Shown piece after piece: positions 1 through 58,287 of a DNA stretch of 58,287 bases. Where the stretch lies: positions 19,387 through 77,673 of the forward strand of contig PARQ01000001.1 of the NCBI GenBank assembly GCA_002711555.1, written 5' to 3'. The translations under genes and the position numbers were made by a program. Within the stretch, counting starts at the first letter, position 1. Every line of letters starts with the position of its first letter. Source of the stretch: Rhodospirillaceae bacterium (lineage in GTDB: Bacteria > Pseudomonadota > Alphaproteobacteria > UBA8366). The notes beneath the pieces are model-generated. The model did not search any database, had not been told where the DNA came from, and was given only the letters and a program-made list of their open reading frames with translations.

Positions 1-414
1 ACTATTGAGTTTGAACTCGCCAAAAACCTTCAAAAAATAATAGGGGATGAGCGCGCGCTGATCCAGGTGGTGTTAAATTTAGTGGTGAATGCTGCTTATG
101 CCATTGGCAGGAGAAAACCAGAAGCGGGCAGGATAAAAGTGCGTACGGAGCAGATAAGAGACAACGTTAAATTAACGATTAAAGATGATGGTATTGGCAT
201 ACCCAAAAATATCAAGGGTCGAATTTTTGAACGATATTTTACAACAAAAGAATATGGTAACGGCACGGGACAAGGTCTTGCTTTTGTGCATGAGGAGGTG
301 GTTAAACGCCATGGCGGTAACATTGAGATTGATAGCAAAGAAGGTGAAGGCACTAAGGTAATTATAGAATTCCTCATTGATACACCCAAAAAAATCAATG
401 AAAAACCGATGTAA
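1..414 (+). CDS. Sensor histidine kinase, C-terminal part (partial)
   Basis: The reading frame is open from the first base of the window, so the N-terminal sensor and His-phosphoacceptor regions lie outside. The visible 137 residues are a complete HATPase_c domain: an N-box (LNLVVNAAYAI, about residues 25-35), a G1 box (DDGIGIP) and a G2 box (GTGQGLAF), followed by a HGGNI segment and a terminal beta strand. The family autophosphorylates on histidine with ATP and passes the phosphate to a response regulator; no regulator is visible here. The ligand or signal cannot be inferred. The next gene starts about 150 bases downstream and is unrelated, so this is probably the last gene of its unit. Confidence 0.85.
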   Translation, partial: TIEFELAKNLQKIIGDERALIQVVLNLVVNAAYAIGRRKPEAGRIKVRTEQIRDNVKLTIKDDGIGIPKNIKGRIFERYFTTKEYGNGTGQGLAFVHEEVVKRHGGNIEIDSKEGEGTKVIIEFLIDTPKKINEKPM

Positions 415-565
415 TGTGCCAGTGATGGTCTTCGAATTCTATCTACGATTTCATGCGCAGCTCGATATGGTTCTGAAAGATGCAGACACGCATGCGCATT
501 CAACTTCATTTTAACTTGAGATTTGAAAAATTTTGCAGCGCAGGCGTTATATAAGGATGAAACAA

Positions 566-1489
566 ATGGGTGATGAATTTGTTAGCAAAGAATACTGGGC
601 AGAAAAAGAAAATATAAAGCTGCATATATTTCGCCGACAGCTAGCATCTTCTTCGGCGGATGGTAGCCCCAAGCCGATATCATTTTTTGTGCACGGATCA
701 TCCTATGCCGGTATTACCGGCCACGACCTTGAGGTTCCAGGCCGTGAAGACTACTCACTGATGAATACGTTTGCGCGGCTTGGATACGATGTTTGGAGTA
801 TGGACCACGAGGGTTATGGATTCTCAGGGTTACGCGAGGGAGCAAATTCTGACATCGCATCGGGAGTTGAAGATTTGAAAGCAGCGACTGACATTATTAT
901 AGAGGAGACTGGGGTTTCTTCTTTTCTCTTTTCGGGTCAATCGTCAGGAGCGCTGAGAGCAGCGGCATTCGCTGAAGCATATCCAGAGCGAGTTAAGCGA
1001 TTAGCCCTCGGAGCCATGGTGTGGACAGGTGAGGGGTCGCCAACTTTGGCAGAGCGTTCTAAGAAGCTTGATCAGTGGAAATCCTCAAACAAACGCCCTG
1101 TCAATCGAGAATTCTTTGAAACCATTTTTAGTCGAGATATAGATGGATTAGCAGATAAAGATGTAGCCATGGCTATGGCAAAATCCGAAAGTCGTTTTGG
1201 TGGTTTTGTGCCTACGGGAACTTACCTGGATATGTGTGCAAACTTGCCGGTATGTGACCCAGAAAAGATCTTGTGTCCTGTAATGATCATACGTGGAGAG
1301 CACGATGGGATAGCCTCACCAGAGGACCTCATATCCTTCTATGAGAAGCTACCAACGAGAGATAAAGTTCTTATTACTATGGCGGGACAAGCTCACTCAA
1401 CATGGCTTGGATATAATCGTCATCGCGCAGTTCATGTGTTGCATGGCTTTTTTACTATGCCGGAACGCAAGGATCCGCTTAACGGCTGA
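566..1489 (+). CDS. Alpha/beta-fold hydrolase (monoglyceride lipase-like)
   Basis: A 307-residue alpha/beta hydrolase. An HGSS oxyanion region lies near residue 43, the nucleophile elbow GQSSG has its serine near residue 126, and GEHDG and AHS near the C terminus supply the expected acid and histidine, so the triad looks complete. The AMDHEGYG-like strand and lid arrangement resemble the lysophospholipase/monoacylglycerol lipase group, but the substrate is unknown. I chose the ATG at 566 because AAGGA sits 8 bases before it; in-frame TTG 533 and ATG 557 have poorly placed ribosome sites. No signal peptide is evident, so it is probably cytoplasmic. It lies 31 bases before an aldo/keto reductase and may share its transcript. 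Confidence 0.8.
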   Translation: MGDEFVSKEYWAEKENIKLHIFRRQLASSSADGSPKPISFFVHGSSYAGITGHDLEVPGREDYSLMNTFARLGYDVWSMDHEGYGFSGLREGANSDIASGVEDLKAATDIIIEETGVSSFLFSGQSSGALRAAAFAEAYPERVKRLALGAMVWTGEGSPTLAERSKKLDQWKSSNKRPVNREFFETIFSRDIDGLADKDVAMAMAKSESRFGGFVPTGTYLDMCANLPVCDPEKILCPVMIIRGEHDGIASPEDLISFYEKLPTRDKVLITMAGQAHSTWLGYNRHRAVHVLHGFFTMPERKDPLNG

Positions 1490-1520
1490 TGTAAACTAAT
1501 TTGGTAAGAGGTATCTTTTT

Positions 1521-2507
1521 ATGATTTCCAGGAAAATCGGTGGAACAGATCTTAACGTTTCTACTATAGGGTATGGGTGTGCGTCATTGTCCGGAGGATA
1601 TCACCCACGAGATGAAGAACGTGCAGAAAAGATTTTGTCTGTAGCTTTGAATTCTGGGATTAGTTTTTTTGACTCCTCCGATGCCTATGGCAACGGGCAC
1701 AACGAGGAATTTCTGGGCATTAACCTGGGCGATGCAAAACATCGAGTTACAATAGGGACCAAGTTCGGCAACATTCGAGGTCCTAATGGTGAACGGGGAG
1801 GAACGAATGGAAAGCCAGATTATGTCCAGCGCGCATGTGAGGCGAGCCTTAACCGTCTTGGGGTAGATATAATTGATCTTTATACGCTACATCGTGTTGA
1901 CCCAGAAACACCCATCGAAGACACAGTAGGTGCCATGAGCCGCCTGGTTGAACAGGGCAAAATTAGGTATATCGGGCTTTGTGAGGCAGGAGCCAAAACG
2001 ATAAGGCGTGCAGCGAAGGTTGCAAAAATCACAATGTTACAAACCGAGTATTCACTTTGGACGCGTGATATAGAACAAGACATTTTGCCAACCTGCCGTG
2101 AGTTGGGGATTGCATTTACCGCATACGCACCCCTAGGCCGCGGATTTTTATCTGGCTGTATGCGTAATACCGGAGATATTGCTCAGGGTGATAGGCGCAA
2201 CGATCATCCACGGTTCGAAGCAAAGAATTTAAAACAAAATGCAAAGTTACTTAGAGTGATAGATCAAATCTCCAATGCACGTGGTTTGACTCAAAGCCAA
2301 GTTTCTCTGGCGTGGTTATTATCGAAAGGAGAAGATATTGTGCCAATACCAAGCACCCTCAACCCTGCGCACCTGCGCGAAAATATTGAAGCTTGCACTG
2401 CGGATCTTAGTGCCGAGGAAATTACTACTCTCGAAGAAGCTTTCCCTTTGGGTGCTGCGACAGGCACGCGATACCCGGCTCAACAGATGCATCTAATGGG
2501 GCAGTGA
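1521..2507 (+). CDS. Aldo/keto reductase
   Basis: A 328-residue protein of typical AKR length, expected to reduce aldehydes or ketones with NADPH in a TIM barrel. The catalytic tetrad is visible as Asp51 and Tyr56 (in DSSDAYG), Lys81 (GTKFG) and His124 (YTLHRVD). The stretch YAPLGRGFLSG and a C-terminal IPST-type cofactor-binding segment match the AKR11/AKR13-like oxidoreductases. An AAGAGG ribosome site precedes the ATG. The preceding hydrolase ends 31 bases upstream, and the convergent cobC gene ends 34 bases downstream. The physiological substrate cannot be read from the sequence. Confidence 0.85.
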   Translation: MISRKIGGTDLNVSTIGYGCASLSGGYHPRDEERAEKILSVALNSGISFFDSSDAYGNGHNEEFLGINLGDAKHRVTIGTKFGNIRGPNGERGGTNGKPDYVQRACEASLNRLGVDIIDLYTLHRVDPETPIEDTVGAMSRLVEQGKIRYIGLCEAGAKTIRRAAKVAKITMLQTEYSLWTRDIEQDILPTCRELGIAFTAYAPLGRGFLSGCMRNTGDIAQGDRRNDHPRFEAKNLKQNAKLLRVIDQISNARGLTQSQVSLAWLLSKGEDIVPIPSTLNPAHLRENIEACTADLSAEEITTLEEAFPLGAATGTRYPAQQMHLMGQ

Positions 2508-2541
2508 GTGAAGGCAAGATGTTGGCGGAAAAACCTCCGAG

Positions 2542-3636
2542 CTATTTCTCTTTTCCAAATTGATGGAGAGCGCGCTCCGTTCGGACAAAATCATTCTCAT
2601 CTCTTGGAATCCCAAAACGAAGGCGATCTGGCTGTCCTTCAAAAGCTCGTGTGAGCACTCCATTTTTCGCTAAATGGCTATAAAGATTATATGCATCAGG
2701 GTGGCCTCCTAAAAGGAATAATGAAGTACCTCCTAAAGATTCAAAATTATAGAGATCTAGCAATTCTCCCATTTTTTTTGAGCGTTTTTTGAGCGATATG
2801 CGCATGTTTTGTTGCCAGCTCAAATCAGCCATCGCTTGTTTTCCAATTTCAAGGGCTGGACCACTTACCGGCCATGGCCCTATTACATTTTGCAGCATTT
2901 CAGCGGTTTCTGCGTCTGCTAATGCAAAACCTAGACGTAATCCAGCAAGTCCAAAAAATTTGCCAAAAGAACGCAGTACAATGAGACCCTGTTTCCCTGC
3001 AATCCCAGAAACACTGTTGGTTGGGGATGCATCAATAAATGACTCGTCAACAACTAATAATCCTCCGCCATGAGCTTGTCTCTCTGATAGAGAAGCCAAG
3101 TCTTCGGCCTTAAATTGTCTGCCGTCAGGATTATTTGGATTGGTGACTATTACTGTTGCAAAATCGCCCCAATTTGGAAGATCGTTTATTTCTATTACTT
3201 CGTGGCCCGCGACTTGCCAAGCACTCGCGTGCCCTGTGTACGTTGGCCCAATAATCGCCGTCGTGCTAGGGGGGCGCAACCAGGGTAGCCATTGTATCAA
3301 GGCTTGCGTCCCCGGGCCCGGCACGATGCAGTCGCGAGAATTACAACCAAAATATTTGGCTGCTGTATCTATACAAGCGTCTGTCAACGTTGTGTCGGGA
3401 AGTTTCTGCCATAATTCATTGGACACCTCAGGGAAAGAAAATGCATCGGGATTGATACCTGTTGAAAGATCCAACCACCCTTGAGTGGGAACACCGAACA
3501 CTTTTTCAGCAAGTGCGATTGAACCTCCATGTCTCGGTAACATAGACGCCGGCATTTCGGTTATACGTTCTGATGGTGGCGAGGTAGAGTTCTTTTCACC
3601 ATTCGTTGACAAAGGCCTTCCCCTTTCGATAAACAT
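2542..3636 (-). CDS. cobC: Threonine-phosphate decarboxylase (CobC/CobD-type, PLP-dependent)
   Basis: A PLP fold-type I enzyme of the histidinol-phosphate aminotransferase family. In the cobalamin pathway this group makes (R)-1-aminopropan-2-ol phosphate from threonine phosphate for the aminopropanol arm. Visible features are PRHGG at about residues 34-38, typical of CobC N termini, NPNNPDG at 166-172, an Asp near 197, the PLP-binding Lys226 in RSFGKFFG, and Arg234. It diverges from the riboswitch-led cob operon, which supports the role. The start is uncertain: none of the ATGs at 3636, 3555 or 3543 has a good ribosome site, and a TTGACA box for the opposite operon lies inside the first ten codons of the long form. 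Confidence 0.85.
   Translation of the reverse strand: MFIERGRPLSTNGEKNSTSPPSERITEMPASMLPRHGGSIALAEKVFGVPTQGWLDLSTGINPDAFSFPEVSNELWQKLPDTTLTDACIDTAAKYFGCNSRDCIVPGPGTQALIQWLPWLRPPSTTAIIGPTYTGHASAWQVAGHEVIEINDLPNWGDFATVIVTNPNNPDGRQFKAEDLASLSERQAHGGGLLVVDESFIDASPTNSVSGIAGKQGLIVLRSFGKFFGLAGLRLGFALADAETAEMLQNVIGPWPVSGPALEIGKQAMADLSWQQNMRISLKKRSKKMGELLDLYNFESLGGTSLFLLGGHPDAYNLYSHLAKNGVLTRAFEGQPDRLRFGIPRDENDFVRTERALHQFGKEK
3606..3635 (+). promoter_or_regulatory. Candidate promoter for the cobalamin operon
   Basis: A perfect -35 box TTGACA at 3606-3611 is followed after 18 bases by a weak -10 (TAAACA, 3630-3635). This puts the start of transcription roughly 30 bases before the riboswitch aptamer. The -10 match is poor (three of six positions), so this is a proposal only. 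Confidence 0.4.
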
Positions 3637-3668
3637 TATTCGTCAATGGTTCCCATGATCGAACGTGT

Positions 3669-3826
3669 CAAGGGAACACGGTGCGGTCTTCTATAATTCT
3701 TTTAGAAGAGCAAAGCCGTGGCTGCCCCCGCAACTGTAGGCGGAGAGTCCCATCCAACATACGCCACTGGGGAAACCTGGGAAGGTAGGATGTGGGCAAT
3801 GACCCGTGAGCCAGTATACCTGCCGT
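3669..3826 (+). promoter_or_regulatory. Cobalamin (AdoCbl) riboswitch
   Basis: Several conserved blocks of the B12 aptamer are present in the right order: GGGAACACGGTG at the 5' side, GCCGTGGCTGCCCCCGCAAC at 3715-3734, the B12-box region GCCACTGG with AAACCTGGGAAGG at 3763-3786, and GTGAGCCAGTATACCTGCC at the 3' end. It lies directly upstream of a hupE-like gene and the cob operon on the same strand. The family normally lowers expression when adenosylcobalamin is abundant. A hairpin just downstream (3818-3844) overlaps the 3' end of the aptamer and may be the switching element. Confidence 0.93.
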
Positions 3827-3844
3827 TGACGCGCTATCGCAGGT
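3818..3844 (+). promoter_or_regulatory. Possible expression-platform hairpin of the B12 riboswitch
   Basis: ACCTGC at 3818-3823 can pair perfectly with GCAGGT at 3839-3844. The 5' arm is part of the conserved 3' block of the aptamer, so forming this hairpin would compete with the ligand-bound fold. No T-run follows and the start codon lies 105 bases downstream, so control is more likely translational, or through Rho, than by an intrinsic terminator. Confidence 0.4.
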
Positions 3845-3948
3845 CTGTTCGGCGGGGTGTACGAACGTAATCCACGAGGTCAAATTTGGCGAATCGGGAT
3901 GAGAAAAATGGCGTTAGCGGTGAAAAAACGTTCGTCAGGAGTATTGGT

Positions 3949-4590
3949 ATGTTCTTTTCAAAATCATTGTTACCAAAATTCGCCATAATATTTCTCACAT
4001 TTAGTGTTTTTGGTTTAAGCATCGGGCCAGCGGAGGCGCACCATCCGATGGATTTTCAAATACCGCAGACAGTTCTTCAAGGACTGCTCTCAGGGTTTGG
4101 CCATCCCATTATTGGTTTAGATCACCTAGTTTTTGTTGTTGGGTTGGGTTTTATGGGTGTTCTGGTGCCAAGTGGGCTCGCCGCTTTAAGCTCTTTCATT
4201 TTAGGTTGCTTGGTAGGATGCATAGTCCATCTGAATTCCTTCGATTTGCCCCTGGTTGAACCAATTATCGCATCTTCTGTAATCTTAGTGGGTGTCATGA
4301 TTGCCCTTCGCTACGCGACATCCACATATGTGTTTGCAGTCGCGATTGGCATACTTGGTGTTTTTCACGGGTATGCATATGGCGAGGCAATCATAGGAGC
4401 GGAGGTGTCGGTGCTTGGTGCATATCTTATTGGTCTCAGCATTGTACAGTTCTGCATTGGTGCGATGGTGTATCTTGGATTACGATTCTTGAGGTCAAGG
4501 TTTAGCCGAATAGACTTTGTTGCACGAATTGCAGGTATCACCATGGGTGGATTTGGTGCTGCTACGCTTTTCGGACAAGTCATTTCTTAA
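3949..4590 (+). CDS. HupE/UreJ-family membrane protein, probable cobalt transporter
   Basis: A 213-residue membrane protein with a signal peptide that ends in AEA at residue 30, which would leave a mature N terminus beginning HHPMDF. The HupE/UreJ signatures GHPIIGLDH (near 51-59) and FHGYAYGEA are visible, followed by several hydrophobic segments, for about six helices in all. Family members carry nickel or cobalt; HupE-like genes under B12 riboswitches have been proposed as cobalt importers, and this one sits immediately behind such a riboswitch and before cobP. The ATG at 3949 was chosen because AGGAG lies 7 bases upstream and a signal peptide follows; an in-frame TTG at 3886 has neither. 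Metal specificity is inferred from context. Confidence 0.82.
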   Translation: MFFSKSLLPKFAIIFLTFSVFGLSIGPAEAHHPMDFQIPQTVLQGLLSGFGHPIIGLDHLVFVVGLGFMGVLVPSGLAALSSFILGCLVGCIVHLNSFDLPLVEPIIASSVILVGVMIALRYATSTYVFAVAIGILGVFHGYAYGEAIIGAEVSVLGAYLIGLSIVQFCIGAMVYLGLRFLRSRFSRIDFVARIAGITMGGFGAATLFGQVIS

Positions 4591-4607
4591 CTGGGTCTGT
4601 TCAGAAT

Positions 4608-5144
4608 ATGGCTACAAACAGAGAATTGCCGGCGGTAACGTTGGTGTTGGGCGGTGCGCGCTCGGGTAAGAGCCTTTATGCTGAGCGGTGTATAAAAAAT
4701 ATATCGCGGCAGCCGGTTTACATCGCTACAGCTGAACCCGGTGATCCTGAGATGATAGAGCGTATCAAACGGCATCGTGAGCGACGCGGATCTAATTGGG
4801 AGACAGTGGAAGAATCTATCGACCTAGTTGGTGTGTTAAAGGTTCATAGAAAGTCGACTATTTTGATCGACTGTCTCACGCTATGGCTCACTAATTTGAT
4901 ACTTGCGGATCATGACGTTGAAGAATCCGTATCCGAGCTGGCATTAGAGCTAGGGCAGGCCGAAGGAAGCGTTTTCCTTGTTTCAAATGAGGTTGGATCA
5001 GGAATAATGCCCGAGAATGCACTAGCGCGAAAATTTTGCGACGTTGCCGGTCAAATGAATCAGATAATAGCATCGAAGGCTTCGTCCGTTATCCTCGTAA
5101 CAGCCGGCATTCCTCAGTCGCTAAAGGCTCCACAAGAGGTTTGA
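4608..5144 (+). CDS. cobP: Adenosylcobinamide kinase / adenosylcobinamide-phosphate guanylyltransferase
   Basis: A 178-residue bifunctional enzyme (CobP/CobU) that phosphorylates adenosylcobinamide and then attaches GMP, giving AdoCbi-GDP for nucleotide-loop assembly. The P-loop GGARSGKS is at residues 15-22. His56, in the RHRERRG segment, fits the guanylylated histidine of the family. SNEVGSGIMPEN and the C-terminal GIPQSLK are also typical of CobU. The length is normal. It follows the hupE-like gene by 17 bases and precedes cobW by 4, so it belongs to the riboswitch-led operon. Confidence 0.93.
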   Translation: MATNRELPAVTLVLGGARSGKSLYAERCIKNISRQPVYIATAEPGDPEMIERIKRHRERRGSNWETVEESIDLVGVLKVHRKSTILIDCLTLWLTNLILADHDVEESVSELALELGQAEGSVFLVSNEVGSGIMPENALARKFCDVAGQMNQIIASKASSVILVTAGIPQSLKAPQEV

Positions 5145-5148
5145 ACTT

Positions 5149-6186
5149 ATGCATTTCAGAAGTAAAATACCAGCAACAGTGTTAACTGGGTTTTTAGGAG
5201 CTGGAAAAACTAGTACGATTCGGCACATTTTACAAAATACTGCTGGATTGCGGTTGGCGTTGATTATCAATGAATTTGGCGACCTTGGCGTTGACGGCGA
5301 AATTATAAAAGGTTGTGGCATTCCCGAATGCCGAGACGAAAATGTTGTCGAGCTAGCTAATGGTTGCATTTGCTGCACTGTGGCAGATGACTTTATTCCA
5401 GCTATGGATGAGTTAATATCCCGTGCAGATCCCCCTGATCATATAATAATTGAGACATCAGGTCTTGCCTTACCAAAGCCCCTAGTTAAAGCTTTCAACT
5501 GGCCTGAGGTGCGGTCTAAAGTCACAGTAGATGGGGTTGTCGCCGTTGTTGACGGACCCGCAGTAACAGCAGGGTTACTCACGGCAAGCGAAAAGCCTCC
5601 TGAAGAAGGTCTATCTGATAGCGGCAGACAAGATCATGAAAACCCTATAGAGGAATTATTTGAAGAGCAGCTGGGCAGCGCTGACATAGTGTTAATAAAT
5701 AAGACAGACCTTATAGACAAGCATGGGTTGGCCAAAGCTGTGCAAATAGTTAAAAGCGCTGCGCGGCCGAATGCTAAGGTAATCAATACGGCATACGGTC
5801 GGGTCGACACTAAAGTGCTTCTCGGACTTGAAGCAACTGCAGAAAATGATCTTGAAACGAGACTTTCTCATCATGATGGGATGGACCATAGCCATAATCA
5901 CGACGAATTCGAATCGTTCTCGATAAGATTAGGTGTCCTGCCGTCAGCCAAAACTTTACAGCAACGCATAGGGCGACTGGTCGAGAACCATGATATTCTT
6001 AGAATCAAAGGCTTTGCTGCCATTGAAAAGAAACCTCTTAGATTTGTGATTCAAGGAGTTGGGACAAATCTCTCGTTCTATTACGACAGACCTTGGAAAT
6101 CCGGCGAAGATTGCCACACTGAATTGGTTGTTATTGGATTACATGGTTTAGATGAGGTAGCAATTCATACTGAACTGGCGGGTTAG
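5149..6186 (+). CDS. cobW: CobW-type G3E GTPase
   Basis: A 345-residue G3E P-loop GTPase. The family contains metal chaperones, and CobW, placed beside cobN, is thought to deliver cobalt to the aerobic cobaltochelatase. The P-loop GFLGAGKT is at residues 14-21, the metal-binding CICC at 73-76 and a G4-type NKTD near 183-186. A His/Asp-rich linker (HHDGMDHSHNHDE) near residues 240-252 precedes the CobW C-terminal domain. It sits between cobP and cobN with gaps of 4 and 1 bases, which suggests translational coupling with the chelatase. A second G3E gene at 32.6 kb lacks both the cob context and this His-rich stretch. Confidence 0.93.
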   Translation: MHFRSKIPATVLTGFLGAGKTSTIRHILQNTAGLRLALIINEFGDLGVDGEIIKGCGIPECRDENVVELANGCICCTVADDFIPAMDELISRADPPDHIIIETSGLALPKPLVKAFNWPEVRSKVTVDGVVAVVDGPAVTAGLLTASEKPPEEGLSDSGRQDHENPIEELFEEQLGSADIVLINKTDLIDKHGLAKAVQIVKSAARPNAKVINTAYGRVDTKVLLGLEATAENDLETRLSHHDGMDHSHNHDEFESFSIRLGVLPSAKTLQQRIGRLVENHDILRIKGFAAIEKKPLRFVIQGVGTNLSFYYDRPWKSGEDCHTELVVIGLHGLDEVAIHTELAG

Positions 6187-6187
6187 A

Positions 6188-9100
6188 ATGCATCTTCTAA
6201 ATGCTCAGCCAGGCGTAGTGGCTGATGGTTCGGAAGCGATTGATCTAGGACAGTCGCCGGGGCAAATATTATTTTTATCCGCTGCGGATACAGATCTTTC
6301 GGCCGTTTCGGCTGCGCGAGCGAATTTAGGAGCGAACTTCCCTTCTCTCAGACTTGCGAACGTAATGCAGCTTTCACATCATATGTCAGTTGATCTTTAC
6401 TGTGAAAAGATGGTGAAGCCAGCAGAACTTATTATAGTGCGACTTTTAGGTGGTGTTAGCTATTGGCAATATGGTGTTGAGCAGATTTCTAAAATATGTG
6501 CGTCAAATGGCTCGGCACTTGCTTTCCTTCCCGGTGATGATCAACCTGACGAAGATCTTACCTCACGTTCAAATCTACCTTCGGAAAGCTGTCACCGGCT
6601 TTGGCAGTACCTTGTGCATGGCGGATCGGAGAATGCGCGCGAATTCCTGAATTTTGCCTCCTCAATACTCGACGGTTCTGAACAATGGCGCGAGCCAAGA
6701 CCTCTTTTGAGAGCGGGGCTTTATTGGCCTGGTATAGAAGCTGTGGATTTGGCTACGATAGCGAATAATTGGATAGCTGATGCCCCAGTGGCAGCAATTG
6801 TTTTCTATCGTGCCCACCTTCAATCAGGGAATTTAAAGCCCATTCTACAGCTTATTAAAGCGCTAGAGGCTGAGGAGTTGTCACCTCTTCCTTTATTTAT
6901 TTCGAGTCTTAAAGACCCTTTATCGGATAAGATCCTGCAGCAAATCTTTGCTGATGCGCCACCGCAGGTGATACTCAATACTACAGGATTTTCTGCTTCT
7001 ACGCCTGGAACTGCTCACGTGTCGTCCGCATTGGAAGGCTGCAATTGCCCCGTCTTCCAGGTGATCCTTTCGGGTGGCTCCAAGGAGGCATGGCATAAAA
7101 ATACACAAGGCTTGTCACCACGCGATATTGCAATGAATGTTGCGCTTCCTGAAGTTGATGGACGTATAATCACGAGGGCAATCTCCTTTAAAGATCAAGC
7201 TAAACACGATCCCCTCACAGAGCATTCGACCGTCAACTATGAGCCAAAGCGTGATCGTGTCCAATTCGTCGCAAAATTGGCTGCCAATTGGTGTCGCCTT
7301 TCTAAAGCGCCAACAAAGGAGCGCCGCATTGCAATTGTATTGGCCAATTATCCCAATCGTGACGGACGGATTGGTAATGGAGTTGGCCTCGATACTCCCG
7401 CAAGCGTCAGCCATGTCATCAATATTCTAGCTGGAGAGGGTTATGATATAGCCGACCCTAATTTGGATGGAAGCCAACTGATAGCAAAATTGCTAGCTGG
7501 ACCTACAAACGCCGGAGTTTTAGGACGAAAGATAGAAGCTGTGCTCCCATTGGAGGCTTATGTTCGAGCATTTGAGAGATTACCGGCGGTGACGCAAAGT
7601 AAGATACAAGAGCGATGGGGTAATCCGGTCAACGATTCCTTTTTTTTATCTCAAAAGAAAAGTTTTGCTGTTCCAATTTTTCACTGTGGTAAAATCGTCA
7701 TAGGGCTGCAGCCAGCGCGCGGTTACAATATAAATCCTAAATCCAGCTATCATGATCCTGATTTGCCACCGCCGCATGGATATCTCGCTTTCTATTTTTG
7801 GCTTCGAGACTGCTTCGGAGCGCACGCAGTAGTCCATTTTGGTAAGCACGGAAACCTCGAGTGGCTGCCAGGAAAGGCCATAGCACTTTCAGATGAATGT
7901 TTTCCTGAAGCCGTTTTTGGACCAATACCACATCTTTATCCATTTATAGTTAACGATCCAGGTGAGGGTGCGCAGGCAAAACGCCGAGCGCAAGCAGTAA
8001 TAGTTGATCATCTTACTCCACCTCTGACTCGTGCAGAAATATACGGGCCGCTGGCCGAACTAGAGCAGCTGGTTGATGAATACTTCGATGCAACAGGCAT
8101 TGATCCGGGGCGCTGCGATATTCTTAGTGAGTCAATAATTGAAAAAAGTATAGAACTTGGTATTTCCGAGGAATGCGGAATATCTCTGGATGAAGAGCCG
8201 ACGAGTGCCCTCTCGAAGCTCGACGCTTATTTATGCGAGCTTAAAGAATTGCAGATACGGGACGGCCTTCATGTTTTTGGCCAGGTGCCAACAGACCGTC
8301 AATTGACCGATCTTTTAGTTGCCTTGGCTCGCGTTCCGGGCGCAAAGCGCCAGTCTTTGCATCGTGCTTTAGCAAATGATTTGGGTCTCGTGGGCTTTGA
8401 TCCTCTTGATTGTAACATGGGTGAGGTGTGGGATGGGCATAAGATTGATGGCATACGCATTCGCACTCAGGGAGACCTTGTGGAGCACATAGAGGATTTA
8501 GCCTCAAGTTTAGTTTCTGGCAATACTCAAGCACCAAAAGAGTGGAAATCTTCGGGTGAAGTGCTAGCTGAGATTGATTCGTCTTTGCGGCCAGCAGTTA
8601 TGTCCTCAGGGAGTTCTGAAATTTATGGTTTGTTGTCTGGCCTGAGGGGAAATTTTGTTTTGCCAGGCCCCTCTGGGGCGCCGAGTAGGGGAAGGCCGGA
8701 AGTTTTGCCGACGGGAAGGAATTTTTATTCCGTTGATACGCGCGCTGTTCCTACGCCGGCAGCTTGGACCTTGGGCTGGAAGTCTGCCACTCTAATTGTG
8801 GAACGTCATGCTCAGGACCATGGTGAATGGCTCAAGCACGTTGGGCTTTCGGTTTGGGGTACTTCAAATATGAGGACAGGTGGTGATGACATAGCTCAAG
8901 CTTTAGCTTTGTTAGGGGTGCGGCCGGTCTGGGAACCGGTATCTCGGCGAGTGACTAATTTTGAGATCATGCCGCTTGATGTTTTGGGGCGGCCACGGGT
9001 CGATGTCACTTTACGTATATCCGGGTTCTTTCGTGATGCATTTCCGGCGCAGATTGACCTATTTGACTCAGCGGTAAGGGCGGTGGCCAAACTAGAAGAA

Positions 9101-9940
9101 AATGCCGAAGACAACCCGATTGCGGCTGCCGTGAAGAAAGAAAAAAGACAAATGACTCAAATGGGGATTGACCCTAAGACTGCTGACCTACAATCTGGTT
9201 ACCGGATCTTTGGCTCCAAGCCCGGCGCATATGGCGCTGGCCTGCAGGCATTGATCGATGAGTGTGGTTGGGAAAGCTCGGATGATCTTGCAAAAGCATA
9301 TATAGCATGGAGTAGTTATGCATACGGTGGTGGGACGAGCGGAGTTAAAGCCAAGAGCCAGCTTGAACGTCGTTTAAAAGCTATTGAGGCGGTGTTGCAT
9401 AACCAGGATAATCGCGAGCACGATTTGCTAGATTCAGACGATTACTATCAATTCGAAGGGGGCATGATTACAGCAGTTGAGCATACTTCTGGCAGTAAGC
9501 CTGTCGCTTACCATAATGATCATTCTCGTCCTGAAAATCCAAAAATACGCACCCTTGATGAGGAAGTCGCTCGAACTATCCGTGCCCGAGGGGCAAATCC
9601 GAAATGGATTTCTGGGGTAATGAGGCATGGATATAAAGGAGCTTTCGAGATAGCGGCAACAGTGGACTACCTTTTTGCTTTTGCTGCAACTACCGGCGCT
9701 GTAAAGGACAGACATTTTGATCTCCTTTTTGATGCGTATATAGAGGATGACGAGGTGCTAACCTTTCTAAAAGGTTCGAATGCTGATGCGCTGGGCGAAA
9801 TAGCGAAGCGCTTCTTGGAAGCCTTAGATAGGGGCCTGTGGCAGCCAAAATTGAATTCTGCGCCTGCGACACTTATGGCTCTAACCGATAGCAAAGCCGT
9901 TGGGCAGGGGAATAAATTTGATGCCAAAGCACCTGACTGA
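6188..9940 (+). CDS. cobN: Cobaltochelatase large subunit CobN
   Basis: A 1250-residue protein of normal CobN length. With CobS and CobT, neither seen in this window, it inserts Co2+ into hydrogenobyrinic acid a,c-diamide using ATP. The hallmark segment HFGKHGNLEWLPGK lies near residues 550-565, followed by the conserved NDPGEGAQAKRRAQA, and later by ARTIRARGANPKWI and MRHGYKGAFEIA. Placement between cobW and cobO, with a 1-base gap upstream and an overlap downstream, fits the aerobic pathway. Several long antisense open frames inside it are shadows. Confidence 0.96.
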   Translation: MHLLNAQPGVVADGSEAIDLGQSPGQILFLSAADTDLSAVSAARANLGANFPSLRLANVMQLSHHMSVDLYCEKMVKPAELIIVRLLGGVSYWQYGVEQISKICASNGSALAFLPGDDQPDEDLTSRSNLPSESCHRLWQYLVHGGSENAREFLNFASSILDGSEQWREPRPLLRAGLYWPGIEAVDLATIANNWIADAPVAAIVFYRAHLQSGNLKPILQLIKALEAEELSPLPLFISSLKDPLSDKILQQIFADAPPQVILNTTGFSASTPGTAHVSSALEGCNCPVFQVILSGGSKEAWHKNTQGLSPRDIAMNVALPEVDGRIITRAISFKDQAKHDPLTEHSTVNYEPKRDRVQFVAKLAANWCRLSKAPTKERRIAIVLANYPNRDGRIGNGVGLDTPASVSHVINILAGEGYDIADPNLDGSQLIAKLLAGPTNAGVLGRKIEAVLPLEAYVRAFERLPAVTQSKIQERWGNPVNDSFFLSQKKSFAVPIFHCGKIVIGLQPARGYNINPKSSYHDPDLPPPHGYLAFYFWLRDCFGAHAVVHFGKHGNLEWLPGKAIALSDECFPEAVFGPIPHLYPFIVNDPGEGAQAKRRAQAVIVDHLTPPLTRAEIYGPLAELEQLVDEYFDATGIDPGRCDILSESIIEKSIELGISEECGISLDEEPTSALSKLDAYLCELKELQIRDGLHVFGQVPTDRQLTDLLVALARVPGAKRQSLHRALANDLGLVGFDPLDCNMGEVWDGHKIDGIRIRTQGDLVEHIEDLASSLVSGNTQAPKEWKSSGEVLAEIDSSLRPAVMSSGSSEIYGLLSGLRGNFVLPGPSGAPSRGRPEVLPTGRNFYSVDTRAVPTPAAWTLGWKSATLIVERHAQDHGEWLKHVGLSVWGTSNMRTGGDDIAQALALLGVRPVWEPVSRRVTNFEIMPLDVLGRPRVDVTLRISGFFRDAFPAQIDLFDSAVRAVAKLEENAEDNPIAAAVKKEKRQMTQMGIDPKTADLQSGYRIFGSKPGAYGAGLQALIDECGWESSDDLAKAYIAWSSYAYGGGTSGVKAKSQLERRLKAIEAVLHNQDNREHDLLDSDDYYQFEGGMITAVEHTSGSKPVAYHNDHSRPENPKIRTLDEEVARTIRARGANPKWISGVMRHGYKGAFEIAATVDYLFAFAATTGAVKDRHFDLLFDAYIEDDEVLTFLKGSNADALGEIAKRFLEALDRGLWQPKLNSAPATLMALTDSKAVGQGNKFDAKAPD

Positions 9941-10559
9941 AGAAGAATTAAACAATCGTGCCAATGAAAAGTCTAAAAAGCGCAAGGCTGCCCGTGACAA
10001 AATGCTCGCCACAAAGACTGTCGAAAAAGGACTTCTCATTGTGCACACCGGGAAAGGGAAGGGAAAATCTACTGCGGCATTTGGATTAGTCACGCGAGCC
10101 GTCGGGAACCAAATGCGTGTGGGAGTAGTTCAATTTGTAAAAGGAAAATGGGAAACGGGAGAGAGGCATGTGTTGGAAAAATTTCCCGAGCAAGTTGATA
10201 TACGCACAATGGGCGAGGGTTTCACGTGGGATACGCAGGATCGGGCTCGCGACATTGCTGCTGCTAAGGCCGCATGGAAAGTCTCCAAGAAAATGATAGA
10301 TGACGCGCGCGGGTCTTCTCCCAAGTATGACATGATCTTATTAGATGAGCTCAATATCGTTCTGCGTTATAGCTATTTGCCCTTGGAAGAGGTGATTAAA
10401 GAGCTCAAAAGAAAACCAAAAGATCTGCATGTCATTGTTACTGGTCGCAATGCTAGGCCAGAATTGATAGAGATTGCTGACCTTGTAACGGAAATGATGC
10501 AAATAAAGCATCCCTTTCGAGAGCAAAATGTGATGGCTCAGAAAGGCATAGAATTTTGA
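9921..10559 (+). CDS. cobO: Cob(I)yrinic acid a,c-diamide adenosyltransferase (CobO/BtuR type)
   Basis: A 212-residue enzyme that transfers the 5'-deoxyadenosyl group from ATP to the cobalt of corrinoids. The P-loop HTGKGKGKST lies near residues 42-51, and the later DELNIVLRYSY and VIVTGRNARPELIEIAD segments are typical of CobO/BtuR. The ATG at 9921 is preceded by GGGGAA at about 9 bases and gives the usual N terminus; an in-frame TTG at 9900 would only add seven residues. It overlaps the end of cobN by 20 bases and the start of cobQ by 4, so the three are probably translated together. Confidence 0.94.
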   Translation: MPKHLTEEELNNRANEKSKKRKAARDKMLATKTVEKGLLIVHTGKGKGKSTAAFGLVTRAVGNQMRVGVVQFVKGKWETGERHVLEKFPEQVDIRTMGEGFTWDTQDRARDIAAAKAAWKVSKKMIDDARGSSPKYDMILLDELNIVLRYSYLPLEEVIKELKRKPKDLHVIVTGRNARPELIEIADLVTEMMQIKHPFREQNVMAQKGIEF

Positions 10560-12049
10560 GTGCACCTGCATTCATGGTACAGGGCACGGGCTCTGAGGTT
10601 GGTAAATCCGTTATTACGGCGGGGTTGTGCCGTGTTCTTATGCGGAGAGGATTCACTGTGCGCCCCTTCAAACCGCAAAATATGTCAAATAACGCGGCAG
10701 TAACTTTGGATGGCGGTGAAATTGGGCGGGCTCAGGCATTGCAAGCTCGCGCATGTGGGGTGCCACCATCGTTTCATATGAACCCGGTTTTGCTCAAGCC
10801 TCAAACTGAAATCGGCGCTCAGTTAGTGGTCCAAGGGCATGTAATTGGGAATTTTGAAGCACGTGATTATACGTCAATTAAGCCAACTCTTTTGGAGCCG
10901 GTTCTGGAAAGTTTCTCTTTATTATCAGATCAAGCAGACGTTGTAGTTGTGGAGGGGGCCGGTAGCCCCGCTGAGATAAATTTGCGAGATGGCGATATTG
11001 CAAATATGGGTTTTGCCGAGGCATCTAACACCCCTGTCATCTTAATTGCTGATATTGAGCGTGGAGGGGTTATCGCAAATTTGGTTGGTACGTACGAAGT
11101 TCTTAGCGATACCGAACGTAAACGTGTTGTAGGATTTATCATCAACAAATTCCGTGGGGATAAGAGCCTATTCGATAAGGGCGCGATTGAGATTGAAAAT
11201 CGCACAGGTTGGTCATGTCTTGGTGTTGTGCCTTATTTTAAGGAAGCCGGAAAGTTGCCCGCTGAGGATGCCGTTCGACTTCAAAAGCCTGCGCGGACAG
11301 CAGCGGGGCATGGTGTCAAAATTGTGGTGCCTGTATTTTCACGGATTGCTAATTTTGATGATTTGGACCCATTTGGCGTAGAACCAGGAGTTTCTGTGCA
11401 ATTTGTAAGCCCAGGTGATGCGCTGCCTGGCGACGCAGACCTAATCGTCCTGCCAGGTTCAAAATCAACCCGTTCCGATCTCGAACTCGTATACAAGGAG
11501 CGCTGGGATGTTGATATTGATGCCCACGTTCGTAGAGGAGGTTGGGTTATTGGACTTTGTGGCGGATATCAGATGCTAGGAAAAAAGATTGTTGACCCCG
11601 ATGGCGTAGAGGGCCCAGCTGGAACAAGCAAAGGACTTGGCTATCTCGATGTTGAAACGGTTATCGCAGGTGATAAGACACTTCTACCAGCAGAGGGAAC
11701 CACTGCAGACGGTAATCACATAATCTCTGGGTATGAGATGCATATGGGACAAACAAACGGACCAGGCACCTCTCATCCAATGCTGTTAGCTTTACCCGGT
11801 GAGCAGCTGGACGGAGGTTCCATATGCTCACTAGGGCGAGTTATGGGTTGCTACCTACATGGCTTATTCAATAATGATACCTACCGAAGCTATCTTTTAT
11901 CCCAAATTACTGGGCAGGATCGTGGGAATGTTAATTTTGAAAATGTGGTGGAGACAACGTTAGATGGATTGGCTGAGCACTTGGAAAAACACCTGGACAT
12001 CCCTGCCATCGCAGATTTAGCCAGCCTTGATATAAATGAAACTGTTTAA
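10556..12049 (+). CDS. cobQ: Cobyric acid synthase CobQ
   Basis: A 497-residue glutamine-dependent amidotransferase that amidates four side chains of adenosylcobyrinic acid a,c-diamide. The N-terminal synthetase domain has QGTGSEVGKS (residues 9-18) and KPQNMSNNA. The C-terminal class I glutaminase domain has its nucleophile at about Cys335 (GLCGGYQ) and a CYLHG histidine near 440. The frame begins at a TTG overlapping the cobO stop codon; the next in-frame ATG (10574) would cut close to the P-loop, so TTG is preferred. It ends the recognisable cob operon, with a nitroreductase following. Confidence 0.95.
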   Translation: MSAPAFMVQGTGSEVGKSVITAGLCRVLMRRGFTVRPFKPQNMSNNAAVTLDGGEIGRAQALQARACGVPPSFHMNPVLLKPQTEIGAQLVVQGHVIGNFEARDYTSIKPTLLEPVLESFSLLSDQADVVVVEGAGSPAEINLRDGDIANMGFAEASNTPVILIADIERGGVIANLVGTYEVLSDTERKRVVGFIINKFRGDKSLFDKGAIEIENRTGWSCLGVVPYFKEAGKLPAEDAVRLQKPARTAAGHGVKIVVPVFSRIANFDDLDPFGVEPGVSVQFVSPGDALPGDADLIVLPGSKSTRSDLELVYKERWDVDIDAHVRRGGWVIGLCGGYQMLGKKIVDPDGVEGPAGTSKGLGYLDVETVIAGDKTLLPAEGTTADGNHIISGYEMHMGQTNGPGTSHPMLLALPGEQLDGGSICSLGRVMGCYLHGLFNNDTYRSYLLSQITGQDRGNVNFENVVETTLDGLAEHLEKHLDIPAIADLASLDINETV

Positions 12050-12089
12050 TCCAACGAACACTCTACAGTTAAAAGGTAATCAACGAACG

Positions 12090-12926
12090 ATGAAGTCTAT
12101 AAACGAATTGCTAGCCGATAGATACGGGATTGAAGTCGACTTTGGCAGCGAAATAGAGTCCTCAGATATTCTGAGAAAAATTTTGGGGAGAGGATCTCAA
12201 CGACATTTTACCGATAAACCAGTAACTATCAGTATGCTAAAAACTTTAATGGCATGCGCGCAATCAGCGCCGACTAAATCAGACCTTCAGCAATATTCCG
12301 TCATTGTCGTTACAGAAAAAAATCGGCTTATAAAATTAGGAAAATTGAATAGCGGTCTTACTTGGCCGACAAATGCAACGGTCTTTATGGCGTGGTGTGC
12401 AGACATGAGGCGCAATCAGAAATTGGCTAAATTGCGCGGGCACAAACATCAGAATAATAATCTTGATACCTTTATGAATGGAGTTGTTGATGCGGCTTTA
12501 GCAATGCAGTGCTTTATATGTGCTGCTGAGGGTATAGGGCTCGGCTGTTGTCCAATTAGTCAGATAAGAAATGATTTGAGCTCGGTAACGAAAATTCTTT
12601 CAATTCCTTCAGGTGTTTTTCCAATCGCAGGGCTGGCGTTAGGTTGGCCAAAATATCCGAAGCCACGTATTTCGATGCGGCTACCTCAAGATGTAGTTGC
12701 GCATTGGGACAAATATTCTGATGAGGGTCTAGCTAGGCTGGTGAAAGCGTATGATAAGCGTCGTCATGAAAGAGAACCGATAGCAGCTGAAAAACAGCGA
12801 CATGTAGATATTTATGGAGTGAGTGATTTTTGCTCGTGGTCGGAGAATGTGACTCGTCAACTCTCGTTGCCCGAGCGACCTGGATTCTCCAATTTTTTGA
12901 GGAAACATGGTTATGAACTCGAATAG
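12090..12926 (+). CDS. Nitroreductase-family flavoprotein
   Basis: A 278-residue protein of the nitroreductase (FMN-dependent oxidoreductase) fold. Visible features are the N-terminal SQRHFTDKPV segment in place of the usual RRS-RxF-KPV, then CAQSAPTKSDLQ, AALAMQCFICAAEGIGLGCCPI and the ALGWPKYPKPR turn of the NfsA/FRP-like group. It probably reduces nitroaromatics, quinones or flavin with NAD(P)H. It follows cobQ on the same strand, and BluB of the cobalamin pathway shares this fold, but the size and the NfsA-like C-terminal segment argue against BluB. The start at 12090 is chosen over 12036 because it matches the family N terminus; the ribosome site (AAGG) is weakly placed. Confidence 0.7.
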   Translation: MKSINELLADRYGIEVDFGSEIESSDILRKILGRGSQRHFTDKPVTISMLKTLMACAQSAPTKSDLQQYSVIVVTEKNRLIKLGKLNSGLTWPTNATVFMAWCADMRRNQKLAKLRGHKHQNNNLDTFMNGVVDAALAMQCFICAAEGIGLGCCPISQIRNDLSSVTKILSIPSGVFPIAGLALGWPKYPKPRISMRLPQDVVAHWDKYSDEGLARLVKAYDKRRHEREPIAAEKQRHVDIYGVSDFCSWSENVTRQLSLPERPGFSNFLRKHGYELE

Positions 12927-12938
12927 GTAATACCAATA

Positions 12939-13696
12939 ATGAAGAATGAAGGAAAACTCCGGGAAAAAGTAGTGATGATAACGGGCGCGGCTAACAATAT
13001 CGCTCGGAAAGCAGCCGTAATGATGGTTAAGGAAGGTGCAGATTTCTCTATCTGCACGTTACAAAATAAGAATGGGCTAAACGAGACTGCCCGACTGGTC
13101 GGCATTTGTGGGTCTCGTTGTTTCCATCGTTTGATGGATTTTCGGGTCGAAAAGCAAGTTCGCAAATTTGTAGCAGATACTGTAAAAAACTTAGGGCGTC
13201 TCGATTGTCTTGTTAATAGTGCCGCAGTACGTCGGCATTTTGCGTTCCAGGAAATGACATTGGAAAGATGGGGAGATGCACATAACGTTATATTAGAGGG
13301 GGCTTTTCTTTGCACTCATGCAGCAGTCCCGCATATAAAAGCGGCTGGGGCGGAGCGATAATCAATATGGGTGGTGTTTCGGCACATCAAGGGCACGTTG
13401 AAAGCTGTCATGTAACAGCAGCAAAGGCAGGTGTGATTGGCTTTTCTAAAGGACTTGCGGTAGAACTTGCGCCCTTTGGCATTCGCGTCAACTGTGTGGT
13501 CCCGGGTAATATAAAAACGGAGCAGGGTACTTCTCGCGATACCCGCATTCCACATCCCTCAGGGAGTAAGCCCTTATGGGGGCGCGAGGGTAATCCAAAG
13601 GAACCAGCGAGTATGATACGTTATCTTTGCACATCGGAGGCATCGGACATAACAGGACAAACCATTCATGTAAACTGCGGGCTTTATCTACCGTAA
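12939..13696 (+). pseudogene. Short-chain dehydrogenase/reductase, frameshifted
   Basis: Two overlapping frames together make one SDR of normal size, about 250 residues. The first (12939-13361) carries the N-terminal Rossmann part and NSAA; the second (13310-13696) resumes at GGAIINMGG and ends with the usual GQTIHVNCG tail. The break is at a run of four Gs (13347-13350), where a fifth G would restore the frame. Key motifs are also degraded: the glycine motif reads TGAANNIA, and the catalytic YxxxK reads HVTAAK. It could be a decaying gene or a single-base assembly error in a divergent SDR. The ATG at 12939 and the close spacing to its neighbours show it was part of the run. Confidence 0.75.
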
Positions 13697-13783
13697 AAAT
13701 CCGCAAGGTATACGATGGCGGTTTTTAATCCATATGCGTTATTTGTAGGCAATCAAAAAAAGCGCGGAATTGGGGAGTATAAA

Positions 13784-15334
13784 ATGGGCGTTTCAGAAAA
13801 AAGCTTAGATGAGCTGACCAAGGATTTGGTGAGCCGCAGAAAAAAAGCACTGGGTATGGGGGGGCCTGAAAAGCTTGCTAAACGTAAAGAACAAGGTGTC
13901 ATGCACGCGCGTGAGCGGATGGAATATTTGCTGGACGACGGAACCTTTATTGAAACTGGGCTGTTGGGCGAAGCAAGCGTTAACCCCGCTGATAAAGGGA
14001 AAACCCCGGCAGATGGAAAAGTAACGGGGTTTGGAAAAGTCGATGGCCGTGAGGTCGCAGTTAGTGTAAATGATTTTACGGTTAAGGGCTCATCTACGAG
14101 CGCCACAAATTCAAAAAAAGTAGGTCATGTTCGCAAATATGCTACCGAATGTGGTATGCCGGTCATTTTTGTTGGCGAATCGACTGGCGCGCGGTTACCT
14201 GATGCTATGGGTTCAAAGGGCATGGGAGCCCTACTCGGTAACGACATCACACAATTTCAGCGCATGAGAGATACGCCGTGGTGTGCTGCAGCACTAGGTT
14301 ATTCGTTTGGTTCTTCCGCATGGCTTTCATGTTGTTCTGATTTTGCTGTTATGCGTAAGGGCTCGACTATGGCTGTTTCAAGTCCGCGGTTAATATCGAT
14401 GGCTATACACGCCGAGGTTGATCTCGAAGAGCTTGGTGGTTGGAGACTTCACGCTGATACAACTGGACTTATTGATCTAGTGGTCGACACAGATGAGGAA
14501 GCATTAGAAGCTATAAAAAAATTCTTGAGCTACATGCCCGCACACAACATGGAGGCACCACCAACAGAAGCTGTTACCAAAGGTTCAGGGTCAGAAATGG
14601 AAAATATCGCGGATATTATACCGGACAAACGGAGCCAAGTGTATGATGTCCATAAGATTATTGATGCCATCGTAGACAAAGATAGTGTTTTCGAGATGAA
14701 ACGCCGCTTTGGTAAGGCTGTCGTTACATGCTTAGCCCGTTTGGGAGGCCGAACGGTTGGTGTGATTGCGAACAACCCTCTGCATCGCGGCGGTGCAATG
14801 GATACAGATGCATGCGAAAAGTGTACCGATTTTCAAGTTATGTGTGACAGCTTTAACATCCCTATCGTTAAATTAGTAGATACGCCAGGTTTCATTATCG
14901 GTGTCGAGGCGGAAAAGAAGCGCGCTCCTGGAAGAATAATGAACTTTATGAACTCTACCTGTCTTCTTACTGTGCCAACTCTGACTGTTATCATGCGCAA
15001 GAGTTATGGTCGTGCCTATGTGGCTATGGGCGGCGGTCGGCATTCTGATGACCTCGTCGCGTGGCCAAGTGCTGAGGTAAGTTTCATGGACCCTCGTTTC
15101 GCAACGCGAATAGTGCATGGGGTTGAGGATGGTGATGATGGTTACAACGAGGCACTGTCGGAAATTCAACAGGATATAGAACCATGGGATATGGCATCAA
15201 TTTTTGCTGTTCAGGATATTATCAAACCTGAAGAGACTAGGGACTACTTGATAAGAATGCTTGATGTATACCAATTGCGAAAGACTAATGGTGTCGGACA
15301 GCATCTGATGCGCACCTGGCCAACTAGTTACTGA
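13784..15334 (+). CDS. Acyl-CoA carboxylase carboxyltransferase subunit (propionyl/methylmalonyl-CoA type)
   Basis: A 516-residue carboxyltransferase with two crotonase-like halves. The family moves a carboxyl group between carboxybiotin and acyl-CoA. HARERMEYLLDDGTFIETG at the N terminus, a GARLPDAMGSKG region in the first half, and NNPLHRGGAMDTDACEK with VDTPGF in the second half are characteristic. No biotin carboxylase or biotin carrier is visible nearby, so its partners must lie elsewhere. The ATG at 13784 has GGGAG upstream at a good distance; an in-frame ATG at 13715 would add 23 residues not usual for the family. An ADP-forming acyl-CoA synthetase follows 7 bases downstream. The exact substrate is not established. 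Confidence 0.88.
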   Translation: MGVSEKSLDELTKDLVSRRKKALGMGGPEKLAKRKEQGVMHARERMEYLLDDGTFIETGLLGEASVNPADKGKTPADGKVTGFGKVDGREVAVSVNDFTVKGSSTSATNSKKVGHVRKYATECGMPVIFVGESTGARLPDAMGSKGMGALLGNDITQFQRMRDTPWCAAALGYSFGSSAWLSCCSDFAVMRKGSTMAVSSPRLISMAIHAEVDLEELGGWRLHADTTGLIDLVVDTDEEALEAIKKFLSYMPAHNMEAPPTEAVTKGSGSEMENIADIIPDKRSQVYDVHKIIDAIVDKDSVFEMKRRFGKAVVTCLARLGGRTVGVIANNPLHRGGAMDTDACEKCTDFQVMCDSFNIPIVKLVDTPGFIIGVEAEKKRAPGRIMNFMNSTCLLTVPTLTVIMRKSYGRAYVAMGGGRHSDDLVAWPSAEVSFMDPRFATRIVHGVEDGDDGYNEALSEIQQDIEPWDMASIFAVQDIIKPEETRDYLIRMLDVYQLRKTNGVGQHLMRTWPTSY

Positions 15335-15341
15335 GGAAAAA

Positions 15342-17543
15342 ATGAAAGATACAGCGATAATTAAGAAAGCAAGAGATGCCGGCCGATCGGCGCTTGACGA
15401 AGAGAATGGCAAGAAGTTGCTTTCAGAATATGGTATTTCAGTACCGAAGAGCACTGTGGTGAGTGATGGTGGGACAGTCACAGATGCATTAAAGGGTTTC
15501 AAATTTCCGCTGGTGGTAAAAGTGGTCTCTCCTGACATTCTACATAAGAGCGACGCTGGGGGCGTTGCGGTGGGGCTACAGGCCCCGGAAGAAGTAAAAG
15601 CTGCAATTACTGAAATGGCTCAGAGGCCTGCGATAGCAAAAGCTAATGTGGAAGGCTATCTTGTTGAAGAGATGGCGCCTACTGGACAAGAGGTGGTTGT
15701 AGGCGGAGTGCGTGACCCCCAGTTTGGCCCGCTGATTATGGTTGGTCTCGGCGGCATTTTCGTTGAGGTGTTGTCCGATGTAACGTTTCGGGTGTGTCCG
15801 ATCAATCGATCCGATGCGACAGAAATGCTTAACGAATTGAAAGGCAGAGCCCTTTTAGATGGCGCGCGGGGGCGACCGCCAGCAGACCGAGATGCTATTA
15901 TTGATGTGATGATGAAAATGGGTGGAGATGGCGGTTTATTGGTTGAATTGGCGGATGATATAGATGAGGCGGATATCAATCCGTTAATAGTTTCTGACAA
16001 TGGCGCCGTTGCCGTAGATGCCAGATTTATTCTTGCTGACACACCTGCAGCTAGACCCTCACAGGAGCCACTCCGCGATGAGAGCGTTTTAAAAGAATTT
16101 GAGCCGCTTTTCAATCCGAAGACCATCGCGGTCATTGGCGCATCGGCCACCGGACACACAATAGCCAACACTTTCATCCGACGGGTCACGGAATTTGGTT
16201 ACATGGGAAGTATCTATCCTATTCATCCAAAAGCTTCGGAGGTTGACGGTCTGAAAGCATATCCATCACTTGGGGAGACACCGGATCCCGTTGATTATGC
16301 ATATATCGCAATTAGTTCTGGCGCTGTGCCACCATTGATAGAGGCTGCGAATGGTCGAGTTGCCTATGCACAGGTAATATCAAGCGGTTTTGGTGAAGTA
16401 GAGGAGGGTATAGCCTTACAAACGGAACTAGTTGAGTCAGCGCGTTCGGGTGGATGTCGGGCAATTGGGCCAAATTGTCTAGGTACCTATTCACCGCGCG
16501 GCGGTCTTACTTTTCCTGAAAACGCGCCGCGTACTCTCGGGAATGTCGGGGTAATAAGTCAGTCGGGAGGTCTCGGGACTGATATCGTTAAACGCGGTCA
16601 AATGCGTGGGATTGCTTACAGTGGGCTTGTAACTGTGGGGAATTGTGCTGACATTAATCCAAACGATATATTAGAATATTTCCTTGCTGATGAACAAACG
16701 AGGGTGATTGGCCTCTATCTCGAGGGTGTGCAGGATGGACGTCGTTTTTTTGAACTACTTAATCGGGCAAAAGGTAAAAAGCCGATTGTGGTTCTTAAGG
16801 GTGGACGAACCGAGGAGGGCCGTAAAGCTGCGGCTTCACATACTGGTTCACTCGCTGGCAATGAAAAGGTATGGGAGGCTTTGGAACGACAAACCGGGTG
16901 TGTACTTGCTGAAACATTAGATGACTTCCTTGATTGTTTAATGGCATTACAGATTCTTTCTCCACGAAGTGAACGTCCAACTAATCGTATCGCGATGTTT
17001 GGCAATGGCGGAGGCACTAGTGTGCTGGCTACTGACTTTTTTGCTCGGCATGGTTTATCGGTGGAGCCATTCGAGGCGGATACAATTACAGCACTGGAAG
17101 ATTTACAAATGCCGCCAGGCACCTCAATTGCAAACCCTGTGGATGCACCGGTTGGTACGTTGCAACAGGAAAATGGTCTTATTGCAGAAAAAGTTCTGGA
17201 CGCCGTTTACACCCATTTTAAGCCGGATGCAGTCGCGATGCATCTAAATCTAGCTGCTTTCGTAGGGCGTGGGCCAATCGACCCCCTTGAAAATCTTATC
17301 GGCGCCGCACTTCGAATCCAAAAAAAATACCCCGGGCAAGCCCATTTTCTTCTGGCCCTTCGTTCTGACGGAAACCCTGATGTGGAAGCAAGCAAGACAA
17401 AGTATACGGAGATGGCCTTGGGTGTAGGCATTCCAGTCTTTGCTGAGCTAAGCAACATCGCAATAGCTCTTGAAGCACTTAAACACGTGGAGCAATTTCA
17501 AGTTACGCATCTTGCTGGAGTGCAAGTTACCAAACAGAGTTAG
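15342..17543 (+). CDS. ADP-forming acyl-CoA (acetate-CoA ligase-type) synthetase, fused subunits
   Basis: A 733-residue NDP-forming acyl-CoA synthetase with the beta-type ATP-grasp domain first (about residues 1-230). The CoA-binding domain follows (IAVIGASATG near 265), then the succinyl-CoA ligase-like domains. The glycine loop ISQSGGLG and the segment SHTGSLAG, whose histidine fits the phosphorylated residue of the family, are present. The enzyme interconverts acyl-CoA, ADP and phosphate with free acid, CoA and ATP. It lies 7 bases after the carboxyltransferase, so both may act on the same acyl-CoA. Its stop codon overlaps the convergent gene's by 4 bases. The acyl substrate is unknown. 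Confidence 0.9.
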   Translation: MKDTAIIKKARDAGRSALDEENGKKLLSEYGISVPKSTVVSDGGTVTDALKGFKFPLVVKVVSPDILHKSDAGGVAVGLQAPEEVKAAITEMAQRPAIAKANVEGYLVEEMAPTGQEVVVGGVRDPQFGPLIMVGLGGIFVEVLSDVTFRVCPINRSDATEMLNELKGRALLDGARGRPPADRDAIIDVMMKMGGDGGLLVELADDIDEADINPLIVSDNGAVAVDARFILADTPAARPSQEPLRDESVLKEFEPLFNPKTIAVIGASATGHTIANTFIRRVTEFGYMGSIYPIHPKASEVDGLKAYPSLGETPDPVDYAYIAISSGAVPPLIEAANGRVAYAQVISSGFGEVEEGIALQTELVESARSGGCRAIGPNCLGTYSPRGGLTFPENAPRTLGNVGVISQSGGLGTDIVKRGQMRGIAYSGLVTVGNCADINPNDILEYFLADEQTRVIGLYLEGVQDGRRFFELLNRAKGKKPIVVLKGGRTEEGRKAAASHTGSLAGNEKVWEALERQTGCVLAETLDDFLDCLMALQILSPRSERPTNRIAMFGNGGGTSVLATDFFARHGLSVEPFEADTITALEDLQMPPGTSIANPVDAPVGTLQQENGLIAEKVLDAVYTHFKPDAVAMHLNLAAFVGRGPIDPLENLIGAALRIQKKYPGQAHFLLALRSDGNPDVEASKTKYTEMALGVGIPVFAELSNIAIALEALKHVEQFQVTHLAGVQVTKQS

Positions 17544-18616
17544 GTGCAAAACTCCTCTATCCTGACCAAATGTGCGGCGATTACCTCGTGGTCCAAAGAT
17601 GGACGATATCCTTTCGGGAGGACGATACTGCCATTATGGAATGGTAGGCTTTCCTCGAACACCGATTGGGTGAGTTTAAGGAAACCATTATTTTCGCCCG
17701 CATTATCAATGGCCACGCGGGCCACGCATGCCTCCATCCAACACTGAATGTCAGTGGAAGTGCCGTCACCCAGTACTGGCGTCATACCTTTTGCCTTTAT
17801 ATGAGAAAGGCCGGACAAAAGCATATCCATCGAAGGAAATTTCTTAAGTTTTAATTTGACGAATTCTATACCCTTTAAATCTGCGGATTTATCTATATCC
17901 CGCATGCAGTAGATTGATTCGTCCATCATAATTGGAACGTTTGATTCCCTGGCAACTGCGGCATTTGCTTCCCACGCATCGGATTCGCATGGTTGTTCGA
18001 AGAGCATAATATTACTAGGGTCGAGAGCGGAACCAAAACTGATTCCTTGTTCCGCACTGAAATTCCGATTAGCGTCTAGTCTAATTATAACGCCTGTTCC
18101 GTCGATAATTTTTTGAATTAGCCTTACCCGTCGCAGGTCATCTTCAACATGAAATCCGACCTTCACCTTCAATGTTTTAAAGCCTTTCCCTATAAGCTCT
18201 GTTATTTCTTCGGGGATCTTTTCCAAATCCATTTCATGCACTGGATCTAAAAGCGGCACTCGGGTTTCTTCCGCAATGTCGAGGAGTTTATGGTCCATGA
18301 GCATTTCAAGTGCTCCCAGAATCGCCGACGCAGCCGTAGGAAAATCGTGGCTGGCATTGAAAATTTCCGAATGAGCTTTGGTCGGCTTCATACCGACTAT
18401 TTTTTCACACCAGTTCTTACAGAACGTCCAACCGCCCTCGAGCGATTCAAAGCTGTACCCTGGCGATATATGACCTTCACCGAAACCAGTTTTCCCGTCA
18501 CTGTTAGTGATCTCAACAATAAAGGGATCAAAATTGTGAAAGGTTTTTTGAGATATTCTATATGGCACTCGAAGAGGTATTCTTGTGTGGCTGAGGGTGA
18601 TGCGGTCAATTATCAT
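17540..18616 (-). CDS. Mandelate racemase / muconate lactonizing enzyme-family protein
   Basis: A 358-residue enolase-superfamily enzyme of the muconate-lactonizing subgroup. It has the KVKVG lysine pair near 170, the metal ligands Asp (RLDANRNF), Glu (LFEQPC) and Asp (MMDES), and the second catalytic lysine in VKLKLKK. These residues support abstraction of a proton alpha to a carboxylate. The product could be a cycloisomerase, dehydratase or epimerase. It differs from the dgcA-type relative at 57 kb, which has a KLDKAGG ending at the corresponding position. It sits downstream of metZ on the same strand, about 105 bases away, with no obvious link. Confidence 0.82.
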   Translation of the reverse strand: MIIDRITLSHTRIPLRVPYRISQKTFHNFDPFIVEITNSDGKTGFGEGHISPGYSFESLEGGWTFCKNWCEKIVGMKPTKAHSEIFNASHDFPTAASAILGALEMLMDHKLLDIAEETRVPLLDPVHEMDLEKIPEEITELIGKGFKTLKVKVGFHVEDDLRRVRLIQKIIDGTGVIIRLDANRNFSAEQGISFGSALDPSNIMLFEQPCESDAWEANAAVARESNVPIMMDESIYCMRDIDKSADLKGIEFVKLKLKKFPSMDMLLSGLSHIKAKGMTPVLGDGTSTDIQCWMEACVARVAIDNAGENNGFLKLTQSVFEESLPFHNGSIVLPKGYRPSLDHEVIAAHLVRIEEFCT

Positions 18617-18721
18617 TATATTATTCTCGCCAAAAAAACGTCCATTTATAAAGTGGTGTGCTACACCCGGAACTCAAAGGGCCAAGAAAATGAGTAGTGG
18701 GTGTGCTGCTGCTTAAAGTAA

Positions 18722-19918
18722 CTACCGCGCCAATGCTTGGGCTAAATCGTCCTTTATATCCTGCGGATCTTCGAGCCCAACTGAAAGTCTTACTAGTCCA
18801 TCAGTAATGCCCAGCTCGCCCCGTCCCTCGGGTGTTAATCTTTGGTGGGTAGTGGTCGCCGGGTGTGTAACAATACTTTTTGTGTCACCCAAGTTGTTTG
18901 ATATGTCTATCATTTTAAGAGCATTGAGCACAGAGAAGGCGCGTTTTTTGCCGCCTTCCAGTTGGAATGATAAAACCGACCCGGAATCGCTCATTTGTTT
19001 CTTCGCTATATCATATTGTGGGTGACTTAGAAGGCCAGGATATATGACCTTATCAATTCCATGCTGTTTCTCTAGCCAGTGTGCTACGTCAATTGTATTT
19101 CTACAATGACGTTCTACGCGGAGTTCTAAAGTTTCAAGCCCCTTTAACATAAGCCAAGCGTTAAAAGGACTGCAGGACGGTCCGGTGTGACGAATGAACG
19201 GCTGTAGACATTCATCATAATACTCTTGAGTGCCGAGAATAGCTCCTGCCAAAGCACGTCCCTGACCATCAATGTGTTTTGTCGCTGAATATATAACAAC
19301 ATCGGCACCAAGTTTGAGTGGTTTCTGCAAAATTGGTGTCGCAACCACATTATCAACTACGAGTTTTGCACCGGCCGTATGTGCCAACTCGGCTACTTTT
19401 GGTAAGTCGATGATCTCGAGCGTCGGGTTTGAGGGTGTCTCAACAAACACAGCCTGAGTTGGTTTAGTGAGTGCCCTTTCCCATTGTTCTATATTTGTCC
19501 CGGAGACCAACTCTGTTTCCACTCCATAGCGGGGGAGCAATTCTGAAACGATATAATCACATGATCCGAATAAGGCTTTTGAAGCAACTAAACGGTCGCC
19601 TGCCCGTAAAAGCGCCAGGAGCGAATAGAAAACTGCTGACATGCCGCTTGATGTTGCCGTACAGCTTTCTGCTCCTTCGAGTAAACACATTCGTTTTTGA
19701 AAAGATGTTACTGTTGGATTGCCATAGCGCGTATAGATGTAACGGTCAGTACTACCATTAAATGCGTTTTCTGCGTCTTCCGCAGAGTCGTATACGAAAC
19801 CCGAGGTCATATATATTGCCTCAGCGGTTTCGCGGTATTCGCTCCGCCCCAGTCCGCCTCGAACTAACTTTGTTTGAGTTCGCCAAGTGGGGTCAATTTT
19901 TTTACCGTCACCCGCCAT
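18722..19918 (-). CDS. metZ: O-succinylhomoserine sulfhydrylase
   Basis: A 398-residue PLP enzyme of the Cys/Met metabolism family. MetZ makes homocysteine directly from O-succinylhomoserine and sulfide. The PLP lysine is Lys214 (SATKHIDGQGR); YTRYGNPT near 62-69, the SSGMSA phosphate-binding loop near 90-95, and ETPSNPTLEI are typical. The start at 19918 has AAGGAG 6 bases upstream. The leader contains a SAM-II-type riboswitch and two hairpins, one covering the ribosome site, so synthesis should respond to S-adenosylmethionine. Cystathionine gamma-synthase is a close relative, but the GQGR motif and the riboswitch favour MetZ. Confidence 0.9.
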   Translation of the reverse strand: MAGDGKKIDPTWRTQTKLVRGGLGRSEYRETAEAIYMTSGFVYDSAEDAENAFNGSTDRYIYTRYGNPTVTSFQKRMCLLEGAESCTATSSGMSAVFYSLLALLRAGDRLVASKALFGSCDYIVSELLPRYGVETELVSGTNIEQWERALTKPTQAVFVETPSNPTLEIIDLPKVAELAHTAGAKLVVDNVVATPILQKPLKLGADVVIYSATKHIDGQGRALAGAILGTQEYYDECLQPFIRHTGPSCSPFNAWLMLKGLETLELRVERHCRNTIDVAHWLEKQHGIDKVIYPGLLSHPQYDIAKKQMSDSGSVLSFQLEGGKKRAFSVLNALKMIDISNNLGDTKSIVTHPATTTHQRLTPEGRGELGITDGLVRLSVGLEDPQDIKDDLAQALAR

Positions 19919-19925
19919 GTCATAC

Positions 19926-19938
19926 TCCTTAAAAAGGA
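19926..19938 (-). promoter_or_regulatory. Hairpin covering the metZ ribosome-binding site
   Basis: In the transcript TCCTT pairs with AAGGA across a three-base loop. The 3' arm is most of the AAGGAG ribosome site located 6 bases before the metZ start codon. It is short, but it makes translational control plausible. Confidence 0.4.
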
Positions 19939-19980
19939 ACTCACTTAAGCGCAGGAGATCCTAAAAATAAATGCCCTACT

Positions 19981-20020
19981 AAAGGGTCGGAGCCTTTTCA
20001 AGAAAACACGCCGACCTTTT
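19981..20020 (-). promoter_or_regulatory. Hairpin immediately after the metZ riboswitch
   Basis: In the transcript AAAAGGTCGG (20020-20011) can pair with CCGACCCTTT (19990-19981), with six perfect central pairs plus A-T pairs around one bulge. The 20-base loop contains its own TTTT/AAAA pairing. The 5' arm shares AAAAGG with the 3' strand of the riboswitch, so the two structures should exclude each other. It is not followed directly by a T-run, so it is not a standard terminator. Confidence 0.5.
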
Positions 20021-20068
20021 AGCTGAATCATTTGCGTGGTCGCAAGCCGGCCGGGCCAAATCACCACA
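20013..20068 (-). promoter_or_regulatory. SAM-II-type riboswitch upstream of metZ
   Basis: Read on the minus strand, the leader contains GTGGTGATTTGG, then GCCGGCTTGC, GACCACGCAAA and CAGCTAAAAGG. This is the order and wording of the SAM-II (metA motif) pseudoknot aptamer: a GTGGT/ACCAC stem, a GATTTG loop, a GCTTGC segment and a 3' GCTAAAAGG strand. SAM-II elements are known mainly from alphaproteobacterial methionine genes, matching metZ. The related SAM-V motif shares the core and cannot be excluded by eye. Transcription should start just before it, given the promoter at 20076-20104. Confidence 0.82.
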
Positions 20069-20075
20069 TACTATC

Positions 20076-20104
20076 ACGGTATGGCGGACGCCCCCCTGTG
20101 TCAA
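20076..20104 (-). promoter_or_regulatory. Promoter of metZ
   Basis: A perfect TTGACA (20104-20099) and a weak -10 box TACCGT (20081-20076) are separated by 17 bases. The predicted start of transcription falls a few bases before the riboswitch stem, which supports both calls. Confidence 0.55.
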
Positions 20105-20122
20105 CTAGGATTATTTATGTTT

Positions 20123-21040
20123 TTACGATGCAGTATTCTTCATCATTTCTTCGCGCTCTTTAATATTTCTATCTGCTGCAAGGAGATTTTCCGCTCGATA
20201 AACTACTGGATAATCAACCATTTTTCCATCCACTTCTAAAGATGCGCGGCCTGCGGCGACAGCCTCCTCAAAAGCAGCGATAATTTTTTTTGCATTTCCA
20301 ACTTCCTGAGGAGTTGGCCTGAACTCATCGTTTAGTAGCCCCACAATTTTGGGGTGAACGCAAGAAGCCCCCTGAAAACCGAACCGACGAGAACGACGTA
20401 TGGTCTCGCGCATAGCATCAATGTCTTGATAGTCCGCAACCGTGCCGATAAGTCCCAAGGGGATAATTCCTGCTGCTCGGGCTGCGATAATTCCCTGTTG
20501 TTTAGGATATGTAAGGACTTCTGCTACTGGGTCAGTACCAATAGAAGTCGCAAAATCTTCGCTTCCCAAACTCATTGCAACTACGCGCGGATGTGCTTTC
20601 GCAATGTTTTCAATTCGAAGGAAACCTGCTGCCGTTTCAACCATTGCGATTAGCTTAGTATGACCAACATCCATCCCCCTCTCGCTCTCGAGTTCATCAA
20701 TTGCCTCAGAAAGCAGGCGAATATGGCCGGGGCCATCAACTTTTGTAACCGCTATTGCTTTAACCCGAGGGGAAATAGATTCCTCGAGGTCGGGTATTGC
20801 CATACGAAGAGGCTGATTTATTCGGACAACTACATCAGCACCAGCCTGGCTAACAGACTCTGCAGCTTCTTGAATTAATTTCCTAGCCGCTGGCTTGTCG
20901 GCGATAGCTACACTATCTTCAACGTCGAGTTGAATCGCGTCTGCGCCACGGGTATGGGCTTTGGAGACATAGCGTTCAACGTTCACTGGCACAAACATTA
21001 GCGAACGCCATACAGGAGTAAATTTAGTGTTGCTAAGCAT
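20123..21040 (-). CDS. CoA-ester lyase (citrate lyase beta / malyl-CoA lyase family)
   Basis: A 305-residue HpcH/HpaI-type TIM-barrel protein. It resembles CitE-like and L-malyl-CoA/beta-methylmalyl-CoA lyases, which split or form acyl-CoA esters with Mg2+. Visible landmarks are RSLMFVPVN at the N terminus, DAIQLDVEDSV (metal-binding region), VVRINQP, and an MVETAAGF segment with a conserved Glu. Downstream lie LGSEDFATSIG and CVHPKIV. The start at 21040 is fixed by GGAGG 8 bases upstream; an upstream in-frame ATG at 21076 has no such site. Whether the substrate is malyl-CoA, citramalyl-CoA or another ester cannot be told. Confidence 0.82.
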   Translation of the reverse strand: MLSNTKFTPVWRSLMFVPVNVERYVSKAHTRGADAIQLDVEDSVAIADKPAARKLIQEAAESVSQAGADVVVRINQPLRMAIPDLEESISPRVKAIAVTKVDGPGHIRLLSEAIDELESERGMDVGHTKLIAMVETAAGFLRIENIAKAHPRVVAMSLGSEDFATSIGTDPVAEVLTYPKQQGIIAARAAGIIPLGLIGTVADYQDIDAMRETIRRSRRFGFQGASCVHPKIVGLLNDEFRPTPQEVGNAKKIIAAFEEAVAAGRASLEVDGKMVDYPVVYRAENLLAADRNIKEREEMMKNTAS

Positions 21041-21150
21041 AGCGAAGACCTCCAGGGTGTGAGTTTTCAAGAACAATGTAATCCTGCCCCGCTATTTGCT
21101 CAATGGCAATAGCCCTTGACCAGCGAGTTCATTTGCCCCAATCAATAGGG

Positions 21151-22200
21151 ATGAAAATTCTAATTACAGGAGGTGCAGGGTTTATTGGCTCAGCGGTGGT
21201 GCGCTATTTTTCCCGAGACTGTGGTTTCGAAGTTATTAACCTGGACAAGCTTACCTATGCCGGTAATTTGTCTTCTGTAGAGTCAGTGTCAAACCTCCCA
21301 AACTATATTTTTGAACATCACGACATTTGTGATGAAGCCGCAGTTGATAGAATCTTCAGAGCTCATAACCCAGATGCAGTAATACATTTAGCTGCGGAGT
21401 CTCATGTTGATCGATCGATCGATGGGCCGGCACCATTTCTGGAAACAAATGTGAAAGGTACCTTTACTTTATTGGAATCTGCTCGTTCGTATTGGTGCGG
21501 TTTGCCAGTTTCAGCACGAGATAAATTCCGGTTTATTCATGTCTCGACTGATGAGGTATATGGGGCACTTGGGGCAGAGGGGCAATTTACCGAGAATAGC
21601 CAATACAAGCCTAACTCGCCCTACGCCGCCTCAAAAGCAGCGGCAGATCATTTTGCCCGCGCCTGGTATCATACATACCAATTACCCGTGATTGTGACCA
21701 ATTGTTCAAATAATTACGGGCCATTCCAGTTTCCTGAAAAGATGATTCCTACCATGATTTTGGCTGGCCTTGAGGGACGACAATTACCAGTCTACGGGGA
21801 TGGGAAGAATATAAGGGATTGGCTGCATGTAGATGATCACGCTGCGGCGTTATACTGTATTTTAACCAAGGGTGTGCCAGGTGAGTTTTACAATATAGGT
21901 GGAGAGGCCGAGCGGCAGAACATAGAAGTGGTCGAGAGTATTTGCGAGGTGCTGGACTCTTTAATTCCACACGGAAGTTCTGCGTCTTATCGTGACCTCA
22001 TTCACTTTGTTCCGGATCGGCCAGGGCATGATTATCGTTATTCCGTTTCCTGCGATAAGCTAAAAAATGAACTTGGCTGGACTCCTATCAGAAGTTTTGA
22101 AGAAGGCCTTACTCAGACTATAAGTTGGTATCTAGAGAATCGAGATTGGTGGCAATCGATCCAAAAACGTTACGATGGGCGGAGACAGGGCCTAGAGTAA
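21151..22200 (+). CDS. rfbB: dTDP-glucose 4,6-dehydratase
   Basis: A 349-residue extended SDR that converts dTDP-glucose to dTDP-4-keto-6-deoxyglucose for rhamnose and related sugars. The glycine motif GGAGFIG is near residues 7-13, followed by [14 protein letters not shown], the catalytic STDEVYG and [22 protein letters not shown] and WLHVDDH, diagnostic of RfbB rather than other epimerases, are also present. I start at ATG 21151, which gives MKILITGG; an in-frame ATG at 21103 would add 16 residues. No other dTDP-rhamnose genes (rfbA, C, D) are in the window, so it is isolated from its pathway. Confidence 0.93.
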
Positions 22201-22220
22201 TAGAAGGATATGAGGGCTAG

Positions 22221-22604
22221 ATGGACATAAAATACATAGATCATTTCGTTCTAACCGTAAGGGATGTAGACACTATCTGTGAGTTTTACGAGCGCGTGCT
22301 TGGTATGACGGTGAAGACATTTGGCGAGGGGCGGAAAGCACTCCACTTTGGTAGCCAGAAGATTAACGTACACCCGCCTATCGGTTCTGGCCCTAGTCAT
22401 CGCGCCCGCAAGCCGGCTATTGGAGGGTCAGATTTCTGTCTTATAACCAAAGATTCAATGACAAATGTAGCTCAACATTTGAAGTCTGAAGGTGTATGCA
22501 TTGAGCTAGGTCCCGATAAGCGTTCTGGAGCCGTCGGGACAATCACCTCGATTTATTTTCGCGACCCAGACGGCAATTTAGTTGAGATATCAAATTATGA
22601 TTGA
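22221..22604 (+). CDS. VOC-family protein (glyoxalase/dioxygenase fold)
   Basis: A 127-residue single-unit vicinal oxygen chelate protein with HFVLTVRDVDTICEFYERVLGM at the N terminus and YFRDPDGNLVEIS at the C terminus. Likely metal ligands are His9, a mid-protein His and the C-terminal Glu. The family includes glyoxalases, fosfomycin-resistance enzymes and lyases; the substrate is unknown. Its last 8 bases overlap the start of the TauD-like gene (ATGATTGA), so the two are probably translated together and may act on related compounds. It follows rfbB by 20 bases. Confidence 0.83.
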   Translation: MDIKYIDHFVLTVRDVDTICEFYERVLGMTVKTFGEGRKALHFGSQKINVHPPIGSGPSHRARKPAIGGSDFCLITKDSMTNVAQHLKSEGVCIELGPDKRSGAVGTITSIYFRDPDGNLVEISNYD

Positions 22605-23445
22605 TGTAGTGCCCGTTTCGGAAGCTATAGGTGCTGAAATACGTGGTGTTAACCTTGGCTACATAGATACAAATACTCTTGACCAAATACAACAATCGTG
22701 GATCTCTCATTGTGTGTTGTTGTTTCGCGATCAGCAAATTACTGCCAGAGAGTTGGTTAAATTTAGTAAGCACTTCGGCGACCTTGATATCGCACCGCCA
22801 AACGAAAACGGGCAGGTAGGTGTCGACGGTTTTCCAGAAGTGCTCGTGCTGTCAAATGTCAAAGAAAACGGCCGGCCTATAGGTGCGCTCGGCAACGGCG
22901 AGGCGCAGTGGCACACAGATATGAATTATATCGATCAGCCCCCCTTAGGCAGTGTTTTGCTTGGTGTTGAGGTCCCCGATCAGGGTGGTAATACTGGGTT
23001 TTGTAATATGTACGGTGCTTTGGAAGAGTTGCCAGATTTGCTCCGCCGGCAGATTGACGGCCTTCAAATCAAGCACGATAGCTCAACTAATAGTGCCGGC
23101 CTCCTTCGCAAGGGTGCAGATTTGGTCACCGATGTTACGGCTTGCCCTGGCGCCGTCCATCCTATTGTCCGTACCCATCCGGAAACCGGACGCCAGGCGC
23201 TTTACCTCGGTCGGCGTCGGAATGCGTATATTATGGGTCTTCCTGCAGCAAATTCGGAGGCATTGCTTGACGATCTGTGGGCTCACGCTACACAGCCAAA
23301 ATATGCTTGGCACCATAAATGGCGAGAAGGTGACGTGATAATGTGGGATAACCGTTGTGTTATGCACAGGCGTGATAGTTTCGACGAAACTAAGCGGCGT
23401 ATTATGCATCGGACTCAGATTAAAGATGATCAGCTGGTTCAATAG
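22597..23445 (+). CDS. TauD/TfdA-family Fe(II)/2-oxoglutarate dioxygenase 1
   Basis: A 282-residue non-heme iron oxygenase that uses 2-oxoglutarate and O2. The facial triad appears as HTD in QWHTDMNY and the distal His in VMHRRDSF; the 2-oxoglutarate arginine follows in RRIMHRTQ. GAEIRGVNL at the N terminus and LFRDQQIT are typical of TauD. The start is the ATG at 22597 inside the end of the VOC gene; an in-frame TTG 15 bases earlier is less likely. It is one of three TauD-like genes in the window, each in a different neighbourhood. A convergent TSUP permease overlaps its 3' end by 7 bases. The substrate is unknown; taurine is not implied. Confidence 0.85.
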   Translation: MIDVVPVSEAIGAEIRGVNLGYIDTNTLDQIQQSWISHCVLLFRDQQITARELVKFSKHFGDLDIAPPNENGQVGVDGFPEVLVLSNVKENGRPIGALGNGEAQWHTDMNYIDQPPLGSVLLGVEVPDQGGNTGFCNMYGALEELPDLLRRQIDGLQIKHDSSTNSAGLLRKGADLVTDVTACPGAVHPIVRTHPETGRQALYLGRRRNAYIMGLPAANSEALLDDLWAHATQPKYAWHHKWREGDVIMWDNRCVMHRRDSFDETKRRIMHRTQIKDDQLVQ

Positions 23446-24185
23446 AATGCTTTTCGAATAAGGTTGGCGCCGCTGAAAATCATTAAAATAAGTATGAGTA
23501 TACGGAAAAGCGAATCGTCCATATAACGTCGAACACCTTGGCCAACAAGTTGGCCTACAAACATCGGTATCGACGCGACAGTCGACCAAAACAACAATTG
23601 CAGTGTAAAAAATTTGTAACTAGAGAGGAAAAAGATCAAAGCTAACACAGCTGTTAAATAGCCAATACCAACAGCGCAGATGAAGCGCTCCTTAGGCAAC
23701 TTGAGTGCTACCATGTAAATAAGAACAGGAGGCACAAGTCCAGATATTCCGGCGATGACGCCTCCGGTTAGCCCGACTGGTATTCTAATACGTCGAGCGG
23801 TTCTTGGGTTAAGGTACCAATCTGGCTGGTTGTAGATAAGAAACGCGAAGGCTACCACCAACACTCCGACAATCCCGGAAATTAGGGTAGGGTCCACTGA
23901 AGTCAGCACCTTAGCTCCGAAAGCAACCCCTGGAAGTATGGCTATATATAGGGGCTTATATTCTCGCCAGGTCTCGGTTACAAACGCATTGCTGCTTACC
24001 TGCCATATATTTGCAATCAGTACCGGAACTGTCATCAGTGCTACTGCTGTTGAGATATCAACAAAAATTGCTGCTAGAGAAACAGAAACCAGAGCGAGAC
24101 TAATTCCGGAGGCTCCCTTGCAAAATCCACCAGCCAGCATGGCAATAGCAACACCGACTATAATCCATGGTTGTTCAACGGGCAT
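23439..24185 (-). CDS. TSUP (TauE/SafE)-family membrane permease
   Basis: A protein of about 248 residues made almost entirely of hydrophobic segments, about eight predicted helices. It has the GGFCKGASGISLALVSVSL repeat of the sulfite exporter TauE/SafE family near the N terminus and a matching GGVIAGISGLVPPVLI repeat in the second half. Members export sulfite, sulfoacetate or other organic anions. Its neighbour TauD-1 raises the possibility of sulfonate chemistry, but this is only context. Start codon uncertain: ATG 24185 is used here, and a GTG at 24203 in the same frame would add six residues; neither has a convincing ribosome site. Confidence 0.82.
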   Translation of the reverse strand: MPVEQPWIIVGVAIAMLAGGFCKGASGISLALVSVSLAAIFVDISTAVALMTVPVLIANIWQVSSNAFVTETWREYKPLYIAILPGVAFGAKVLTSVDPTLISGIVGVLVVAFAFLIYNQPDWYLNPRTARRIRIPVGLTGGVIAGISGLVPPVLIYMVALKLPKERFICAVGIGYLTAVLALIFFLSSYKFFTLQLLFWSTVASIPMFVGQLVGQGVRRYMDDSLFRILILILMIFSGANLIRKAFY

Positions 24186-24296
24186 AAATTGTCCGGTGTT
24201 CACATTTCAAAAAGTGATTATGATGTAGCACGTAATCGTGAATATTCCCTAGATTTTTAAGCCTACATTGGGGGCCAGTTAGTGTCAGGAGGTAAT

Positions 24297-25085
24297 ATGC
24301 CAAAATTTGCAGCTAATTTGACAACGATGTTTCCCGAACTTGAGCCAAGAGATCGTTTTGGGGCCGCCGCTAAGGCAGGGTTTAAGGCAGTGGAATTTCT
24401 GCGGCCCTATGATTTTAAAAAGACAGTGGTTAAATCATGGCTCGACGAAAATGGGCTTGAATTCTTGCTTTTGAATACTCAGCCGGGTGAGGGTGATGCT
24501 GATCGTGGCTTCGGAACTCTGCCAGGACGTGAGGCTGAATTTCGAAAGGCTTTTGATTTGGCATTAGAATATGTGACCCATCTTGAAGGACGGTTCATCC
24601 ATGTTACGGCAGGGCGCGTCCCGAAAGGCATAGCTGTAGAGGCATGTGAAGAAACATTTATAAGAAACTTAATGGTGGTGGCCCCAGTTGCTGAAGCCGA
24701 GGGCATCACTCTACTTTTAGAACCACTTAACACTTTAGATGTGCCGGGATATTTACACACAACTACAGACCACACTCGAAAACTGATTGGGGCTACTCAC
24801 GCGCCAAATGTCGCATTGCAATACGACTATTATCACATGCAGATTATGCAGGGCTCACTCGCAGCAAATCTTGAAGCAAATCTTGACATCATACGGCATG
24901 TGCAATTTTCGAGCTTGCCGGGGCGTCATGAACCGCAACATGGTGAAGTCAATCTAGGCTTTTTGTTCGAACACCTTGATAGCGTGGGGTATAACGGTTG
25001 GGTGGGCTGCGAATACGGCCCTAAAGGCGATAGTTGGGATGGACTGAGCTGGGCTACACCTTATGGGTTCAATGCGGAGCGGTAA
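24297..25085 (+). CDS. hyi: Hydroxypyruvate isomerase family protein
   Basis: A 262-residue TIM-barrel isomerase of the xylose-isomerase-like AP-endonuclease 2 family. The N terminus PKFAANLTTMFPELEPRDRF, the metal-binding Glu in LLLEPLN, the QYDYYHMQIMQG histidine segment and the final VGCEYGP glutamate match hydroxypyruvate isomerase (Hyi). Hyi interconverts hydroxypyruvate and tartronate semialdehyde. The ATG at 24297 is preceded by AGGAGGT at an ideal distance. It shares a TAATG junction with the OsmC-like gene. Other glyoxylate-pathway genes are absent, so a related sugar isomerase is possible. Confidence 0.85.
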   Translation: MPKFAANLTTMFPELEPRDRFGAAAKAGFKAVEFLRPYDFKKTVVKSWLDENGLEFLLLNTQPGEGDADRGFGTLPGREAEFRKAFDLALEYVTHLEGRFIHVTAGRVPKGIAVEACEETFIRNLMVVAPVAEAEGITLLLEPLNTLDVPGYLHTTTDHTRKLIGATHAPNVALQYDYYHMQIMQGSLAANLEANLDIIRHVQFSSLPGRHEPQHGEVNLGFLFEHLDSVGYNGWVGCEYGPKGDSWDGLSWATPYGFNAER

Positions 25086-25516
25086 TGATGCCAAGTACGA
25101 TGAAAGCACGGGTTAAGTGGGTAGAGAAGAGAACTTTTTTGGGGGAGTCAGGCAGCGGGCACAGTTTAGTGATGGATGGCGCGCCAGATGCTGGCGGTCG
25201 AGATCTTGGTATACGTCCTATGGAGACACTGCTTTTAGGCATGGGTGGGTGCACGGCATTCGATGTTATCCATATTTTGGAGAAAGCCCGAGAAACCGTC
25301 ATTGATTGTGAGTTGGAGATCGAAGCTAATCGCGCGGAAGAAGACCCCAAGGTATTCACGCAAATAAATATACGTTACATAGTGACCGGCAAAAATTTGT
25401 CACGTGATAAGGTCCAGCGGGCTGTGGACTTGTCGGCGGAGAAATATTGTTCTGCTTCTATCATGCTTGGTGAGGTAGCAAATATCAGTCATGAAGTGGT
25501 ATTGAGAGATTTATGA
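25085..25516 (+). CDS. OsmC/Ohr-family protein
   Basis: A 143-residue OsmC-like protein. The conserved first peroxidatic cysteine lies in GMGGCTAFD and the second near KYCSAS, so the thiol-based peroxidase pair appears intact. MDGAPDAGGRDLGIRPMETLL is typical of the YhfA-like OsmC subgroup. It starts at the TAATG junction with hyi, or 3 bases further on at a second ATG, with GGAG upstream. The family detoxifies organic hydroperoxides, though this subgroup is less well characterised. It faces the convergent flavoprotein gene across 9 bases. Confidence 0.83.
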   Translation: MMPSTMKARVKWVEKRTFLGESGSGHSLVMDGAPDAGGRDLGIRPMETLLLGMGGCTAFDVIHILEKARETVIDCELEIEANRAEEDPKVFTQINIRYIVTGKNLSRDKVQRAVDLSAEKYCSASIMLGEVANISHEVVLRDL

Positions 25517-25525
25517 AATTCGTTT

Positions 25526-26956
25526 TTATAAAGGTAACTTGAGAAGGGCGCGTACAATTTTTTTAGTTTTTTCGCTAAATAAAGTGGATGAATAAAATGA
25601 ACCAGCCGCCCTTTTTGATATTTCACTCAAAGAGGGGTATGGCGCAATTGTTGCCGCCATAGCACTTACCTTCAGCTTCTGGGAAATTGCTAGCGCCCAG
25701 GGCAATATTAATTCGCCTGCCCCCGCACCGGCGATTGAGCAACCCAGTATTTTACCTCGTTTGTCACTGAGTACCTTAATGATTCCCTCTGGCGTGCGCT
25801 CAGCGACGGCACGGTCATTATCCGCAAGGCTTAGTCGAAGGATACGAATGCCACTACCCTTTTGTTCAAGTGCCTCAGATTGGCTCATGCCAACTTGCGC
25901 TATTTCTGGGTCTGTATAAGTAACACGCGGTAAAGCAGTGTAGTTCACACGCGCATAAAGCTTGAAAAGAATGTTGCGAATGACAATACCTGCTTGATAA
26001 CTTGCAGCATGTGTATACTGCGGGCCGTTAATGACATCGCCAAGTGCATATACTCTTTTATTGGAAGTTAAGAGCCTCTTATTCGTCAATATGCCATTTT
26101 GCTCATACTCTATTCCTCCAGCTTCAAGATCTAAACCCGTGAGATTAGGTACACGTCCTGCTGCTATTAATAAATGCGACCCCTCTAGGGGCTTTGCTTG
26201 GTTGGAGCAGCTTGATACAATTATTACGCTATTATTTTTCTGTTTGGCCGCCGTAATTTTTGCGTGCTCTTTGATCTCTATTCCCTCTTCCAATAGTTGT
26301 TTTTTGACGACCGTGGCAAGCTCGGGATCCTCTTTGCTGAGAATCGTGCCTTCATCTAAGACTGTAACTTTAGCACCAAGCCTTCGATAGGCTTGTGCAA
26401 GCTCACACCCAAGTGGTCCGCCACCGACAACAATCAGGTGCGATGGCGCCTCTTTTAAGTGAAAGACAGTTTCGTTGGTAAGGTAAGAAACGTCGTTTAT
26501 ACCCTCTATAGGAGGGACTCTCGGCGACGAACCGCTCGCAACAACAAATTTTTTCGCTCTTATACGGACGTTGCCAGCCACTACTTCGCGGGGATCAACG
26601 AAGTGTCCCTCTTCCTGAATTACATTTACGCCTAGACCTTCATACCGTTGGATAGAGTCATTGGGTGCGATGCTGGCTATAACATCATGTACGTGTTTGT
26701 GGACTGATTGGAAGTCGATATTAGGCGATAAACCTGCGATACCAAATAGTGATGCTTTACGCGCCGTTTGCGCGGCCTTGCCTGCAGCGATGAGTGCTTT
26801 TGAGGGAACGCAGCCACAATTAAGGCAGTCTCCACCCATCTTGCCACGTTCCAAAAGGACCACGTTTGCACCCAACTGCGACGCACCTGCCGCGACTAGA
26901 AGACCGCCTGATCCAGCACCAATAATGCAAATGTCTGGTGTAAGTAATTCAGCCAT
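25526..26956 (-). CDS. Pyridine nucleotide-disulfide oxidoreductase (dihydrolipoamide dehydrogenase/mercuric reductase-like)
   Basis: A 476-residue FAD flavoprotein with an N-terminal GAGSGG FAD motif and the redox pair in GGDCLNCGCVPSKAL, so the active disulfide is intact. A second nucleotide motif GGGPLGCE and a C-terminal dimerisation domain follow. The conserved base region reads APYPSLSE where lipoamide dehydrogenase has HPTLSE, so the catalytic histidine is replaced by tyrosine. This argues against a true E3 subunit, and no 2-oxoacid dehydrogenase genes are near. It may act on another disulfide or quinone. No N-terminal HMA domain or C-terminal Cys pair of MerA is seen. Confidence 0.85.
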   Translation of the reverse strand: MAELLTPDICIIGAGSGGLLVAAGASQLGANVVLLERGKMGGDCLNCGCVPSKALIAAGKAAQTARKASLFGIAGLSPNIDFQSVHKHVHDVIASIAPNDSIQRYEGLGVNVIQEEGHFVDPREVVAGNVRIRAKKFVVASGSSPRVPPIEGINDVSYLTNETVFHLKEAPSHLIVVGGGPLGCELAQAYRRLGAKVTVLDEGTILSKEDPELATVVKKQLLEEGIEIKEHAKITAAKQKNNSVIIVSSCSNQAKPLEGSHLLIAAGRVPNLTGLDLEAGGIEYEQNGILTNKRLLTSNKRVYALGDVINGPQYTHAASYQAGIVIRNILFKLYARVNYTALPRVTYTDPEIAQVGMSQSEALEQKGSGIRILRLSLADNDRAVAERTPEGIIKVLSDKRGKILGCSIAGAGAGELILPWALAISQKLKVSAMAATIAPYPSLSEISKRAAGSFYSSTLFSEKTKKIVRALLKLPL

Positions 26957-27056
26957 TGATTAACTTTCCGCTGTTATCAGTTTTTAATGAAAACATATTT
27001 TGCTCCATATATTGATCGGTACGGCTTATGGAACTGCATGTGATAATACGAAACGA

Positions 27057-29711
27057 TTACAATCGGGTTGAGTCATCTCCTAGCATCTTACTAGTTATTT
27101 CAAAGACATTGCGAGATATCTCTTTGGTATTGAGAATATTTTCCAAGCACTTTTTGACAAGCAATTGTCTTTGTTTATCCAAACACCGCCAGCGTGATAA
27201 TGGCATCAAGAGCCTGGCGGCGATTTGAGGATTAATAGTATTAAGCTCAATAATTTGCTCGGTAAGAAATGCGTACCCCGCACCGTTCTTAGCGTGGAAT
27301 TGAACTTGATTGGAATTGCTGAATGCACCGATAAGCGCGCGAACCCTGTTTGGCGATTTAATTGAGTAGCTATCATTTTGCATTAATTCTTTTATTCGGG
27401 TTAGCGTACCATGTTTGAAGGATGTCGCCTGTAACGTAAACCATTTGTCTATAACCAAAGAATTACCTCGCCATTTCCTATGAAATATTTTCAGTGCTTC
27501 GTCTCGTTCGGGAGCACAACAATTATTCAATGCAATAAGCGAACCCATACAGTCTGTCATATTAGACGAGTTATCGAATTGTGCTTTGGCGATTTTTACA
27601 GTGTCGTGCCGATTAAGCGCAGCAATGTAGTAAAGAGCTACATTCCTTAGGCGTCTTTGAGCAACTTGGATAGCAGTGTAACGGTAGGTTTCTCTCGTGG
27701 TGTGGCGCTGGTAGACCCTGAATAGCTGTTTTTCAAGTCTTTTGGCGATTTGTTCACGAATAGTTTCGCGAGCTATATGAATGCCATCAATGTTTATTGG
27801 CTTTTGAATATCTGCAAGTTCGGTTTCTAGCGGCAACCCTAATATTTCGGCAACCAGCGCCGGGTCTGTTTTTTCATCCTCAAGCAGTTCCCTTAAGGAG
27901 TCAGTATATACCTTAATATTTTTTTCTTTCGGTGGTCCATCATCAATTGTTGTAAAAATCAACCGTTTGGCCAGTATCTGCGATGCTTCCCATCGATTAA
28001 AAGGGTCATCATCATTTCTCATGAGAAAAGCAAGTTTTTCTGATGAAGGGTTTTCTTTTGATAACCACTCTATCTTTACTGGGGCCGAAAAATTACGGAG
28101 TAGAGATAGTTTGGGCGGACTACCTATATTTTCAAATGTGAACGACTGCTTTCTTCTCTTTAATTCAAGAATTTTTTCGGTTGCGCCGTCTGCACTGAGC
28201 GGTGTTCGATCTCCATTAGCGTTTAGTAAGGCAACGCGAATAGGAATGTGAAGGGGCTTTTTTTCGGTCTGTCCCTGGGTTGGTTCTGTGAGCTGATGAA
28301 TAGTCAAGGTGTAAGATTGCTTATCCTCGTTAAAAGTGTCACCAACGAAAAGTGTAGGGGTCCCAGACTGTGAATACCAAATACGGAATTGACTAAGATC
28401 GAAATTATTAGCATCTTCCATTGCAGAAACAAAATCATTACAAGTGACCGCATGGCCATCGTGGCGCTCAAAATAAAGGTCCATTCCTTTACGAAAACCG
28501 TTTGCACCCAATAATGTGTGCATCATTCGGATAACTTCAGCGCCTTTTTCGTAAACCGTTGCGGTATAGAAATTATTTATCTCTATGTATGATTCGGGTC
28601 GGATAGGGTGGGCTAGTGGGCTCGCATCCTCTGGAAACTGCCGCGCACGCAGTGTTTTTACCGCCTTGATGCGCTCCACGGCTGCTGAAGACATATCAGC
28701 AGAAAATGCTTGGTCACGAAAGACCGTTAGTCCCTCTTTGAGGCTGAGTTGGAACCAATCGCGGCAGGTCACTCTATTGCCAGTCCAGTTGTGGAAATAC
28801 TCATGTGCAATTATCGACTCAATCAGAGCATAATCCATGTCAGTCGCAGTTTCAGGATCGGCGAGAACATATTTGTCATTGAAGAGGTTAAGACCCTTAT
28901 TCTCCATGGCGCCCATGTTAAATGCGCTTACGGCTACGATCATGTAAACATCTAAATCATACTCAAGACCAAAAACTTCCTCATCCCATCTCATCGCCTT
29001 GATAAGACATTTCATAGCATGACGCGCCTGTACTTCTTTCCCAAGGTCAACGAATATTTTAAGCGCTACGTTACGTCCTGATGCGGTTATAAATTCATCT
29101 TGCAAGCAGCCAAGATTCCCTGCAACTAATGCGAAAAGATACGATGGTTTTGGGTATGGGTCTTCCCATAATGCTAAGTGTGTCCCATCTCTGAAAGTCT
29201 TGGTGTTGGTACAATTTCCATTCGAGAGAAGTATTGGGTACTTTTTTTTATTTCCGGTTATTTGTGTTCTGAATCGCGCAAGAATATCTGGTCGGTCCAA
29301 GTACCAAGTAATGCGGCGGAAGCCCTCGGCTTCACATTGGCTACAGAAGATCCCATTTGATTTATAGATTCCCTCAAGCTGGGTATTTTTTTGGGGTTTT
29401 ATAATTACAGAAGTCTCTAGGATAAATTTCTCTGGCGGGTCACTGATGACGAGTTCATTTTTTGTAACCGTATATTTTTCGCTTTCCAACTTATGTCCAT
29501 CAATTGCAACCCACTGAGTTTTGAGTTGTTCACCATTAAGTACTAGCGCCACATGTGGGTGACCGGCAGTTGGATTGCGGTGTACTTGGAGTTCGGCTAC
29601 TACCTCAGTGGAGGTTTCCCCAAGCTTAATATCAAGAAACACGTCATCTATCAGAAAGGCCGGTTGCTTATAATCGACTAGTAAAATAGGAATTGGGCAT
29701 TCGGTCTTCAT
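27057..29711 (-). CDS. pepN: Aminopeptidase N
   Basis: An 884-residue M1 zinc metallopeptidase of the proteobacterial PepN size. It has the exopeptidase motif GAMENKG and the zinc site HEYFHNWTGNR with a downstream Glu in LKEGLTVFRDQ. It removes N-terminal residues from peptides in the cytoplasm. A DUF3458-type C-terminal helical region follows the catalytic domain. The ATG overlaps the stop codon of the upstream metallo-beta-lactamase gene in an ATGA junction, so the two are translationally coupled. It ends 100 bases before the next gene. Confidence 0.94.
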   Translation of the reverse strand: MKTECPIPILLVDYKQPAFLIDDVFLDIKLGETSTEVVAELQVHRNPTAGHPHVALVLNGEQLKTQWVAIDGHKLESEKYTVTKNELVISDPPEKFILETSVIIKPQKNTQLEGIYKSNGIFCSQCEAEGFRRITWYLDRPDILARFRTQITGNKKKYPILLSNGNCTNTKTFRDGTHLALWEDPYPKPSYLFALVAGNLGCLQDEFITASGRNVALKIFVDLGKEVQARHAMKCLIKAMRWDEEVFGLEYDLDVYMIVAVSAFNMGAMENKGLNLFNDKYVLADPETATDMDYALIESIIAHEYFHNWTGNRVTCRDWFQLSLKEGLTVFRDQAFSADMSSAAVERIKAVKTLRARQFPEDASPLAHPIRPESYIEINNFYTATVYEKGAEVIRMMHTLLGANGFRKGMDLYFERHDGHAVTCNDFVSAMEDANNFDLSQFRIWYSQSGTPTLFVGDTFNEDKQSYTLTIHQLTEPTQGQTEKKPLHIPIRVALLNANGDRTPLSADGATEKILELKRRKQSFTFENIGSPPKLSLLRNFSAPVKIEWLSKENPSSEKLAFLMRNDDDPFNRWEASQILAKRLIFTTIDDGPPKEKNIKVYTDSLRELLEDEKTDPALVAEILGLPLETELADIQKPINIDGIHIARETIREQIAKRLEKQLFRVYQRHTTRETYRYTAIQVAQRRLRNVALYYIAALNRHDTVKIAKAQFDNSSNMTDCMGSLIALNNCCAPERDEALKIFHRKWRGNSLVIDKWFTLQATSFKHGTLTRIKELMQNDSYSIKSPNRVRALIGAFSNSNQVQFHAKNGAGYAFLTEQIIELNTINPQIAARLLMPLSRWRCLDKQRQLLVKKCLENILNTKEISRNVFEITSKMLGDDSTRL

Positions 29712-30622
29712 TTCATTCTGCCCAATGGGGTAAACCGGTCCGTTTCCTCCAGCTCACCGTGACAGAAAGCTCGTTTTGTTTCGACCATGTGCACCAGGTG
29801 GGCATGTACAGCTCGACAGGCGCCTCGGTAAAGCCGTGGGTCTAATCCTTTGTACATCTCAGCAACCAGCATCTCTACACTCTCAAGCCCTTTTTCAAGA
29901 TAAGTACTTATTTGTTTTTCACGGTCCCGGCGATGAGCAATGAGCTTACTGACGTAGGCATGAGGTTTATCGATAAAAGTCCCGTGATTTGGCCAATATC
30001 GTGTTTCACTTCGCTTAAGCAATTTCTCGAGTGAACGGATATAAGAGCCCATATCTCCGTCGGGAGCTGAGACAACTGTAGTTGACCATCCCATTACGTG
30101 ATCCCCACTAAAGAGCACATTGTTTTCTTTAAGAGAATAGCAGAGATGGTTGGAAGCATGGCCGGGTGTATGCACTGCTTCAAGAGACCAGGTTTTGCCG
30201 CGGATGATGTCTCCATCATTCAAAAAGACATCTGGTTGAAAGTCGTAATCGCCGTTTCCGACACCGAATTCAAGCCCTCGATCTTTGCCGTGCTGTCCGT
30301 AGCCATAGGTAGTGGCTCCAGTAGCAGGTTTAAGGAGTTGGGTGTTAGGGGAATGGTCAGAATGGGTATGTGTGATAAAAATATGAGTAATGTTCTCGCC
30401 TTTTGTGGCGGCCAGTATCGCATCTACATGTTTTTCGTCGAGTGGTCCCGGGTCAATCACCGCCACGTCACCATGCCCAACGATGAAGGTGCCTGTACCA
30501 CGGAAGGTAAATGGACTGGGGTTTTCAGCAATCACCCTGCGGATTAAGGGGGATAGAACATCTGGTACGCCATATTCGAAATTAAAATCTCGTTTGTGGG
30601 GAATTATTACTCGTTGTCCCAT
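29708..30622 (-). CDS. Metallo-beta-lactamase-fold hydrolase
   Basis: A 304-residue MBL-fold protein. The zinc motif THTHSDHSP (near 105-113), a GHASNHLCY histidine, SGDHVMGWS and a final NHGT segment give the usual two-metal site. The winged-helix-like C terminus (VHAHLVHM) resembles the LACTB2/RNase Z-like group rather than glyoxalase II. It is coupled to pepN by an ATGA overlap. Its ATG at 30622 follows AGAGGGC about 9 bases upstream. Function in the cell unknown; a nuclease or thioesterase is possible. Confidence 0.85.
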   Translation of the reverse strand: MGQRVIIPHKRDFNFEYGVPDVLSPLIRRVIAENPSPFTFRGTGTFIVGHGDVAVIDPGPLDEKHVDAILAATKGENITHIFITHTHSDHSPNTQLLKPATGATTYGYGQHGKDRGLEFGVGNGDYDFQPDVFLNDGDIIRGKTWSLEAVHTPGHASNHLCYSLKENNVLFSGDHVMGWSTTVVSAPDGDMGSYIRSLEKLLKRSETRYWPNHGTFIDKPHAYVSKLIAHRRDREKQISTYLEKGLESVEMLVAEMYKGLDPRLYRGACRAVHAHLVHMVETKRAFCHGELEETDRFTPLGRMK

Positions 30623-30768
30623 ATATAAAAGCCCTCTTTATTATCATTTGCATTAGGCTTCATCAATTGTCCCTGTCAAGGGTATCGACTAAGTTATAGG
30701 CAGTTTGGATTGTGGGGATAGTCAGATACCCTAAATTTAGCATTCGTTTTCAATAAGAGGTATAATTA

Positions 30769-32553
30769 ATGTTTACAACGCGTCCAGAACTACTCGGCAC
30801 TTTTGGCATGGTGTCTACCACTCATTGGCTGGCTTCGGCTGCTGGAATGTCGATGCTTGAGAGGGGTGGAAACGCTTTTGATGCTGCAGTTTGCGCAGGA
30901 TTTGTTTTACATATTGCTGAACCTCACCTTAATGGTCCAGGGGGTGATATGCCTGCGATAATTCACGTTGCAGGTGAGCAGGAACCTAAGGTTGTCTGTG
31001 GTCAGGGGCCCGCTCCAGCGGGTGCTACAATGGCGTATTATCGCGATAAACTTGGTCTCGAGCTCGTGCCAGGCACCGGCCTTTTGGCGACGGCAGTACC
31101 GGGTGCAGTTGATGGTTACCTATTGATACTGCGGGATTATGGTGCTCTCGACCTTGAGGATGTTCTTGCTCCGGCGATCTACTATGCAGAGCATGGCGCA
31201 CCTATCGTGCCTAATGTCCACAATACCATAAGTGGCGTGAAAGAGATATTCCGTAATCATTGGCCTACCTCACAGCCAATATATATGCCAAATGGGGAGG
31301 TGCCGAAGCCGGGGTCCCTTCTAGGGAATGAGGGGATTGCCAAGACTTGGACGCGATTGATCGCTGAGGCTAAGTCAGCGGGGGGTGATCGGCAGGCGCA
31401 GATCGAAGCAGCAAGAGATACTTGGGGCAACGGTTTTATTGCTGAAGAAATCGATAAATTCTGCCGTGAAAATGAAGTCATGGATGCCTCAGGAAAGGCT
31501 CATCGTGGCGTGCTTACTGGCGATGACATGGCTAAATGGCGTGCATCTTATGATACTCCGTTAACGTATGATTTCTGTAATCACACTATTTTTAAAATAG
31601 GTCCTTGGAGCCAGGGGCCCGTTCAACTCCAGCAACTAGCTTTGCTGAAAGGGCTCGGGATCGAGGACATGGATACTGAGGGTAGCGAATTTATTCACGC
31701 GGTAACTGAATGTGCAAAACTCGCGTTTGCTGACCGGGAGACGTTCTACGGTGACCCAAAGTTCGTGGATGTACCAATGGATATATTACTGTCGGATCCT
31801 TATAATGATGAAAGACGTAAACTGATTGGTGAAACCGCCTCACTGGAGTTCCGGCCTGGCCAGGTGGATGGATATGGAGGTTCTGTAAACTATCAAGCCG
31901 CCATAAATAGCGCAGCCATTGCAAGGTCAAATCTGGCTGGCATTGGCGAGCCTACTGTTGGTCGACCATCAAATGGAGATACCTGTCACATCGACGTCAT
32001 TGACAAGGATGGTAATATGATCGCAGCAACGCCTTCCGGCGGCTGGTTGCAAAGCTCCCCGGTCATCCCAGCACTCGGCTTTTGCCTAGGCTCACGTATG
32101 CAGATGTTTTGGCTCGAGGACGATAAGCCGGCGAGCTTAATGCCTGGGAAACGTCCGCGGACAACCCTCACCCCATCCATGGCATACCGTGATGGAAAGC
32201 CCTACATGGCATACGGTACGCCAGGAGGAGATCAGCAGGATCAATGGCAGACAAATTTCTTGATCAGGCATGTAGCACATGGTCTTAACTTGCAGGAGTC
32301 AATTGATACGCCTTCCTTTCATAATGAACACCACCCAAGTTCATTTTATCCTCGGCAGGCTTCGCCTGGGCGTCTTGTGATTGAGGGAAGGTTTTCAGAG
32401 AACACCCAAAAAGATCTCAAAAACCGTGGTCACGACCTTGAGGTTGCAGGTGATTGGTCCGAAGGTCGAATGTGCGCGGTAGCGCTTGATAGAGGCATTC
32501 TGAAAGCTGCTGCTAATCCACGCGGAATGCAAGGCTATGCTGTTGGCCGGTAG
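30769..32553 (+). CDS. Gamma-glutamyltransferase-family Ntn-hydrolase
   Basis: A 594-residue N-terminal-nucleophile enzyme. The autocleavage site is NGDTCHIDV near residues 402-410; the Thr would become the N terminus of the small subunit. GGNAFDAAV and GPGGDM near the N terminus and TTLTPSM further on are family landmarks. The usual SSS/PSSGG pocket reads PSGGW. No signal peptide is seen, whereas periplasmic Ggt has one, so this is more like the cytoplasmic YwrD/acylase group. The RBS AAGAGGT is 9 bases from ATG. It starts the tight run that includes a G3E GTPase and aconitase X. Substrate is unknown. Confidence 0.85.
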   Translation: MFTTRPELLGTFGMVSTTHWLASAAGMSMLERGGNAFDAAVCAGFVLHIAEPHLNGPGGDMPAIIHVAGEQEPKVVCGQGPAPAGATMAYYRDKLGLELVPGTGLLATAVPGAVDGYLLILRDYGALDLEDVLAPAIYYAEHGAPIVPNVHNTISGVKEIFRNHWPTSQPIYMPNGEVPKPGSLLGNEGIAKTWTRLIAEAKSAGGDRQAQIEAARDTWGNGFIAEEIDKFCRENEVMDASGKAHRGVLTGDDMAKWRASYDTPLTYDFCNHTIFKIGPWSQGPVQLQQLALLKGLGIEDMDTEGSEFIHAVTECAKLAFADRETFYGDPKFVDVPMDILLSDPYNDERRKLIGETASLEFRPGQVDGYGGSVNYQAAINSAAIARSNLAGIGEPTVGRPSNGDTCHIDVIDKDGNMIAATPSGGWLQSSPVIPALGFCLGSRMQMFWLEDDKPASLMPGKRPRTTLTPSMAYRDGKPYMAYGTPGGDQQDQWQTNFLIRHVAHGLNLQESIDTPSFHNEHHPSSFYPRQASPGRLVIEGRFSENTQKDLKNRGHDLEVAGDWSEGRMCAVALDRGILKAAANPRGMQGYAVGR

Positions 32554-32562
32554 GGCTCTTTT

Positions 32563-33570
32563 ATGCTGACTTCGGTACCAACCAATCTAATAACTGGATT
32601 TCTTGGTGTTGGGAAGACAACCGCCATTCGCTCTATTTTAGGTCGCAAACCGCCCCATGAGGAATGGGCGGTAGTGGTCAACGAATTCGGAGAAATTGGC
32701 ATAGATGGTACTATGTTCGATGGAGAATCTGAGCAAATCCGTATGGTGCCGGGTGGATGCATATGTTGTGTATCTAATGTTGCGATGGGAGTGGCCCTTA
32801 CAGATCTTATACGACGTCAGCGACCAGACCGAATCCTTATTGAGCCCACGGGTCTTGGTCACCCCGCTGGTGTACTAGACCTATTACGTAGGTCCGAACA
32901 AGCTGGTCAAATTGACTTGCGTGCAACTTTGTGTCTTGTAGATCCGCGCAGGGTCAACGAACTAAGTGTCGGTGAATCCGAGGTATTTCAAGATCAGATT
33001 CATATGGCAGATGTTCTCATTGGACATAAATGGGATCTATCGAATAACGTGGATAAAGAAGCATTTCAGGCATGGGCGTCAGGGATGTTCCCGCCAAAAG
33101 TTCACTTTACCTCAGCTAGTAATGGGCTTATTGATTTGGAACTTCTCGATCTCAATCTCGATCCTTCACGTACGCCTCTTTTTCCCGAGGCCCATGCGGC
33201 AAATCATCGGCACGGACTAAAGGGAGAACCGGATTTGGCTCCAAATCGACCACTGCACTTCAAAACCGAGGGAGATGGATACGTTTCATGCGGTTGGTTA
33301 TTCTCACCGTCAGATGTATTTAATCGACGTAATTTGCTCAACTGGGCTGAGGATATAAATGGCATCTCGCGGTTAAAGGGCGTTTTCCGTACAGGACGTC
33401 ATTGGATGTTAGTTAATCGATCCGACGATGAAATGGGAAAGGCGACTATTGCGTATCGCCGAGACAGCCGAGTTGAAATTATAGCCAAAAAAGAGAAGAT
33501 GCCAGACTGGGACGATGTTGGGGCGAGCCTCCTTGCATGTTTGCGACTTCGTGGTATGAAAGAAATATGA
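32563..33570 (+). CDS. CobW-like G3E GTPase 2
   Basis: A 335-residue G3E GTPase with the P-loop GFLGVGKT near residues 10-17, GGCICC near 64-69 as its metal motif, EPTGLGHP and a CobW C-terminal domain. It has no His-rich linker. It is not in the cob operon but lies 9 bases after the gamma-glutamyltransferase-like gene and overlaps the aconitase X large subunit by 4 bases (ATGA). Family members hand metal ions to apoenzymes. The tight coupling suggests it serves an enzyme of this operon, most simply aconitase X or the Fe-dependent TauD. That is inference. Confidence 0.88.
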   Translation: MLTSVPTNLITGFLGVGKTTAIRSILGRKPPHEEWAVVVNEFGEIGIDGTMFDGESEQIRMVPGGCICCVSNVAMGVALTDLIRRQRPDRILIEPTGLGHPAGVLDLLRRSEQAGQIDLRATLCLVDPRRVNELSVGESEVFQDQIHMADVLIGHKWDLSNNVDKEAFQAWASGMFPPKVHFTSASNGLIDLELLDLNLDPSRTPLFPEAHAANHRHGLKGEPDLAPNRPLHFKTEGDGYVSCGWLFSPSDVFNRRNLLNWAEDINGISRLKGVFRTGRHWMLVNRSDDEMGKATIAYRRDSRVEIIAKKEKMPDWDDVGASLLACLRLRGMKEI

Positions 33571-34814
33571 AACTTGATGACATAGAAAAGGCTATGCTCG
33601 ATGGAAAACACGGAAAAGCCGCCGCCTGGGCGATAGAGTTTCAAAAGGATGTTGGCACTTTTTTTGATGCGGAAGATTTTGTTCCCATACGGCTTGTTCA
33701 TGTCAGTACTGACAGAGAGACTATGGGTGATAGTGGCATTGCGTTCATAGAGGAGCTAGGAAATCTACGGCCAAGCGAACGTTATCCGCGAGCATACGCA
33801 ACCGCTGATTTTCGGGGTTTTGATAAGGAAAACTTCAGTTTTCTATTACCTGGACGAAACTTGGAGGTAGAGGGTACACAGGCAGTCGAAGCTCTCGGTA
33901 AACTCGGAGTTGTTACTAACCATGCCTATGTTAATGACCACTCCGTCACTGCGCCTGGTTTTGGCGAGGCTTGCGGTTATAGTGGCACACCCTCGGTCAT
34001 ATATATGAACAGTATCGTTGGAGCGCGTTGTAACTTTGAGGCGGGCCCATCAAGTTTAGCTGCTTTCTTTACTGGTCGAGTTCCTCGATACGGTTTTCAC
34101 TTGGATTCCAAACGGTTTGCCACTCATGGCTTTAAACTTGATTTTTCCCCAGCAAACATCGTCGACTGGGGTGTTGTCGGCGCACTTATAGGCAGAGAGT
34201 TAAATTCATATTGGTGCGTGCCAGCTCTTGAGCTAACTGGCCCACTACCCTCGGTGTTGGAGCTAAATCATATGGCATTGGCAATGGCGAGCTATGGCTC
34301 GATCGCAATGTTTCACGTTGTGAATGTTACACCTGAGGCTCCCAATTGGGAAACTGCGGCGGGAGGGAAAAAACTTGATGTTAAGACCATTAATTCCAAT
34401 CATGTAAAGACGTTTTATCAGGAGTGGGGTGGAATTGGTGAGGATCTAGACGTGGTTGCTTTATCCACGCCACAATTGACTGTAACTGAAATCATCGAAG
34501 TTGCCGCTTTGCTTGAGGGTAAAAGGGTCCATGACAGAACCACGCTGCTGATATACGCCCCCAAAGAAATTAAACAAGCATGCGCTCGTATAGGTCTTAC
34601 TCAGATGATCGAAAAGGCGGGTGCACGGATGGTGCACGGGCATGATTTTTTTGCGACCTTTGCGAAGGAAATACGCTTGGCACATAAATGGGATCGGTTA
34701 ATGACTCATTCAGTAAAAATGGTAAATATTTGTGAAGGATATGGCTACCGACCGACCCCAGCATCAATTCAGCGTTGCATACAATCGGCTGTCGAGGGAA
34801 AGGTGATTGGATGA
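33567..34814 (+). CDS. Aconitase X catalytic (large) subunit
   Basis: A 415-residue protein of the DUF521/AcnX family, begun by LDDIEKAMLDGKHG. Landmarks are HVSTDRETMGDSG, GRNLEVEGTQAVEALGKLGV, CGYSGTPSVIYMNSIVGARCNFE and C-terminal THSVKMVNICEGYGY with a Cys. Bacterial two-subunit AcnX enzymes studied so far dehydrate cis-3-hydroxy-L-proline; archaeal forms act on mevalonate 5-phosphate. The ATG overlaps the G3E gene by 4 bases and the small subunit starts 4 bases inside its end. The proline substrate is suggested by family only. Confidence 0.88.
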   Translation: MKLDDIEKAMLDGKHGKAAAWAIEFQKDVGTFFDAEDFVPIRLVHVSTDRETMGDSGIAFIEELGNLRPSERYPRAYATADFRGFDKENFSFLLPGRNLEVEGTQAVEALGKLGVVTNHAYVNDHSVTAPGFGEACGYSGTPSVIYMNSIVGARCNFEAGPSSLAAFFTGRVPRYGFHLDSKRFATHGFKLDFSPANIVDWGVVGALIGRELNSYWCVPALELTGPLPSVLELNHMALAMASYGSIAMFHVVNVTPEAPNWETAAGGKKLDVKTINSNHVKTFYQEWGGIGEDLDVVALSTPQLTVTEIIEVAALLEGKRVHDRTTLLIYAPKEIKQACARIGLTQMIEKAGARMVHGHDFFATFAKEIRLAHKWDRLMTHSVKMVNICEGYGYRPTPASIQRCIQSAVEGKVIG

Positions 34815-35239
34815 GTTTACTGGAAATTAAAGGACACTTAGGGATTGGTCCCATAGCACGTGGTATTGCTCTAGCAGCGTCCGATGATTTCAGCACGCGT
34901 TACGACTTAGATCGTGATAGCGGAATATTTTCACGCCCAAGTCACAAGTTGTATGGGGAAGAATTTGTTGGTCGTATTTTGGTGCTTAACGCAGCGAAAG
35001 GGGGTGTAGCATCAGCATGGATGCTGCGTGAGATGGTCGAAAAAGAAAAGGCTCCTCTTGGCCTTCTCCTCAATGATGGAAATCCTGTTATGGCGCAAGG
35101 AGCAGCATTTGCACAGATACCGTTTATGGATCGCTTCGATGTAGACATTACTAGCGCTATATCCACAGGTGATGAGATAGAGATTGTTCCAGCACGAGGC
35201 ATTGTTAAAATCCTTTCAAGAGTTAAGGCTAAGGGGTAA
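34811..35239 (+). CDS. Aconitase X swivel (small) subunit
   Basis: A 142-residue protein of the DUF126 family, the swivel domain of AcnX, with GPIARGIALAASDDFS near the N terminus and NAAKGGVASAWMLREM in the middle. It completes the active site of the large subunit. The ATGA overlap with the large-subunit gene fits stoichiometric translation. TauD-2 starts 11 bases downstream after a strong GGAGG site. Confidence 0.88.
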   Translation: MSLLEIKGHLGIGPIARGIALAASDDFSTRYDLDRDSGIFSRPSHKLYGEEFVGRILVLNAAKGGVASAWMLREMVEKEKAPLGLLLNDGNPVMAQGAAFAQIPFMDRFDVDITSAISTGDEIEIVPARGIVKILSRVKAKG

Positions 35240-35250
35240 GGGAGGAATCC

Positions 35251-36132
35251 ATGGAAGTTGCTAAAAAAGGTTTTAATGCAGAGGTTACGTTTACACCTGC
35301 TACTGAGCACATAGGGTCTGAGGTGTCAGGGATTGATCTCGCCAATCCGTTGCCTGAGCCAGTTTTTCAAAAAATCCAGAGAGAGTTGTACGATCGTAGC
35401 GTTCTTATATTTCGTGATCAGAATTGGTCGCCAGACGAGCACATTGAATTTTCCAAGCTGTTCGGTCCGTTAGAAAATCATGTTTTAAGTAATTATTGTC
35501 TCCCAGGTCATCCAGAAATATTTGTCGTTTCGAACATAATCGAAAACGGCAAGCATGTTGGTGCATTCGGGGGTTCGAAACGGTACCACTCTGACCTGTC
35601 ATATATGAAGGAGCCAAGTCTAGGTTCTATCTTCCATTGCCTTGAATGTCCCGAGGGTGAAGGCGAAACTTGCTTCACAAGTATGTTTGCAGTTTATGAA
35701 GCGTTACCTGAGGAGCGCAAAAAATGGCTTCTTAAAAGAATGGGAGTGCATGACTATGTATGGAATTTTGAGAACCATCACAACGACCGCCCTCCTCTAA
35801 CTGATGAGCAAAAGGCATCCACACCGCCCTTATCGCACCCTGCAGTGATTAGTCATCCCGAAACGGGCCGTAAAGCACTTTATTTGTCTGCTGTTTTTGT
35901 TCGCTCTTTCGAAGGTATGGAAGATGCGGAAAGCCAAGAAATAATTCATGAGCTGATAGATTTTGCGAGTCAGGCAAAATTTGAATATGTACACCGGTGG
36001 ACGCCAGGTGATGTCATTATATGGGATAATCGAAGCGTTTTGCATAAGGCTCTGCCATTTGATGAGAAAAATGCCCGTCGTCGGATGCATCGCACCACGA
36101 TTCGTGGTTCTCGGCCTACATTGGCTGTTTAG
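35251..36132 (+). CDS. TauD/TfdA-family dioxygenase 2
   Basis: A 293-residue Fe(II)/2-oxoglutarate oxygenase. GSEVSGIDL near the N terminus, HSD in RYHSDLSY (the facial HxD), the distal His in VLHKALPF and an Arg in RRMHRTTIRG make the active site complete. Its ribosome site GGGAGG stands 6 bases before the ATG. It lies between the aconitase X small subunit and an MBL hydrolase, so it may hydroxylate or release the compound that AcnX handles. Substrate unknown. Confidence 0.86.
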   Translation: MEVAKKGFNAEVTFTPATEHIGSEVSGIDLANPLPEPVFQKIQRELYDRSVLIFRDQNWSPDEHIEFSKLFGPLENHVLSNYCLPGHPEIFVVSNIIENGKHVGAFGGSKRYHSDLSYMKEPSLGSIFHCLECPEGEGETCFTSMFAVYEALPEERKKWLLKRMGVHDYVWNFENHHNDRPPLTDEQKASTPPLSHPAVISHPETGRKALYLSAVFVRSFEGMEDAESQEIIHELIDFASQAKFEYVHRWTPGDVIIWDNRSVLHKALPFDEKNARRRMHRTTIRGSRPTLAV

Positions 36133-36144
36133 AGAATAGCGGTA

Positions 36145-36945
36145 ATGGATAACTGGGAAATTTACGTACTCAAATATGCGGAGCGTACCAATGCGTTAAA
36201 ACATGAACATTTTTTATTTACGGATGCGCACAATGGTCCCATGCCAATGGATTATTTTATTTGGGCACTTAAAAATGAACAAGGCCGTGTGATTATCGTA
36301 GATATGGGATTTGAAGAAAAAGAGGGAAAAAAACGTGGGCGGCGGCTACTCCGTACGCCGGCGGAGGCACTCGCGAAGGTTAGGATAGATGCTAGCGAAG
36401 TTGAGGACCTCGTCGTCAGCCACATGCATTACGATCATTGTGGCAATGCACATGAATTCCCCAAGGCGACATTTCATATACAAGAACGTGAGATGGCTTT
36501 TGCAACAGGGCCTAATATGAAACATCCGGCTTTCCGTGATATTTTTGCCGTTGACTATGTGGTAGATATGGTTCGCGCACTTTTCGGTGACAGGGTCGAG
36601 TTTGTCCACGGTTTTAAGGAATTAGCGTCTGGAATAACGCTACACCACGTTGGTGGGCATACCGATGGTCTGCAGGTGGTACGTGTTAATACCCAGCGCG
36701 GTTGGGTAGTGCTTGCAGTCGATGCTATCCATCTGTATGCCAACATTGAACAAAAAAATCCTTTCCCGTTGGTTTTAAACGTTGCTGACATGTTGAATGG
36801 GTATAGTACCATCAGTAACTTGGCAGACTCGCCAACACATATTATCCCTGGTCACGATCCAATGGTTTTAGATAGATTTCCGAAAGTTCCTGGTGCAGAG
36901 GAATTCGCGGTCCGGGCTGATCTTGTTCCAAACCATTGGAATTGA
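36145..36945 (+). CDS. MBL-fold lactonase-like hydrolase
   Basis: A 266-residue metallo-beta-lactamase-fold protein with SHMHYDHCGN (HxHxDH) near residue 92, HVGGHTDG as the next histidine, an Asp in AVDAIHLY and IPGHDP. It resembles N-acyl-homoserine lactonases of the AttM/AiiA type, which open lactones, but no luxR/luxI-type genes are present. In this run a lactone or amide step of a catabolic pathway is more plausible than quorum quenching. It closes the six-gene series 13 bases after TauD-2. Confidence 0.83.
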   Translation: MDNWEIYVLKYAERTNALKHEHFLFTDAHNGPMPMDYFIWALKNEQGRVIIVDMGFEEKEGKKRGRRLLRTPAEALAKVRIDASEVEDLVVSHMHYDHCGNAHEFPKATFHIQEREMAFATGPNMKHPAFRDIFAVDYVVDMVRALFGDRVEFVHGFKELASGITLHHVGGHTDGLQVVRVNTQRGWVVLAVDAIHLYANIEQKNPFPLVLNVADMLNGYSTISNLADSPTHIIPGHDPMVLDRFPKVPGAEEFAVRADLVPNHWN

Positions 36946-37007
36946 TTACTTGAAAGACAACCGCTGAAACGCTACGTCGTCACTGTGGCGTACTTACAGA
37001 GAGGGTT

Positions 37008-37973
37008 ATGAAAATGGGTCATCATCACAGTAAAGTCTTGATCATTGGATCTGGGGCTGCGGGCTACACCGCTGCAATTTACGCAGCTCGCGCGAATCTA
37101 AAGCCACTTATTGTTGCTGGAATGCAGCCCGGCGGGCAGATGACCATAACTACAGATGTTGAGAATTACCCGGGATTTGAGGAGGTTATACAGGGTCCTT
37201 GGCTGATGGAGCAGATGCAAAAACAGGCTGAGGCTGTTGGGACCCAGATAATTTATGACATGATTAACGATGTCGATTTTACTCAGGATACTTTTCAAAT
37301 GACTGGCGATATGGGAGATACGTACAGCGGTGAAACTGTTATTATTGCGACTGGTGCCCAAGCGCGCTGGCTTGGCCTCGAATCAGAACAAAAATTTCAA
37401 GGTTTTGGTGTATCAGCCTGTGCTACATGCGATGGCTTCTTTTTCAAGGATCAAAACGTTGCGGTGGTTGGGGGAGGTAATACTGCTGTAGAAGAGGCAT
37501 TATACCTTACAAACCATGCTGCCAAAGTCACAGTCATACACAGGCGAGATACGTTCCGAGCTGAAAAAATACTTCAGGAGCGATTACTTCAGAACGAAAA
37601 AATTGAAGTGATTTGGGATAGTGTCGTCGACGAGGTATTGGGCGGGGGTGATCCACTTCAGGTCACTGGAGCTCGCATTAAAAATATTAAATCGGAACAA
37701 ATAATGGATATTGATTTACAGGGTGTTTTCATAGCTATTGGGCATGACCCAGCGACTGGGGTATTTAAGAATAAAATTGATATGGATGATGAAGGTTATA
37801 TCTTAACCAAGCCCGATAGTACGGTAACTAGCATACCTGGTATTTTTGCTGCTGGTGATGTTAAAGATAAGATCTTTCGGCAAGCGGTTACGGCTGCTGG
37901 AATGGGTTGCATGGCTGCTTTAGAAGCTGAAAAGTTTCTTGCCGAACACGAGATGTCCACGGCCGCGGAATAG
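37008..37973 (+). CDS. trxB: Thioredoxin reductase
   Basis: A 321-residue low-molecular-weight thioredoxin reductase: an FAD motif GSGAAGYTAA near 13-22, the redox CATC in SACATCDGFFF near 136-146, an NADPH motif GGGNTAVEEA, and the C-terminal GIFAAGDV with RQAVTAAGMGC. Reduces thioredoxin with NADPH. The RBS GAGAGGG precedes the ATG; a second ATG lies two codons later. The N-terminal HHH after MKMG is a little unusual. It converges with the dehydrogenase gene, 31 bases apart. Confidence 0.95.
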   Translation: MKMGHHHSKVLIIGSGAAGYTAAIYAARANLKPLIVAGMQPGGQMTITTDVENYPGFEEVIQGPWLMEQMQKQAEAVGTQIIYDMINDVDFTQDTFQMTGDMGDTYSGETVIIATGAQARWLGLESEQKFQGFGVSACATCDGFFFKDQNVAVVGGGNTAVEEALYLTNHAAKVTVIHRRDTFRAEKILQERLLQNEKIEVIWDSVVDEVLGGGDPLQVTGARIKNIKSEQIMDIDLQGVFIAIGHDPATGVFKNKIDMDDEGYILTKPDSTVTSIPGIFAAGDVKDKIFRQAVTAAGMGCMAALEAEKFLAEHEMSTAAE

Positions 37974-38004
37974 ACGCATCAAAATCAAATCCGACCCATT
38001 CATA

Positions 38005-38901
38005 TTAAAGCTTGGTTTTTCTTGTCTCCTGAAGAAGCTTTGCTAGCATGGTATGATCAGACGAAGGTCCGTAATGGTCAACTGTTTCGGCAAATGCATC
38101 TCGCACCAAAGCCGTGCACGGCGCACTCAAGCCGACATTACGCGCTAAATTCTGGGCAATAGTTAAGTCTTTAAGCATTAAGCCGCTCGAAAACCCAGAT
38201 TTCCAATTCTCTTTTAGAATAAACTGATGCATCTTTAGTTCGGTTGCATTGTTTCGGCCTGATGACTTATTTATGACGTTAGTTAATGTTGACGGGTCCA
38301 GTCCAAAACGTCGACCTATCAAGAGTGCTTCCGTAGTTGCTAGAACGCCAAGAGCAGAAAGCATATTATTCATCGCCTTAGTTGCATGACCGGCACCAAG
38401 TGGCCCGCATTCAAAAATATCGCTGCTTACTGCTTCAAAAATAGGTTTCGCCCGAGCTATTGCAGCGCTCTCCCCGCCAACCATGATAGAAATGGTGCCT
38501 GAAACTGCACGTTTCACTCCACCAGAAACAGGAGCATCTAGAAAGGGAATATTTTTATCTTTCATGATTTTTCCGAGTTCTAGTGTTCCCTCCGGCTCTG
38601 ATGAGCTCATATCAATAAATAACTTACTGCTATCGAGCCCACTGATAAGTGAGTCCTCGCAATTAGCGTCGCCGAGCAATATTCTATTTACATCCTTGCC
38701 GGTAGGTACAATGGTAATAACTACATCGGAGCTCTGTGCCAGACTATGGAGGCCATTGGCCGCGCGCGCACCAAACTCATCGACAAAGCTATCTACTGCT
38801 TCCCGGTTCAAATCAAAAACAATCATTTCATTGCCAGCGCGTGCGAGATTTGCGGCTATCGGGCGCCCCATATTGCCGAGACCAACATATCCTATTTTCA
38901 T
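38005..38901 (-). CDS. 3-Hydroxyisobutyrate dehydrogenase-family protein
   Basis: A 298-residue beta-hydroxyacid dehydrogenase. The N-terminal Rossmann motif GYVGLGNMG, the substrate loop DAPVSGGVKRA, the catalytic lysine in GHATKAMNNMLS and LMLKDLTIAQ are all present. The family oxidises 3-hydroxyisobutyrate, tartronate semialdehyde, or related acids with NAD(P). mmsA lies 1.2 kb away, so valine degradation is possible but not proven, since the two genes are on opposite strands. The ATG at 38901 has TAGGAA upstream; the ATG at 38922 adds seven residues. Confidence 0.85.
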   Translation of the reverse strand: MKIGYVGLGNMGRPIAANLARAGNEMIVFDLNREAVDSFVDEFGARAANGLHSLAQSSDVVITIVPTGKDVNRILLGDANCEDSLISGLDSSKLFIDMSSSEPEGTLELGKIMKDKNIPFLDAPVSGGVKRAVSGTISIMVGGESAAIARAKPIFEAVSSDIFECGPLGAGHATKAMNNMLSALGVLATTEALLIGRRFGLDPSTLTNVINKSSGRNNATELKMHQFILKENWKSGFSSGLMLKDLTIAQNLARNVGLSAPCTALVRDAFAETVDHYGPSSDHTMLAKLLQETRKTKL

Positions 38902-39081
38902 GTAAATATTCCTATTACTCAATTATTATTGTATAATGGTGTAATTATATAAAATATAAATAAAATAATACATGAATGTTATTTTCTTGGAAGCGTGATT
39001 TTTTCAATTATTGCTCTCCTTGTTATTGCATAATTTATTCAGTATTATCAAATTTATAAAAATAAATATAGTTAGGGCACC
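38902..39081. promoter_or_regulatory. AT-rich divergent intergenic region
   Basis: About 180 bases between the leftward dehydrogenase and rightward bactofilin genes. It is far more AT-rich than its surroundings, with long A/T tracts (for example AATTATATAAAATATAAATAAAATAATA). Two promoters and a DNA-bending or silencing site are plausible; no single promoter is certain because many -10-like strings occur. Confidence 0.5.
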
Positions 39082-39627
39082 ATGATGACAATCTTGGAAA
39101 AATTAAAACGGCACTTTCGCGCAAATGAACGAGGAAGCCGTCCCAACACCCAGGAAAGAACCTCTGTATTATCTGACGATTTAATTCTCCAGGGTGATAT
39201 CTTTGGCAATGGTGAAATTTATCTTGATGGAGGCGTCAATGGGAATGTTAGTTGCGAGAAGTTGATAATTGGCCGTGATGGCTACATTAATGGTCAAATT
39301 CAGTGCAAAGAGGCTGAGATATATGGGAAAGTCGTTGGCTCCATATCAGCAACCGATGTTGTATTGGCTAAAACTGCGCAGGTGATTGGCGATGTGAGCC
39401 ACAAAACGCTTAGTATTCAGCCTGGCGCTGTAATAGACGGCTTTTGCAGGCAAAATGACCTAAATGTCTCGAGTAAAGGTGGCACTAAATTACCATTTGC
39501 CGAGGAATCACTAGGCAGAGCTAAAACGGTTCGTTCAAAGCAGAAAAGACTTAAAAAATCTCTCGATAACCCCCTCAGTACTTCAACCGGAAAGGCCGGT
39601 GGTTACAGTAGAAAAACTGTTCATTAA
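39082..39627 (+). CDS. Bactofilin (polymer-forming cytoskeletal protein)
   Basis: A 181-residue bactofilin. The central region from about residue 33 to 120 is a right-handed beta-helix of repeating ISG/G-D-turn elements (LILQGDIFGNGEIYLDGGVNG and so on), and a Ser/Lys-rich tail follows. Bactofilins polymerise without nucleotide at the membrane and shape cells or stalks. The protein has no obvious transmembrane helix; the N-terminal MTILEKLKRHF could be an amphipathic membrane anchor. No peptidase LmdC/M23 is in the window. Confidence 0.88.
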   Translation: MMTILEKLKRHFRANERGSRPNTQERTSVLSDDLILQGDIFGNGEIYLDGGVNGNVSCEKLIIGRDGYINGQIQCKEAEIYGKVVGSISATDVVLAKTAQVIGDVSHKTLSIQPGAVIDGFCRQNDLNVSSKGGTKLPFAEESLGRAKTVRSKQKRLKKSLDNPLSTSTGKAGGYSRKTVH

Positions 39628-39663
39628 GTCAACGTGCTGGTTGTTGCGGTACTCAAAATAAAA

Positions 39664-40002
39664 ATGCCAGACGCTCGCATGCCGACCGACATTTGGATAC
39701 AAGCGCACGTTGCTCGCCTGTCGAGCAAAGGGGTGCCAGTAGTAGTGCTCAAGCGGGGCGACAAAAATAGTGGTATTATAATCGTGAAGATAAATCGGAT
39801 TGAAACCGGTGTCGATATTTTCATGCAGGAGCGCGATTTATCAGGAAACTTTATTTGGCAACCCGCACTTGATGGACGCCGTGTGGAGGAACCTGAAGCT
39901 GCGTCTTTTATTGAGCGCCAGGCTAAATATGACCCGGATATTTGGATTGTTGAGATTGAGGATCGTGAAGATCATAGTCTTTTAGAAATTTTAGAGATGT
40001 GA
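39664..40002 (+). CDS. DUF1491 family protein
   Basis: A protein of about 112 residues that matches the alphaproteobacterial DUF1491 pattern: PTDIWIQAHVARL, GVPVVVLKRGD, an IETGVDIFMQE stretch, ERQAKYDPDIWIVEIEDR and LLEIL. No function is known for the family. Start uncertain: ATGs at 39664 and 39679 and a GTG at 39634 are all possible, with no good ribosome site. It follows bactofilin closely, so the two may be cotranscribed. Confidence 0.7.
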   Translation: MPDARMPTDIWIQAHVARLSSKGVPVVVLKRGDKNSGIIIVKINRIETGVDIFMQERDLSGNFIWQPALDGRRVEEPEAASFIERQAKYDPDIWIVEIEDREDHSLLEILEM

Positions 40003-40046
40003 GTGCTGTTTGCTTGTTATATGTCATATGATTGCTGCCTCACATC
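39996..40046 (+). repeat. Inverted repeat at the DUF1491 stop codon
   Basis: GATGTGAG (39996-40003, containing the TGA stop) and CTCACATC (40039-40046) are perfect reverse complements, separated by 35 bases with some inner pairing. It could form a stem-loop at the 3' end of the transcript. No T-run follows. Confidence 0.35.
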
Positions 40047-40102
40047 GCTCGGGTTTGTCCAAATAACAGTAATTTATACTATTGCTCTGAAAGGGATTAG
40101 GA

Positions 40103-41602
40103 ATGGTGAAAGAATTGACCCATTATGTGGGTGGCCAACATATCACGGGTGAAAGCGGGCGAGTGCTTGAGGTTTTCAATCCAGCCACAGGTGAAGTGAC
40201 GAGCAAAGTGCCCTTGGCAGGGGTTGAAGAGGTAAATAAAACCATCGAAAACGCTCAGGCAGCATTTTATGATTGGGCAGCAACACCTTCCCCCAAGCGT
40301 GCAGCAGTAATGTTCGCAATGCGGGAAATAATGAGCCAGAGGCGCGAAGCACTTGCCACAGTTATTAGCTCAGAGCACGGAAAGACGGTTAATGACGCTC
40401 TCGGTGAAGTGCAGCGAGGAGTTGACGTAATTGAGTTTGCCTGTGGTATACCGCACCTTTTAAAGGGTGAGCTATCGACCGATGTTGGGGGCGGGATAGA
40501 TACCTTTTCCATTCGCGAGCCACTAGGTGTGGTTGGGGGAATCACACCATTTAATTTTCCGGTTATGGTGCCTTGTTGGATGGGAGTGATGGCGGTAGCC
40601 TGCGGAAATTCCTTTGTTTGCAAACCATCGGAACGCAATCCATCAGCAGCACTAATGATGGGGGAACTATGGACAGAAGCCGGTTTGCCAGATGGTGTTT
40701 GGAATGTTTTAAATGGCGATAAAATAGCTGTTGATGGCTTGCTGATGCATTGTGATGTACCCGCAATAAGTTTTGTCGGTTCAACTGCGATTGGGGAATA
40801 CGTGTACCAAACTGGTACAGCACAAAATAAACGAGTTCAGGCTTTTTGTGGCGCAAAGAACCATATGGTAGTAATGCCAGATGCTGATATGGATCAAGCC
40901 GTTGATGCGCTTATGGGTGCAGGCTATGGCTCTGCCGGTGAGCGCTGTATGGCGATTTCCGTGGCGGTTCCCGTTGGAAAAAATACGGCGGATGAGCTGG
41001 GTAAGCGCTTGAAGCCGAGAGTCCAGGCACTCAAAGTCGGTCCCTATACTGACATGGAAGCTGATATGGGACCGGTAATAACACGCCAGGCAAAAGACCG
41101 TATTGAAAATCTAATCGCTAAAGGCGAGGAAGAAGGGGCAGAACTTATAGTCGATGGACGGAAAGTTAGTCTGCAGGGATATGAGAATGGATTTTTCCTG
41201 AACGGTTCACTGTTTGATCGAGTAACAACGGATATGGACATATATAACCAAGAAATTTTTGGCCCTGTTCTTAGTATCGCTCGTGCACAAGACTTTGATT
41301 CAGCCGTAGAAATGGTGAATGGACACGAATATGGTAATGGTGTGGCAGTTTTCACTCAAAATGGCGACGTTGCTCGGTCTTTTTCAAAAAAAGTTGATGT
41401 CGGGATGGTTGGTGTCAACGTGCCAATTCCGGTGCCTATGGCGTTTCACCACTTTGGCGGTTCCAAACGCTCGAAATTTGGTGACACTCAAATGCATGGT
41501 CCCCAATCCGTTCACTTTTTTACTAAACTGAAAACTGTGTCTGCTCGTTGGCCAAGTGGCATAGAGGGTGGTGCACAATTCACGATGCCAACAAATCGAT
41601 GA
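40103..41602 (+). CDS. mmsA: Methylmalonate-semialdehyde dehydrogenase (CoA-acylating)
   Basis: A 499-residue aldehyde dehydrogenase. The catalytic cysteine is in GERCMA; the YGSAGERCMAISVAVPVG segment, ITPFNFPVMVPCWM and NVPIPVPMAFHHFGG at the C terminus are diagnostic of MmsA. It converts methylmalonate semialdehyde, from valine or pyrimidine breakdown, to propionyl-CoA with NAD and CoA. The RBS region is AAAGGGATTAGGA before ATG. A probable propionyl-type carboxyltransferase exists at 13.8 kb. Confidence 0.93.
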   Translation: MVKELTHYVGGQHITGESGRVLEVFNPATGEVTSKVPLAGVEEVNKTIENAQAAFYDWAATPSPKRAAVMFAMREIMSQRREALATVISSEHGKTVNDALGEVQRGVDVIEFACGIPHLLKGELSTDVGGGIDTFSIREPLGVVGGITPFNFPVMVPCWMGVMAVACGNSFVCKPSERNPSAALMMGELWTEAGLPDGVWNVLNGDKIAVDGLLMHCDVPAISFVGSTAIGEYVYQTGTAQNKRVQAFCGAKNHMVVMPDADMDQAVDALMGAGYGSAGERCMAISVAVPVGKNTADELGKRLKPRVQALKVGPYTDMEADMGPVITRQAKDRIENLIAKGEEEGAELIVDGRKVSLQGYENGFFLNGSLFDRVTTDMDIYNQEIFGPVLSIARAQDFDSAVEMVNGHEYGNGVAVFTQNGDVARSFSKKVDVGMVGVNVPIPVPMAFHHFGGSKRSKFGDTQMHGPQSVHFFTKLKTVSARWPSGIEGGAQFTMPTNR

Positions 41603-41746
41603 AGTTTAGTCATGAGAATCGCAGGGTTGGCAACATGCATCTAATCCCGCACAGATATCTATTTTCCTTATTGCAAGAAAAATGGGCTAACTCGCATTAA
41701 AGATCCGGGGGGGGGAGGGTGGATATTTTTCCCTGATAGATATGTG

Positions 41747-43738
41747 TCATTCAACAAAGAGTGTGGGGCCGAGAAGTGGGCTTCCCGCTCTATTTCCTGT
41801 TGACAGATCAATCCAAATTCCTCGTTCACGTGGTAATAGCGTGGCTGGTATTTCCATTGGATAGGTGTCAGTCGTTGAAAATATAACTACACCATCCGGA
41901 TCATGAAACTCGATTAACCAAGTATTTCCTTCGCTATATTCCTTTCCAATTCGACAGCCTTTTGGAAGTGCGCTATGGAGCGTTTTGATTATGCGAGCCC
42001 CTGTCTGCGGATTGTAAAGGCGGTCGACTAGGCCCTCACAGAAAAAATATCCGCGATCTATTCCAATGAAATTATCGACAAAGACACTTACTTCTCCATG
42101 ACCTAAGGCCCCTATCGTTGCTTCGACAATGCGTTTACTTACCGTGCCCTCAAGTTGCTTAGAGCTTAATGGTTTGCGCTGAGAAAATTGCACATGAGCT
42201 GCTGTTTGAATGCTTAAATTTGCAGAATATTTCTGAATTTTACTTAAAACCTTTATGGGGGATTCTTTTGGTCCTACGCCAAACACAACTCCGCTGAAGA
42301 CTTCTCTTGCACCATCTAGTGCCATCAGTTCGTTTACAAGATTTAAATCATCTACGCTAAACCCATGGCTGAGGCTTAGGGTTTCTCTGTGTTGACGATA
42401 AGAGTTGAAAAAAATCGGCACCTTGCTCACCAGACTTCTAATTTCAGGCATCAAATCGTCAACGCAGCCAGTTGGCATGATGAGCTCCCACGCATGTAAA
42501 ATGTCGCCACACTCGTTCAAAACATTTCGGCCCTCGTTTTTGGGCAAGCCGTAAGAGTAAGCAGTAAAGCGATGGCCGCGAGCCGCCAATTCTCTCATGC
42601 GATTACAAGTATCTTTCTTCATTAGGTCATCGAGGGGTACCCGCAGTTCGCTTATGCCCATTTCCCACAGAGCTAAAAGAGGGTAATCGTTACGGATATA
42701 TTTTGTGCTGAAAGGATCTAGGCCCCATGGCGTGGTGATATTGGCTCTTTCACACCAGGGTTGATGAAGTGATATGCCTAGAGCTCCGTGAGCTGGCGAC
42801 AGGCCGTGTGCAGGTGGTAGCAGGATCTCATCGTCAGAAGACTCCGTGGTCCGGCCTTCAGACCGCACTACATGCGTAAGATGTCCAGCCGTAGTAATAT
42901 CTACTACGGCAAAACCTAACTTTGCTCTGTCATGCCGACCCTGTTTGAGGTCTGTTGGAGCGGCCCGAAACAATTCGTGATAATCATGACGTAAAAAACA
43001 AGTTGAAGGCAAAACATAGATGCTGGTTTCGTCGTAGCTGTTAAAAAAGAAATTATGCACATGGCCGGAAAAAAAAGCTTCTACTTTATATTTGGAAAAT
43101 AGATCGAGAAGCCACCTACGCCCAGGCAAATCGGTATTGTCAAAGTTAACACCCTCATCTGCCTCGGAGAGGTAGAGTGGGTAGTGTGAAAATACAAATG
43201 AGCGCCTTCCTGAATTCCTGGCCAGCAGAGTTTCAAGCCACTCACGTTGCTCTTTCTCGCAATCCAGTCCTGAATTAAGAACCATTCCATTGATGACTAC
43301 AAATAAACAGCTCTCGTGTTCAAATGAAAAGAAATGCCTCTGGAATTGTTCTTCATAGGCGGCGATCATTTTATCATTAACGAAGCCTTGCGACATCGCA
43401 GGATGAATGGGGACTCCTGAATAATGTTTTTGTCCAATATCGTGATTGCCGGCAACAAGATAAATAGGGCAACCTACATTGTTAAAAACGTCATAAAATG
43501 CCTTAGCGGATTCATTGTAGGCAGGGTGGTCTGGTCTTGGATGCGTTATGTCGCCAAGATGAATAACAAAGTCAGGGGAAAGTCCCTTAAGTTTGCGAAC
43601 GATATGCGCTGATCTTTTAACGCTCAATTGCACGGTCTCTTGATCATAACCATCAATTGCAGGTGCATCTTTTTCTGTGATGTGAGTATCAGCAATAACA
43701 GCAAACCGAAACAGAGTGTTTATATTTTTGTTGGGCAC
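41747..43738 (-). CDS. Metallophosphoesterase with long uncharacterised C-terminal half
   Basis: A 663-residue protein. Residues 1 to about 265 form a calcineurin-like phosphoesterase: DTH (ADTHITEKD), GD (HLGDITHPRP), GNHD, SHYPLY and GHVHNFF. The remaining ~390 residues contain strands such as GISELRVPLDDL and EVSVFVDNFIGIDRGYF. They may be a TIM-barrel followed by a beta-rich end, but I do not recognise a family. The start is GTG 43738, weakly supported. It is the last of three leftward genes after terC and GDPD; phosphodiester breakdown is a shared theme. Substrate unknown. Confidence 0.8.
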   Translation of the reverse strand: MPNKNINTLFRFAVIADTHITEKDAPAIDGYDQETVQLSVKRSAHIVRKLKGLSPDFVIHLGDITHPRPDHPAYNESAKAFYDVFNNVGCPIYLVAGNHDIGQKHYSGVPIHPAMSQGFVNDKMIAAYEEQFQRHFFSFEHESCLFVVINGMVLNSGLDCEKEQREWLETLLARNSGRRSFVFSHYPLYLSEADEGVNFDNTDLPGRRWLLDLFSKYKVEAFFSGHVHNFFFNSYDETSIYVLPSTCFLRHDYHELFRAAPTDLKQGRHDRAKLGFAVVDITTAGHLTHVVRSEGRTTESSDDEILLPPAHGLSPAHGALGISLHQPWCERANITTPWGLDPFSTKYIRNDYPLLALWEMGISELRVPLDDLMKKDTCNRMRELAARGHRFTAYSYGLPKNEGRNVLNECGDILHAWELIMPTGCVDDLMPEIRSLVSKVPIFFNSYRQHRETLSLSHGFSVDDLNLVNELMALDGAREVFSGVVFGVGPKESPIKVLSKIQKYSANLSIQTAAHVQFSQRKPLSSKQLEGTVSKRIVEATIGALGHGEVSVFVDNFIGIDRGYFFCEGLVDRLYNPQTGARIIKTLHSALPKGCRIGKEYSEGNTWLIEFHDPDGVVIFSTTDTYPMEIPATLLPRERGIWIDLSTGNRAGSPLLGPTLFVE

Positions 43739-43827
43739 CTCTTCTGTCCTAACTTTTCAATATTTCAAATAACATGCGCAATCATAATTGTTTGCGGTTC
43801 GATGCTAAATTCATCAAACAGCCATGG

Positions 43828-44604
43828 TCAGAGGCAAAATATTTTTCCTGGGACATCAGTAAAAATACTTGAAACGCCCATCGCAAATAGGCTCTCGGCC
43901 CTTTTTCTATTATTTATTGTGAATGCCAGTAGCTTTATCCCGGTTGATTGCACCATTTGAACTTGGCGCTGATCGAGGCTTTCTTGACTGACATGTAGGG
44001 ATGAGCACTGCATCTGCTTAATCAACGATTGCCAGTTTGCCGGAATATTGCGGACAATTAATGCCCGAGGTACCGTAGGCAAGTAGTATTTCACCAATTT
44101 GAGAGTTTTGTGGCAGAAGCTTGAAACCAATATTGTTTGCGGTTTGGAAAAATTGACGATTGTTCGGGCGACTGCACGCACAGTTTCACGTTCCCTGCCA
44201 AAAGATGATTTGATTTCCACGTTGCAGCCAAGGTCCAATTCTCTCGCAGTACCTAACGCTTGATTAAGTGTAGGAATAGTTTCTCCCGTGAAATCGGATC
44301 CGAACCAGCTTCCGGCATCAAGATCTTTCAGGGATTCGAGGCATTGATCGGCTACGAGTCCTCTGCCATTTGTTGTGCGTTCCAAAGAGCTATCGTGAAA
44401 AAGAACCAACTCATTGTCGTGGGTAAGTTGCACATCAAACTCAACCCAGCTTGTTCCAAGGCAAGCGGCTTTATGGATGCTTGCTAGTGTATTCTCCGGA
44501 GCATATCCAGCCGCTCCTCGATGTCCTATAAATTTTGGAAGGCTGAAAGCCAAGTTCTTCTCACTGTCAAACCATGAATGTTGTATAAACTTCAATGCCG
44601 CCAC
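43828..44604 (-). CDS. Glycerophosphodiester phosphodiesterase
   Basis: A 258-residue GDPD with the catalytic set HRGAAGYAPENT (His and the metal Glu), EFDVQLTHD and the second His in VLFHDSSLER. It hydrolyses glycerophosphodiesters to glycerol 3-phosphate and alcohol. No signal peptide is seen. The ATG used lies 38 bases inside the end of terC, an unusually long overlap; TTG in GTGAGAAGAACTTGG is an alternative that would shorten it. The metallophosphoesterase gene follows 89 bases downstream. Confidence 0.88.
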   Translation of the reverse strand: MAALKFIQHSWFDSEKNLAFSLPKFIGHRGAAGYAPENTLASIHKAACLGTSWVEFDVQLTHDNELVLFHDSSLERTTNGRGLVADQCLESLKDLDAGSWFGSDFTGETIPTLNQALGTARELDLGCNVEIKSSFGRERETVRAVARTIVNFSKPQTILVSSFCHKTLKLVKYYLPTVPRALIVRNIPANWQSLIKQMQCSSLHVSQESLDQRQVQMVQSTGIKLLAFTINNRKRAESLFAMGVSSIFTDVPGKIFCL

Positions 44605-45181
44605 GATAAATCATATCCCCTGCAACCCATATTATAATGGCTAAGCCGATATAAGCGATCCAACGGAAGCGATCGAGTAAGGACGCAATGAAGTTAGCTG
44701 CGAAAGCCATCAAAGCGATTGAAAGCACTAAACCAAAAATAAGAATTTCGATATGATCTCTTGCTGCTCCAGCCACTGCAAGGACGTTATCAAGCGACAT
44801 CGAAACATCTGCAATTATGATATTTAGTAGAGCCTTACGCATACTTATGTTTTGCCCCATGCCAACCTGAGTAATGTGAGATTCTTTATCCTGCTCGCCC
44901 GGGCGAATCTCTTTCCACATGCTCCAGCACACCCAAGCTAATAGTAAACCACCAACCAAAAGGAGGCCTGGGACTTTAAGAAGATACACTGTAAGTGCTG
45001 CAAAAATAATACGGAGAACAGTGGCAGTAACGATACCAAATACAATAGCTCTTCTTCGCAAATCTGGGGGTAAACCAGCCACCGCTAGGCCAATAATCAC
45101 CGCATTATCACCAGATAGCACTAGGTCTATGGCAATTACTTGGAAAAAAGCAATGACCGCTGGGCTGAAAACCGTTTCCAT
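44567..45181 (-). CDS. TerC/YjbE-family integral membrane protein
   Basis: A 204-residue membrane protein with about six hydrophobic helices. LVLSGDNAVIIGLA near residues 20-33 and SLDNVLAVAGAA in the second half are the acidic metal-binding repeats of the TerC fold. Homologues include manganese exporters and tellurite-resistance proteins. No yybP-ykoY type riboswitch is seen in the 105-base leader. The gene overlaps the GDPD gene by 38 bases. Confidence 0.85.
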   Translation of the reverse strand: METVFSPAVIAFFQVIAIDLVLSGDNAVIIGLAVAGLPPDLRRRAIVFGIVTATVLRIIFAALTVYLLKVPGLLLVGGLLLAWVCWSMWKEIRPGEQDKESHITQVGMGQNISMRKALLNIIIADVSMSLDNVLAVAGAARDHIEILIFGLVLSIALMAFAANFIASLLDRFRWIAYIGLAIIIWVAGDMIYRGGIEVYTTFMV

Positions 45182-45228
45182 AAAGAATGCCTGAAAGTAT
45201 TGAATGAGAGTTTACACGAATTGAGCGA

Positions 45229-45266
45229 TTACCCAGCGTTGGAGACCATGCTCCGACGCTGGGTAA
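45229..45266 (-). terminator. Strong hairpin after the crotonase gene
   Basis: TTACCCAGCGTTGGAG (45229-45244) and CTCCGACGCTGGGTAA (45251-45266) pair over 16 positions with one G-T wobble and a six-base ACCATG loop. It lies 20 bases beyond the stop codon of the crotonase gene on the minus strand, so it probably marks the end of the dioxygenase-cupin operon. No T-run follows on that strand, though one (ATTTTT) follows on the plus strand. It may be a processing or Rho-assisted end. Confidence 0.6.
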
Positions 45267-45286
45267 ATTGATAATTTTTGCACTAT

Positions 45287-46084
45287 CTATTCAGCCTTTG
45301 TCCGAAACTTGTTAAAGTCAGGTTTGCGTCCCTCTACCCATGCCGCCGTGCCCTCCATCCGTTCCGGTGCATCAGAAAACAGGTCGATCATGTCGCGAGC
45401 ATGAAATAAGGCAGGATATTGCATGTCATGCTTCAGGTTCATTGAAGTTTTAAGAATGCGAAGGGAGGTCGGGCTCTGATCGAGTACCTCATCGCACCAA
45501 CGGTCCACCTCATTGTAAAGTTCATTATGGGGTACAACTTTATTTACTAGGCCCATTTCCAAGGCCTCTTGTGCCGAATATTCACGTGATAAGAATATTA
45601 TTTCACGTGCTTTTCTCTCGCCAACGAAATGGGACATCAATGTGGTTCCCCAAAACATAGGAGCTCCGGCACGCTTGGATCCGTGTTGGCCCAGAATTGC
45701 TTGATCGGAAGCTATAGCAAGGTCACAGAGCATTTGTAATTGATTACCGCTGCCGATAGCACGGCCATTAACCGCAGCAATGACTGGTTTACCACACCCG
45801 CGAATAGCCTGCGCCGCTCCGAGTAATTTCCGAAAATGTGTGCGATGTGTCCCCGGACGCTTGGTCAAATGCTGCTTAACTTGGCCCCCCTCATTGAAAT
45901 GGGTATCTCCTGCTCCGGTTAACACGACAACACCGATTGATGTGTCTGAATCTGCCTCATGGAATGCGGTCATGATCTCCACAAAACTATCGCCGGTAGT
46001 TGCATTATTAATCTCTGGTTTGTTTAGAGTAATTGTTGCGACGTGGGGACGTTTCACCTCATATGTAATATCCTTAAAATCCAT
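45287..46084 (-). CDS. Enoyl-CoA hydratase/isomerase (crotonase) family protein
   Basis: A 265-residue crotonase-fold protein. Oxyanion-hole regions are GDTHFNEGGQVKQ and NGRAIGSGNQL. AIASDQAILGQHGSKRAGAPMFWGTTLM resembles naphthoate synthase/BadI-like ring-acting members more than simple enoyl-CoA hydratases. The usual catalytic Glu pair is not obvious, so hydrolase or lyase chemistry is possible. The ATG has GGAGGA upstream. It is the last gene of the TauD-3/cupin/bicupin run. Confidence 0.83.
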   Translation of the reverse strand: MDFKDITYEVKRPHVATITLNKPEINNATTGDSFVEIMTAFHEADSDTSIGVVVLTGAGDTHFNEGGQVKQHLTKRPGTHRTHFRKLLGAAQAIRGCGKPVIAAVNGRAIGSGNQLQMLCDLAIASDQAILGQHGSKRAGAPMFWGTTLMSHFVGERKAREIIFLSREYSAQEALEMGLVNKVVPHNELYNEVDRWCDEVLDQSPTSLRILKTSMNLKHDMQYPALFHARDMIDLFSDAPERMEGTAAWVEGRKPDFNKFRTKAE

Positions 46085-46113
46085 TTTTTCCTCCGTTAAG
46101 TTTCCATATATAT

Positions 46114-46911
46114 TTATTCTTCGATCTGAGCCTCTAGGAAGTCTGTAGACTCAAAATAGCAATAACGCGTTGGCTCAACTTTGGTCACGAGACTATATGA
46201 CGAACCTTTTGGAACGTGCAGAAGGTCTCCACTTCCAACAGATTTCTTTTCACCTTCTATTTCTGAATCCGCTGCACCACTCATGATGTACATGAAACGC
46301 TCATGAGGAGCGGCACTCATTTTTTCTAACTTTCCATCAGGAGAATCGACAAGCACAAAATTGATGCGGTGGCCTTCAATTATTTTGATTGCACGAGTTG
46401 ATTGAGTCGGTGCATCTGGGCCTTCACTGAGTTGATAAAAACAGTTGTTGAGCCCCTCTACCACGGCTTCCGATGCTTCGGGCATTTTCTCCTTACCGGG
46501 ATAAATACCTGCATCATGTTTTGCCGTAAGCTCATCAATGCTTGGCGCCTCATCAGGCGGGGCCTCATCTGCGGCAATTCCAGCCAACGTCCAAGTGTTA
46601 TCCTTACAATAGAGATAACTGATTGGCCCGTCCTCGCAAGCTTTCATCGAATGGCGAGCGTTTGGTGGTACATGCACGAACGTGCCTGCTTCAACAATAC
46701 GTTGGTCTTTCCCAACCACGGAGTTGATTTTACCCGAGATCGGATAGATCATCAATTCATTGGGGTGATAATGAAGTTGTGACCCAGTGCCCGCATCTTT
46801 GTTGTTATTACGAAGTGTCAGGAACTTGCCGTTTACCACTGCTCCCTTCCCTGATGACAGGTGCGGATTGGTTCGAAGTTGCTCCATATTCTCGAAACGA
46901 TAGTAAGGCAT
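46114..46911 (-). CDS. Bicupin protein
   Basis: A 265-residue protein with two cupin barrels. The first contains LHYHPNELMIY and HVPPNARHSM, giving an HxH...E...H metal set; the second has the HERFMYIMSG and HVPKGSSYSLV region with a weaker set. This layout occurs in gentisate-type dioxygenases, but the two-domain form here cannot be assigned. The ATG at 46911 has AGGAA upstream; a GTG three bases earlier is in frame. Gaps to neighbours are 26 and 29 bases. Confidence 0.78.
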   Translation of the reverse strand: MPYYRFENMEQLRTNPHLSSGKGAVVNGKFLTLRNNNKDAGTGSQLHYHPNELMIYPISGKINSVVGKDQRIVEAGTFVHVPPNARHSMKACEDGPISYLYCKDNTWTLAGIAADEAPPDEAPSIDELTAKHDAGIYPGKEKMPEASEAVVEGLNNCFYQLSEGPDAPTQSTRAIKIIEGHRINFVLVDSPDGKLEKMSAAPHERFMYIMSGAADSEIEGEKKSVGSGDLLHVPKGSSYSLVTKVEPTRYCYFESTDFLEAQIEE

Positions 46912-46937
46912 CACGGTTTCCTCGCAGTTACCACTCT

Positions 46938-47432
46938 TTAGATTGGTTTCTCGCTAAGTTTCTCTTGACCGTCTTTAGCATCGGGATGCATGCGCGGACC
47001 ATCTTCAATACCATCTACCGCCGGCCCAGAAATGCCGTGGCGGGTGTCTTTAGCCACGAAGAATATCACGTCTTCTTCAGGGGTGGCCATGCAGCTGTGC
47101 TCAGTCCCCGCTGGAATGTGGACGCAATGGCCTTGGGGGCAGAGTACCGTTTGGTCATCAATGTCACACTGAAGTGTGCCCTGAAGTACAAAATTATACT
47201 GTTCGTTCGGATGGGTGTGACGTTTAGATCCGGTCCCGGCAGCCTTATGAATATATCCAACAATCACTTTTTCGCCGAATAACGCTCCACCAAATGAGGA
47301 AGATTTTCCAGATAGTCGTTTTTTTGGTTGGATATTTGCGCTTGTTGTGTTGTCTGGTTGCATGTCGAGCGCATCCATCTTGTAAACATACTGAATTTTG
47401 CCATCGTTATAAGTCGAATATTCATTTGACAC
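46938..47432 (-). CDS. Single-domain cupin protein
   Basis: A 164-residue cupin with the metal motif KRHTHPNEQYNFVLQG followed by HIPAGTEHSC. It starts at a GTG (47432) with AAGGAGGG six bases upstream, which is stronger than the longer frame beginning at 47573 inside the TauD-3 gene. Cupins include dioxygenases, isomerases and sensors; the function is not known. It lies 41 bases after TauD-3 and 26 before the bicupin gene. Confidence 0.75.
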   Translation of the reverse strand: MSNEYSTYNDGKIQYVYKMDALDMQPDNTTSANIQPKKRLSGKSSSFGGALFGEKVIVGYIHKAAGTGSKRHTHPNEQYNFVLQGTLQCDIDDQTVLCPQGHCVHIPAGTEHSCMATPEEDVIFFVAKDTRHGISGPAVDGIEDGPRMHPDAKDGQEKLSEKPI

Positions 47433-47473
47433 TGAATTCCCTCCTTTTGGAATTTTTATTTCCAGCAAGTACT

Positions 47474-48325
47474 CTAAGCGACGTAAGCTGGCAATTCGCC
47501 ACTTACTTGCGTTCGGTAAAGAACGCGGCGAAATTTTTCTGAATCGTACGGCGTGGCTGAATGAAGAGTGCACCTATTGTCCCATATTACAAGGTCGCCA
47601 GGGTACCACTTGTGGCGATAAACGAAATCGTCATTATCTAAGAGACCCTCAATCTCTTCCATCAATGCCCACGTGGTTTTCTGATCTAATTCTCCAATGG
47701 TTCGAATTATTTCCTTATATAGAAATACTGATTTTTTCTCCGTAACTGGATGTGTAATCACAGCTGGATGCTCCACAGGTGGTACGCTTGCCAATTGTGA
47801 TTTGGTTAACGGCGGACGCTCGGGATAGAGAGCTGAATAGCGGTAATTGCGATCATGCACTGCCATTTTACCCTCAATCTGTATTCGGATCCTATTTGGG
47901 AGACTTTCATATAAGCGACGCATGTCTGCGAAAATAGTATCGCCCCCTTCGGATGGACACTCAATTCCATAGAGCAGCGTTACGTAGCCGGTCTTCTTCA
48001 AATAGGAAAGGTCTGAATGCCAAAAGTTACCGCCTCTGAATGCGCCAACCAGCTTGCCGTCTTTCTTTACGTTAGAAAGTACCCGCACCTCGGGGTATTC
48101 GGGGAATGTGTGCTCAGCAAGGTGGTGAACGTCAGGCTTTCCCCAGAGTTTGGTAAATGAAGATAGTGCTGATGGTGTTAATTTTTGCTTTGAAAAATAG
48201 ATTACTCCAAATTTATTTAGTGCCGTTTGAATTTTGGTAAATGTTTTTTCTCCGATTGGTCCGGCAAGGTCAACACCAGTGATTTGCGCAATAAAGTCAT
48301 TTTGCATTGGATTGATTGTTGTCAT
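47474..48325 (-). CDS. TauD/TfdA-family dioxygenase 3
   Basis: A 283-residue Fe(II)/2-oxoglutarate oxygenase. ITGVDLAGPI near the N terminus, WHSDLSY (HxD), the distal His in CTLHSATPY and Arg in RRVLYRTQVSG complete the active site. It leads a leftward operon with a cupin, a bicupin and a crotonase, so it probably starts or feeds a catabolic sequence. The start is uncertain: ATG 48325 gives MTTINPMQN, ATG 48337 adds four residues, and neither has a strong ribosome site. It is divergent from mtnA over 234 bases. Confidence 0.84.
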   Translation of the reverse strand: MTTINPMQNDFIAQITGVDLAGPIGEKTFTKIQTALNKFGVIYFSKQKLTPSALSSFTKLWGKPDVHHLAEHTFPEYPEVRVLSNVKKDGKLVGAFRGGNFWHSDLSYLKKTGYVTLLYGIECPSEGGDTIFADMRRLYESLPNRIRIQIEGKMAVHDRNYRYSALYPERPPLTKSQLASVPPVEHPAVITHPVTEKKSVFLYKEIIRTIGELDQKTTWALMEEIEGLLDNDDFVYRHKWYPGDLVIWDNRCTLHSATPYDSEKFRRVLYRTQVSGELPAYVA

Positions 48326-48559
48326 AAATGGGCCCATTGGAAATCTTTTAAAAAATACGAGGTACAATCGCTCTTGAGTGAACGTTGCGAAAATAGCCTA
48401 AAGTTATCAACACGGGAAGATACCTTATCAGAAGCAATTGTATTTTACAGAGTGAACCAAGCAAGTGAGGAGTGTCTGCCTTTGGATTTTCAATAATATT
48501 AAGAGGAAAAGAAAAAGAAGCAACGTAGACTTTACTTTGACATGAAGGGGCTACATTCT

Positions 48560-49675
48560 ATGAGCATGTATACAGATTCGCATGACTCCGTGACATTCGA
48601 CACCATCGCGGTCGCTGAGAACGGCTGGGCTATAGACATCCTTGACCAGACATTTTTACCTCATGATCGCGTTATAAAACGGCTGACGAAAGCTACAGAG
48701 GGGGGGGAGGCTATATCCGCCATGAGAGTGCGTGGAGCTCCTTTAATAGGTGTAACAGCAGCTTACACAATGGCTCTTGCAATGAACGAGAATGCGGGAG
48801 ATAGAAACCTACAAGGTGCCGCAGAAATATTGCGCACTAGCCGTCCAACAGCCATCAATTTAGCATGGTCAGTCGATCAAATGCTAAAACTATTGCTACC
48901 GTTAGAATATGGTGCAAGGTGTAAAGCAGCCTATCAGCGAGCTAATGAGATGGCAGGCAAAGACATTGCCACTAATTTGGCGATAGGCGAGCATGGACTG
49001 GCGGTTTTAGAGGAAATCAAAAAGAAAAAGAAAGAAGAATGTGAACCAATCAATGTGCTTACTCATTGCAATGCTGGAGCTCTTGCTACCGTGGGGTGGG
49101 GGACGGCAACAGCACCAATATATCTCGCCCATCGACGAGGTTTAAATTTGCATGTGTGGGTTGACGAAACGCGGCCACGTAACCAGGGTGCTAGCTTAAC
49201 CGCATGGGAGCTCAGCCGCAATAACGTGCCACATACTGTTATTTCCGACAATGTTGGTGGCCATTTGATGCAAAACGGTAAAGTTGATGTTTGCATTACC
49301 GGCAGCGATCGAACAACTTTAAATGGCGATGTAGTAAATAAAATTGGCACATATTTGAAAGCGCTTGCGGCGCGCGACAATGGAATACCATTCTTTGTAG
49401 CACTTCCGTCCTCAACAATTGATTGTAAGATCACTGACGGTGTAAAAGATATTCCAATTGAAAAACGCCAATCAGAGGAAGTGGCCTGGATAAGTGGAAA
49501 AACTGAAACAGGAAAAATGGAGCGCGTATGCATTGTACCCGAGGGAACACCAGTCGAGAATTATGCGTTTGACGTTACGCCAGCTAAATTTATAACCGGC
49601 CTCATTACAGAGCGAGGTATTACTGAAGCGAGTTATGCCGGGTTAACAGCATTATTTCCGGAGTATAAAAGGTAA
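48560..49675 (+). CDS. mtnA: Methylthioribose-1-phosphate isomerase
   Basis: A 371-residue protein of the eIF2B-alpha-like MtnA family, which turns 5-methylthioribose 1-phosphate into the ribulose form in methionine salvage. Diagnostic segments are AMRVRGAPLIGVTAAY, THCNAGALATVGWGTA, GSDRTTLNGDVVNKIGTY and FFVALPSSTID, with the catalytic Cys/Asp pair in CNAG and GSDR. Other salvage genes (mtnK, mtnB) are absent. The ATG at 48560 has AGGGG upstream; the frame opens 18 bases earlier without a site. A run of eight Gs (48700-48707) lies within the coding sequence. Confidence 0.93.
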   Translation: MSMYTDSHDSVTFDTIAVAENGWAIDILDQTFLPHDRVIKRLTKATEGGEAISAMRVRGAPLIGVTAAYTMALAMNENAGDRNLQGAAEILRTSRPTAINLAWSVDQMLKLLLPLEYGARCKAAYQRANEMAGKDIATNLAIGEHGLAVLEEIKKKKKEECEPINVLTHCNAGALATVGWGTATAPIYLAHRRGLNLHVWVDETRPRNQGASLTAWELSRNNVPHTVISDNVGGHLMQNGKVDVCITGSDRTTLNGDVVNKIGTYLKALAARDNGIPFFVALPSSTIDCKITDGVKDIPIEKRQSEEVAWISGKTETGKMERVCIVPEGTPVENYAFDVTPAKFITGLITERGITEASYAGLTALFPEYKR

Positions 49676-50250
49676 TGAGTACAATGAAGTGGAAAATCTG
49701 GGCGTCAGCATGGTGCGTGTCAATTTTGCTTATTATTCAACCCTCAACAGGACGGACGGTTAGTTTGGAAAATATTATTTATATGGATCTGAAAGACGGA
49801 CGCGTGGTAATCGAGTTATGGCCTGATTTAGCGCCGAAACATGTGGATCGTATCAAGACATTGGCACGTCAAAAATTTTATGATGGTGTAGTATTTCATC
49901 GGGTCATAGATGGCTTTATGGCACAAACTGGAGATCCGACGGGAACAGGTAGTGGCGGGTCAAGCTTACCCGATTTACCAGCAGAATTTAACAGTGCGTT
50001 TCATGTAGAGGGTACCGTATCTATGGCTCGCTCAGGTAATCCAGATAGCGCCAATAGCCAGTTTTTCATCGTTTTTAGTCCAGCACCGCATCTTGACGGT
50101 GGATATACCGCTTGGGGAAAAGTTATAGAGGGTATGGAGTATGTTCATGGTATAAAAAAAGGTGATAGTGATCGGAACGGATCAGTTGATAACCCTGACA
50201 GCATTTTAAAAATGCGCGTTGCAGCCGATTTAGAAAAAGGCGTAAAATAG
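49675..50250 (+). CDS. Secreted cyclophilin-type peptidyl-prolyl isomerase
   Basis: A 191-residue PPIase with an N-terminal hydrophobic signal or anchor (about residues 8-22) and no lipobox. The core has GVVFHRVIDGFMAQTGDPTGTGSGG, EGTVSMARSGNPDSANSQFFI and LDGGYTAWGKV, with the catalytic Arg in FHRV. It isomerises X-Pro bonds, probably in the periplasm. Its ATG overlaps the mtnA stop codon by one base (TAATG), so the two are coupled despite unrelated jobs. Confidence 0.88.
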   Translation: MSTMKWKIWASAWCVSILLIIQPSTGRTVSLENIIYMDLKDGRVVIELWPDLAPKHVDRIKTLARQKFYDGVVFHRVIDGFMAQTGDPTGTGSGGSSLPDLPAEFNSAFHVEGTVSMARSGNPDSANSQFFIVFSPAPHLDGGYTAWGKVIEGMEYVHGIKKGDSDRNGSVDNPDSILKMRVAADLEKGVK

Positions 50251-50369
50251 CGACCTCAAAACCTGATATAAATCGTAGGCTCGTACGTTTGGCATAGATA
50301 AATAGTTTATGTTACCAAAAAATGAGAATAATCTAGTCATAGGTACGAGTTATTGGCGGGGAATATAAT

Positions 50370-50555
50370 ATGGATGATATAGCAGCTGCATCTTCATTGG
50401 CCGGTAGGTTACAGGCGGGTATATCGACGTTGCGTCTTCAATTGCAGCAGGAGTCTGGAACCGCCACAATTGTAGAGGAGGCCGTCCAGTCAGTTTCGGA
50501 AACAGCTGCTATTGGAGAAGGTGGCGGCAGTAAACTTGTCGATATAGTCGTTTGA
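50370..50555 (+). CDS. Small hypothetical protein (YjfB-like?)
   Basis: A 61-residue open frame preceded by GGCGGGGAA at a suitable distance from ATG. The sequence MDDIAAASSLAGRLQAG resembles the N terminus of small YjfB-type putative motility proteins, but the C-terminal EEAVQSVSETAAIGEGG tail is not typical. Acidic overall, probably soluble. No paralogue is visible. Either a real small gene or a chance frame. Confidence 0.45.
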   Translation: MDDIAAASSLAGRLQAGISTLRLQLQQESGTATIVEEAVQSVSETAAIGEGGGSKLVDIVV

Positions 50556-50662
50556 ATTGTTTTTCTCTCCTGCCAAAGCCTCGATCTGACCATAGAACGC
50601 GCCCGCCATCGTCGGTCCGATCATCCTACCTGGCGAAATAAGCTAGTTTTGATCTGCACCCA

Positions 50663-51637
50663 ATGAAAAAAACGTCACTGAAAAAATATTTGCTGTTCAT
50701 CTCAAAGGCCACGGTTACCGGTCTCTTAATTTGGTTGGTCTTTACGAAGGTCAATCTTGTCGAGCTTAAACAACATTTCAGTGCCATTAAAGGTATAACG
50801 GTTGTTTACGTCTTGGCATTACTTTGCGCCCAATCGTTATTAGCAGGCATCCGTTGGCGAATTGTAATGGCGCTTTTTGATAGAGTATTTGCATTGGCCC
50901 TGACGGTTAGAATCTATTTTGAGGGCCTGTTTTTTAACCAGGCGTTACCTTCTACCGTTGGTGGTGATGGCATAAGAATATACCGCGTATTCAAGCTTGG
51001 TTTGCCATTTGGGGCAGCATTTAATGGCGTATTGCTTGACCGAGTAGCTGGATTTATCAGCCTAATAATTTTAGTAGCGGTAGCCCAACCAATTCTTTTC
51101 CGGAAAATTCAAGAGCCCCAAGCTTTAATTGCATTTTTGTTTATAACAGCCTTTGGGCTTTTTGCGATTATAATGTTATTGATGATGGGATCTCTTCCAT
51201 CAAAATTGAGTCGTTGGCGAGCTATTCGCGGTTTGGTAAAGTTATCCTTTGGTGCACGTCAATTGCTAAAAACACCAAGTTGTTCAATACCTGTTCTTGG
51301 ATATTCTTTGATTGGTCATCTGTTAATGGTGTCAGCAGCCTATCTTATCGCCATGGACATTGGAATAAACGTTAGCATCATTGACTGCATCATTATCGTA
51401 CCCTCAGTTATGCTAGTAGCTACAGTTCCGATATCAATTGGTGGTTGGGGGTTACGTGAAGGCGCTATGGTGACTGCATTTGGATTACTAGGCGCCCCCG
51501 CTGCTGAAGTTGCCGCACTTTCGGTGGCATTTGGTTTCTGTTTCATTGGGGTAAGTTTACCTGGGGGAATTCTATGGTTTTTGAATACAGACCATCATAT
51601 TTCCGATGCAGCGAGCTTGCAGGGTCGAGATTCTTGA
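50663..51637 (+). CDS. YbhN/UPF0104-family integral membrane protein (flippase-like)
   Basis: A 324-residue membrane protein of the lysylphosphatidylglycerol synthase transmembrane (UPF0104) family with about eight helices. FNQALPSTVGGDGIRIYRVFKLG and DRVAGFISL near residues 90-140 and a PISIGGWGLREGAMVTAF segment are typical. Such proteins are proposed to move lipids or lipid-linked sugars. It opens the glycoconjugate block: a methyltransferase-glycosyltransferase follows 25 bases later. Confidence 0.83.
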   Translation: MKKTSLKKYLLFISKATVTGLLIWLVFTKVNLVELKQHFSAIKGITVVYVLALLCAQSLLAGIRWRIVMALFDRVFALALTVRIYFEGLFFNQALPSTVGGDGIRIYRVFKLGLPFGAAFNGVLLDRVAGFISLIILVAVAQPILFRKIQEPQALIAFLFITAFGLFAIIMLLMMGSLPSKLSRWRAIRGLVKLSFGARQLLKTPSCSIPVLGYSLIGHLLMVSAAYLIAMDIGINVSIIDCIIIVPSVMLVATVPISIGGWGLREGAMVTAFGLLGAPAAEVAALSVAFGFCFIGVSLPGGILWFLNTDHHISDAASLQGRDS

Positions 51638-51662
51638 TAGGGTTGTCATGAAGGAAACAAGA

Positions 51663-53087
51663 ATGAGGGACCGCAAAAATACCATACGCACAGCCTCCGA
51701 TAAAATAGCAAGTCAGCGCGATGGCTGGATAGCGCGTAACTCTTTTTATTACCAACAAGATTCTGAATATATGCAATTCCTTACCCCCCCTGGGTTACGT
51801 GTTTTAGACCTTGGGTGTGGGACAGGTGACTTGCTCGCCAACCTTAAACCATCGAAGGGAGTTGGTGTAGATTTCAGCGAGCGGATGATTAATATTGCTA
51901 GAGATAAATATCCAGAATTAGATTTCAGTGCCGGTGATATCGAGGATCCCCAATTTATTGACGATCTGGATGGGCCATTCGATATCATCGTTTTGTCTGA
52001 TACCATAGGACTACTTGATGATTGTGAAGCTAGTTTAAAGCTATTGCACTCAGTCTCTACGCCCGATACCCGATTAATTGTGTCTTATTATTCCCCGTAC
52101 TGGGAACCGTTACTCCGTCTTGGAGATAAGCTTGGTCTCCGTATGCCACAGCCTGAGGTGAATTATCTTTCTACTATGGATATTGCGAACTTATTACATC
52201 TCTCAGATTTTGAGGTGATTAAAGTTGAGTGGCGTCAGCTTATTCCAAAATCGCTCTTTGGTATTGGTAAACTGATCAATAGATTCGTAGGCACATTGCC
52301 CTTGATAAGGCGATTTTGTCTCAAAACATATGTTGTAGCTCGCCCGCTCAAAGGATCAGAAAAACCAGATTTATCGGTGAGCATTGTAATTCCGTGCCGT
52401 AATGAGAAGGGGAACATAGAGCCTGCTATAAAGCGTATCAAGCGATTTGCCGATGACATGGAAGTTATTTATGTCGAAGGCCATAGTTCCGATGGGACAC
52501 TTGAAGAGTGTGAAAGGGTGCAAAAAGCTTATACTGATCTGGATATAAAGGTAATTACTCAAGATGGTAGGGGTAAAGGTGATGCAGTATGGAAGGCTTT
52601 TGATTTAGCAAGGTGCGATGTGTTGATGATCCTTGATGCAGATTTGACGGTACCACCCGAAGAACTTCCAAAATTTTACAATGCCATATCTAACGGAAAA
52701 GGTGAGTTCATTAACGGAACGAGGCTTGTATATCCTATGGAAAACGGCGCTATGCGGTTTCTAAACTTAATTGCGAACCGTCTTTTCGCGCAGATCTTTT
52801 CATTTCTTCTTAACCAACGATTCACGGATACTCTGTGTGGCACCAAAGTACTAAGGAAGGAAGATTATCAACGCATTGCGAAGAACCGGTCTTACTTTGG
52901 TGACTTCGATCCGTTTGGTGACTTCGATCTTATATTTGGCGCAGCCAAATTAAACATGAAAATTACGGAAATACCGATTCGTTACGCAGATAGGACCTAC
53001 GGTGAAACGCAAATTTCACGTTTCCGTGATGGTTGGGAACTTATCAAGATGGTTGTTTTTGCTTGGCACAAACTCAAGGCTTTTTGA
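51663..53087 (+). CDS. Methyltransferase-glycosyltransferase (GT2) fusion protein
   Basis: A 474-residue fusion. An N-terminal class I methyltransferase carries VLDLGCGTGDLL (near residue 40) as the SAM motif. The C-terminal half begins SVSIVIPCRNEKGNIEPAI and has ILDADLTVPPEELP (DxD-type motif), TDTLCGTKVL and YGETQISRFRDGWEL, as in polyprenyl-phosphate or dolichol-phosphate mannosyltransferase-like GT2 enzymes. It lacks C-terminal transmembrane helices. AAGGAA six bases before the ATG at 51663 decides the start; the ATG at 51648 in frame adds five residues. Substrate unknown. Confidence 0.85.
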   Translation: MRDRKNTIRTASDKIASQRDGWIARNSFYYQQDSEYMQFLTPPGLRVLDLGCGTGDLLANLKPSKGVGVDFSERMINIARDKYPELDFSAGDIEDPQFIDDLDGPFDIIVLSDTIGLLDDCEASLKLLHSVSTPDTRLIVSYYSPYWEPLLRLGDKLGLRMPQPEVNYLSTMDIANLLHLSDFEVIKVEWRQLIPKSLFGIGKLINRFVGTLPLIRRFCLKTYVVARPLKGSEKPDLSVSIVIPCRNEKGNIEPAIKRIKRFADDMEVIYVEGHSSDGTLEECERVQKAYTDLDIKVITQDGRGKGDAVWKAFDLARCDVLMILDADLTVPPEELPKFYNAISNGKGEFINGTRLVYPMENGAMRFLNLIANRLFAQIFSFLLNQRFTDTLCGTKVLRKEDYQRIAKNRSYFGDFDPFGDFDLIFGAAKLNMKITEIPIRYADRTYGETQISRFRDGWELIKMVVFAWHKLKAF

Positions 53088-53088
53088 T

Positions 53089-53826
53089 ATGCTGATTGAC
53101 CCGCGTCTCGTCGCCCATCGGCAAATATGGAATAAAAAACCTGCGCTGCGGATGATTTACGCTGATTACTATCGGCGAATGGCCAGATTTTTAATAGATG
53201 GTCCTACTTTGGAAATAGGCTCTGGCTCGGGCCATGTGCGTGATCATGTAAGAGAAATTTATATGGCCGATATTTTGCCGGCTCCGTGGCTGGATCTTGC
53301 TACAGATGCCGAATCTTTACCATTTGCCACAGCTTCGCTTACTAATATAGTTATGCTCGATGTATTTCATCACATATCAAGGCCTCTCGCATTTTTTTCT
53401 GAGGTGTCGAGGGTCCTGCGACCACGGGGTCGGTTAGTGATGCTTGATCCAGCAATAACTCCGCTTAGCGGATTTATATACAAATACTTCCATCCTGAAC
53501 CGGTAAATATGTCTGTTGACCCGCTTCTACCCGATTATTCGCAATCTACCTCTGATCCCTTCGATTCGAACCAGGCACTACCGACACTTATGTTTGGGAC
53601 GGCTGAGCGCACCACTGCATTTGAGGCAAAATATCCATCTCTAAAATTGGTTAAGCGCGAATATTTTGGGTTTGCGACTTACCCCATGACCGGCGGGTTT
53701 CGGGATTGGTGTTTCGTGCCAGGTTTCGCCGTAGGGATGCTTTTGAAATTGGAACGTGTGTTTGAGCCGCTTTTAGCGCGGCAAGGTGGGTTAAGGCTTT
53801 TAATTGCCCTAGAGCGTCTCGCTTGA
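53089..53826 (+). CDS. SAM-dependent methyltransferase
   Basis: A 245-residue class I methyltransferase with LEIGSGSGHVRDH near residue 42, DAESLPFATASLTNIVMLDVFHHI and a VLRPRGRLVMLDPAI post-motif typical of Methyltransf_11. It begins just after the fusion gene's stop codon (ATG at 53089, AAGG nearby). It probably modifies the sugar or lipid made by this locus. A longer in-frame start at 53002 inside the preceding gene is less likely. Confidence 0.82.
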   Translation: MLIDPRLVAHRQIWNKKPALRMIYADYYRRMARFLIDGPTLEIGSGSGHVRDHVREIYMADILPAPWLDLATDAESLPFATASLTNIVMLDVFHHISRPLAFFSEVSRVLRPRGRLVMLDPAITPLSGFIYKYFHPEPVNMSVDPLLPDYSQSTSDPFDSNQALPTLMFGTAERTTAFEAKYPSLKLVKREYFGFATYPMTGGFRDWCFVPGFAVGMLLKLERVFEPLLARQGGLRLLIALERLA

Positions 53827-53878
53827 CCGCGGCAGCTTAAGCCTTTAGCAGAGAGAAAAATTGGTAACGGGAAAATTT

Positions 53879-54925
53879 ATGAAGAAAGCATTGATTACTG
53901 GCATCACTGGACAAGATGGGGCCTACTTGGCGGAGTTGCTATTGAAGAAAGGCTATCAGGTGCATGGGATCATTCGCCGAGCTAGCATGTTCAATACACA
54001 ACGGATTGATAACTTATATCGTGATCCCCACGATCCTGAATCTCGCTTGTTTTTGCACTATGGGGATATGTCTGATGGCACGGGATTGCGGAGAATACTT
54101 GAGGAAGTTCGGCCATCCGAGGTCTACAACCTTGCCGCACAAAGCCACGTAAAAGTTTCATTTGAGCAACCTGAGTATACGGCAGATGTCGTTGCAACTG
54201 GGACGCTTCGTTTATTCGATGCAGTTCGTGATTACTGTCAGGCGGACAGTTCATCTGTACGCATCTATCAGGCCGGGTCCTCCGAAATGTTCGGCGGCGC
54301 TTTACCACCACAATCGGAAACTACAGCTTTTGAACCTAGAAGCCCATATGCTGTAAGCAAAGTTGCGGGCTATTGGTTTGCAAAAAATTATCGTGAGGCT
54401 TACGGCATGTTCATTGCCAATGGCATTTTATTTAACCACGAGAGTCCGTTGCGAGGAGAAACATTTGTAACTCGTAAAATTACCCGTGCGGTTGGACGCA
54501 TCAAGCTGGGACTGCAGGACAAACTTTACCTTGGTAACTTGGATGCAAAACGAGATTGGGGGTTCGCGGGCGACTATGTTGAGGTGATGTGGAAAATGTT
54601 ACAGCATGATAAGCCAGATGATTTTGTTGTTGCTACCGGTGAAGCCCACTCGGTGCGAGAATTTTTAGAGGCATCCTTCGAACACGCAGGCCTTGATTGG
54701 GAAAACCATGTTGAGATTGATCGACGGTATTTCCGCCCGACTGAGGTAGATCACTTGTTGGGTGATGCTTCAAAAGCGTCCCAAGATTTAAATTGGAACC
54801 CGAAGGTAAATTTCAAGCAGCTCGTGGCAATGATGGTTGATCACGATATGGTCCATGCTGAACGAGAAAAACTTCTTGTTGATGCTGGTCATTCGGTTGG
54901 CCATTTAGGTTTGCCAAATGGTTAA
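53879..54925 (+). CDS. gmd: GDP-mannose 4,6-dehydratase
   Basis: A 348-residue extended SDR that forms GDP-4-keto-6-deoxymannose. [19 protein letters not shown] at the N terminus, [26 protein letters not shown], the catalytic SSEMFGG and [16 protein letters not shown], and [19 protein letters not shown] are Gmd signatures. It overlaps fcl by 8 bases. The ATG at 53879 is preceded by GGGAAA. Together with fcl it supplies GDP-L-fucose or a related sugar for the glycoconjugate locus. Confidence 0.95.
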
Positions 54926-55871
54926 AATTGATCGCGCCGCTCGTATTTTTGTCGCTGGTCATTCAGGTTTGGTGGGAAGCGCAATTGTAAGGGCATTAGA
55001 GAGGGAAGGGTTCGGAAATCTAATTCTTAGATCTCGTAAGGAATTAGAGCTTACCAACCAAAAAGCCGTCGACAGCTTTTTTGATGCGGAACGTTTGGAT
55101 TATGTCTATTTAGCCGCTGCTCGCGTTGGCGGAATCCATGCTAATAACACGTTTCCAGCAGAATTTCTTTATCAGAATTTAACTATACAAAACCACGTAA
55201 TTGACTCTGCGTACCGTCACGGAGTTAAAAAACTCGCTTTTCTTGGGTCATCTTGCATTTATCCAAGATTGGCGAAGCAACCTATTTTAGAGGATAGCCT
55301 ATTAACTGGCCCATTGGAACCAACCAATGAGGCTTATGCTATAGCTAAGATTGCTGGAGTGAAGCTTTGTGAAGCATACAAGCAACAATATGGTTTCAAT
55401 GCCATATCGATTATGCCCACCAACCTCTACGGTTTAGGTGACAACTTCGATCTTGAAACCAGCCATGTTGTTCCTGCATTGATCCGTAAAGCACATGAAG
55501 CAAAAGTGAGTGGGTTGAAACGACTTTCAGTTTGGGGAACAGGCACGCCAATGCGCGAATTACTTCATGTTGACGATTTAGCTCATGCCTGTATTTTTTT
55601 AATGGATGTTTATTCGTCATCAACCCCAATTAATGTAGGCTGTGGCGAAGATATAAGCATCCAGGATTTGGCCATGACTATAGCTGACGTAGTTGGCTTC
55701 AATGGAGAACTTGAATACGACCATAGGCGTCCTGACGGGACACCAAAGAAGGTTCTTGATGTCTCTCGGTTGTTCAACCTTGGTTGGAAGCCAAGAATTA
55801 AACTTCGTGACGGGCTTGCACAAACTTATAATTGGTATTGCGAGAATAGCGGTGCGCTTGCAGTGGATTAA
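54918..55871 (+). CDS. fcl: GDP-L-fucose synthase
   Basis: A 317-residue epimerase-reductase (WcaG/Fcl) that completes GDP-L-fucose from the Gmd product. [50 protein letters not shown] with the YAIAKIAG catalytic lysine, and the YNWY tail are diagnostic. Translationally coupled to gmd through an 8-base overlap. A clear terminator follows at 55946, so it ends the unit. Confidence 0.95.
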
Positions 55872-55945
55872 TTGAATTTCGGAACACAGGGTAATCAATT
55901 TAATGTGGCTGTTCGGTAGTCTGGATCCCAAGAAGATAGAAGGCG

Positions 55946-55969
55946 AAAGGCAAGCTGAGTTGCCTTTTT
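55946..55969 (+). terminator. Rho-independent terminator after fcl
   Basis: AAAGGCAA, a six-base GCTGAG loop, TTGCCTTT and a T-run: an eight-base perfect stem followed directly by Ts, 75 bases after the fcl stop codon. The run of T is TTTTT at the end of the stem. Confidence 0.85.
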
Positions 55970-56042
55970 ATGAACTGTGTTGCTATCTAGGGCTGATAAC
56001 AAATATGCAGTTTACGCGATATGCTGGATTGGAAATACAATA

Positions 56043-57044
56043 ATGAAAATTAAGCCACCATATTTGATGTTTCTTGGAGATGCCGGTGATCAGCTTGCTG
56101 CAAAAACGGCGAATGGTGTAGCTTATTGGCGCCCAGATTGGTGCTTGGGACAAGTGCGGCTCAAGGGGTGTAAGGCAGATATTGGATTGCCGGATATAGG
56201 GCTAGAGGACGCCGTGCAGAATGGAGCGAAAACGCTTGTCATTGGGGTTGCTAATCAAGGTGGGTACATAAGTGATGAATGGTCGCAAACTTTGCATAAA
56301 GCAGTTGACCTCGGATTGGATATAGCTAGTGGACTTCATGTAAGGTTACGCACGGTCCCAGGGCTCGAAGAAGCTGCGGGGGCTAGAGGATGTCAGCTTT
56401 TTGATGTCCGCCATCCCGTCGAAACATTTGATGTGGGACGGGGCCACAAGCGGTCAGGTAAACGATTGTTAACTGTGGGAACAGATACGTCGGTTGGTAA
56501 GATGTTTACTTCTCTTGCTATTGAAAAAGAAATGTCTGCTCGCGGTGTTGACTGCAGCTTTCGTGCTACTGGTCAAACGGGGATTTTTATTGCCGGTGAC
56601 GGCGTTTCTGTAGATGCGGTAGTAGCAGATTTTATATCTGGAGCGACTGAGTCTCTCTCCCCAGCCAGTGATCCCGAACATTGGGACTTGATTGAAGGTC
56701 AGGGCTCTATTCACCACGCAGCCTATGCTGGAGTAACCCTTGGCCTTATCCATGGTGCACAGCCAGATGTGTTAGTTCTATGTCATGATCCCGGTCGCCC
56801 ACATATGCGGGGCACTCCGAGTATCCCTATTCACAGTCTGAGTGAAACCATTGAAGCATGCGAAAAAGCAGCTCGCTTAACAAATAAAAATGTTAAAACA
56901 ATTGGCGTTGCCATAAATACTTCAAGAATGTCAGAAACAGAACGCCTGCGGGAGCTTGAAGCAGCAACTGCAGAGACAGGGCTCCTTGCAGTTGATCCAT
57001 TGCGTGAAGGGGTTGCTGCCATTGTAGATCAAATCATTTCATGA
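56043..57044 (+). CDS. dgcN: DgcN-like N-acetyltransferase (DUF1611)
   Basis: A 333-residue DUF1611 protein with a P-loop-like GTDTSVGKMFTSLA near residues 150-163 and the segments IEGQGSIHHAAYAGVTLGLIHG and VLCHDPGRPHMRG. The family acts with a dgcA-type racemase: DgcN is reported to N-acetylate D-glutamate, which DgcA then racemises. The adjacent dgcA-type gene overlaps it by 4 bases (ATGA), supporting the pairing. The ATG at 56043 has a weak GGAAA site; an upstream in-frame start at 55977 is possible. The assignment is by family and neighbour, not by test. Confidence 0.8.
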   Translation: MKIKPPYLMFLGDAGDQLAAKTANGVAYWRPDWCLGQVRLKGCKADIGLPDIGLEDAVQNGAKTLVIGVANQGGYISDEWSQTLHKAVDLGLDIASGLHVRLRTVPGLEEAAGARGCQLFDVRHPVETFDVGRGHKRSGKRLLTVGTDTSVGKMFTSLAIEKEMSARGVDCSFRATGQTGIFIAGDGVSVDAVVADFISGATESLSPASDPEHWDLIEGQGSIHHAAYAGVTLGLIHGAQPDVLVLCHDPGRPHMRGTPSIPIHSLSETIEACEKAARLTNKNVKTIGVAINTSRMSETERLRELEAATAETGLLAVDPLREGVAAIVDQIIS

Positions 57045-58012
57045 GACTTGTAGCCAAGGCAGAGAAATGGAAACTCGCAGAGGTTTTTAAAATCTCTCGT
57101 GGAAGCCGTACCGAGACCGAGCTCGTAACGGTCACACTGTATGACGGAACTTTTGAGGGGCGTGGGGAATGTATGGCCAATCATCGGTACAATGAGACTC
57201 AAGAAAGTGTACTCGCTTGCATTAATAAAGTTGATATTGATGATCAAATTGATAGGCAGAAACTGCAAACTCTTCTTCCCGCATGCGCTGCTAGAAATGC
57301 AATTGACTGTGCACTTTGGGACCTCGAAGCAAAGCGGGCCGGGAAAAGAGTTACGGAACTAGTTGGAATTGATAAGAGTACAACTTTAATAACTGCTTTT
57401 ACAATAAGTGCAGACACGCCCGATAAAATGGCTGCTGCGGCTCACCGAAATTCAGAAAGGCCGTTATTAAAATTGAAGATTAGTGGCGATTGTGATGTCG
57501 ATCGCGTGAAAGCTGTTCGATACGGAGCTCCAAATGCTCGTTTAATTGTTGATGCTAACGAGGCATGGACTGAGGATATGGTCGAACCATTGTCTAAACA
57601 GCTCAAAGCTCTTGGTGTTGAAATGATTGAACAACCGCTTCCAAAAGATGCAGATAGAGCGTTGGCGAACATTCCGCATACAATTCCATTTTGTGCCGAT
57701 GAGTCGTGTCATACCACCCAAGACTTGGAGAATCTATTAGGGCTTTACGATGTTGTAAATATAAAATTAGATAAGGCCGGTGGGTTAACTGAGGCTATAC
57801 GCTTGAAGAGAAATGCTATGGCAAAAGGGTTTAAAATCATGGTTGGTTGTATGATATCTACATCGCTCGCTATGGCCCCTGCTTACATAGTCGCACATGG
57901 TGCAGAATACGTTGATATCGACGGCCCCTTACTTTTGGCGGAAGACCGTACGCATGGCCTTGAATTCTCAGGTAGCTTGGTATCTCCACCTAGTGAATTA
58001 TTATGGGGATAA
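57041..58012 (+). CDS. dgcA: DgcA-like enolase-superfamily racemase
   Basis: A 323-residue muconate-lactonizing-subgroup enzyme. LLKLKISG (catalytic lysine), VDANEAW, MIEQPLP and FCADESC supply the base and metal residues; VVNIKLDKAGGLTEA supplies the second catalytic lysine and the DKAGG motif typical of dipeptide-epimerase relatives. With dgcN it is expected to racemise N-acetyl-D-glutamate. It starts inside the dgcN stop. The similar enzyme at 17.5 kb is a different subfamily. Confidence 0.85.
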   Translation: MRLVAKAEKWKLAEVFKISRGSRTETELVTVTLYDGTFEGRGECMANHRYNETQESVLACINKVDIDDQIDRQKLQTLLPACAARNAIDCALWDLEAKRAGKRVTELVGIDKSTTLITAFTISADTPDKMAAAAHRNSERPLLKLKISGDCDVDRVKAVRYGAPNARLIVDANEAWTEDMVEPLSKQLKALGVEMIEQPLPKDADRALANIPHTIPFCADESCHTTQDLENLLGLYDVVNIKLDKAGGLTEAIRLKRNAMAKGFKIMVGCMISTSLAMAPAYIVAHGAEYVDIDGPLLLAEDRTHGLEFSGSLVSPPSELLWG

Positions 58013-58015
58013 TTT

Positions 58016-58285
58016 CTATCGCCTGAGGCGAGAGCGCTTTGAGAATGACCAGGCCCGCGCGAGATTTTCAGCGCGGCGTTGGGCTGCGTAGCCTCTTGGC
58101 GGCCATACAGCCAGTAAGTTCGCTGCTCGATGAGCGCTATTTGGAGTGCCGCTTTTCTTGGATGTTCCGAAACGGTGTGGAAATTTCTTTTTGAGCTCTG
58201 CCAAAAATTTCCCATAGGTGCGTTTTGCAGCGTGTTTGGTGTAGCCTTTGGGGGCTGTAGGCGAATAAGTTTTGCGATTTTGAGC
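58016..58285 (-). CDS. Possible unidentified leftward gene, C-terminal part (partial)
   Basis: The last 270 bases have an uninterrupted minus-strand frame that runs in from outside and ends at 58016. Its product is very basic, with stretches such as GYTKHAAKRTYGKF and ELKKKFPHRFG and a Lys/Arg-rich end. I do not recognise a family; a DNA-binding or transposase-like tail is possible. Base composition here looks richer in GC than the preceding genes. A second open minus-strand frame exists in the same stretch, so coding is unproven. Confidence 0.25.
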   Translation of the reverse strand, partial: AQNRKTYSPTAPKGYTKHAAKRTYGKFLAELKKKFPHRFGTSKKSGTPNSAHRAANLLAVWPPRGYAAQRRAENLARAWSFSKRSRLRR

Positions 58286-58287
58286 GT

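Follow-up and report, generated by a model that had tools for sequence, protein, structure and literature searches.

Introduction

The aconitase fold and its Fe-S cluster are usually treated as inseparable, and the closest described relatives of the AcnX protein considered here follow that rule. The type I enzyme AtAcnX is a fusion, whilst type IIb, exemplified by Thermococcus (TkAcnX; structures 7cnr and 7cns) and Aeropyrum PMDh, comprises mevalonate 5-phosphate dehydratases. PMC8184944 and PMC10040528 ask which cluster each AcnX subfamily carries. For type I, an early proposal of a mononuclear iron centre (PMC5144071) later gave way to a [2Fe-2S] cluster (PMC8184944), a history that stands as a warning for metal-site inference of the kind made below. 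A second described system is the Ntn-hydrolase LmbA2991, which, according to PMC5519988, releases oxalate in vitro by C-C hydrolysis.

Relatives of both systems lie close together in a 58,287-nucleotide stretch of DNA from a Rhodospirillaceae bacterium of an uncultured group (GCA_002711555.1), here called the window, whose coordinates are used throughout.

Results

Six genes on the forward strand follow one another closely. They encode a Ggt-like Ntn-hydrolase (30769..32553, 594 aa), a G3E (COG0523/CobW-like) GTPase (32563..33570, 335 aa), the large AcnX subunit (33567..34814, 415 aa counted from the ATG at 33567), the small or swivel AcnX subunit (34811..35239, 142 aa counted from the ATG at 34811), a TauD-family Fe(II)/2-oxoglutarate dioxygenase (35251..36132, 293 aa) and a lactonase-like hydrolase of the metallo-beta-lactamase (MBL) fold (36145..36945, 266 aa). 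The ORF listing for the large AcnX subunit starts 30 bases upstream of that ATG. The intergenic gaps of 9, -4, -4, 11 and 12 bases and the six family assignments given in the initial annotation both held, the latter through Pfam scores (G_glu_transpept 374 bits, cobW 138, AcnX 265, AcnX_swivel_put 67, TauD 215 and Lactamase_B 46) and the expected motifs: GDTC in Ggt, GxxGxGKT and CICC in G3E, HxD in TauD and HxHxDH in MBL. A divergent MBL protein with a BLACT_WH domain (29708..30622, reverse strand) adjoins Ggt, and 62 bases downstream of MBL, on the same strand, lies a gene (37008..37973) which, from its sequence, we take to be trxB or thioredoxin reductase-like.

Since the gene order recurs in other MAG assemblies and dN/dS against two relatives is 0.05-0.22 across the six genes, they are real and under purifying selection. 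Their spacing makes co-transcription likely. Consensus scanning of 30500-38100 returned no excess of promoter-like sites (9, against a shuffle mean of 12.4) or of terminator-like sites (2, against 7.7), both of the latter falling on the opposite strand.

More specific names were considered for four of the proteins and none was retained. Ggt belongs to PF01019 and falls below the cut-off of the gamma-glutamyltransferase equivalog TIGR00066 (251 bits against 357.85). Its closest solved relative is 6j3a, which it matches along its length with 674 bits in two stretches, and its Asp404-Thr405 aligns with Asp420-Thr421 of that structure, which, judged by residue numbers, is probably LmbA2991. Thr405 (codon 31981..31983, forward strand) is the expected autoprocessing and catalytic nucleophile, a role taken from PMC5519988. 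The relation is one of sequence and a shared Asp-Thr processing site, and does not indicate an oxalate-type substrate for Ggt. The G3E protein has the Walker A motif GFLGVGKT at residue 12 and CICC (CxCC) at residue 66, as expected of a P-loop GTPase of this family, and reaches 94 bits with the cobalamin-synthesis CobW model TIGR02475 (cut-off 332), with which the gene at 5179-6186, the CobW of the cobalamin cluster, scores 459 bits. TauD is a member of PF02668 with 176 bits against a taurine dioxygenase cut-off of 313 (NF007104), and MBL, despite belonging to PF00753 and carrying HxHxDH, scores 52-56 bits with the AiiA, AttM and AidB equivalogs of N-acyl homoserine lactonase, which have cut-offs of 360-390.

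The unexpected result concerns AcnX. Its membership of the family is secure (PF04412, 265 bits; PF01989, 67 bits), with the type II split into two overlapping genes rather than the fusion of type I, and the predicted structure has the AcnX fold, aligning with 7cnr and 7cns at 25-28% identity. However, the cysteines that bind the cluster in TkAcnX (roles from PMC8184944) and in AtAcnX are absent, and Tyr121, Asp360, Thr301 and Phe362 occupy their positions. Relative to TkAcnX, Cys110 has become Tyr121, within the forward-strand codons for His119-Ala-Tyr121-Val-Asn-Asp-His125 (33921..33941) in which both histidines are new; Cys283 has become Thr301 (34467..34469, forward); and Cys342, equivalent to Cys508 of AtAcnX, has become Asp360 (34644..34646, forward), a proposed carboxylate metal ligand. 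The catalytic Glu129 is replaced by Gly140 (33984..33986, forward) and the general base Ser62 of the small subunit by Gly65. Cys273, Cys508 and Cys510 of AtAcnX likewise have no counterpart. The catalytic lysine is retained as Lys384 (34716..34718, forward; Lys361 of TkAcnX, Lys530 of AtAcnX). The initial annotation had AcnX dehydrating 3-hydroxyprolines or mevalonate 5-phosphate; with the Fe-S ligands, catalytic Glu and base Ser gone, and 128 bits against a cut-off of 700 with the NCBIfam cis-3-hydroxyproline dehydratase model, that assignment finds no support.

These replacements characterise a group of proteins, which we term the HH type. His119, Tyr121, His125 and Asp360 are conserved in the HH-D form found in the window, and HH proteins form a single clade at the end of a long branch (1.0 changes per column), with Cys (HH-C), Asp (HH-D) or Glu (HH-E) at position 360. 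The tree implies that the last ligand cysteine was replaced by a carboxylate twice. Over the 15 columns compared, the three states share His119, Asn123, His125, Lys384 and a Cys, Asp or Glu at 360; Lys384 is kept in 82/82 HH-D and 87/87 HH rows. The conservation of His119, His125 and Asp/Glu360 (Cys360 in HH-C) would be compatible with a putative 2-His-1-carboxylate site. The nearest relatives, at about 40% identity, are the bacterial CC type, an uncharacterised group that may possibly belong among types IIc-IIf of PMC8184944. CC proteins share the two-gene architecture and small-subunit motifs of the HH type and also lack the general base Ser, but carry the two defining cysteines Cys121 and Cys360 along with Asp140 (101/101), where HH proteins have Tyr, Asp/Glu/Cys and Gly (or Ala/Ser), respectively, having gained both histidines. 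Both types occur together in 8 genomes, counting those with both copies classified.

Whether the six genes serve one purpose is a separate matter. The initial annotation placed them in one transcription unit and one pathway, and added that rare co-occurrence elsewhere would undo this. We found the full order in 6 of the 14 genomes with an HH-type AcnX, one of the six having only a G3E remnant; these carriers make up two sub-lineages of one order, and the cluster did not recur in more distant genomes among this set. The doubt which the annotation allowed for is therefore largely borne out. A single catabolic pathway, in which Ggt or MBL opens the substrate, TauD hydroxylates it, AcnX dehydrates it and G3E matures a metal enzyme, is doubtful in our view. 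The tight and partly overlapping spacing speaks for it, as does persistence of the order in six genomes, across which AcnX identity falls as low as 73% and, in one of them (L005), synonymous sites are near saturation. Among 68 CC-type AcnX loci, 5 also have a Ggt-family gene in their flanks (one a weak partial match), where about 0.8 would be expected given 56 matches in about 70.5 Mb from 14 genomes and a flank total of 1.01 Mb; related loci are pooled in this count, though, as are two E-value limits (1e-8 and 1e-30). Against these points, the flanking divergent MBL, TrxB-like and HIBADH-like genes are conserved as well as the six themselves, so that order conservation alone is weak evidence. 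Moreover, Ggt, MBL and the TrxB-like gene occur together without the G3E, AcnX and TauD genes in L082, and share a locus in L081, L084/L125 and L083/L126 with other genes separating Ggt from MBL; all carriers of the order, and L081-L085 too, have the BLACT_WH protein next to Ggt. TauD orthologs are located elsewhere in relatives, and AcnX has other surroundings in 8 of the 14 genomes.

The best explanation is that the run is a short, co-oriented block made of an older backbone, in which Ggt and MBL go with the TrxB-like gene, and of a G3E-AcnX(large-small)-TauD group lying between the first two. We infer that these four genes were gained here rather than lost elsewhere; the run looks to have been assembled in the lineage that carries it, and its genes may not all serve a single pathway. 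The tight packing noted initially is confirmed; a single pathway is at most partly supported. The remark that no characterised pathway has this gene set agrees with the literature on AcnX and Ggt, in which we found none either; the suggested proline- or peptide-derived substrate derives from family membership, and the sequences point to no particular substrate.

Discussion

Given that the residues which bind the Fe-S cluster have been replaced by histidines and an acid, AcnX probably uses a different and simpler metal centre. We put at roughly 55% the probability that HH proteins are a new heterodimeric subclass of the AcnX fold, unable to coordinate an Fe-S cluster as its characterised relatives do, most likely holding a single divalent metal at the old cluster position and acting as lyases or isomerases of small hydroxy-carboxylates. 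His119, His125 and the carboxylate at 360 (Asp here; Glu or Cys in sister lineages) would most likely hold one iron, zinc, manganese or cobalt ion in a mononuclear 2-His-1-carboxylate site. The metal would serve as Lewis acid, the role of the cluster's open iron in other aconitases, and Lys384 would remain the proton donor to the leaving hydroxyl. On this sequence-based reading the window protein would be an Fe-S-free, metal-dependent hydro-lyase, its reaction most likely a dehydration, hydration or isomerisation in catabolism. TauD may share its compound with AcnX or use a neighbouring one.

The G3E and AcnX genes overlap, and in this lineage the G3E protein may be the source of the metal. 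As a general AcnX maturase, as had been suggested, it fares poorly: no G3E gene stands beside AcnX in the operon in 7 of the 14 HH-type genomes (an eighth, L010, was set aside as it is cut upstream), and one carrier of the full order keeps only the remnant. In four of these seven (G003-G006, draft genomes searched whole), the best match to G3E elsewhere was partial, with an E-value of 3e-21 and 29-41% identity, or there was none.

The new histidines could instead be acid-base residues of a metal-free enzyme, possibly catalysing another reaction such as isomerisation or decarboxylation. Histidine suits either role equally well, and Tyr121, between the two, is a further new residue, invariant in HH-D and the three HH-E rows. 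We nevertheless consider this unlikely, as residue 360, which falls where characterised AcnX has a ligand of its Fe-S cluster, varies only between Cys, Asp and Glu, all of which bind metal.

A retained cluster, shifted onto Cys136, Cys155 or Cys389 or held by mixed His/Asp/Cys ligands, seems less probable still. The characterised kinds of AcnX (types I, IIa and IIb) all carry a cluster, and these three cysteines, all new, are present in almost every HH-D row (81/82, 76/82 and 79/82, respectively), with Cys155 also present in the three HH-E rows. However, HH-E carries Thr instead at 136 and Val/Leu at 389; in HH-C, residue 389 is Thr (5/5), 136 is Gly in 2/5 and 155 is Ser in 3/5; no new cysteine is among the columns common to the HH states, and the small subunit has no cysteine at all. 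That HH AcnX is a catalytically dead binding or regulatory protein is very improbable: the known base, acidic Glu/Asp and cluster ligands are gone and the branch is long, but both subunits are present in all 80 loci surveyed, Lys384 is invariant, conserved new residues occupy the places of the former ligands and dN/dS values are low.

Returning to the single-metal centre, its origin can be sketched more tentatively, at a little short of an even chance. A branch of the aconitase superfamily would have discarded its cluster and rebuilt a mononuclear 2-His-1-carboxylate centre (2-His-1-Cys in one sister lineage) on the same fold, with living intermediates recording the order of events and a dedicated G3E metallochaperone joining in one lineage. 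Gain of His119 and His125 and loss of Cys121 and the acidic residue at 140 would have come first, followed by replacement of the last cysteine by Asp in one line and Glu in another.

If this is the case, such an exchange would illustrate a route by which an enzyme built around Fe-S becomes independent of it, and the intermediates could be produced and measured. The names hydroxyproline dehydratase and 'predicted aconitase', the latter already attached to several HH proteins, would then be ill-suited to them.

Results and discussion

The initial annotation had proposed six genes at 30769..36945 of the forward strand, namely Ggt, a G3E GTPase, the large and small subunits of AcnX, TauD and MBL. 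Open reading frame positions bear these out, including gaps of 9, -4, -4, 11 and 12 bases, and Pfam places every one in the family named. Five of the six genes were examined for a motif and all five carry it, that of the AcnX small subunit (KG..A) serving to mark position only. None of the six exceeded a curated specific NCBIfam cut-off, and therefore only family-level names are safe for them; the Ggt protein fell below the gamma-glutamyltransferase cut-off, and neither TauD as a taurine dioxygenase nor MBL as an acyl-homoserine lactonase was confirmed at this level. NCBIfam also rejected the G3E protein as CobW, and the CobW above cut-off (459 bits vs 332) sits instead at 5179-6186, in a cobalamin synthesis cluster (4644-12049) whose other genes carry putative names. 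AcnX is under constraint (dN/dS 0.065-0.085), with G3E the loosest of the six (0.19-0.22). Elsewhere in the window are an enolase-superfamily gene (57041-58012) above the NCBIfam cut-off for the N-acetyl-D-Glu racemase DgcA (468 vs 400) and two further genes that we take to be TauD-like (22597-23445 and 47474-48337); in the relative G003, 55 matches to TauD reach E <= 1e-40.

Genome contigs were scanned with two short peptide patterns and the best 80 of 201 loci kept, 12 of which (L001-L012) carry AcnX of the window's HH type (His119 and His125) and 68 the other, CC type (Cys121 and Cys360). These loci, the window and proteins of at least 380 aa, near-duplicates included, gave 188 sequences, which were sorted on columns 119, 121, 125 and 360, so that these columns are uniform within types by construction: 101 were CC, 82 HH-D (Asp360, as in the window) and 5 HH-C (Cys360), with none left over. 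The independent column 140 holds Asp in 101/101 CC sequences. All 82 HH-D sequences have Tyr121, Asn123 and Lys384, and most have His357 (80), His359 (78), Asp124 (79), Gly140 (78), Cys136 (81), Cys155 (76) and Cys389 (79). A later search found one further HH-C and three HH-E proteins (P0241, P0243 and P0244) with His119, Tyr121, His125, Ser140 and Glu360. A set of 154 proteins plus the window (155 rows in all) comprises 76 HH-D, 63 CC, 6 HH-C and 3 HH-E, together with 5 gapped at these columns and two (P0071 and P0086) with a disrupted end at 360. The six genes are real and, judged by sequence, the HH type constitutes a new AcnX subclass.

An initial tree, built from 57 selected rows, separated CC, HH-C and HH-D with two changes, the branch to the HH clade measuring 1.0 changes per column. 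A second, built from 44 selected rows after nine trait columns had been deleted, gave (HH-E,(HH-C,HH-D)) with 98-100% support and rejected a single clade of Asp360 and Glu360 carriers (p-AU 0.005). Cys360 was therefore most simply replaced twice, by a carboxylate each time. The likeliest reading is that HH-type AcnX has a mononuclear metal site: two histidines gained at the ligand loop, with a carboxylate replacing the last cysteine ligand, are the residues that such a site would require, and Lys384 would be the proton donor. Against such a site stand the new cysteines, nearly fixed in HH-D, and precedent: mononuclear iron was once put forward for type I AcnX (PMC5144071) and has since been revised.

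With 43 genomes from the order of G001 also searched, which added G050, HH-type AcnX was found in 14 genomes, window included. The order Ggt-G3E-AcnX-TauD-MBL is found in six of the 14, namely the window, L001, L002 (G049), L137 (G050), L004 (G044) and L005, with a second TauD in L004 and L005. In L001, a close relative (7939-10001; also L102), G3E is cut to ~0.28 kb, first and last pieces only, and AcnX is intact beside this remnant, which lies between Ggt and AcnX and could reflect either genuine gene loss or faulty assembly. The remaining eight have the AcnX pair in different surroundings: enolase-family and RidA-family genes (L003), an OsmC-domain gene (L006, G030), a cupin (L007, G031; L009, G032), or no near co-directional gene (L008), while L010 (G029) is cut upstream and lacks TauD downstream. 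In L011 and L012 the HH-type AcnX gene is overlapped by one for the large subunit of a molybdopterin hydroxylase (7671-11652 and 7671-11661, respectively), and no partner subunit was seen adjoining the latter within the same operon. Classified loci show both HH and CC copies in 8/43 genomes of the order, and the HH type is therefore an added enzyme there rather than a substitute.

Ggt and MBL probably belong to an older backbone of the locus. Ggt orthologs of 64-69% identity occur in G003-G006 and G011. L082 has the window order (aminopeptidase-like, MBL(BLACT_WH), Ggt, MBL, TrxB-like, HIBADH-like; 'aminopeptidase' and 'TrxB' being presumed names), but Ggt adjoins MBL. A single opposite-strand gene separates the two in L081, and ~11.5 kb in G003 and G011, holding other genes, among them what we take to be branched-chain amino acid transporter genes; in G004, MBL is absent from the short Ggt contig. 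TauD orthologs of G003-G006 (57-64% identity) lie elsewhere, and a close G3E was not found in these genomes. Since the Ggt-MBL interval holds different genes in different lineages, the case for AcnX acting with Ggt and MBL is weakened, and the initial proposal that all six form one pathway finds little support. The G003 AcnX is as close to that of the window (75%) as is that of the order-sharing L005 (73%), while its Ggt (68 vs 78%), MBL (58 vs 73%) and TauD (61 vs 74%) are more distant, a hint that AcnX may have been transferred.

The best solved relative of Ggt is 6j3a (674 bits, over two stretches jointly covering the whole protein). Its numbering, Asp420-Thr421, with Ala at 421 in 6j3i, agrees with the description of the Ntn-hydrolase LmbA2991 in PMC5519988, from which we infer that 6j3a is LmbA2991 of Streptomyces lincolnensis. 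According to PMC5519988, LmbA2991 can hydrolyse a C-C bond, releasing oxalate, and its own role is termed unclear by the authors. Given such a relative, gamma-glutamyl compounds are not necessarily the substrates of the window Ggt. Ggt-family genes also occur near CC-type AcnX in L029 (9729-9971), L037 (8321-10147), L038 (14528-16339) and L022 (8273-9985), where the gene, called as two open frames, is directly upstream in the same direction. L065 has a metallo-beta-lactamase-fold gene (7634-8422, reverse strand), 45% identical to the window MBL and divergent from a CC-type pair.

Downstream of acnS in the CC-type loci L026, L045, L058 and L059 are recurrent families that we take to be succinate dehydrogenase/fumarate reductase-like and class I fumarase-like (L058 has just the first), suggesting a dicarboxylate pathway around AcnX there. 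Among 81 loci, the same-strand stretch includes a presumed tripartite tricarboxylate receptor-like family in 14 and a presumed TRAP transporter-like family in 5, every case adjoining CC-type AcnX. These transporter-like neighbours of the CC type suggest that the wider AcnX family takes part in carboxylate catabolism.
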